Shown piece after piece: positions 1 through 31,359 of a DNA stretch of 31,359 nt. The notes under the pieces were generated by a model. It did not search any database, was not told the DNA's origin, and worked only from the letters and a program-made list of their open reading frames with translations. The DNA is from a virus, in the IMG/VR virus record IMGVR_UViG_3300007640_000144, positions 1 to 31,359 of that record; one strand, written 5' to 3'. The translations under genes and the position numbers were made by a program. How positions within the stretch are numbered: the first letter of the stretch is position 1; every line of letters begins with the position of its first letter.

Positions 1-2478
1 CTCGACCGCGATGAGTGGACGCCGATAGCCCGGGCCATGAAGGACGCTGCCGCTGGGCAGAAGTTCGAGATCGACGTGACCAAGACCGCCGACGCGTCGG
101 CTGTACTGCGCCCCGTTGGTACTCACAACTTCAAGGACCCGACCAACCCTAAACTCGTTGGGGTGTTGATCGACGGTGGCGATACCACCGTGGCTGCGCT
201 GAAGAAGGCGCTGGCCTACTACTTCAACCCGACGAACGCACCGATCAAGAAGCGGAACAACGGGCTGCGGGACAGCCTCGCAGTGCACAGCGACATGCCC
301 CCGGCGATCCCCGCTCTCGTGGCAGAGAAGTGTCAGCAGGTGAAGTGGGCGGTGGAGAACCAAGACCAAGTCCCCGAGCCCTTCTGGTACGCCCTGATCG
401 GTCTGGCTGCGTTCTGTGAGGAGCCCGAGGATACAGCAAGGCGTTGGAGTGAGAACCACCCGGGCTACTCCGAGAGTGCCACGCTGAAGAAGATGGAGCA
501 GTGGCGGCAGCAAGCCACCGGGCCTACGACCTGCGCCAAGTTCGAAGCTGAGCGCCCCGTCGGATGCAGAGGCTGTCCGCTCGCAGGGAAGATCGGCAGC
601 CCGGCGCGACTGGGTGTGCGGCATAAAGAGGTGGACACCAGCGCGAACGCGCCCGAGGCCGTCGTCACAGAGGTCGCTATCCCCAAGCCGTTCAAGCGAA
701 CAGATAAGGGGATCATGGCTGTCATCGACGACACTGAGATCGAAGTAGCACCCTTTGATATCTACCCCCTCAGCTATGGGTACGACGAGCATCTTGGCTA
801 TGAGGTCGCACAGTTCATGTGGGAGCGCCCCCACGTAGGGTGGAAGGTGCTGACGCTGCGCCAAGCCTATCTGGCTGATGGGACCTACCGCGAGTTCGTG
901 AGCAACATCGCAGACCAAGGCATTGTGCTGCAGACCAAAAGACAGACGGAGTACTTTCAGATCATGATGCGCTCTTACATGAACGAGTTGCGCAAAGTCA
1001 GGACCATAACGAACCACTACGCCACCATGGGGTGGAAGGAGGACAACAAGGTATTCGTTCTGGGTGACGACCTCTACCGGCGCAATGACGACGGGACCAT
1101 CGAGAAAGATACCATCAGGCTAGCCAGCCACGTGAACCGCGCAGGTAGCGACATGTTCACGGTGAAGGGAAACTACGACACGTGGAAGGCAGGCACGGAT
1201 GTGCTGCGGCGCGGTAAGCTGTACGCTCACCAGTTCTCCATCGGTATCGCTTTTGCCTCGATCCTCATGCAGTTCACTGGCCTGAAGGGTCTGACTGTTT
1301 CTTTCTACGGCGAGTCAGGTAGCGGTAAATCACAGGCACAGTTGATGCAGCAGTCAGTGTGGGGCGACCCGGAGAAGCTGCACTTCCAGTCCAAGTTCAC
1401 AGCGAACTCTCTGTTCAACCGCTTCGGCCTTTACGGCAACCTGCCCATGACGGTGGACGAAGCCACCCAGATGACAGACAAAGACGTTGGGGATTACCTG
1501 TACTGGGTCAGCCAAGGGCGGGACAAGGCCCGCCTCACCCGCAGCGCAGAAGAGAAAGCCCCGAGAGAATGGGCGCTGTTCTCCACCCTATCCACCAACA
1601 AGCCACTATCCAGCAAGTTGTTGTCCGCTGGGTACGAGACCGATGCCCAGCTTGCTCGTCTCTTGGAGTTCAGAGTTGACCGGTCCCCTATTTACCGGGA
1701 TGGGACAGACGCCGGACGGAAACTCCACCGGCTATTCACCGAGAACTACGGCCATGCGGGGAGGGACTTCGTCGAGCGGCTGATGCAGATGGACGAGCAA
1801 GGCATCAGGGCTATGGTGGCCAACGCCTTCGCAGAGTTCACAACGCGTTATGGTCAGCGGTTCACAGGTGTCGAGCGGTACTGGGAAGCCGGGTGCGTAT
1901 TGGTGGACCTCGTTCTGCGGCTGGCCCACGAGTGGAGTATCGTGGCGTACTCCCCAGAGGACGCGATCAAATGGGCGATAGGACAGTTGACTGCTATGCG
2001 GCAAGCCATCACGGACAACCAGCATGACATGTTCGACCTCGTTGCTGAGTACATGAACGAGCATCTGGCAGAGACTGTGCAGGTGTTCCACAGCCCGAAC
2101 TCGTCCCCGCTGGTGGACTACCAACGCCTACCGCGCAACAGCGTGCGTGTCAGGATCGACGCATACAGGAACACCGGGTCTACGGACATCACCAAGGCGA
2201 TCATGTTTCTTGACCGCACACACTTCCGCAAGTGGTACGCGGACAAGGGACAGAACCCACGGGAGTTCGTGTCGGCGCTGCAAGCTGAAGGTGCTGATGC
2301 CACCCCCAGCAGCCAGAAGGGTACTCTGGGTAAGAACACCCCGTTGGCAATACCCCAGACCTACGTCATCGGTATAGACCTGACGCACCCGCGCATGGCT
2401 GGAGTACTGGACGATGTGGTCGAAGCCAGCAAACAAGTGGACCTAAACAACGTGGTGGACCTCAGAGGTAGGCAATAG
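1..2478 (+). CDS. Phage DNA primase/helicase, DUF927-like (5' end outside window)
   Basis: The frame is open from base 1 through the first in-frame ATG at 37, and the preceding 12 codons read like coding sequence, so the true start is probably upstream of the window. Counting from the ATG at 37, a Cys cluster at C166, C177 and C180 followed by KIGSP resembles a zinc-binding element of phage primases. A Walker A motif GESGSGKS lies at residues 425-432 and a Walker B MTVDE at 471-475, followed by an STN motif (sensor-1 type). This is the layout of DUF927-type P-loop helicases joined to primase regions. The expected role is unwinding and priming at the phage replication fork in the host cytoplasm. 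It is the only gene on this strand and converges with the late module. The helicase assignment is firm; the primase part is inferred from family knowledge because its N-terminus is missing. Confidence 0.8.
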   Translation, partial: LDRDEWTPIARAMKDAAAGQKFEIDVTKTADASAVLRPVGTHNFKDPTNPKLVGVLIDGGDTTVAALKKALAYYFNPTNAPIKKRNNGLRDSLAVHSDMPPAIPALVAEKCQQVKWAVENQDQVPEPFWYALIGLAAFCEEPEDTARRWSENHPGYSESATLKKMEQWRQQATGPTTCAKFEAERPVGCRGCPLAGKIGSPARLGVRHKEVDTSANAPEAVVTEVAIPKPFKRTDKGIMAVIDDTEIEVAPFDIYPLSYGYDEHLGYEVAQFMWERPHVGWKVLTLRQAYLADGTYREFVSNIADQGIVLQTKRQTEYFQIMMRSYMNELRKVRTITNHYATMGWKEDNKVFVLGDDLYRRNDDGTIEKDTIRLASHVNRAGSDMFTVKGNYDTWKAGTDVLRRGKLYAHQFSIGIAFASILMQFTGLKGLTVSFYGESGSGKSQAQLMQQSVWGDPEKLHFQSKFTANSLFNRFGLYGNLPMTVDEATQMTDKDVGDYLYWVSQGRDKARLTRSAEEKAPREWALFSTLSTNKPLSSKLLSAGYETDAQLARLLEFRVDRSPIYRDGTDAGRKLHRLFTENYGHAGRDFVERLMQMDEQGIRAMVANAFAEFTTRYGQRFTGVERYWEAGCVLVDLVLRLAHEWSIVAYSPEDAIKWAIGQLTAMRQAITDNQHDMFDLVAEYMNEHLAETVQVFHSPNSSPLVDYQRLPRNSVRVRIDAYRNTGSTDITKAIMFLDRTHFRKWYADKGQNPREFVSALQAEGADATPSSQKGTLGKNTPLAIPQTYVIGIDLTHPRMAGVLDDVVEASKQVDLNNVVDLRGRQ

Positions 2479-2486
2479 CCTACCTC
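2465..2486. terminator. Hairpin at convergent gene ends, possible bidirectional terminator
   Basis: A perfect 9-base inverted repeat (GAGGTAGGC, loop AATA, GCCTACCTC) covers the TAG stop of the + strand primase gene (2476-2478) and the TAG stop of the - strand giant gene (2480-2482). It would form the same stem in both transcripts. No U-tract follows on either strand, so it is not a textbook intrinsic terminator. It may instead protect mRNA ends or block read-through from opposing transcription. Confidence 0.55.
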
Positions 2487-5400
2487 GTCATGAGGTCTGT
2501 CGCACGCTCCAGATACTCGCGGCTCGACAGTGGCGTGGTGCGGAGCGTACGCTCGACCGCTGGGCGGATGGCTTCACGATATGCCCGAACTGAACCCTGC
2601 CGGAAATTGTCGATGACCAGCGGACCACCACGGTGGTAGTTATTCCAATCACGTACAGCTTGCTCGATCTCCCGCATACGACCCCTGTCGTTGCGCACAC
2701 GGGCAGACACCCATGCTTGCCGGAAGGATGTCACAGCTTCGCGCCGATAGTCTGCCACCCGCTTGATGACCCTGATGTTTCCGTACTCCTCCGCTGCCCG
2801 TGTCGGGTAGAACCCGAGTAGGCGGACAAGTATTTCTGCGCCGGACACATCTGGCGAGACGACATATCCACGGCGGTCGATGATAGCCCCTGCCTGCGTG
2901 TATGCGTATGCGTCCCCCACCATGCGAAGTGCCGTGACCGGAGCCTCTCTGAGAACCTGTTCTGCTGTGACTGTCGTCGAGAACGGCGCACGCACAAGGT
3001 CTTTCGCAAACTGCACGGTGCCGATAAGCGCTGAGGGGATGGGACCCGCGATTTCTCCAAGCGCCCTTGATACGTCAGCCCCGGCGACAAACATGTCCGT
3101 ACCCGGGAGTGGGCTGAGCGACACCCGGCCAGCGATGTCACCCCCAAAGTAGTCTGACAGAAGCCCACGGAACACAACGGGCGACATGCCCGGTGCTATC
3201 GGTTCGATCAGATTGGTCGCCAGCCACGCGCGGACGCTGCCTTCCCCCACACCCGCCGTTTGCATGAGCGTATCAGTCAGGTCTTCCAAGTCTTCTGCGA
3301 ACGGGAACGCGGCGACACCCCCCAGAAGCCATAGCGCAGCCAGCATGACCATCTTGCCATTAGGACTGAGGTTTCTGAACATCTGGATAGATGTTGTGGG
3401 GAAGACCTTGTACATATAGATCAGCCCCGGCAGTCCCGCACGGAAGAACGCAGGGCGGTTCATGACCGCGTAATCTCCAAGCGCCACATCCAAAGCCCGA
3501 GTGGTAAAGTCCACGGCGCGATCATACGCGGCCTGCTCTGCGATGGTGTACTCGGCAGAGTTCCTGTCGAGTGTCGGGTCGATACCTTGTAGCTGGCGCT
3601 GGTACTCCAGCCGGAAGGATGCCAGCCCGAATGCACGGCGCGATGCCTGTTCGGTGAGGTTGAATGGGGACATCCACAGGTCAATGGCTTTACTGAAGGC
3701 GTCACGTGTTGTGCGCCCACGCGACGTACTCACGAGCGCGTTGTGCTGCGCCGGGATCATGCGACCTTCACGGATTTGCAATGCGATCATCTCTGCTTCG
3801 CGGGCGGAGACTTTGTGTTTCTTCTGCAAGGCGGGATTGCTCTGCACTTCGCGCCAGAACTCTGCGGTGTTCATACCCTGTAGATTTTTCATACCCGGCA
3901 CGCCGACTTGTGCGAACGCCCGGTTGACCTCTATCAGTGCACGCCCACCGAAACCGCCGCCGAATGCTGTCTTCGAATTGTAGGATGCTAGGTACGGCAC
4001 GCCGTTGGTGTACACGCTGACAGGGTTCAGCAAGCCTGTGGCGATGGAGCCACCCAACTGGACAAGGCTGGTGTACGAACGCCACGTGGAGACAAGGCCG
4101 GACGCCTCAAGGTCAGAGTCGTTGACCGAAGCGTTCTGGTCGAGAAACTTCAGGAGCGATGCCGCCTTGTTCAACGCTTCGGTCCGACGCGACACTCCGG
4201 GTTCCGGGTTGGTCCACTTGTACATCATCAACGCTTCGTCGTACTCGCGCTGCGCCACATTGATGGTCTTGTCCGAAGCGTTCGGGTCTGCCCGCAGGGC
4301 GTCCAAGTTTGCTCTTAGCGCATCGACCTTCGGCTTGTTGCCCTCCCAGAGTAGCCGCGACTCCGCGATGCGCGGGCTCATGAGTTCGTCCACCTTGGGC
4401 CGGGTGAGGGTTTTGGCGATGGTGCTTGCCCGACCGTCGATGTGCTTGGCGATACCAGCGATGGCGTCCCGTGCATCGCCCGGGTTCAGACCGGCTAGGA
4501 GCCGGTTACGTGCTCTGGAGTCCTGCCGTGTCAGCGCTTGTATGATTTCCTCGCGCTTCTCCGGGCGGATGCTGATACCGAAATAGTTCAGGCCAGCCAC
4601 AAACTCGTTGACATTTACCTTGAGCGGCGTGGCTGCCTCGACCAGTACTTCCCCGGTTACGAACTCAAAGCGGACCTCGATCTCCTGCATCTGGCCGTCT
4701 GGTCCACGGGCGCGGACCGTGTATGGGGTGTCCCCGAAAGCCTCTGCTGCTTTCTTCCGAAACGCGTTGGCCTCTGACATTGTCGCAAACTGGGCGTAGA
4801 CCAGTCCATCTTTGAACCCTGCGTCAAGTGCTACCGGCTTGCCTGTCCTTACGTCAACGGCCCGGGTCCTCGTTTCATACGCGCCTTCGCGCACAATCGG
4901 GGAGTACTGGGCAACGATTGACCGGCGAAGGAACTCGCCAGACCCACCCTCTTGCATGGATTGGGTGTGCAGGCTCGTGATAGCCCGCTGGACGATAAAC
5001 CGGTCAGCGCCGAACCCAGCGCCTTCAGATGCACGCTTCTTGAATGCTTCGATCTCAGCAACCACGTCGTCTTGGATGGGTTGGTCGAAGAACTTTTTCA
5101 CCGCATCGTTACGCGCTTTGGCTTCGGCGTCTGACGCAGCTTCTTCATTGGCGATGATTGCCATGTTGAACGCCTTCGCAAATTCATTTGCGAGTTCGGT
5201 TGACTTATCGACGTAGACGATGGCCCCTTCCGAGTTGATCGACGACCCGGCTTCATACAACTCCTTGTAGCGTCTGATGGCCCGGCGCATAAGCGCCCGC
5301 TCCTCGGTATTCAGTTGGGCATCGGGCACCACGCTGCCGATTTCCTTCAGTGCGCTTTTCTCGCGGATAGTACCTGCCGACAACTGGGCGATCAGCAGTT

Positions 5401-8400
5401 GTACTTCCGTGTCGATGTAGGCTTTACGCGCAGCCTCATAGGACCTCCAGATTTCGCTGTCTCTGGTCAGCCCGTCGATACCCGGTACGCTGATGGTCTG
5501 TTCACCTTGTACATTTCCGTCCTCGTTGATGTTCGTGAACGTATAGCTGAAGCCATCGCGGGCGTCTTCGAACTTCAACCTGTACAGGTTGTCCAGACGT
5601 TCCAGTTCGTCAGTCGGTTTGTACGTACCCGTCGCTTCGTCGTACTCCACCAGCGGTGCCCGGCCTTTATCTGGCGTTTCGCGCAGCGCCATGATCGCAC
5701 GGATACGTGCATGATGCAGCAAGTTGTTAACACGTTCGTAATCCGCAGCCGACTTACCGAACAGCCCGGTGCCCGCTATCCCTCTGTTCAACGCCACACG
5801 CATGGTGGTGTTCAGTCGGTCACGCACCGACATGGCAATGTCCGACGCTTCCTGCAGGATGTCATGCAGTCGCTTGGACCCCGGGTTCACCCGTGAGTCG
5901 AACGTGCCAAGGCTGAGGAAGGTAGACTTGAACTTCCGCCAGTTGTTATCGAAGTCGCCCCATTTACCCTGCATTGCATCCAGCCCCTCTTGGAGACTGG
6001 TTGGGAGTTCTAACCCCATGCGTGCGGTTTCACCAATGGTGCGCATATCCTTGAAGCCTTCGCTCGCAGGCTTGTAACGACCGGGCGCGGTTCCATACTC
6101 TACGCTGCGCAAATCCCGCGCGATCTCGTTGAGATCGGTAGTGAATCCTCTCTGGGGGCTTCTAGCATACCGGCGTGCCTGCGAGAGCAGATAGCGAACC
6201 GAGTCATCCTTGAAGGAAATACCCAGCTTGTTGAGTGCATCCTTGATGGCGTTCCACACGCGGAGGATGAGACGCGTGTCCAACACCGCCGCGTAATCGG
6301 AGAGGAACTCCTCTACAGCTTCTGCTTTGCCAAGGTCTGGGTTTGCCTCCATGGCGGTATCGACACCGCGCTGGATCGACGAGTCGAGATCGTAAAGCCC
6401 TTCCATTACCTTGTCGAACTCAGCGTTCGGCAGGACACCGCGCAACCCGTAGTGACCAAAGGTTTCGTGCGCCAGCACGAACTTGAGGTGCTGCTCGTTA
6501 GCGATGCGGTCCGTGAAGATGATGACCTCGCCGTTACCAAACGAGTAGCCTGCTGCCGGGGCTTGGTCGAAGTCTCCTTGTGCACGCGCACCAGCGGCGC
6601 GAGCGTGCAGCGCCGGGTTGCGCTTCAGAAGGTCCGCCTGATCCTTGAACATATACATGCGCGGCGCGTTGCGCAGCCGCTTGAGGAACGACTTGGCAAC
6701 CATCTTCTGTTTGCCAAGAGGCATGGCCCCACGGATGGGTTTGCCGTCAGCGTCAACGGCGTTGGAGATGTCGTTCAGGTCAATCTGAGAGGTGCGCCCT
6801 GTCTTTTGCGAGCGCGTACCGCGAGTGGTCATGCTTGCCAAACCCGCTCCGCCGCGTTCGACCTGTTCAGGAGCGGCGGCTACGCGTTCCTGCGTGCGGG
6901 GGTCCGTCGCTTTCGGGTTGGGTACGATGCGCCCGCCTTGGAAGTTCACATACCCTTGGTTGTTGATGTATTGGTAGATCGGAATGGAGACTTGGTTGCC
7001 CTCGGCATCCTTTTGGATTTCGACCACAGAGCCGTATGCTTCCGGGTTTTGGCTGGCGTACTTATTGAACGCCCGCACTAACTCACGAAGACGGTTTTGT
7101 TCCCACCCTTCGGGGTTATGCGGGGCTTCATTGTACCCAACGATCTCGTCCACCAAGTCACTAGCCGGGTTGGAGGTGGTGTCGGCATCGACATCATTGG
7201 CAGTATTCAGGACACCCGTGTTAGCGAGCAATCTGTTGAGCGCTCGCATCTGCTCGGTGGGGTTAGGCTGCGCACGGGCGGCGGCGATTGTCTCCTCTGT
7301 CGCAAAGTCCAGCAGGGCTTCCTTGTCGGCTTTGGTCCATGCGTGTTCTGACAAAACGTCCTGTGCAAATGGTATGGGTCTCTTGTTGCCCAGAGCTTTG
7401 ACAGGCGTGCCGCCCTCGGCTGACGTAAACGCCGTCTCCATCAAGGTCCATAGCGCAGCCTCACGCGTGTCCTCGTCAACAGGCGTGACAGCAGGGTCTA
7501 GGCTTAGTATCGCTTGTGCCTCCAGCGGGGGATAGCTGGTAGTCTGCCGCAAGATACTGATCGCGGTCGTCACGTTCCCCCGGCCCGCTTTGACAGCATC
7601 AGACCACTGGCTTGCGAACGCGCCTTTGGAAATAGCCGTGCGCTCGACGGGCGCAGGCAGGAACGGTTTGACGTATTTATCCCACGCCTCCGTGACCCCC
7701 ATGTCCGTCGGAGCGCTGTCGCCACGTTTGGGCGGCGCTTCGGGTTCAGGTTCAGGTTCAGGTTCAGGTGCAACCTCAGCTTCCAAAACGCGGTCAATCG
7801 CAGCATCGACCCGGGCAGGATCATCGACCATCATGTCGATCAATCCATCAGTGTCGGTGTCCAGTTCAGTGAGCAGAGCGGTTTTCTGCTCCGGCGATAG
7901 CGCCATCTGGCGCTGGACTACTTCCGCGTCTTGGGCTTCGGCTTCACGCGCTCGGGCAGCTTCTTGCCCTTTGGTGTCTTTGCCTCGAACTCTCAAGCCA
8001 GCTTTGGGTCCTTTGCGTAGAGTGCTCTCCTTTGGGCCTTGCTTACGAACGGCATCTGGTGCTCCTTTCTTGGGTGCAGGTCCTTTGGGCGGGGTGGGGT
8101 CAGGGAACAGAACCGACTCGGGGTTGAGGACGAAGTACTCCGTCCAAGGGCGCGCACTCTTCGCATTGCGCGAGATGGCCACGCCGTCATACCCGGCGGC
8201 GCGTGCTGCGTTTGCCCGTGCGAGATCGGTGGCCTCGCTGACACCCAGCGTGCTGTCGAGGATTCTGCGAGACGCAACCTGCAGTAGATTGGAGAACTGG
8301 ACCTGCGCCGTCCGAATCGGCTGCTTGGCACCGCCTTGCGCCGCCTGTTCGTTGTCGGCCAGATACATAAAGCCGTCGGGTGCCGGGTCTGCACCCGGGG

Positions 8401-10654
8401 CACCAGCGCGGAACAGCTCCAGCTGAGGCGTCGAGACACCCTCGGGGGGTGCCGGTTTCGGCGCAGCCGCTGGCTCAATGATCGTCGGCGGCTTAGCAGC
8501 CTGACGACGCAGTTTGTTACTACGACGGTTGCGGAGCGCCGCACCCAACTGGGCCAGTTCAGCCTGCGCTTGGTTGCCTGCGAACGTGGTGGGCTCACCG
8601 GTCAGAACATCAGCGCGGACCTCCGGGTCCAGCGCAGCTACCGCTGCATCCCATTCAGCACGTGCAGCAGTACCGAGGATGTCGAAGTCACCACCGACCA
8701 ATTCCTCCCCTAGAATATTGGTGTCCTGTTCAAGTTGCACCTGTTCGCGCCGTGCGCTGAGAAGCTGGTCCTCACGCTGAGTGCGCTGCGCTGCCTCTTG
8801 CGCTGCGCGTGCTTCCTGTGCCGCCCGGGCTGCTGCCGTTTCCCGCTGTAGACGATCCGCCTCAGCGCGCCGAGCCTCAAGGAGAGGACCAAGCTGGGCG
8901 GCAATAGCCCCCGGCTGAGCCGTGGCTGGCGCTGCTGCGTAACCGGTGAGATCGAGTTCTGTCTGGCCCGGTATAGGCTGCGCCGGTGTAAACGGACCCG
9001 GCGAGCGCAAAGGCGCTGCCGCAAGCTGTTGTGTGGTGGTCCCAGCGGGGAACACTTCGATGGGGGTCTGGGCTGCAGCCTCGGGCTGGGTAAATGCGCC
9101 CGGAGACAGGAGCGGACCTGCTGCCAACTGCTGCGGTGTACCAGTGGGCGGCTGCATACGCCGCATGGCGGCACTGTGGATACCACCTTCGGCCGGTGTA
9201 AACATCTCGGCCTGCGCACCGCTGTAACCAGCGGGCTGGACAGGCGCAGGCGGTGCGGGGAGCAAACCGGCAGGGACTTGCAGGCCAGCAATGGCGGGCT
9301 GCGGTGCAGCCGCTGGCGCACCTTCAGGGTAGTACGGTAGGCCGAGGCGGGCTTCAGGCCCAGCAATCTGGGGCGTTGCCTGCGGTTCCAGCGTAGCGCC
9401 GCTGAGCAGGTCAGTAGGCTGACCGTTGTCAGGATCAACGCGCGGCCGGGTGGTTTCCGGTGTGCCCAGCGCACCAAGCGGGCCACCAAGCAGGAAGCCT
9501 GCACCGAAGGCGACGAGGGCTTCTTCACCATGCCGCTGGGCTACCAGCGGGGCGAGGGCGGCGATGTCCGCCTCATTCAACTCAGCACGCAGGTCCGGGT
9601 CGAACACGACGCGGTCAGTGATCTGGGCGATGGCTTCGGCCGAGCCTTCAAGGGCACCGGCACCAACACCACGGGTAATGCGCTGACCCAATGTGCGACC
9701 AGTTACATCACCAACAACACGGCGCAGGGCGGGCGAGAACCCACGGGTGATGACAGCCGGACCGGCGGACTGCACGGCAGTCTTGAACAGCGTGGAGAGC
9801 AGAATGTCTGTCTGAACATTCGGGTCAGTTGGGTCAAGGTTTTCAGCCTCTGCAGCTTCCCACGAAGCCTGCAGTTCCATAGGGAAGATCGAAGCGGCGA
9901 TACCGGCCAAACCACCGACGACTGCACCAATAGGGCCACCGACAGCCGCACCACCTGCAGCGCCCGCAAGGCCTGCGCCGATGGACACCCCGAGAGTGGG
10001 TGCCGACTGGACGGTGGCGGTCCCGATCTGCTCCAGAAGCCCTTGTTGCTCTGCGATGGCAGCCGAGCGCGCCTGCTCTGCCTCAGACACACCAATCGTT
10101 TCACCGACATCGACAAGCGTTTGACCAGCGCCCTCGTACCCCAACATCTGGAGACCACGACCTGCGCCGCCGACAAGTCCTTCACCGACGTTGCGTGTGC
10201 CGATGGCAAGGTTGCCCATAAGACCACGGCCTTCGGAGATACCCTGCAGGTATTGCTGGTACTCTGCCGGAGAGATGCGGCGGAAATCGCCGCCCGGCGC
10301 TGGTGCCTGCCGACCGATGTAGCTGGGCGATTGCAGGGCTACGTCGTAATCCTCGCGGCCGAACTCCACACCGCCCACGGAGAAGCGATCCATGCCCGGG
10401 CTATAGTAGATGTCGCCACCTGCCTGCATGGCAGATTCCGGCGGCGGTTGTAGACGCGGTGCGCTTGGTGCGCCAAGCCCAGAAATACGGTCAAGCGCCT
10501 GTTGACGCTCAACTTCGACATCCGCAAGGCCGGACCGAATACCCTGTGTCCCGAGGGACGGCAGGTTGCTATAGAGATCGGGACGAGGCGTACGGAGGCC
10601 AGCGCCCATCGACTCCTGCAAACCAACGCCGAAGTTCAGGATAGGGTCTACCAT
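2480..10654 (-). CDS. Giant polyvalent internal/ejection protein: ART-like, metallopeptidase-like and LPD38-like regions
   Basis: A 2724-residue protein, last gene of the late module; the start has a GAGGTGATAC Shine-Dalgarno. In order: an Ala/Gly-rich hydrophobic stretch near residues 210-260 with glycine-zipper character; Pro/Ala-rich linkers with an Ala/Gln/Arg/Glu helical segment (about 590-650); a region near 745-850 resembling ADP-ribosyltransferase domains of polyvalent phage proteins (FMYLADNEQAA, GYDGVAISRN, TEYFVLNPESVLF, the Glu of TEYF being the candidate catalytic residue); an acidic Glu-Pro repeat near 965; an HETFGHYG motif near 1390-1400 matching polyvalent-protein metallopeptidases; long uncharacterised helical stretches; and a hydrophobic region near 2400-2470 resembling LPD38. 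Position after nozzle and smaller internal proteins matches T7 gp16. I see no lytic transglycosylase motif of the T7 gp16 type. Virion location and ejection are inferred; domain calls rest on motif recognition only. Confidence 0.7.
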   Translation of the reverse strand: MVDPILNFGVGLQESMGAGLRTPRPDLYSNLPSLGTQGIRSGLADVEVERQQALDRISGLGAPSAPRLQPPPESAMQAGGDIYYSPGMDRFSVGGVEFGREDYDVALQSPSYIGRQAPAPGGDFRRISPAEYQQYLQGISEGRGLMGNLAIGTRNVGEGLVGGAGRGLQMLGYEGAGQTLVDVGETIGVSEAEQARSAAIAEQQGLLEQIGTATVQSAPTLGVSIGAGLAGAAGGAAVGGPIGAVVGGLAGIAASIFPMELQASWEAAEAENLDPTDPNVQTDILLSTLFKTAVQSAGPAVITRGFSPALRRVVGDVTGRTLGQRITRGVGAGALEGSAEAIAQITDRVVFDPDLRAELNEADIAALAPLVAQRHGEEALVAFGAGFLLGGPLGALGTPETTRPRVDPDNGQPTDLLSGATLEPQATPQIAGPEARLGLPYYPEGAPAAAPQPAIAGLQVPAGLLPAPPAPVQPAGYSGAQAEMFTPAEGGIHSAAMRRMQPPTGTPQQLAAGPLLSPGAFTQPEAAAQTPIEVFPAGTTTQQLAAAPLRSPGPFTPAQPIPGQTELDLTGYAAAPATAQPGAIAAQLGPLLEARRAEADRLQRETAAARAAQEARAAQEAAQRTQREDQLLSARREQVQLEQDTNILGEELVGGDFDILGTAARAEWDAAVAALDPEVRADVLTGEPTTFAGNQAQAELAQLGAALRNRRSNKLRRQAAKPPTIIEPAAAPKPAPPEGVSTPQLELFRAGAPGADPAPDGFMYLADNEQAAQGGAKQPIRTAQVQFSNLLQVASRRILDSTLGVSEATDLARANAARAAGYDGVAISRNAKSARPWTEYFVLNPESVLFPDPTPPKGPAPKKGAPDAVRKQGPKESTLRKGPKAGLRVRGKDTKGQEAARAREAEAQDAEVVQRQMALSPEQKTALLTELDTDTDGLIDMMVDDPARVDAAIDRVLEAEVAPEPEPEPEPEAPPKRGDSAPTDMGVTEAWDKYVKPFLPAPVERTAISKGAFASQWSDAVKAGRGNVTTAISILRQTTSYPPLEAQAILSLDPAVTPVDEDTREAALWTLMETAFTSAEGGTPVKALGNKRPIPFAQDVLSEHAWTKADKEALLDFATEETIAAARAQPNPTEQMRALNRLLANTGVLNTANDVDADTTSNPASDLVDEIVGYNEAPHNPEGWEQNRLRELVRAFNKYASQNPEAYGSVVEIQKDAEGNQVSIPIYQYINNQGYVNFQGGRIVPNPKATDPRTQERVAAAPEQVERGGAGLASMTTRGTRSQKTGRTSQIDLNDISNAVDADGKPIRGAMPLGKQKMVAKSFLKRLRNAPRMYMFKDQADLLKRNPALHARAAGARAQGDFDQAPAAGYSFGNGEVIIFTDRIANEQHLKFVLAHETFGHYGLRGVLPNAEFDKVMEGLYDLDSSIQRGVDTAMEANPDLGKAEAVEEFLSDYAAVLDTRLILRVWNAIKDALNKLGISFKDDSVRYLLSQARRYARSPQRGFTTDLNEIARDLRSVEYGTAPGRYKPASEGFKDMRTIGETARMGLELPTSLQEGLDAMQGKWGDFDNNWRKFKSTFLSLGTFDSRVNPGSKRLHDILQEASDIAMSVRDRLNTTMRVALNRGIAGTGLFGKSAADYERVNNLLHHARIRAIMALRETPDKGRAPLVEYDEATGTYKPTDELERLDNLYRLKFEDARDGFSYTFTNINEDGNVQGEQTISVPGIDGLTRDSEIWRSYEAARKAYIDTEVQLLIAQLSAGTIREKSALKEIGSVVPDAQLNTEERALMRRAIRRYKELYEAGSSINSEGAIVYVDKSTELANEFAKAFNMAIIANEEAASDAEAKARNDAVKKFFDQPIQDDVVAEIEAFKKRASEGAGFGADRFIVQRAITSLHTQSMQEGGSGEFLRRSIVAQYSPIVREGAYETRTRAVDVRTGKPVALDAGFKDGLVYAQFATMSEANAFRKKAAEAFGDTPYTVRARGPDGQMQEIEVRFEFVTGEVLVEAATPLKVNVNEFVAGLNYFGISIRPEKREEIIQALTRQDSRARNRLLAGLNPGDARDAIAGIAKHIDGRASTIAKTLTRPKVDELMSPRIAESRLLWEGNKPKVDALRANLDALRADPNASDKTINVAQREYDEALMMYKWTNPEPGVSRRTEALNKAASLLKFLDQNASVNDSDLEASGLVSTWRSYTSLVQLGGSIATGLLNPVSVYTNGVPYLASYNSKTAFGGGFGGRALIEVNRAFAQVGVPGMKNLQGMNTAEFWREVQSNPALQKKHKVSAREAEMIALQIREGRMIPAQHNALVSTSRGRTTRDAFSKAIDLWMSPFNLTEQASRRAFGLASFRLEYQRQLQGIDPTLDRNSAEYTIAEQAAYDRAVDFTTRALDVALGDYAVMNRPAFFRAGLPGLIYMYKVFPTTSIQMFRNLSPNGKMVMLAALWLLGGVAAFPFAEDLEDLTDTLMQTAGVGEGSVRAWLATNLIEPIAPGMSPVVFRGLLSDYFGGDIAGRVSLSPLPGTDMFVAGADVSRALGEIAGPIPSALIGTVQFAKDLVRAPFSTTVTAEQVLREAPVTALRMVGDAYAYTQAGAIIDRRGYVVSPDVSGAEILVRLLGFYPTRAAEEYGNIRVIKRVADYRREAVTSFRQAWVSARVRNDRGRMREIEQAVRDWNNYHRGGPLVIDNFRQGSVRAYREAIRPAVERTLRTTPLSSREYLERATDLMTR
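7743..7766 (-). repeat. Tandem hexanucleotide repeat coding Glu-Pro dipeptides
   Basis: Four perfect GGTTCA units on the + strand (TGAACC on the coding strand) encode a run of Pro-Glu dipeptides in the giant protein, followed by one diverged unit. Such Glu-Pro runs form stiff extended linkers. It sits between the ART-like and metallopeptidase-like regions, so it probably separates domains. Copy number may vary by slippage. Confidence 0.8.
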
Positions 10655-10665
10655 GTATCACCTCG

Positions 10666-12738
10666 TTATTGTACCAGCGACTGGTCAATCGGAGTAGCAA
10701 CCAGCGCCGGGATTTCTGCGCCCGTGGCCGGGTCGCGCGTCATGGTCTCACGATACACGAATTGGATCGGGACGCCATCGACAACTGTCTCGAACACAAC
10801 CTCGCCATTGGCTGTTTCACCGATGCGGGTGATCCGTCCGCTGCCTTCGAGGCGGTCAATCTCGGCTTGGTTGTTAGCCACAGCGATTTCGCGCGCCCCT
10901 TGGAGCATCTGCTCAGTTTCCTGCTCAAACAGGAACCGCGACCGCGATGCAGCTTCTTCAGCCAGTGCTTGTTGCTGCTCGATGAACCCACGGTCGTAGA
11001 CATCACGGAGGTTCTGGGCCATGTCGTCCCAAGTAAGCCGGGCTTCGCTCTGACCATCGAGAAAGATTTCCACGGTGCCGTCGGTATAGGGCCGGACCTC
11101 AACCTGCTGGCCGGGGAACCGCTGCTGCAGCAGCGCCTGTACAGGACCAAAGTTTTCCTGCTGGATACCAACGATGGCGGTCATACCATCAAGGTACCGC
11201 TGCTCGACGTTGAGTTCGTCAAGCTGGTTCAGCACACCGACCAGCCCTTCGAGGTTGTTGGTCTGCTGGTAGTAGTTCGCCAAGAGTTGCAGCCGCTGGC
11301 CTTGACGGGCCACGAGGTCTGCGTCTTGGAAGATGCGCTCGGGCGCTGCGACATAGGCTTCGCTACCACGGCCATCAAACTCCCCAAAGGAAAGCTGAAC
11401 TGGCGTGCCGAAGTTCAGTTGTAGTCCGCCCCACGGGGTATCTTGCGTCGGTGCCGCTTCCTCCGCCGTCGTCGGTGCTTCGGCTGCCGCAGCCTCGGGG
11501 CTTGCAGGTTCCACGCCTGTTTGCTGAGTCGCAGCTTGGCGGGCTACAAAGCTGATCGGGTCAGCAGCAGCCTCGGTCAGAAGGTCTGGGTTCTCCAGCA
11601 GGCGGCGCTCATTTGCAGGATCGTTAAACCACTGCGTAGCTTCGCGCACAGCGGTGCGCCGCGCAGCTTCCTCCGGTGTGTCGGCAAAATACCCAACTGT
11701 TCTACCGAGCGGGCTACCCATGGGGCCATAGGTACCGGTGGCCAGACCAACCTGAATACGGCTCAGCGCCCCGGCGATGTCGCCTTGGCGAAGCAAGCCC
11801 TGCACATCCTGCGTAAACGCAGGAGCATTGGGGTCCACTCCCCGGAACTCTGGTGCCGTTACAGGAGCTTGTGGCGCAGCGCCTACACCAGCCTGTTGGG
11901 TAAGGATCGACCGAAGCGCATCAAACTCACCGGTCATGGGAAGTTCTGTATTGGTCACAGTGTTGACGATGCGCCCGTCGGGGTACACGTCGAACGGGAT
12001 GCCGCCAAACTCAGCACGAACTGGCTGACCGGTGGGCAGGGCACCGGCAGGGATACCGCCGCTTGCGTCAGCAACTTGGACACCGCCGCTTGCGTCAGCA
12101 ACTTGGACACCGCCGCCGAACAGATCGGGGCGGGTCTGGAATGCCAACCGGAAGGCTTCCTGTGGGTCAAGCGAAGCGACCTGTACACCACCGGCAGGAC
12201 CCGTGGGTGTAACGCCCATGGAAAGCGGAGTGCCTGCGGCGGGAGCCGCAGCAGGAGCCGCAGCAGGAGCCGCAGGGGCCGCAGCAGGAGCCGCGCCCGG
12301 CACAGCCGTACCAAACGACAACGGCACGCCAGACCCCATGGGCAAAGCCAAGCCAACGCGCGGCGGTGCAGTCGGAGCGATCACATCTGCGGGGGCGGCA
12401 CTGGGTGCAGGCGCACCACCGATGCCAGATAGACCTTCCATAAGCCTATCCATTGCAGCGCGCTCCTGCGCTGCTCGGGCTGCCGCCTGACCACGTGCGG
12501 CCTGCGCCGCCTCGAACCCGGCTTGGGCACGCTGTTCCTGCGCAGCGCGGAGTTGCATCGCCTGCCGGGTTTCCTGCATACTCAGTTCAGTCTGGCGAGC
12601 TTGACGCTCTGCGTCACGGAACCGCTGTTCCTCCCGTTGGGCGAGGTCCATGGCTTCTGCTGCGCTCGGACCTTCAACACGCCCAAGACCGCCGAGGACG
12701 TAATTTCCCCGTCCGACATTCCCTACAGTCAACGCCAT
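10666..12738 (-). CDS. Probable internal virion/ejection protein, Ala/Pro-rich (T7 gp15-like by position)
   Basis: A 690-residue protein with no family I recognise. The start is preceded by a strong AAAGGAGA ribosome-binding site. Residues about 25-100 are rich in Ala, Gln, Arg and Glu and look like a long helix or coiled coil. Next comes a low-complexity Ala-Pro region with an (APAA)-type repeat, three GVQVA motifs of which two are an exact nonapeptide duplication, and a C-terminal third of mixed alpha/beta composition (for example LTWDDMAQNLRDVYDRGFIE). It ends 11 bases before the giant gene starts. Lying between a small glycine-rich protein and the giant protein, it occupies the slot of T7 gp15 among ejected proteins. 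That role is inferred from order alone; there is no sequence resemblance I can point to. Confidence 0.5.
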   Translation of the reverse strand: MALTVGNVGRGNYVLGGLGRVEGPSAAEAMDLAQREEQRFRDAERQARQTELSMQETRQAMQLRAAQEQRAQAGFEAAQAARGQAAARAAQERAAMDRLMEGLSGIGGAPAPSAAPADVIAPTAPPRVGLALPMGSGVPLSFGTAVPGAAPAAAPAAPAAAPAAAPAAGTPLSMGVTPTGPAGGVQVASLDPQEAFRLAFQTRPDLFGGGVQVADASGGVQVADASGGIPAGALPTGQPVRAEFGGIPFDVYPDGRIVNTVTNTELPMTGEFDALRSILTQQAGVGAAPQAPVTAPEFRGVDPNAPAFTQDVQGLLRQGDIAGALSRIQVGLATGTYGPMGSPLGRTVGYFADTPEEAARRTAVREATQWFNDPANERRLLENPDLLTEAAADPISFVARQAATQQTGVEPASPEAAAAEAPTTAEEAAPTQDTPWGGLQLNFGTPVQLSFGEFDGRGSEAYVAAPERIFQDADLVARQGQRLQLLANYYQQTNNLEGLVGVLNQLDELNVEQRYLDGMTAIVGIQQENFGPVQALLQQRFPGQQVEVRPYTDGTVEIFLDGQSEARLTWDDMAQNLRDVYDRGFIEQQQALAEEAASRSRFLFEQETEQMLQGAREIAVANNQAEIDRLEGSGRITRIGETANGEVVFETVVDGVPIQFVYRETMTRDPATGAEIPALVATPIDQSLVQ
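12055..12108 (-). repeat. 27-bp perfect tandem duplication (GGVQVADAS twice)
   Basis: Two adjacent, identical 27-base copies (12055-12081 and 12082-12108) are followed by a partial third (ACCGCCGCC). They keep the reading frame and encode a nine-residue unit repeated exactly. Identity at the DNA level suggests a recent duplication by slippage or recombination. Confidence 0.9.
12239..12294 (-). repeat. Short GC-rich repeats coding Ala-Pro runs
   Basis: Repeated GGAGCCGCAGCA-type units with one shorter variant encode an AAPAAAP run in the 690-residue protein. The units are near-identical at DNA level. It is a flexible linker at protein level and a likely slippage site at DNA level. The edges of the array are approximate. 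Confidence 0.65.
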
Positions 12739-12749
12739 GGTTCTCTCCT

Positions 12750-13808
12750 TTACGCCACGCCGCCGAACAGGCTCGGTGCTGCACGGGTCATACCATAGGT
12801 CAGATCGGCACGAGCCTGCCGCGCACGCTCAGCAAGGTCTTCATACATCGGAAGCGCCAGCCCCGCATAGCCCTCTGGGGCAGAAGTCGGGAGTGCCCCA
12901 AGGCCAGCTTGCATCAGCGAGGTTTGAGTCTGGCGACCACGTGCTTCCTCTGCTGCGGCTGCCGTTGCACCTGTCTGCGTACCACGGATGGCTGCCCGGC
13001 GCTGGGCCAGTGCCGCTTCACCTGCACCAAGACCACGGGTCTGCTCGGCAAGCTGCCGCTCGGTAGCGATCTTGGTCTCCGCAAACGCCTGCTCCGGGTT
13101 CGGTGCGTTCTGCGCGGCCATCTGCATGAAGTTGCGTGCGGCCTCGACCTGTTGATCGAACAGTTCTTGGTTGGTCGCGGCGATCTCTTGGAGTTCCTGC
13201 CTGCGCAGGTTTACCAGTTCTCCCTCCGCAGCCGACAGGCCAGTCATGTCGCCAGAGGTGGCAAGCAACGTGATCCGTGCCAGCGTATTCGGGTCGGTCA
13301 GAGCCGCGATACCAGACTGGAGGGCCGTCTGCCCACCGGCTGCTGCGGCGGCAGTACCTGCTTCCAAGAACCCAGCGCCTGCGCCTGCGCCTGCGCCGGT
13401 CGCCGGTGGCAAAAGACTGGACGCACCGCCTTGTAGGTAGCCCGCCTGCTGCGCCAGTGGTGTACCCGTGGTCATGCCCGGTCCGCCAAAGACACCGCCG
13501 CCTACAGCCTGCTGACCTGCGACGAGAGGTTGCTGCCCGAACAGGTTTTGGAATCCACCGCCACCGGCAAATCCGCCGATACCGCCCATGAGCGCGCCAG
13601 TAAGCGGGTCCCCGCCGGTCAAGGCTGAACTGGCCCCGCCGAGCACGGCACCTGTGAGGGCGTTACCGCCTGCAGTGCCGAGAAAAGCCCCGGTTGCCGT
13701 ACCAGCCAGCATGGAACTTGCGCCTAACGCACCGGCGATGGCCGGTGCGACAAATGGAACAGCAATCGCTGCCACCACGCCCAAGACTCTTCTTACACCT
13801 CTCGACAT
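12750..13808 (-). CDS. Probable internal virion protein with glycine-rich membrane-type N-terminus (T7 gp14-like by position)
   Basis: A 352-residue protein with a clear TAGGAGG ribosome-binding site upstream of the ATG. The N-terminal ~150 residues are Gly/Ala-rich and hydrophobic with little charge (VVAAIAVPFVAPAIAGALGA and several GG-rich segments), the type of sequence that inserts into or crosses membranes. The C-terminal half is charged and helical, rich in Glu, Gln, Arg and Ala (for example EIAATNQELFDQQVEAARNF), and probably forms a coiled coil. In T7 the protein in this slot, gp14, is ejected and forms an outer-membrane channel. Position and composition agree with that role, but I see no sequence similarity to T7 gp14, so the function is an inference. 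Confidence 0.5.
   Translation of the reverse strand: MSRGVRRVLGVVAAIAVPFVAPAIAGALGASSMLAGTATGAFLGTAGGNALTGAVLGGASSALTGGDPLTGALMGGIGGFAGGGGFQNLFGQQPLVAGQQAVGGGVFGGPGMTTGTPLAQQAGYLQGGASSLLPPATGAGAGAGAGFLEAGTAAAAAGGQTALQSGIAALTDPNTLARITLLATSGDMTGLSAAEGELVNLRRQELQEIAATNQELFDQQVEAARNFMQMAAQNAPNPEQAFAETKIATERQLAEQTRGLGAGEAALAQRRAAIRGTQTGATAAAAEEARGRQTQTSLMQAGLGALPTSAPEGYAGLALPMYEDLAERARQARADLTYGMTRAAPSLFGGVA
13378..13401 (-). repeat. Gly-Ala coding hexanucleotide repeat
   Basis: Repeated GCGCCT units on the + strand code for alternating Gly-Ala residues in the glycine-rich protein. It lies at the boundary between the hydrophobic N-terminus and the charged C-terminal half, so it is probably a flexible hinge. 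Boundaries are approximate. Confidence 0.6.
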
Positions 13809-13817
13809 CGCTGCCTC

Positions 13818-14252
13818 CTATAAAGTCATCCGTACGAGCGAGCAGGATTTGTTAAACCCAAATTTGCCCATGTATATTTTTGCCAGCCGTTCATTGGCAT
13901 ACGCATCGAGAAACTCACATCCGTTGGCTTTTAGCCAATCAAGGATCAAATTCCAGTACGCATCCTTGAACTTCATCAGGCGCTCGCCGCCCATGGCGAT
14001 TACGTCTGCGCCCTTGTGCCCGTTCGTATCGTTGAATTGGATGGCTACGACTACTTTAGGTGTACCGTTTTCCCGTCCAATAAACAACACGCACATACCT
14101 GTAACCGCCAGCGTGTGGATGTCGTCCGGCGTAATATCGAGAATGCCAATTTCGTTGCTTTTGCACGAGGCGTCGAGCATCGGCTCTAGCGCCGCCCACT
14201 CGTCGTCCACCTGTTCAGGCGACAGCATCTCGATGGTCAGGTCAGTCCTCAT
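13818..14252 (-). CDS. GNAT-like phage protein (T7 gp13-like by position)
   Basis: The preferred start is the ATG at 14252, giving 144 residues (MRTDLTIEML), because a GAAGG ribosome-binding site precedes it and it overlaps the upstream stop by 11 bases; the longer frame from 14300 has an unlikely N-terminus. The pattern of a strand with small hydrophobic residues (VLFIGR...KVVVAIQF), a helix (FKDAYWNLILDWLKANGCEFLD broken at 20: key residues W, N, L, W) and a final AKIYMGKFGF segment is that of the GNAT acetyltransferase fold; the closing Y-M-x-x-F-G-F is typical. T7 gp13 is a GNAT-like small protein in the same position after the nozzle gene. Whether it acetylates anything or is structural cannot be told; no substrate is evident. 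Confidence 0.55.
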   Translation of the reverse strand: MRTDLTIEMLSPEQVDDEWAALEPMLDASCKSNEIGILDITPDDIHTLAVTGMCVLFIGRENGTPKVVVAIQFNDTNGHKGADVIAMGGERLMKFKDAYWNLILDWLKANGCEFLDAYANERLAKIYMGKFGFNKSCSLVRMTL

Positions 14253-15075
14253 TGTTGGCCTTCTCTGCATACTGCTCCAGCATACGGTCGAAGAACTCAC
14301 GGCCCTTCATATCCACAACATGTTTGGGGATGACGTACTCACCGGTGTGGGCCTCGATCATCACAGGTTCGCTGGCTTCGCCACGCACGCGACCGCCATC
14401 TTTCATCGACTGGACCGGGGCTGCGCCCGCCATGGCCGGAGTACCACCGGCCATCATGTTCTGCCCGCCTACGTTGGCCTGTGCGGCCCGGGCGGCGATG
14501 AGGATAGCGATGATGAGACCCTGATCGTATTGAGGTGACAGGTCTTGCTCGGTGGCGATGCCCTGCTGGATGGCAAATTGGCGGATTTGCGGATAGAGCG
14601 CCGGGTTGCGCAGCACCGTGGTCGCCAACTGAACCATCGTATTCAGTTCTTGCTGGGTCAGTTCGCCCGACATGATCGACTCGTTGATCGCCTGCTTGAT
14701 CTGCGCCAGCACCTGCGGATTGCGGGTGGCGAGGTCTTGGATTTGCATCTCGATCATCTGCGGCGACAGCGGCTCCTGCGGGTTTGTCTGTCCCGGCATG
14801 GTCATACCGGCGGGGCGCTGGGGCTGACCACCGGGACCAATGGCACCGCCCATCTGGTAGGACGGAGCCTGTCCGAAGCCCATCTGTGGCGCGGTAGCGC
14901 CTGCAAGCGAAGGCATTGCGCCAGCAAGACCACGGCCCGGGGCCATGACCGGTGGCGTAGGTGCCGCTGACATAAGCCCTTGTAGCACAGGCGGCAGAGC
15001 AGTCGGCTGCGCCATACGCTGGGAAGGTTGTGCCTGCGTGGCACGCTGGTTGTTGTTCATAGGAGCACGAGCCAT
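14242..15075 (-). CDS. Conserved phage structural-type protein with EAHTGEYVIP motif
   Basis: A 277-residue protein starting after a GAGGGG ribosome-binding site. The first ~110 residues are low-complexity (Gln, Pro, Met, Gly, Ala), and the middle is helical (IQDLATRNPQVLAQIKQAIN). The C-terminus holds the motif VMIEAHTGEYVIPKHVVDMK followed by GREFFDRML. Gly-Glu-Tyr/Phe-Val-Ile-Pro motifs of this kind recur at the C-termini of phage virion proteins encoded among tail and internal protein genes, but I know of no proven function. It starts 3 bases after the upstream 118-residue gene and overlaps the GNAT-like gene, so the group is probably translated together. It is probably a minor virion component. 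Confidence 0.5.
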   Translation of the reverse strand: MARAPMNNNQRATQAQPSQRMAQPTALPPVLQGLMSAAPTPPVMAPGRGLAGAMPSLAGATAPQMGFGQAPSYQMGGAIGPGGQPQRPAGMTMPGQTNPQEPLSPQMIEMQIQDLATRNPQVLAQIKQAINESIMSGELTQQELNTMVQLATTVLRNPALYPQIRQFAIQQGIATEQDLSPQYDQGLIIAILIAARAAQANVGGQNMMAGGTPAMAGAAPVQSMKDGGRVRGEASEPVMIEAHTGEYVIPKHVVDMKGREFFDRMLEQYAEKANNED

Positions 15076-15077
15076 GG

Positions 15078-15434
15078 TTATCCCCTCAGTTGCGTGATGA
15101 GCACTTCCACGGTCGCCCGTAGGTTGGCCACGTCGTTGGCGAGTTTCTGTACATCGGTGATGAGTTGCGAGTAATCTTCGAGGACGGGAACGTTGGCCCC
15201 GCTGATGGTGACACCGCTGCCGTTTGCGCTGACCTGTCGCATGGATTGCTCAGGTGGGACAGACACAGTCAGACGAGCGCGGTTGATGGCCACGCTGGCA
15301 AGATCAGGTTCACCACGGGTTCCGGTCAGTAGCTCGACGTTCTCTTTGAGGGCGTTCAAAAGCTGTGATTGCCACTCCTCGATGCCGACGAGTGGGACCG
15401 CTGGGACCGCTGTATATCTGCTCTGTAGTGCCAT
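15078..15434 (-). CDS. Small hypothetical protein next to nozzle gene
   Basis: A 118-residue protein whose ATG overlaps the stop of the nozzle gene in a TGATG junction, so it is probably translated by re-initiation. The N-terminal half contains IEEWQSQLLNALKENVELLTG, a helix, and the C-terminal half (LEDYSQLITDVQKLANDVAN followed by LRATVEVLITQL) has a heptad pattern suggesting a coiled coil. No enzyme motif is visible. Its place between the nozzle protein and the virion-type proteins suggests a tail or assembly role, but I do not recognise the family. Confidence 0.55.
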   Translation of the reverse strand: MALQSRYTAVPAVPLVGIEEWQSQLLNALKENVELLTGTRGEPDLASVAINRARLTVSVPPEQSMRQVSANGSGVTISGANVPVLEDYSQLITDVQKLANDVANLRATVEVLITQLRG

Positions 15435-18058
15435 CAGACCTCTCTCAAACCTATCGGTGTCTCGGCAATACGCACAGTGCTCAGTCGCACAGAGCCTTCA
15501 ACACCTATCTCGAATGTATCCGAACGGTAGCCGCGAGGCAAACGAAACACTCTGCGACTGTCAAGTTGTTGGGTCAAGACCAGTTCGCCATCAACCCAGA
15601 GCTTGAAGGTGACACCGCCGTCGCTGTCCCACAGGATGGTAGAGGTGTCCCACGTATCGGTCACGGTGTCCCAGACGGGCGAGGTTGCAGCGTAGTCGGC
15701 ATCGACCTGTGCCGCGCCGATGTTGATCGGGTTCTCCGTTGTGATGATTTTGGATTTCCACTCGAACGGTTGGGCAGGTTGGTCAAGGTCGTCCCAGAGA
15801 TACACATCCCCGGCGGTTCCGGTGGCATAGTACAAGTTGTTGGTGAGCGGATCATACCACGTAGCCTCGGGCTGCTCGTCGGTCACGAGATCAACGAAGA
15901 AACCGCCGACGCGGTCGTCACGTTCGAAGCTGATGCCGCCTGCAGAGTGCCATGCGAGGTAGGTGTCTTTGTACGCCGTACCCACCAGCGTGGTCGGGTC
16001 GAGGTCTGCATTCCACGTGTCGCTGTTGTACAGCAGGCGGGTTGCAAGCTGCGGACCGGTCGTGGTCGAGTAGAGTGCCAGCCCGTCATGGGTGGCGTAC
16101 ATCACCCCGAAGCCCATGTTGGCAATACTGCGCTTGTTCAGGCAGGGGTACCGCGCATCGACACGCGTCAGACTGAGGACCACGGGGTCATTACCGGCGA
16201 CGAGGTAAGGGTAGTTCTCTGTGGCGACCAGCAAGTAGCCCGAGAACACAGCGAGACCCACGATGTTGAACGGGATTTCCTTTTTGTACACACGCGGCCA
16301 TGCGTGGTACTGGCCCGGCTCAGAGAAGTAGAGTTCGTTGCCGACAAAGCCCACGAGGATGTTGTTATTGTACAGCGTCAGGCCCTTGAGGCCCTCCGGC
16401 GGCGGGTCGTAGTCGTCTGTCGCCAGTGCATTGAGCAAGCTGGTCACGTTGAAATCGTCGGTGAAGTCGTACGATCCGTCGCCCCAGTACCGAGGCGTAC
16501 TCGTCCCGGGGTTCTCCGAGACATCGTGGTAGAGCGTGCCGCCTGCGCCGCCGGAACCGACACCGCCGGTGTAGGTGAATGTGTAATCGTCGATTACATC
16601 CGTGACTTCGCCACCGGCCACGCCCGTGCTGATTTTGAAATAGCTGCCCACTGTAAGATTATGGGGCTGCACAGTCGTGACCGTCGTGCCCACCACGGTG
16701 TCCACAGTCACAGGGAACCACAGAGTGGCAAGGCGCAAGTACTCTGTGTCTGCAACAGTCGAGAGCGTGCGGTACAGACGAATGCCTTGGACTTGGTTCT
16801 TACCTGCAGGTTTGGCCGTCGGCAGATTGCTGATCGTAACGACCTGACCTTCCTTGATGTACAGTTCATCGGAAGGCAGCGAGCCGATGGATTCCTCCTC
16901 CCACGGGGTGAACCACGTGTAGAGATAGCTGCGAGCCTGCGTGCCACCGGCAAGGTCAACACGTCCATCGCTGCTCGATATGGTCGAGACTTGAAAACCC
17001 GGACTGGTATAGGTGAAGGTCGTCGAGTCGATGACCGTAACCTCGATGGACGTAGCGTTCAGATTGGTGATGTCCCAATCCACGTTGCCGCTGGTCGTCG
17101 TATATTTGGTGGACGTAACGTCAAATGTGTCGGCTGTTGGTGTTGCCGTGACCGTGAAGATGTTCGCCGTGGCCGTACCCGAGGTGAACCGGAGCAAAAC
17201 ACGCGAGCCGATGGCCAGCCCATGACCGATGATTGTCACTGTGATGGTTGTGCCGGTCTGACTGTACGTCCCCGACCGGTTGGTAAACCCGCTGATCGTG
17301 ACGAAAGCACCTGACTTGAGGCCATGGGGTACAGAAGCCAAAGCTGCATAACCACCGGATGTATACGCCGCGTACCCTGTGCTATCTATTCCATCCAGAC
17401 TGAAAGTGTTTGCGTCAATCACTGTTACTGTAAACAGTAGATCGTTCACCTCTACCATGCCAACAACGTCGGTAATCCGAACAGTATCGCCAGTTGTAAA
17501 ACCATGTGCGGTCGCAGTTACAACAGCCGGATTTGCCTGTGTAATGCCGCTGATCGTGATTGCTGGGCCACCCGTAGCGACAGTAACGACACCTCCGGCA
17601 TCGCGCTCGTAGGTTGCCGTCGTCTTGGTGGTGAACGGCGTCTCGGTCGCCGTCGGGGTTTGCGTTGGGAGCGGCAGCCCGAGGTCATAATAGTCCACGG
17701 GGTAGGGCTGCGCCCCGGTCGTGGCCAAAGCGTAGGTAGACACCTTGGGTGCGCCATCGCCGGTATAATAGAACCGCTGCTCCTCGACATTCTCAGAGCC
17801 AGACGGCGTGACGATGTCCACATCTTTGTCCCACACGAGCCAGACGGGGTTGTTTGCCGGATCGTAGAGAGCGTGCAGTGTCACCGGTGCCACGCCAGAC
17901 AGCCCATGGTTGCCTGCGACAGAAGGCCGGGGGTAAGGGATCAAATCACCAGAGTACAGCTTGACATTCGTCGCCGTCTGCGCGGCCATATCGGGAAGAA
18001 GCTCCGGCGCGATACGCGGAGCCTTCCCTAAAAACCTCTGAAATTTGATCCCGGGCAT
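15434..18058 (-). CDS. Tail nozzle / head-tail stabilisation protein (T7 gp12-like)
   Basis: An 874-residue protein. The N-terminus (FQRFLGKAPRIAPELLPDMA then AQTATNVKLYSGDLIPYPRP) matches the opening of podovirus stabilisation or tail tubular B proteins, where the same region packs against the adaptor ring. Residues from roughly 170 to 530 contain several inserted small beta modules of the type HGFTTGDTVRITDVVGMVEV ... FSLDGIDSTGY, seen repeatedly in phage structural proteins. The remainder is a run of beta strands with conserved aromatic residues (FSEPGQYHAWP, VYLWDDLDQP), consistent with a beta-propeller platform. In T7 the equivalent protein closes the tail tube and opens at ejection. The Shine-Dalgarno is weak and the start lies just after a 14-codon reading frame, so coupling is likely. 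The nozzle family call is good; the exact subtype is not. Confidence 0.75.
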   Translation of the reverse strand: MPGIKFQRFLGKAPRIAPELLPDMAAQTATNVKLYSGDLIPYPRPSVAGNHGLSGVAPVTLHALYDPANNPVWLVWDKDVDIVTPSGSENVEEQRFYYTGDGAPKVSTYALATTGAQPYPVDYYDLGLPLPTQTPTATETPFTTKTTATYERDAGGVVTVATGGPAITISGITQANPAVVTATAHGFTTGDTVRITDVVGMVEVNDLLFTVTVIDANTFSLDGIDSTGYAAYTSGGYAALASVPHGLKSGAFVTISGFTNRSGTYSQTGTTITVTIIGHGLAIGSRVLLRFTSGTATANIFTVTATPTADTFDVTSTKYTTTSGNVDWDITNLNATSIEVTVIDSTTFTYTSPGFQVSTISSSDGRVDLAGGTQARSYLYTWFTPWEEESIGSLPSDELYIKEGQVVTISNLPTAKPAGKNQVQGIRLYRTLSTVADTEYLRLATLWFPVTVDTVVGTTVTTVQPHNLTVGSYFKISTGVAGGEVTDVIDDYTFTYTGGVGSGGAGGTLYHDVSENPGTSTPRYWGDGSYDFTDDFNVTSLLNALATDDYDPPPEGLKGLTLYNNNILVGFVGNELYFSEPGQYHAWPRVYKKEIPFNIVGLAVFSGYLLVATENYPYLVAGNDPVVLSLTRVDARYPCLNKRSIANMGFGVMYATHDGLALYSTTTGPQLATRLLYNSDTWNADLDPTTLVGTAYKDTYLAWHSAGGISFERDDRVGGFFVDLVTDEQPEATWYDPLTNNLYYATGTAGDVYLWDDLDQPAQPFEWKSKIITTENPINIGAAQVDADYAATSPVWDTVTDTWDTSTILWDSDGGVTFKLWVDGELVLTQQLDSRRVFRLPRGYRSDTFEIGVEGSVRLSTVRIAETPIGLREV

Positions 18059-18061
18059 TAA

Positions 18062-18106
18062 TTACTTCTTCTTTTTCTTCGCTGCTTCTTTCTTCTTACC
18101 CATCAT
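18062..18106 (-). CDS. Tiny lysine-rich reading frame (14 residues)
   Basis: Reads MMGKKKEAAKKKKK then TAA. Its ATG overlaps the o-spanin stop as ATGA, and a GAAAGGG sequence lies about 8 bases upstream as a possible ribosome-binding site. It ends 3 bases before the nozzle ATG. It could be a genuine small basic peptide, or a leader whose translation delivers ribosomes to the nozzle gene, which has a poor Shine-Dalgarno of its own. Lys codons are mixed AAG/AAA, which argues against simple slippage. Confidence 0.4.
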   Translation of the reverse strand: MMGKKKEAAKKKKK

Positions 18107-18300
18107 TTGCAAACCCTTTCTCTGGTTTCATTGTGGACCACCACGTCCGCCAACAGGTCTCGGTCATTCTCCAGAAGCCAGTCGATTGTCGGCTGGCCGC
18201 CGAAGGGGATTGTGCGCGTCCAATCGCACTCAGTCGTTACCACGCAACCACCGAGCAGCCCGGTTAGCGAGGCCAATATCGTCAAGCGCATGAACCTCAT
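18103..18300 (-). CDS. Outer-membrane spanin subunit, Rz1-like lipoprotein
   Basis: A 65-residue lipoprotein. The signal sequence (MRFMRLTILASLTGLLGGC) ends in an LGGC lipobox with the lipid-carrying Cys at position 19. After it come conserved-looking C25, W27 and a terminal HNET...C (H56, N57, C64), a pattern I recall in small phage lipoproteins found next to holins. The ATG lies inside the i-spanin gene in another frame, 71 bases before its end, with a GGAGGT ribosome-binding site embedded in that gene. Overlapping Rz/Rz1-type pairs disrupt the outer membrane in the last lysis step. The lipoprotein nature is clear; the spanin role rests on context and overlap. Confidence 0.7.
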   Translation of the reverse strand: MRFMRLTILASLTGLLGGCVVTTECDWTRTIPFGGQPTIDWLLENDRDLLADVVVHNETRERVCK

Positions 18301-18460
18301 CGCGCACCTCCTGTGCCTTCTTCACATCCTCCAGCCGCTTCTCCGTTTCCTTAGCGTTCCGGGCCTTGTCGGCCTTGCGGTAGCCATAGAGAAACATCAC
18401 CAACCCGCTGACTGCGGCGGCGATGTAAGGTGCAAGCGGTCCAAGAATGAGGTCGATCAT
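18230..18460 (-). CDS. Inner-membrane spanin subunit, Rz-like
   Basis: A 76-residue protein with one N-terminal membrane segment (residues about 7-27, LGPLAPYIAAAVSGLVMFLY), followed by a highly charged helix (KADKARNAKETEKRLEDVKK) and a tail ending RAARWLRGND. This is the type II membrane topology of i-spanins: cytoplasmic N-terminus and a periplasmic coiled coil. The ATG overlaps the stop of the holin-like gene as ATGA, and the Rz1-like gene is embedded at its 3' end. It would bind the o-spanin across the periplasm and fuse the two membranes after the amidase has cut the wall. It is shorter than lambda Rz. Confidence 0.7.
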   Translation of the reverse strand: MIDLILGPLAPYIAAAVSGLVMFLYGYRKADKARNAKETEKRLEDVKKAQEVRDEVHALDDIGLANRAARWLRGND

Positions 18461-18633
18461 GTTGCCCAGCCTTTCTTCTTGGCATAAGTATACACGGTTT
18501 CGGTGGCTACGCCAACGCCAGTTGCGACAAGCAGCACGACATCTGGATCACCGGCGAGCAAGCTGCCGATCTCCATACCAAACACGAGGCCGACGCCGTA
18601 GCGAAGGATGATGCGAGTGATAGGTGCGGTCAT
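18457..18633 (-). CDS. Small holin-like membrane protein (58 residues)
   Basis: Reads MTAPITRIILRYGVGLVFGM at the N-terminus and ends VYTYAKKKGWAT. It has two hydrophobic stretches (about 8-27 and 31-44) separated by a short acidic turn (GDPD) and a basic C-terminal tail, which suits a small holin with two membrane passes. The start is fixed by an AAAGGAGG ribosome-binding site and an ATGA overlap with the amidase stop; the end overlaps the i-spanin ATG in the same way. Lying between endolysin and spanins, it is the best candidate for the pore that triggers lysis. Small holins are diverse, so the call relies on size, topology and neighbours. Confidence 0.65.
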   Translation of the reverse strand: MTAPITRIILRYGVGLVFGMEIGSLLAGDPDVVLLVATGVGVATETVYTYAKKKGWAT

Positions 18634-19226
18634 GCCGGGCCTCCTTTACCAAGCCCGAGGGCCTTGAAGATTTTCGTCAGTAGCTCAGCCAACAGGTTGC
18701 GACTGGGCGGTGCAGGTGTAGGCGTGGGAGCCGCCTTCAACCACGTCGGTACGTCGAACGCAGGGCAGCCTTTGTTCGGGTCTACCTCGTTGTGACCCAG
18801 TACCTCCAGCGTGCGGCCTGCCAACCGGTTGATCTCAGCGATGGCTTCGCGCAGCGCGCGGTCCTGCGCCGGGGTGAAGTGGTCCGAGAACTTATCGGTG
18901 CGTGCACCCCACTTGCCATCCGGCCACCGGCCACCGGCCAGTGCGATGTGGATCGTATCGGTGTTGTGTCCTTTGGCACCCGCGCCCGTGTCGTCGAATG
19001 TGTTGTCGTCGTTGTTCAGATCGCGGCCCTTAGCGCGGCGACCTTCGTAGTCGATGATCTCGGCATAGGCGATAGCCTTCCACCCGCGACCGTGAGGCTT
19101 GGGGTTCGTATGCCACGGTGTGACCTCGCGCACCATCTGCTCAGCAGTCTTGCCGTGCCCCCACGCCGGTGTCGTGGCGAGGCAGTGGACCATGATCTTC
19201 GTCTTGTGCGCAGGGACTTTCATCAT
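18630..19226 (-). CDS. Endolysin: N-acetylmuramoyl-L-alanine amidase (Amidase_2 / T7 lysozyme type)
   Basis: A 198-residue zinc amidase that cuts the bond between N-acetylmuramic acid and L-alanine in peptidoglycan. Candidate zinc ligands are H14 (in MVHCLAT), H145 (GHNEVDPNKGCPAF) and C154, with Y54 and K152 in the places of T7 lysozyme's Y46 and K128. The domain fills residues about 8-165; the rest is a Pro-rich linker and a short Leu/Lys-rich tail. There is no signal peptide, so export would depend on the holin. The start has a near-perfect AAAGGAGGTAT Shine-Dalgarno and overlaps the upstream stop as ATGA. T7 lysozyme also inhibits the phage RNA polymerase; whether this one does is unknown. 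Confidence 0.88.
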   Translation of the reverse strand: MMKVPAHKTKIMVHCLATTPAWGHGKTAEQMVREVTPWHTNPKPHGRGWKAIAYAEIIDYEGRRAKGRDLNNDDNTFDDTGAGAKGHNTDTIHIALAGGRWPDGKWGARTDKFSDHFTPAQDRALREAIAEINRLAGRTLEVLGHNEVDPNKGCPAFDVPTWLKAAPTPTPAPPSRNLLAELLTKIFKALGLGKGGPA

Positions 19227-19486
19227 ATACCTCCTTTCGCTCTGCTCTCCAGCAGGCGGTCGAGCTTGGCGTCGAGGGCCTCCAGCCGGTTCATCACGCG
19301 GTTGATGTCGGCGTGAACCTCACCCTTGGTGACATACTCCTTGGCCATTTCCTCACGCGTGCGGTTCAGCAGGATCGTGACCCGCTTCAGTTCTTCGACA
19401 TAGCTCCTGAGCACCCAGCCCAGCAGGCCGAATGCGAAGGTGAGAATGCCGTTCCAGATCATACCTGCTTCCATCGTCGTCCTCAT
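19223..19486 (-). CDS. Small membrane/coiled-coil protein upstream of endolysin
   Basis: An 87-residue protein with a hydrophobic segment (IWNGILTFAFGLLGWVL, about residues 10-26) followed by a long charged helix with heptad spacing (for example INRVMNRLEALDAKLDRLLE). The arrangement resembles XhlA-type and other small holin-associated proteins: one membrane pass plus a coiled coil. The first ATG overlaps the upstream stop, but its GGAG is only about 2 bases away; the ATG at 19474 has AGGA at a better distance and would give 83 residues. It lies directly before the amidase with an ATGA overlap, so it probably belongs to the lysis cassette, possibly as a second holin or an antiholin. I do not recognise an exact family. 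Confidence 0.55.
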   Translation of the reverse strand: MRTTMEAGMIWNGILTFAFGLLGWVLRSYVEELKRVTILLNRTREEMAKEYVTKGEVHADINRVMNRLEALDAKLDRLLESRAKGGI

Positions 19487-20100
19487 AACTCCATCGTGTT
19501 ACATTCAACCGCGCTGTTGAGCGGCGGTGCTTCAGAGAAAGTGAGCGTCGTGCCGGATACAGAATATCCGGCCTTGCCCTGATACACGCCGTCGATGAAG
19601 ACCAATGTGTGGTTCTTGGAGATTGGCGTCGTAGAAAGTGTAAAGTTGACCTGCGACCCGGTGCCGGTGAAGCTGTCTGCCGTGAAGTTTAAGGCAGCAA
19701 CCTGTGCGTCCGTGTAGGCCCGGAGGGCAGTATCGGCAGCCGCTACCTCTGCGTCCGTGTAGGCCCGGAGGGTGGCGTCCAACGTATTGATGTCGTCCGT
19801 GATCGCATCTTCGACCGAGGCTGCTGTGACCCTGATCTCGATGCGTCCACCGGCGGGGAAATGCTGCCCGGCAGTTCCTTCTTGGGCCCGGGTCACGGTG
19901 AGGGTATCCCCCACGCGGTTTGTGACCTTGATAATCTCCGGCCCAGTGGTCGGGCCAGAGAGCGTGGCATAGAAGTATTCCCCTGCGCTCAGGCTGGGGA
20001 ACAGGCTGCCCTGCCCCGAGGACAACGCAATACCGGTATCCGTCGCTGACAAAGCTGCAGCGAGCGTGGCAGATACGTTATTCCGCAGGAGCACAGGCAT
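19483..20100 (-). CDS. Tail fibre/adaptor protein with paralogous N-terminal attachment domain
   Basis: A 205-residue protein. Residues 1-95 (start MPVLLRNNVSATLAAAL; later GEYFYATLSG, EIIKVTNRVGDTLTVTRAQE and RIEIRVTAAS) are clearly paralogous to the N-termini of the 696-residue tailspike and of the 108-residue protein at 25161-25487. A middle helical repeat (LRAYTDAEVAAADTALRAYT) is typical of fibre shafts, and a C-terminal ~75-residue beta domain (NFTADSFTGTGSQVNFTLST ... TLVFIDGVYQGKAGYSVSG) is a form common in phage fibres and baseplate-type proteins. It may be a short fibre or a connector for other receptor-binding proteins. The Shine-Dalgarno is weak; only 2 bases separate it from the preceding gene. 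Confidence 0.65.
   Translation of the reverse strand: MPVLLRNNVSATLAAALSATDTGIALSSGQGSLFPSLSAGEYFYATLSGPTTGPEIIKVTNRVGDTLTVTRAQEGTAGQHFPAGGRIEIRVTAASVEDAITDDINTLDATLRAYTDAEVAAADTALRAYTDAQVAALNFTADSFTGTGSQVNFTLSTTPISKNHTLVFIDGVYQGKAGYSVSGTTLTFSEAPPLNSAVECNTMEL
19706..19772 (-). repeat. 22-bp direct repeat, offset 45 bp, in fibre shaft
   Basis: GCGTCCGTGTAGGCCCGGAG plus GG occurs identically at 19706-19727 and 19751-19772. Each copy encodes the LRAYTDA motif, so the shaft helix has been lengthened by duplication of a 15-codon unit. The two copies lie within one gene and stay in frame. Confidence 0.85.
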
Positions 20101-20102
20101 GG

Positions 20103-20405
20103 CTAGTGGCGGTCCTTGTCCTCGCGCCCAAGGCGCACGTTGATGTCATCAGATACAGTGAACTCACCGGTCTTTACACCGACACGATACCACATGAGTT
20201 CCGGTTCGAAACCAACTTCCTCAGTGGGCGCGGTGAAGGTGTCCACATCTACCCATGTCGCATTGTCGATGCTCCGCTGGACAGTCACCGTCGTCGTGGC
20301 GGTGAAGGTCGGCCCGGTCAGGGACAGGTTGAAGTACCCCTCCAGCCGGACAGCATCAGAAAAGGTGTTCTCAGCGGTGATGTTTTTGGTTGCGATGGTG
20401 GTCAT
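20103..20405 (-). CDS. Small beta-rich structural protein, unknown
   Basis: A 100-residue protein with alternating beta-strand pattern (VRLEGYFNLSLTGPTFTATT, VTVQRSIDNATWVDVDTF, LMWYRVGVKTGEFT). The motif of a strand followed by R-S-x-D-x-x-T-W is common in small phage virion proteins with a beta-sandwich fold that sit with fibre genes. Its ATG overlaps the upstream stop (ATGA) and a GGAGG ribosome-binding site lies 7 bases upstream. Placed between tailspike and fibre genes, it is probably a tail accessory protein or a chaperone; the sequence does not say which. Confidence 0.5.
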   Translation of the reverse strand: MTTIATKNITAENTFSDAVRLEGYFNLSLTGPTFTATTTVTVQRSIDNATWVDVDTFTAPTEEVGFEPELMWYRVGVKTGEFTVSDDINVRLGREDKDRH

Positions 20406-20659
20406 TCGCCTGCCTCCTGCGCTGCAGCGTAGGCTGCCTTGGCGTCTGCGGTGAAAACTGCCTTGGCGATCTTCGCCACGTCCGCATCCTCTGCGCTCAG
20501 ATCAGCGTCAGGCGTCAGCACATGGCGGTGGAAGGTGCGGCTGATCTCCACGCCGTCCTCTGCGATGATCGTGGCCGTTCTGACCTGCACGATGGGATAA
20601 CCCGCTGCCAGTTGCAGAACCTCGATCTTGTCGGCGATTGTCATTTTATTCAGTGCCAT
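20402..20659 (-). CDS. Small hypothetical protein in tail cassette
   Basis: An 85-residue protein starting after a strong AAAAGGAGG ribosome-binding site. The sequence has an N-terminal helix (NKMTIADKIEVLQLAAGYPI), a pair of strands (VQVRTATIIAEDGVEISRTF) and an Ala/Asp-rich helical end (VAKIAKAVFTADAKAAYAAA). There is no motif I recognise. Its stop overlaps the start of the 100-residue gene. It could be a fibre assembly chaperone or a small virion protein, judging by position only. Confidence 0.5.
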   Translation of the reverse strand: MALNKMTIADKIEVLQLAAGYPIVQVRTATIIAEDGVEISRTFHRHVLTPDADLSAEDADVAKIAKAVFTADAKAAYAAAQEAGE

Positions 20660-20708
20660 ATTGGCCTCCTTTTACCGTCCTTTCGGACCTGTCCACGCTC
20701 GAAGCGCA
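20660..20708 (-). other. 49-base intergenic gap with two short hairpins
   Basis: On the transcript strand this gap contains CGCT-TCG-AGCG (20696-20706) and GTCC-GAAA-GGAC (20677-20688), each a 4-bp stem, followed by the AAAAGGAGG ribosome-binding site of the next gene. The stems are too short to call a terminator. They could be mRNA processing or stability elements, or chance. Confidence 0.3.
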
Positions 20709-20885
20709 TTAACCATCTTTGCGGGGATCGGTGGCCAAATACAGGCCACCATCGTATCCCTCGACAACACTTGCTTCATCTTCATATGAACCCTCAGGAA
20801 TAGGATTTGCTCCTTTGCAATCATCCCATTCTCCGATGTTGATAAGATCACCATTCTGGTCTCGAATGATTTTCATAATGGTCAT
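20709..20885 (-). CDS. Small acidic hypothetical protein (58 residues)
   Basis: The frame beginning MTIMKIIRDQNGDLINIGEW is chosen over a competing frame in the same bases because it looks protein-like (charged, balanced, acidic) and because its ATG overlaps the tailspike stop as ATGA, the junction type used across this module. A second possible start is the ATG at 20876 (MKIIRDQ). Asp, Glu and Gly are abundant (for example GSYEDEASVVEGYDGGLYLA). No family is recognised. It could be a tailspike-associated protein or an unrelated small gene. Confidence 0.5.
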   Translation of the reverse strand: MTIMKIIRDQNGDLINIGEWDDCKGANPIPEGSYEDEASVVEGYDGGLYLATDPRKDG

Positions 20886-22339
20886 TTTGCAACCCATCCT
20901 GTATTGCCAGTTCCACTTTCCTTCACATACAGCGTTGTGCCAGCACCACCTGCAAGGTTTAGATACACGGAACCGGGCGAGGCTGTTTTGCTACCCTCCG
21001 GGCTTCCAGTTCCTGCTGATAGGCTGGCAGATGGTGCAGCAGTCCCGTCGCCCAAAAGTATATCCCTGTAAAAAGCACGGCTCTGATACCAAGGATGCGA
21101 TTGGCCATCGTTCCGGTATGCAACACCATCAACCGCGCCACCGTCATTGTAAAAGACAAGTGGCCCGTAGTTTGCCCCGCTGGTGGCAGCATTGTCTTGC
21201 TTCAAATTGTTGTAAAGACCAGTCTGTGCCCCAGTTGCGTCTTCGACAAGACCAATGCCAGAAACCAACGCTCCTTGAGCATTTACAAGTTGTAGAATGC
21301 TGTTCGTCTTGTCTTGGATGCGGAATGGCGCGTCAGACCCGCTGATGACTTTATAGCTATTGGAAATCGAAGTGGCGTTAATCACCGTCGCTGAACCAGA
21401 GTTTAGGATTAGGGCACGATCAACATTTCCTGATGCGCCATTACCAAAGTGTTTCCAGTCGACAATTTTTACAAAGACACCAATACTATCAGACGCAACA
21501 TAGACGTGCGCTTCGACTGGACCTTCTGTCCAAAGTCCGTAAAAACAGTTTGGCGAATAGCTGTCGGTTGCAACATACACGTTGTATCCAACATTATCCC
21601 CAGAGGAATAATAGTTATATTCGCAGTTCGCCCCGGTGAAGATGTTTCCATTTGTGCCGTTTGCAAAATAAATACCAGCGCCATCATTTTGCAAGCAGCG
21701 AATAAATGTAAACACGTTTGCATTCGATGGCAGGTTATTCGCAGAACCACCCCAAACATCAAAACCAGATGCGATATAAAGCCCGTGACTGCCGTTCGAA
21801 ATGCACTCAAGATTATTGATCTGGTTCACACCACATTGATACATAGCGACGCCAACATTTCCGCATCGTGAAACAGAGACGTTTTCGATTGTTGCTGATG
21901 TAAGCCGTAGAAAAGACAACCCGATCTGATTTGTTTTTGTCCTGTCACCAAGAATAGAAAAGTTGCGGAACGCAAGGCCAGCCACATCGTAAGTCCCAGT
22001 CACTGTAGGCGTTCCTGCGTTTCTCATTACTTGACCATCGACCGTTGGCCGAATGACTGTAGAATACTTCCCAGCACCTTCAACGCTGACATTCTGAGGA
22101 ACAGTCAAAGTTGCAGAGGTAAGATACTGCCCAGCAGGAAGCACAACAGTCCCGCCACCTTTGACCACATAGCCGTATCCGGTGAACGGAGTGTCTGAGA
22201 TTACAAGTGAGCCAGCCGCATCAAGCGCAGCCTGAATGGCAACAGTATCATCTGCAACGCCATCACCGACAGCGCCATAGTCTTTGACGTTAAAGAACGA
22301 TCCTTCGATCATCCTGTTATGTGCTTTTGTCAGCGCCAT
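20882..22339 (-). CDS. Beta-helix tailspike, pectate-lyase-3-like
   Basis: A 485-residue receptor-binding protein. Near the N-terminus VKDYGAVGDGVADDTVAIQA is the signature that opens Pectate_lyase_3-type right-handed beta-helix domains in tailspikes. The body has runs of short strands with Asn/Gly turns (GVAMYQCGVNQINNLECISN, FTGANCEYNYYSSGDN), as expected for a parallel beta-helix. The C-terminal tail (SVYLNLAGGAGTTLYVKESG ... GWVAK) recurs at the ends of phage fibres. Such spikes bind and often cleave surface polysaccharide. It lacks the paralogous attachment domain found in the other spike, so it must attach differently, perhaps to another cassette protein. Base composition is A/T-richer than flanking genes. 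Confidence 0.78.
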   Translation of the reverse strand: MALTKAHNRMIEGSFFNVKDYGAVGDGVADDTVAIQAALDAAGSLVISDTPFTGYGYVVKGGGTVVLPAGQYLTSATLTVPQNVSVEGAGKYSTVIRPTVDGQVMRNAGTPTVTGTYDVAGLAFRNFSILGDRTKTNQIGLSFLRLTSATIENVSVSRCGNVGVAMYQCGVNQINNLECISNGSHGLYIASGFDVWGGSANNLPSNANVFTFIRCLQNDGAGIYFANGTNGNIFTGANCEYNYYSSGDNVGYNVYVATDSYSPNCFYGLWTEGPVEAHVYVASDSIGVFVKIVDWKHFGNGASGNVDRALILNSGSATVINATSISNSYKVISGSDAPFRIQDKTNSILQLVNAQGALVSGIGLVEDATGAQTGLYNNLKQDNAATSGANYGPLVFYNDGGAVDGVAYRNDGQSHPWYQSRAFYRDILLGDGTAAPSASLSAGTGSPEGSKTASPGSVYLNLAGGAGTTLYVKESGTGNTGWVAK

Positions 22340-22350
22340 GTTTTAGCTCC

Positions 22351-23067
22351 TCAGGATGCCGTGTATTGACCAGTAAAATAGATGATTGTGTTTGCGGCAT
22401 CTGCCAAATCGGTTCCGCTTAGGTTCCCTCCAGTAGCCTTGTAACCAAACATAGAACCCGATGCGATCCAGAGTGATGCCGCAACGCCTGTGTTCAAGTA
22501 AGTAAAGAACGCCCCACCAATCTGACCGACAGAAAAAGGCAAACCAGTAAGCGTAAACTGGTCACCAGTTGCAGTTCCAGCGTTTGTGCTGATCTGCCCG
22601 GTGATTGTCACAAGGTTTCCGATTTTGGTATAGACACCACTTTGCGATGCGTATCCTACACCGGATATGCCCGCAGATACCGCAGGCGTCCACGTCCCCT
22701 CCTCATAGTCATCGAACAGTTCGCTTGTGCCAGTGCCAGAGGTGGCAGAGAAGTCGATGCCGTTGCCAGAAGGGACAATCAAATTCCCATCTGCAAGGAC
22801 AATGTTTTTATCGTATCTGACGGTCAAAGCAGGGTCTCGTCCAATCCGAAAGACATGACTGCCAAGGCCCATTTGATCGTAATAGCAAGTATATCCGCTT
22901 TGAAAGATTTCGTTGCTGTAGACACCACCTGAAAACTCATCAGATATTTTCAAAAGTGGTTCATTCGACTGAATGGTTAAAGACTTGACCGTAGCCAGCC
23001 CATCAACATCAACAGTCCCAAACTCAGGGTGTCTACCGAAAACACCGCCGTGCTGTTTGATCGTCAT
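22351..23067 (-). CDS. Tail fibre-like protein with EGTWTP-type C-terminal domain
   Basis: A 238-residue protein. The C-terminal half, starting at DDYEEGTWTPAVSAGISGVG and continuing through YTKIGNLVTITGQIS to the end, is a beta-rich domain found at the tips of many phage fibre and spike proteins. The first ~100 residues are a short beta stem with fibre-like sequence (FGRHPEFGTVDVDGLATVKS, VLADGNLIVPSGNGIDFSAT). The ATG overlaps the upstream tailspike stop by four bases, so the two are probably made together and may form one branched receptor-binding complex. The role is inferred from domain type and place. Confidence 0.65.
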   Translation of the reverse strand: MTIKQHGGVFGRHPEFGTVDVDGLATVKSLTIQSNEPLLKISDEFSGGVYSNEIFQSGYTCYYDQMGLGSHVFRIGRDPALTVRYDKNIVLADGNLIVPSGNGIDFSATSGTGTSELFDDYEEGTWTPAVSAGISGVGYASQSGVYTKIGNLVTITGQISTNAGTATGDQFTLTGLPFSVGQIGGAFFTYLNTGVAASLWIASGSMFGYKATGGNLSGTDLADAANTIIYFTGQYTAS

Positions 23068-25154
23068 TTAATCGTCCCCCATGTCGGAGTTGTGCCGCCC
23101 TGCGTGAAGAACACGCTGTTAGATGTTGCCGCATTGTTTACCGTCACACGGATGTGCTGATCGGCAGAGTTGAACCATTGGTCCAGAACCTCGACGTAAG
23201 CATAGCCAGATGCACCCCATGACGGGGCATTGGTTGCGGAGACTGCTGCAATGTCAACGGTGAAATAAGAGCCAGTCACCAGATCATTGAAGTCAAACGT
23301 CCATCCCGCTGGGAGCAGAGAACGGAAGCCGTAATTCTCACGGAACAAGAACCCTTCTACTGCAAGGATCGAACTGCCTGACAATGAGGCGAAAAGCTGT
23401 CGAGTTGAACTGGTCAGCGTGTTGTAGCAGTCACTGACTTCGATGTTCAGCTTGCTCGTCAAAGCACCGCCGCCATAATTAGTGTAGCCAATAGCATACA
23501 AACCCATTGGGCCACGAACATCATGGACGACAATGTTTGTTTTTGTGGACTTGGCTTCGACTTCACTTGCCTTGAACTCAACGATGGATCGATCCAGTGC
23601 ATTCGTCAAAGCGCCTATAGGCTGGATGACAAGCCCATTGACTTCTGTGTAACTCTCCAATGCAGTGGCTTGGTGGATTACAAAAGCATACCGAGGAATG
23701 AGAACCTCAGTCAGGATGGTCCCACCAATACTCTTGCCGACGTTCTGCTGATTGTCCAAAAGCTGTTGAAATGCCACAGGCGCAAAAGAGGCACCAAGTG
23801 GACTGGTCGCCCCGTTCAGGCGATACTCAAACAAAGGATCAACAAGAAGCGACGTTCCTCCTGTTTGGAAATCAAAATCCAAGCCGTTGGAAATCGAAAC
23901 GACGTTCTGACGGTAAACCTTTGGCCGCATCACCGTTACATCAGAGCATTGGCTCTTGAAGCTGCGCCCTTGGCAGTCAACGAATGTGGGTTCATTCAGG
24001 CGAACAGAGCCACCACGAGCATTGTATGTCGTGCCGAGTATTTTGCCGAGCGTGGCAATACCGTCTGCGTCAAAAGTTCCGCCGCCAACAAGGACGTTTT
24101 TCACATAAGGCTGATTGATCGTGACAACGCCCGTAAAAGCGCCGACAGAAATGCCCTTGCAGGCACCACCTGATCCAGCACGAGAAACGCCAACAACACG
24201 AGGTTGGTCAATAAGAACGGCCTCATAGTCGCCATAAACAAAGATAGCTTGGTTTTCGTAGGTGGCCGATGCATCAGTGTTGTAGCAATCAACAATAGTC
24301 ACAGGACATTCAATGTTGACCTGCCCACCTTGCGATGTTGCATTGTGACGAAACCCGATGGCACTTGCGGCTTTGCTGTTGCAGTCGATGTAGAGTGAAC
24401 CGCCAGTGATGGAGCAGTTATTGACCGCAGTTGTTTCGAGATAGAACAGATCACGGAAGCCAGTGGATGCAGCATCAACCGTAATGGTCACAGCACCCCT
24501 GCACACGATATGAGCTTCTCCAGATGCTCGCAGGACGTAAGGCTGGATGGGGCCAGTGACCCGAAAACTTCCTTCCAGATGCACAGGTATGCCAAGTGGA
24601 ATTGCGTAATCAAAAGCCGCCTTCAAAGCCGCAGTGTCATCCGTCACACCATCGCCTACGGCTCCAAAATCCTTTACGGACACGAAGTCACGCAGGCGGG
24701 ATTGAACCGTGCGGGTGACTGCACCCGCTCCGGGTGGGACATACTTCGTCGTGCTGGCCTGTGCAGCCTCCTGCAGCGCACCCTCGACGTTGTCTGAGGT
24801 GTAATACCCACCAGCGTCAGCGATGCTAATCTCTGCGGCTTGGTCGTGCTCATCCACGAGGTCTGTGATGGAGGCTGCTGTGACCCGCATCTCGACGCGG
24901 CTGCCCGTGCTGAACCCGTTGGCCGTCGTGCCCTCTTGCCCACGCTGAATGGCCAGCGTGTCACCGCTCTTGCCTGTGACCTTGACGATCTCGCGCGTGC
25001 CCTGTGCGCTCACCAGCGTGGCGTAGAAATACTCACCAGCCGCCAGTGCGGGGAACTTAGTCCCTTCGCCAGTCGCAACGACCATAGCCGTCTCAGACGC
25101 ATTGATCGCCTGAGCTAGGACACTATCGACGTTGTTTTTCAGAATGACCGGCAT
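23064..25154 (-). CDS. Tailspike: paralogous attachment domain plus beta-helix
   Basis: A 696-residue protein. Residues 1-100 (MPVILKNNVDSVLAQAINAS ... GEYFYATLVS ... RVEMRVTAAS) are shared with the fibre at 19483 and the stand-alone protein at 25161, so this is probably the virion attachment domain. A linker with YYTSDNVEGALQEA, a fibre-type motif, leads to VKDFGAVGDGVTDDTAALKA near residue 165, the opening of a Pectate_lyase_3-type beta-helix that fills about 160-560. The C-terminal ~120 residues form a separate beta domain, probably for trimerisation or receptor contact. A polysaccharide-binding or depolymerase role is likely from the fold; catalytic residues cannot be named. The N-terminal domain is GC-rich like the rest of the genome, the spike body less so. 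Confidence 0.78.
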   Translation of the reverse strand: MPVILKNNVDSVLAQAINASETAMVVATGEGTKFPALAAGEYFYATLVSAQGTREIVKVTGKSGDTLAIQRGQEGTTANGFSTGSRVEMRVTAASITDLVDEHDQAAEISIADAGGYYTSDNVEGALQEAAQASTTKYVPPGAGAVTRTVQSRLRDFVSVKDFGAVGDGVTDDTAALKAAFDYAIPLGIPVHLEGSFRVTGPIQPYVLRASGEAHIVCRGAVTITVDAASTGFRDLFYLETTAVNNCSITGGSLYIDCNSKAASAIGFRHNATSQGGQVNIECPVTIVDCYNTDASATYENQAIFVYGDYEAVLIDQPRVVGVSRAGSGGACKGISVGAFTGVVTINQPYVKNVLVGGGTFDADGIATLGKILGTTYNARGGSVRLNEPTFVDCQGRSFKSQCSDVTVMRPKVYRQNVVSISNGLDFDFQTGGTSLLVDPLFEYRLNGATSPLGASFAPVAFQQLLDNQQNVGKSIGGTILTEVLIPRYAFVIHQATALESYTEVNGLVIQPIGALTNALDRSIVEFKASEVEAKSTKTNIVVHDVRGPMGLYAIGYTNYGGGALTSKLNIEVSDCYNTLTSSTRQLFASLSGSSILAVEGFLFRENYGFRSLLPAGWTFDFNDLVTGSYFTVDIAAVSATNAPSWGASGYAYVEVLDQWFNSADQHIRVTVNNAATSNSVFFTQGGTTPTWGTIK

Positions 25155-25160
25155 CGTCCC

Positions 25161-25487
25161 TCACAACAGCAAAAAGTCCAGACTGTCGATGTAGTTCTGC
25201 AGGTTAGCCGCTGTGACCCTGATCTCCAACCGGCTGTTCGCCGCGAAGGGAATGGCCAGCGTGCTCTCCTGCGCCCTCTCGATAGTCATCACATCATCGG
25301 CGCGAGCAGTGACCTTGATGATCTCCATACCACCGGCGGTGCTGCTCAGCGTAGCAAAAAAGAAGTCCCCGGCCCCAAGGACCGGGAACAAGGAGCCGGT
25401 GCCAGTGGCAACGGTCAGGGAGGTATCGGTGCTTTGGATAGCCAGCGGTACTGTGGTCGTGGCGTTGTTTGTGATCTTCAGAACCAT
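25161..25487 (-). CDS. Stand-alone copy of the fibre attachment domain
   Basis: A 108-residue protein that is almost nothing but the ~95-residue domain found at the N-termini of the spike at 23064 and fibre at 19483. Shared positions include NN near residue 7, the pattern TGxGxxFPxLxAGxxFxATL, E-I-x-K-V-T, x-R-x-Q-E and R-x-E-x-R-V-T-A-A. It lacks any shaft or receptor domain and ends in a short hydrophobic tail (LDFLLL). It might be a docking ring or cap to which the longer proteins bind by the same contacts, or a remnant of a spike that lost its tip. Good coding character and regular spacing argue against decay. Confidence 0.65.
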   Translation of the reverse strand: MVLKITNNATTTVPLAIQSTDTSLTVATGTGSLFPVLGAGDFFFATLSSTAGGMEIIKVTARADDVMTIERAQESTLAIPFAANSRLEIRVTAANLQNYIDSLDFLLL

Positions 25488-25495
25488 CGGCTACC

Positions 25496-26266
25496 TCACG
25501 CGAATTTCGGGGCGGTGGCACGCATAGTGCCCCGCATGTTTCCAAGGTTGGCCCGCGCCCGGCGCTCCACCATCTCGCGGAGGAACTGCTTGGCGTGGTA
25601 GGACGCCAACTCGCGGTCAGACCAAGCGACGTTCGGAAGCACCAGAAGGTACTGCAGGGCACTGTGCAGGATGGCTTCCTCAAGTTCGTTGAAGATCATC
25701 TCATCCATACCCTCAGCATCACGCGATGGCTTCAGGGCGTAGAACATCCGGGTGGTGTAGGTCTTCTCGTCATCCGGCAGTGGCAGGACGATGTACTTGT
25801 CAGGCGTCAACTGCGTGATCGAGCGCGGCTCAGACGCCTTGGCCACCACAGCCTCGGGCAGCACGAACGCAGGGTCCTCGTTGAACAACCCATCGTTGTA
25901 TTCATAGGTGTTGAACGACCCCGACGGCGTCAGGCTCCACACAGTGGAGGGGTCCTCCCCGCTGTAGAGGTCAGCCCACTCAGGATATTGGGACAGGGCC
26001 TGCTCCAGCGTTAGCTTCGACAGCGGGCGGTCATTAACCATCGCGTCGAACAGGACGTGGACCTCAGTACCGACAGGCTTGTCGTAGATGTACTCATGTA
26101 CACCGGGCAGAAGCGGGAACGTGGGCTGGGTATAGCGCCAAGCAAGCGTGCGCTCGCACACGCGGATCGCCGCATCGCGGATGTACTGAATCATCGTGTA
26201 CTGGGGGCAGCCCGGCACACTTGGGTTCAGTCTCGGTACCAGTGATGCGAACGTGCGTGTCGCCAT
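25496..26266 (-). CDS. Connector/tail structural protein next to adaptor
   Basis: A 256-residue protein starting in a TGATG overlap with the adaptor stop, with a GGAGAA ribosome-binding site. The N-terminus (FASLVPRLNPSVPGCPQYTM) and following helix (IQYIRDAAIRVCERTLAWRY) fit a conserved phage family encoded beside head-tail adaptors. The middle is beta-rich (VHEYIYDKPVGTEVHVLFDA, KYIVLPLPDDEKTYTTRMFY) and the end is helical (LASYHAKQFLREMVERRARA). Together with its neighbour it has the size and place expected of head-tail interface proteins. I cannot say which ring it forms. Confidence 0.6.
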   Translation of the reverse strand: MATRTFASLVPRLNPSVPGCPQYTMIQYIRDAAIRVCERTLAWRYTQPTFPLLPGVHEYIYDKPVGTEVHVLFDAMVNDRPLSKLTLEQALSQYPEWADLYSGEDPSTVWSLTPSGSFNTYEYNDGLFNEDPAFVLPEAVVAKASEPRSITQLTPDKYIVLPLPDDEKTYTTRMFYALKPSRDAEGMDEMIFNELEEAILHSALQYLLVLPNVAWSDRELASYHAKQFLREMVERRARANLGNMRGTMRATAPKFA

Positions 26267-26910
26267 CAGCCAATTCTCCTCGGGTCAAGCCCTGCTTCAT
26301 CGCTATCCGTGATCTCGCGGGATTGCAGCGAGACCCCCAGACCCTGCGTAAACGCATCGAGGAATAGCTTGGCACGTCCAGAGTTCACGTGTTCATCGTC
26401 CACGGACTCGGCCAGATACACTGTGCCATCCACGATTGTCGGGAAGTACGCATCAATCGGGGCAGCGATTGGATCATTGAGGGCGTAATCCGTCGGCACC
26501 TTGGCGTATTCTGCGAGCAGTATAACGCCTGATACGGGCCGAGGGTAGAGAAAATATACATTCGGGTTCCGCACGTGCCGCATGAAGTTCACAGGCGTGC
26601 CTGCCGCCTCGCTGCGCCACCCGGGGTATGTCTGATCGAAGACATCCCGATCCACCTCTGTGATCGTGCTACCGTCCTTGACGCCGAAAATCTCTACCAA
26701 ACGGATCGAGTCAGCGGGCATCGACTGGACGGTGGTGTTCGCCGCCGTGCTAATATCCCCGATCTGCAGAAACAGATCAGGGCGATACATCGCTGCGCGC
26801 TTGAGCGTCTGGTTGACGAAGCCCAGCATATCAACGTCCGAATACCGCTGCGGCGAGCGGCTGTCGTTGATGAGCTTGCGGGCTTCAGAGATTACCTCGG
26901 CGGGTGTCAT
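26266..26910 (-). CDS. Head-to-tail adaptor protein (T7 gp11 / DUF6682-like)
   Basis: A 214-residue protein whose N-terminal helices (ISEARKLINDSRSPQRYSDV then DMLGFVNQTLKRAAMYRPDL) match phage adaptor proteins that I recall as DUF6682, which form the ring under the portal, like T7 gp11. A beta region follows (SIRLVEIFGVKDGSTITEVD; YFLYPRPVSGVILLAEYAKV) and then a C-terminal helix (SGRAKLFLDAFTQGLGVSLQ). The ATG overlaps the preceding stop (ATGA). Its presence is one of the main reasons for calling this a short-tailed phage. The family is recognised from memory of the motif and order, not by search. Confidence 0.7.
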   Translation of the reverse strand: MTPAEVISEARKLINDSRSPQRYSDVDMLGFVNQTLKRAAMYRPDLFLQIGDISTAANTTVQSMPADSIRLVEIFGVKDGSTITEVDRDVFDQTYPGWRSEAAGTPVNFMRHVRNPNVYFLYPRPVSGVILLAEYAKVPTDYALNDPIAAPIDAYFPTIVDGTVYLAESVDDEHVNSGRAKLFLDAFTQGLGVSLQSREITDSDEAGLDPRRIG

Positions 26911-27176
26911 TCAGGCAAATCCTTCGACGCATCGGCTTCTATTTCAGGAGCAACATACTTCGGTTCTTCCTTGATGTCATCGGTAGACAGATCGAGTGCT
27001 CTTGTCTTGCGCTTCGCCCGGGTCTTCTTAACAGCCTCCACCTGCGCAGGCTTCACGAAACGCTCGGGGAAGGCTTCTTCTTCAGTCACAGGTTCGCACA
27101 ACGGGTTCTTGGCGAGGATTTCATTCCAGCCATAGATGAAGCCGTCTTTCTTGTTCCGCAAATACATCATCGTCAT
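26907..27176 (-). CDS. Small hypothetical protein, Lys/Glu-rich C-terminus
   Basis: The ATG at 27176 (MTMMYLRNKKDGFIYGWNEI) is preferred because a GGAGGAAG ribosome-binding site lies just upstream and it overlaps the stop of a 24-codon frame (ATGA); the longer open frame from 27359 reads through the neighbouring gene with an Arg-rich, non-protein-like start. The protein has 89 residues. The first 45 (YGWNEILAKNPLCEPVTEEE) look folded and the rest is a charged, probably disordered tail (KKTRAKRKTR, then acidic). N-termini of the type MYLRN/K-x-x-D-G-F-I-Y-x-W are common in small phage proteins beside adaptors. The function is unknown. Confidence 0.55.
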   Translation of the reverse strand: MTMMYLRNKKDGFIYGWNEILAKNPLCEPVTEEEAFPERFVKPAQVEAVKKTRAKRKTRALDLSTDDIKEEPKYVAPEIEADASKDLPE

Positions 27177-27247
27177 TTCTTCCTCCGCTTTCCTGATGGT
27201 GTAACCGGCCACGACTTGCGGGCCGGACTCGTCTTCTTCGCTGCCAT
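27173..27247 (-). CDS. Tiny basic reading frame (24 residues)
   Basis: Reads MAAKKTSPARKSWPVTPSGK then RRKK and TGA. Its ATG overlaps the stop of the 93-residue gene (TGATG) and its own stop overlaps the ATG of the next gene (ATGA), so it fills the 70-base gap exactly. It has nine Lys/Arg residues. It contains the ribosome-binding site of the gene downstream. It may be a real basic peptide or only a coupling leader; there is no homologue I can name. Confidence 0.4.
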   Translation of the reverse strand: MAAKKTSPARKSWPVTPSGKRRKK

Positions 27248-27528
27248 CACCACTTAACGCGATCCGACCAGTACGCCGCCGACATCTTACCCTTGGCGAT
27301 GTTCTTGGCGTGGCGGGCTTTGAACGCCGCTCGACGCTTCTTGTCCGCATCGCTCTCACCCTTGCGAGCGGGCGATCCTTTCACCCCCTGCTCTCCGAAC
27401 CGGATGGTCTTCACCTGATCACCCTCTTTCGCCACGACCACATGCGACTTGGTGGGATGGCTCGGTGTGCGCTTGGGTTTGTTGTAGCCCTCCACACCGG
27501 CGCGTTCGAGGCGAGGGTCCTTTGCCAT
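27247..27528 (-). CDS. Conserved basic phage protein of unknown function
   Basis: A 93-residue, strongly basic protein. The sequence around RAGVEGYNKPKRTPSHPTKS, HVVVAKEGDQVKTIRFGEQG and FKARHAKNIAKGKMSAAYWS-DRVKW is a pattern I recall as widely conserved in phages of aquatic bacteria, generally placed among structural or DNA-handling genes and left unnamed. The KxxKTIRFGxQGVxGS core and the ARHAKNIAKGKMSAAYW end are the most recognisable parts. A strong AAGGGGGTGA ribosome-binding site lies upstream, and the ATG overlaps the fibre stop (TGATG). A nucleic-acid-binding role is possible from charge, but unproven. Confidence 0.6.
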   Translation of the reverse strand: MAKDPRLERAGVEGYNKPKRTPSHPTKSHVVVAKEGDQVKTIRFGEQGVKGSPARKGESDADKKRRAAFKARHAKNIAKGKMSAAYWSDRVKW

Positions 27529-28550
27529 CAGCTATTCACCCCCTTAAAGACCACGAAGTTGATGACTGGCGTGTCGCTCGGAGTGGCCGAGTTGTTGACG
27601 TTGTGAACCGATATTTTGCACGATCCAGCCGCTGTGGCCGTGACGGTCACATCGTAGGTCGCTGCTGTCAGGCCAGAGGCAAAGCTCACGAGCACCACAT
27701 CCGTTGCAGCGATGAAGCTGTTGGTCAGCGTGAACTCCTGAGAGGACAGACCAGAGATCGAGCCAGCGACCAGTGTGATCTGCCCGCTGATTTTATTCAG
27801 TGTTACGCCGGTCGTACGGCTCGTAAGCTGTGTTACCGTGCCGCCGGTGCCCGTGGGGTAGCCCATCGAGGTCGTAGCCGTGACAGTGGTGCCGCGCACA
27901 GAAGCTGCCGTGGTTGCGCCGACAGTCGTCCCGTCGATGGCTCCGCCGTCGATGTCCACCTTCGGGAGGTTCACCTCGCCCGTGCCTTTGGGCGTGATGT
28001 TGATGTCGATGTTCGTGTCGGTGCCGTCGGCCAGCAGGTCGTTCCCGGTCAGCGTCAACCCCGCTGCCGCGTCGTCGGTATAAAACCCGGTGGAAGTAAT
28101 CGACGTGATACCAGAAAAACTGCCGGTGAAGACGACGCCGGTGATCGACCCACCGGTGATGTTGATGTTGTTCGAGTTCTGAGTGGCGATGCTGCCCAGC
28201 CCGAGGTTGGTCCGCGCCCCGGAGGCGTCCGACGCGCCAGTCCCGCCGTCAGCGACGGCGAGGTCCGTGATCCCTGTGATGGTACCGCCGGTGATGGCCA
28301 CCTTGGTCATGCTGACCGAGCCGGTCCCGTTGGGGTTGAGGACGAGGTTGCCGTTGGTGTCCAGCGTGCGGATCGTATTGCCGTCAAGCTGGACGTTGTC
28401 TACCGAGGCGGAGCCTGTCCCGACCTTCAGGGCTGTCGCCACCCCTGCGGCGCTGTAGACGGTCTTCTCCGAAGCCGTAGGCCCACCATCCACATGCAGG
28501 ATTTGGTCGAAGGTGTCTTTGATCTGACTGCCTGTGAAGTTCGTGGGCAT
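27528..28550 (-). CDS. Tail fibre-like structural protein
   Basis: A 340-residue, charge-poor protein rich in Gly, Thr, Ser, Val and Ile. Near residue 100 it has DGGTGASDASGARTNLGLGS, a motif widespread in phage tail fibre shafts. It opens with MPTNFTGSQIKDTFDQILHV and then a ladder of short strands (LDTNGNLVLNPNGTGSVSMT; ITGITDLAVADGG; KGTGEVNLPKVDIDGGAIDG) as expected for a triple-beta-helix stem. The last 90 residues are a beta domain (QITLVAGSISGLSSQEFTLT ... NFVVFKG). It follows another fibre-like gene closely. It sits nearer the capsid genes than the spike cassette, so it may be a head fibre instead of a tail fibre. Confidence 0.6.
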   Translation of the reverse strand: MPTNFTGSQIKDTFDQILHVDGGPTASEKTVYSAAGVATALKVGTGSASVDNVQLDGNTIRTLDTNGNLVLNPNGTGSVSMTKVAITGGTITGITDLAVADGGTGASDASGARTNLGLGSIATQNSNNINITGGSITGVVFTGSFSGITSITSTGFYTDDAAAGLTLTGNDLLADGTDTNIDINITPKGTGEVNLPKVDIDGGAIDGTTVGATTAASVRGTTVTATTSMGYPTGTGGTVTQLTSRTTGVTLNKISGQITLVAGSISGLSSQEFTLTNSFIAATDVVLVSFASGLTAATYDVTVTATAAGSCKISVHNVNNSATPSDTPVINFVVFKGVNS

Positions 28551-28562
28551 GGTTTTGGTTCC

Positions 28563-29441
28563 TTATGCGGGGGTCACAGAAGCAGAACCATCCGCGACGT
28601 ACCACGGGTCAGCGGCGGCACTACCGTTGGCGATCATCAGTCTATTGTTGGTCGTATCATAGACCACTTTGCCCTGCACTTTGTCAGTCGTGTTGATCGC
28701 ATCCCCCACGGCTGCGATTGCCGTATCTGCTACGCTTTGCAGTACAAGGCCCGAGGTAACTGTCTGCTGCGCAGTGAACGTCTGCGCCACATCCGTCTTC
28801 ACCGTGTCGGCATCGTAGGCTTGGACGGTAACCCCAATGTCTGTATCGACGACAACATCCGACCCGCCATTCTGCAGCGCACCTGTGAAGTTCGCGGTCA
28901 CGTCATCGTACTTGGCTGTGTCGGCATCATAGGCTTGGACATCAACACCGATCTCAAGACCGAGAGTCACACGCTGGGCCGTAGCGTCTGCGTCGTCCAA
29001 GATCGCACGCCCTGCGGCAGTAAGGCTGGCCACCGTATATGTGTCTGCGGCTGTGGTGTAGATCATGTTGTCAGCGGCTGTAGTCAGCCCCGCAATGGAG
29101 GTCAGCCCTGCGTCGAGCGGCTGTTTCTCCGTATCGAGTTCGTTGATGGCCGCCTGCACAGTCGTCGCCGCAACGGCCCCGGCAGGCGTGTTCCCGATTA
29201 ACGCAGCGCCACCGGCAGCAGTAAGATCAGTGACAATCTCCGCTATGGCGGTCGGCACTGTGGTCGCTGATACAAACCCAGCGGGTGTATATGGCAAGTC
29301 CCCGACCATGCCATCGGCAAGCTGCGAGCGCGAGATACGCTTGGTCTCATCGGCATCAGCATCGAAGATCACGAGATCATCGTTATTGGCGCTACCTGCG
29401 CCAGAAAGAGCCGTGAGTCCTAAAATGCGAGTGCCGGGCAT
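28563..29441 (-). CDS. Fibre-like structural protein with AYDADT repeats
   Basis: A 292-residue, Ala/Thr/Asp-rich protein. The N-terminus holds DDLVIFDADADETKRISRSQ, a phage fibre motif. Two fibre-type helical motifs follow (VPTAIAEIVTDLTAAGG; TTVQAAINELDTEKQPLDAG), and then IGVDVQAYDADTAKYDDVTA and IGVTVQAYDADTVKTDVAQT, a duplicated motif common in fibre shafts. The C-terminus ends VQGKVVYDTTNNRLMIANGS and ADPWYVADG, again typical. Like its neighbour it lies between capsid-type genes and adaptor genes, so head-fibre and tail-fibre roles are both open. A GAGAGGAC ribosome-binding site lies about 9 bases upstream. Confidence 0.6.
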   Translation of the reverse strand: MPGTRILGLTALSGAGSANNDDLVIFDADADETKRISRSQLADGMVGDLPYTPAGFVSATTVPTAIAEIVTDLTAAGGAALIGNTPAGAVAATTVQAAINELDTEKQPLDAGLTSIAGLTTAADNMIYTTAADTYTVASLTAAGRAILDDADATAQRVTLGLEIGVDVQAYDADTAKYDDVTANFTGALQNGGSDVVVDTDIGVTVQAYDADTVKTDVAQTFTAQQTVTSGLVLQSVADTAIAAVGDAINTTDKVQGKVVYDTTNNRLMIANGSAAADPWYVADGSASVTPA

Positions 29442-29463
29442 GTGTGTGTCCTCTCAGATGGTA

Positions 29464-29487
29464 AGGCAGGCCCCGAAGGGCCTACCT
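29464..29487 (-). terminator. Hairpin with UUCG tetraloop after structural gene
   Basis: On the transcript strand AGGCCC-UUCG-GGGCCU (29468-29483) is a 6-bp stem closing a C(UUCG)G tetraloop, one of the most stable RNA loops, with three more pairs beyond one mismatch. It begins directly after the TAA of the 155-residue gene. No U-tract follows, so partial termination or 3'-end stabilisation is more likely than full termination. Confidence 0.6.
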
Positions 29488-29488
29488 A

Positions 29489-29956
29489 TTACTCAAGGAC
29501 GTAATCGAAGATCACGTCAATGTGTGTTGCAGTCGTGACATTGCTGCCGGTCTTCCCAACAGTGACCGCCGTACCTGCGTCGTTCGCAGTGTACGATGCA
29601 CCATCAGCAAGAACCGCAGCACCCGTACCACCGGCGGTCAGCACAGCACTCTGCGTCAGGTTGGCCTGAGCAAAAGCAACCAGCTTGCGTCCGGTAGACA
29701 GGGTGGCGAGAACGTCCACAGTCGTAACTGCGCCAGCAGCACCGCCAACGGCGATGGCCTTGCAGTTCACCATGCGGATGCTCTTGCCCGCCACAGCGGC
29801 AACGAGAGTCGCCCCTGCATTGACCTCAGCAATCGTGAACCGCTTGCGCGTGCTCAGGACCGAGTCGGTCACGTTCAACTGCGTGATCGTCGCAGTATCG
29901 GCTTCAAGGCTGATCGCTTTCAGCCGAGAGTGGGTTACACCATCATATTTTGACAT
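29489..29956 (-). CDS. Small beta-rich virion protein, possible decoration protein
   Basis: A 155-residue protein after a clear AAGGAGGAAC ribosome-binding site. The sequence is rich in Ala, Thr, Val and Gly with alternating hydrophobic residues (TDSVLSTRKRFTIAEVNAGA; GKSIRMVNCKAIAVGGAAGA; STGRKLVAFAQANLTQSAVL) and ends THIDVIFDYVLE, which together suggest a beta-sandwich. Two genes downstream of the capsid gene, with its own hairpin-bounded unit, it could be a capsid decoration or minor head protein made in high amount. No family is recognised with certainty. Confidence 0.55.
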   Translation of the reverse strand: MSKYDGVTHSRLKAISLEADTATITQLNVTDSVLSTRKRFTIAEVNAGATLVAAVAGKSIRMVNCKAIAVGGAAGAVTTVDVLATLSTGRKLVAFAQANLTQSAVLTAGGTGAAVLADGASYTANDAGTAVTVGKTGSNVTTATHIDVIFDYVLE

Positions 29957-29975
29957 GAGTTCCTCCTTGGGTGGA

Positions 29976-29997
29976 GGTAGGGGCCGAAGCCCCTACC
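29976..29997 (-). terminator. Perfect 9-bp hairpin with UUCG tetraloop after structural gene
   Basis: The transcript reads GGTAGGGGC-UUCG-GCCCCTACC immediately after the TAA of the 147-residue gene, and before the ribosome-binding site of the next gene. The stem has no mismatch and carries the extra-stable C(UUCG)G loop. There is no U-tract, and the downstream gene needs read-through, so it is probably a stability or partial-termination element that sets relative expression. Confidence 0.7.
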
Positions 29998-29998
29998 G

Positions 29999-30442
29999 TT
30001 AGCTCACGTCGGCCATGACAACCCACGCCTTGACCACGAGGTCAGTCGGCATGGCAGTGCCAAACGAAATATCCAGCGTATCCGCCGCGCTATACACGGT
30101 GGGGTTCGCAAGGTTCGCCGCACTGGTACCAGTCGCGTTGATAGCGATGCCGGTAGCGTAAGTCACAGAACCGTCCGCCAGAACAATGGTGCCCGTGGTG
30201 TTGGTAGTTTCAGCCGTGGTGACGGTGAAACCAGCCGACAGGACAACCGACCCTGCGGGGATACGCAGGACCTGCAGCGAGTCACTGGTGGTCAGGGCCG
30301 AAACCCCAGCCGCAGCACGCGCTGCAATGATGGCAGCGAAGTCGAGTTCCACGGACATGACCGTCAGTTGGTCGTTGCCCGAAGCAAGGTACGCATCTGC
30401 AGTACCTTTGTTGAAGCCGAGGCTATCAGTATAAGCAGTCAT
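29999..30442 (-). CDS. Small beta-rich virion protein next to capsid gene
   Basis: A 147-residue protein with a strong AAGGAGGG ribosome-binding site, starting 13 bases after the capsid gene. It has strands with alternating hydrophobics (LTVMSVELDFAAIIAARAAA; LQVLRIPAGSVVLSAGFTVT; GTIVLADGSVTYATGIAINA) and ends DLVVKAWVVMADVS. Size, composition and the closing strand resemble the next gene (29489-29956), so the two may share a fold. Small beta-rich proteins next to capsid genes often decorate or cement the capsid. The function is inferred from position. Confidence 0.55.
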   Translation of the reverse strand: MTAYTDSLGFNKGTADAYLASGNDQLTVMSVELDFAAIIAARAAAGVSALTTSDSLQVLRIPAGSVVLSAGFTVTTAETTNTTGTIVLADGSVTYATGIAINATGTSAANLANPTVYSAADTLDISFGTAMPTDLVVKAWVVMADVS

Positions 30443-30455
30443 CTATCTGCCCTCC

Positions 30456-31359
30456 TTAGAACGAGATGACGGCCTGAGCGATGGCTTCAGGCTTGATGAC
30501 CTTGTAGCCGTACACTTGCAGACCGCGAATGATGTTACCGAAGGTGGACTCGGCGCGGAGCGACTCCATCTCCGTCATCTGCGATGCGAAGGTGAAACCC
30601 ATCTTGTGGCCAGCGATGATGCTGTACTTACCCGAGTCAACGTACAGGTTGTGCGACACGTAGATCGTGAAGCGGTCAACCATGCCCAGACGACCGTTGC
30701 GGACGATGGAGGTGCCGTCGCCAGTCAGCGATGCGTCCTTCAGTTCCGACTTCTTGATGAGGCCAGCCATCTTGGCCGGGATCACCAGATAACGGTCACC
30801 CTCGGGGGCATTCGCCTCGTCGAGGACGGTGCCCATATCAACGATCAGGTCAACCACCGAGGTGGTACCGCCAGCGCCATCCTTCGACACGGTCAGCGGA
30901 GAAGCCGTCGTACCAAGGTTGAACGATGCCGACTGCTCGCCTGCGGTCGCGCCCTTGTTGGTGGCGGCGATGTCAGGCAACAGATCGGTCAGCACACGCT
31001 GGTCGATCTTGATCTTCATACGCTCGGAAGCGTCCTTCGACCAAGTATCCATCAGGTTGATGTCCGTCTGAACCTTGTCCACATCGTCTTCGACGCAGGC
31101 GAAGTACTCACCCTTGTCGATGACAAGCTGCAGCTTCGGCTTGTCGGGGTTTTCCACGGTCAGGGTCTGACCCTTCACGTAGTCACGAATGGTGATTTCC
31201 GGGGTGGTACGGATATTGACCGTGTCACCCATGTTACGGATTTCACCTTCGTAGTCGGTGTTCGAGATCGCTGCGAGCACAGTGGCGTCGTAGAAGTTCT
31301 CGATCAGTTTGCCCGACCAGATTTCGGGGATGAAGTTGCCGCTATAATTCGGGCGGCCA
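30456..31359 (-). CDS. Major capsid protein (N-terminus outside window)
   Basis: The frame stays open to the window edge, so the N-terminus is missing; an internal GTG at 31280 is not the real start. The visible sequence begins GRPNYSGNFIPEIWSGKLIE and continues NFYDATVLAAISNTDYEGEI, a signature I associate with phage major capsid proteins of the HK97 fold. Later parts (NIRTTPEITIRDYVKGQTLT, YFACVEDDVDKVQTDINLMD, GDRYLVIPAKMAGLIKKSEL, FTIYVSHNLYVDSGKYSIIA and the C-terminal IRGLQVYGYKVIKPEAIAQA) follow the E-loop, spine helix and A-domain order. About 300 residues are visible, most of the protein. It builds the icosahedral head. As the first late gene in view, it is followed by small virion proteins with their own strong ribosome-binding sites. 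Confidence 0.85.
   Translation of the reverse strand, partial: GRPNYSGNFIPEIWSGKLIENFYDATVLAAISNTDYEGEIRNMGDTVNIRTTPEITIRDYVKGQTLTVENPDKPKLQLVIDKGEYFACVEDDVDKVQTDINLMDTWSKDASERMKIKIDQRVLTDLLPDIAATNKGATAGEQSASFNLGTTASPLTVSKDGAGGTTSVVDLIVDMGTVLDEANAPEGDRYLVIPAKMAGLIKKSELKDASLTGDGTSIVRNGRLGMVDRFTIYVSHNLYVDSGKYSIIAGHKMGFTFASQMTEMESLRAESTFGNIIRGLQVYGYKVIKPEAIAQAVISF

Follow-up and report, generated by a model that had tools for sequence, protein, structure and literature searches.

Three genes sharing a GP4-type docking domain

The window analysed here, a stretch of DNA of 31,359 nt from an uncultured short-tailed phage, carries three open reading frames on the minus strand, at 25161-25487, 23064-25154 and 19483-20100, whose products are 108, 696 and 205 residues long. 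A sequence-only reading had named these frames and proposed that one domain opens the two longer proteins and makes up nearly all of the shortest, and BLASTP confirmed this for a domain of about 100 residues. The pattern AGxxFxATL / EIxKVT / RxQE / RxExRVTAA was found in all three proteins, and pairwise alignments of the domains were ungapped over 100-104 residues, with 43-51% identity and E-values of about 1e-28. The 108-residue protein is 43% identical to the 696-residue protein (E 3e-28) and 48% identical to the 205-residue protein (E 1e-27), and the two longer proteins are 50% identical to each other over the domain (E 1e-28). The window holds no fourth copy. In the 696-residue protein the docking domain occupies residues 1-104 (24843-25154, minus strand) and is followed by a pectate-lyase-type spike (PF12708, E 1e-7), a match that backs the earlier name of tailspike. 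The name of fibre, given to the 205-residue protein, is unsuitable because that protein has no receptor-binding domain.

In podophage GP4 this domain forms the N-terminus of the tail fibre (PDB 8jov chain 1), where it serves for docking. PHROGs assigns it to tail fibre family phrog_8469 with E-values of 1e-31 to 1e-33; Pfam has no model for it, and NCBIfam gave no useful match. The sole significant sequence match in the PDB was the GP4 fibre, 8jov_1 (E 2.5e-21 for the 108-residue protein, and 1.8e-32 with a profile). An AlphaFold2 model of the 108-residue protein, built from a 67-row alignment with a pLDDT of 89, matched 8jov_1 in Foldseek with an E-value of 3.9e-9 and 44% identity, and structure prediction gave the docking domains of the 108- and 205-residue proteins the same fold as 8jov_1. 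The VIA score of the former was Z 16.6, far ahead of any other match, and that of the latter was Z 15.5 over 116 residues; the 8jov_1 chain in the structure library covers only 116 of the 439 fibre residues. Foldseek matches to V-ATPase N-terminal barrels reflect a common beta-barrel arrangement and were not counted as kinship.

The tail parts that accompany this domain in GP4 are encoded in the window as well, all on the minus strand. A first adaptor (26266-26910) is related to 8jov_2, present in 12 copies (E 6.4e-11; PF24175, SU10_adaptor), a second adaptor (25496-26266) to GP4 gp81, which is 8jov_G, also in 12 copies (E 1.7e-15), and a nozzle with an inserted region (15434-18058) to 8jov_A, in 6 copies (E 2.3e-53). 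The fibre chain 8jov_1 itself is present in 18 copies in the GP4 portal-tail complex, a copy number established for GP4 only, and Zheng et al. are said to have reported in 2023 that the GP4 nozzle carries six trimeric fibres of this docking type. Sequence homology, fold, and a cognate nozzle and adaptors nearby all place the domain with the tail-docking domains of the GP4/Bcep22 type. The window shares with GP4, a Ralstonia phage (Gervaisevirus), the same domain by sequence and fold, the same nozzle and the same two adaptors; in GP4, however, the domain opens a 439-residue fibre and we found no report of a bare copy, whereas the window has the bare 108-residue protein. Megablast against phage records returned no match, no prophage homologue was confirmed in a scan of sequenced bacterial genomes, and the remaining window proteins, searched against the PDB as a concatenate, matched only a short tail-fibre stretch of 7z47.

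It had been suggested that the three domains dock on an anchor that itself has their fold. This found no support: the relatives of the domain sit in the GP4 portal-tail complex, and since the window encodes a GP4-like nozzle and both adaptors, the docking surface is probably the nozzle/adaptor region and not another copy of the domain. The wider proposal of a modular docking system was right, and Bcep22-like phages had already been shown to use the domain in this way (PMC10269572). Fibres opening with the docking domain number four in BcepIL02, four in CSP3 and three in BcepMigl, and Itty13, which is more distant, has two, so the sharing of the domain among several fibres is not in itself new. 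What is new here is the conserved bare 108-residue docking protein and the 205-residue protein without a receptor-binding part. The Bcep22-like phages (Lessievirus: BcepIL02, CSP3 and JC1) likewise have three to four fibres per phage with this domain, but all examined copies open proteins of at least about 290 residues, and other genes stand between the adaptor and the fibres.

The 205-residue protein and a docking-less depolymerase

The 205-residue docking protein (19483-20100, minus strand) is a probable branching adaptor. Its AlphaFold2 model (pLDDT 90) consists of the docking domain (residues 1-103, 19792-20100), a 44-residue helix that is presumably a trimeric stalk (residues 93-136, 19693-19824) and a distal beta module (residues 138-205, 19486-19689), all on the minus strand. 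The model places the beta part of this module at residues 139-203. The module has the fold of T4 gp10 XD2/XD3, of XD2 of CBA120 TSP4 and of the T7 gp17 N-terminus, with VIA scores of Z 10.3 to TSP4 residues 187-250, 9.0 to the gp17 N-terminus and 6.9 to T4 gp10, and at the sequence level it aligns with the end of the tail adaptor protein of Kp7 (E 7e-5). The model and the fold comparison revealed no receptor-binding part in the protein. In TSP4, residues 187-250 are XD2, and XD2 and XD3 join tailspikes (PMC8825819). Adaptors made of an anchor and a T4gp10-like module, without a receptor-binding part, have been described in K1-5 (gp37) and KP32virus 2044-307w, where they serve a second spike that starts with a short conserved peptide (PMC6872550).

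The proposed cargo is a pectate-lyase-type depolymerase of 485 residues (20882-22339, minus strand; PF12708, E 9e-15), which starts with the peptide MALTKAHNRMIEG and lacks the docking domain. Among relatives with at least 4 kb of sequence beyond the adaptor, docking-less spikes opening with MxLTKxxxxMI were present in 9 of the 10 contigs that encode a docking protein with the module, versus 6 of the 27 that do not (p 3e-4, a value that is too favourable since the contigs are related and not independent); the six contigs with a docking-less spike but no adaptor look like one clade.

The gp10-like fold is common to anchors, such as T7 gp17, and to branch points, such as T4 gp10, and is therefore not decisive by itself. 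As the protein has no receptor-binding part and ends in a tip of the gp10/gp17N type, we conclude that it is probably the adaptor for the 485-residue depolymerase. An XD2/XD3-type module, an anchor and branch without a receptor-binding domain, and a docking-less second receptor-binding protein with an N-terminal peptide are all present. Like the T4gp10-like adaptors K1-5 gp37, G7C gp66, CBA120 TSP4 and the first receptor-binding protein of KP32virus 2044-307w, the 205-residue protein joins an anchor to a gp10-like module, carries no receptor-binding domain and is encoded close to a spike that lacks the docking domain and opens with a short conserved peptide. It differs from them in its GP4-type anchor, its one small module, its 44-residue helix and its total length of only 205 residues.

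The stand-alone docking protein among relatives

The bare docking paralogue (25161-25487, minus strand) stops 4-5 residues past the end of the domain and lacks the distal receptor-binding or enzymatic part of a fibre. A scan of IMG/VR with the 108-residue protein and its alignment yielded about 85 distinct contigs, 74 of which encode complete stand-alone versions of 105-115 residues, forming 19 clusters at 80% identity. In the 74 contigs the bare gene usually lies 2-9 nt downstream of the second adaptor gene, and another docking gene comes next in 72; the remaining two contigs end within 540 nt. The dN/dS of the bare gene is about 0.03-0.13, synonymous change being far above amino-acid change, as under strong purifying selection.

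Trees of the domain placed the stand-alone copies in one clade, apart from nearly all fibre copies (support 92/88), while the deeper forks are weak because only about 100 columns were available. The clade also includes a few re-extended copies of the gene at the same position (slot 1), of 159, 266, 268 and 1069 residues. Among the many positions that differ, the bare type has S19, D64 and N84, versus A19, G64 and G84 in the fibre type. Cultured relatives are fibre-like at position 84, and D is never among their commonest residues at position 64; on these residues the bare type is probably the derived one. Residues 53-60 and 77-84 lay inside the scan patterns, and their apparent conservation is consequently inflated by ascertainment. 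Conservation of the C-terminal tail is free of this effect.

That tail, DFLLL in the window (25164-25178, minus strand), is a feature of the bare type: LLL falls among the last five residues of the protein in 17 of the 19 clusters and in none of 48 longer docking proteins. It is preceded by linkers that vary in sequence and length, and its codons vary synonymously; as they do so freely, an artefact of a Shine-Dalgarno or slippery site was ruled out. The motif has been lost in one sub-clade, which ends in ALAP or ALTP, and in L090, which ends in GGTY. The idea that the tail docks depolymerases of the 485-residue type was rejected, as L019 and L024 carry the tail and no such depolymerase was found between adaptor and nozzle.

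Relative L032 (57.7 kb) encodes a nozzle that is 79% identical over residues 241-874 and a single docking gene (822 residues). No bare copy was found in it, and the bare protein is therefore not essential to this tail type and can be lost. The nozzle of L032 is long too although the bare gene is missing, and the idea that the nozzle insert provides another docking site was rejected. Read-through fusion of the 108-residue protein into the 696-residue gene was considered, as the frames match in the window, but they match in only a few relatives and disagree in L014, L016, L018 and others, so read-through is not a conserved device.

Two stand-alone docking proteins are encoded in each of the relatives L078, L083 and L085-L089; the second is of the fibre type and ends in SGGTY(S/P). 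In L078, L085, L086 and L088 the stop of this second protein overlaps the start of a gene for a docking-less fibre of 450-530 residues. L085 has no docking proteins between adaptor and nozzle other than the two bare copies, and the docking-less fibre encoded directly after them is 450 residues long. In some contigs the second docking gene has been reduced independently.

Roles of the three copies

The reading we prefer, to which we would give a probability of about 55%, is that the three copies do three jobs, as a bare socket, a directly attached spike and a branching adaptor. The docking domain of GP4-type podovirus tails would plug into the nozzle/adaptor region. The 696-residue protein would be a depolymerase spike attached directly, whereas the 205-residue protein would dock by its N-terminus and present, on a helical stalk, a gp10-like module for branching, the probable carrier of the docking-less depolymerase. 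The 108-residue protein would be a docking subunit with no fibre attached, retained as a tail part in its own right, likely completing the tail or holding other parts. It probably has sites of its own in the docking ring, next to the docking domains of the fibres, and its short LLL tail probably fastens to an adjacent tail part or to a fibre encoded by a separate gene.

The sequence-only reading had receptor-binding proteins competing for, or stacking on, one anchor. Competition seems an unlikely role for the bare protein because that protein is an old separate paralogue with signature residues and a tail motif, and because both docking proteins between adaptor and nozzle in L085 are bare. In its most explicit form, bare homotrimers would compete for the same nozzle sites as the trimers of spike and adaptor, giving fewer fibres and mosaic virions. 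The identical fold and conserved core would allow this, and L032 manages without a bare copy. Bcep22-like phages with three or four such fibres offer a parallel, as the CSP3 paper, after Gill et al., proposed heterogeneous virions carrying different fibres (PMC10269572), and proteomics of JC1 detected only the first of its three domain-bearing fibres (PMC9144972). Such blocking nevertheless seems unlikely to us, as it sits poorly with the old paralogue split, the type-specific residues and the separate C-terminal motif, and L085 offers no fibre with a docking domain as a competitor, a point in favour of the bare copies being structural parts or adaptors. We are equally doubtful that the bare protein is itself an adaptor that uses its C-terminal peptide to hold a docking-less fibre made from another gene. 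The gene overlaps of the SGGTY(S/P) proteins agree with it, and short peptides suffice for fibre-adaptor attachment in K1-5-like phages (PMC6872550), but L019 and L024 have the LLL tail with no docking-less spike found between adaptor and nozzle by a motif search that may miss other fibre types.

Two further explanations are considerably less probable. The bare protein could help fibres to dock, as an assembly factor or chaperone, without being retained in the virion; it is small, co-operonic and always accompanied by a docking fibre where the sequence extends far enough, but its fold is that of a structural docking domain and we found no precedent, and we consider this improbable. Least credible of all is a truncated fibre gene that has lost its distal part and is itself being lost. 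Truncated receptor-binding proteins that retain the attachment part alone are known, as in Klebsiella phage KpV767 (PMC6872550), and the second docking gene has been reduced in some contigs. The KpV767 protein is, however, described as a single truncation, while the bare protein here is an old conserved gene, and for the slot-1 gene the idea is refuted by a near-constant length over the 19 clusters, the low dN/dS and a C-terminus conserved despite synonymous codon change. Neither relaxed selection nor variable length, as expected of decay, was seen, and the 108-residue protein is not a remnant.

Under the preferred division into socket, spike and branching adaptor, the anchor domain persists on its own as a conserved protein of the tail, and a GP4-type anchor joined to a gp10-like module makes a very small branching adaptor. 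If these roles are true, they explain how one docking platform is divided among several receptor-binding proteins, and the old question of distinct sites, mosaics or branches becomes directly testable. More tentatively, and with less than even confidence, we suggest that in a widespread group of uncultured podoviruses a fibre-less docking subunit may be standard, its C-terminal tail anchoring separate fibres or neighbouring parts. If bare docking subunits do anchor separate fibres, receptor-binding proteins could be swapped in evolution as whole separate polypeptides.

Docking genes and adaptors in relatives

In contigs L018 (5415-5918) and L021 (5811-6314), a 167-aa gp10-like adaptor, which joins the docking domain to a T4-gp10-type module, is encoded before the bare docking gene, not after it. 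A tandem pair of stand-alone docking proteins is found in L078, L083 and L085-L089, and wherever sequence allows, a fibre that lacks the docking domain and begins M(S/T)IILTKKKDTSGAPSASDLTNSTGG comes after the pair. One group of relatives carries a conserved 117-aa gene directly behind the slot-1 docking gene, the one that follows the second adaptor (L020:3932-4285, L022:3139-3492, L042, L084 and L103); this group takes in the contigs with docking-less spikes but without the gp10-like adaptor. Some relatives also have two or three tandem copies of the first-adaptor gene (L021:3736-5036, L022:2-1869, L023:487-2471 and L030:248-1548).

Further candidate anchoring and appendage proteins

Comparison with relatives showed that the protein encoded at 28563-29441 (minus strand) keeps its N-terminal ~49 residues (MPGTRILGLTALSGAGSANNDDLVIFD...), beyond which length and sequence are wholly different (75-702 aa). 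From this pattern, the conserved start is predicted to be a second anchoring module, distinct from the docking domain. The neighbouring product of 27528-28550 (minus strand) has ~210 conserved N-terminal residues and a distal part that varies in several relatives, and is probably another fibre or appendage protein.

Nozzle and giant protein

The nozzle (15434-18058, minus strand) contains a ~230-residue region that is absent from the nozzle of the Ralstonia podophage GP4. Nozzle residues 166-247 show similarity (E 9e-7) to a domain found in ubiquitin-activating enzyme E1. The 2724-aa protein (2480-10654, minus strand), with only partial PHROGs matches to families of unknown function, may correspond to the giant DarB-like proteins known from Bcep22-like phages.
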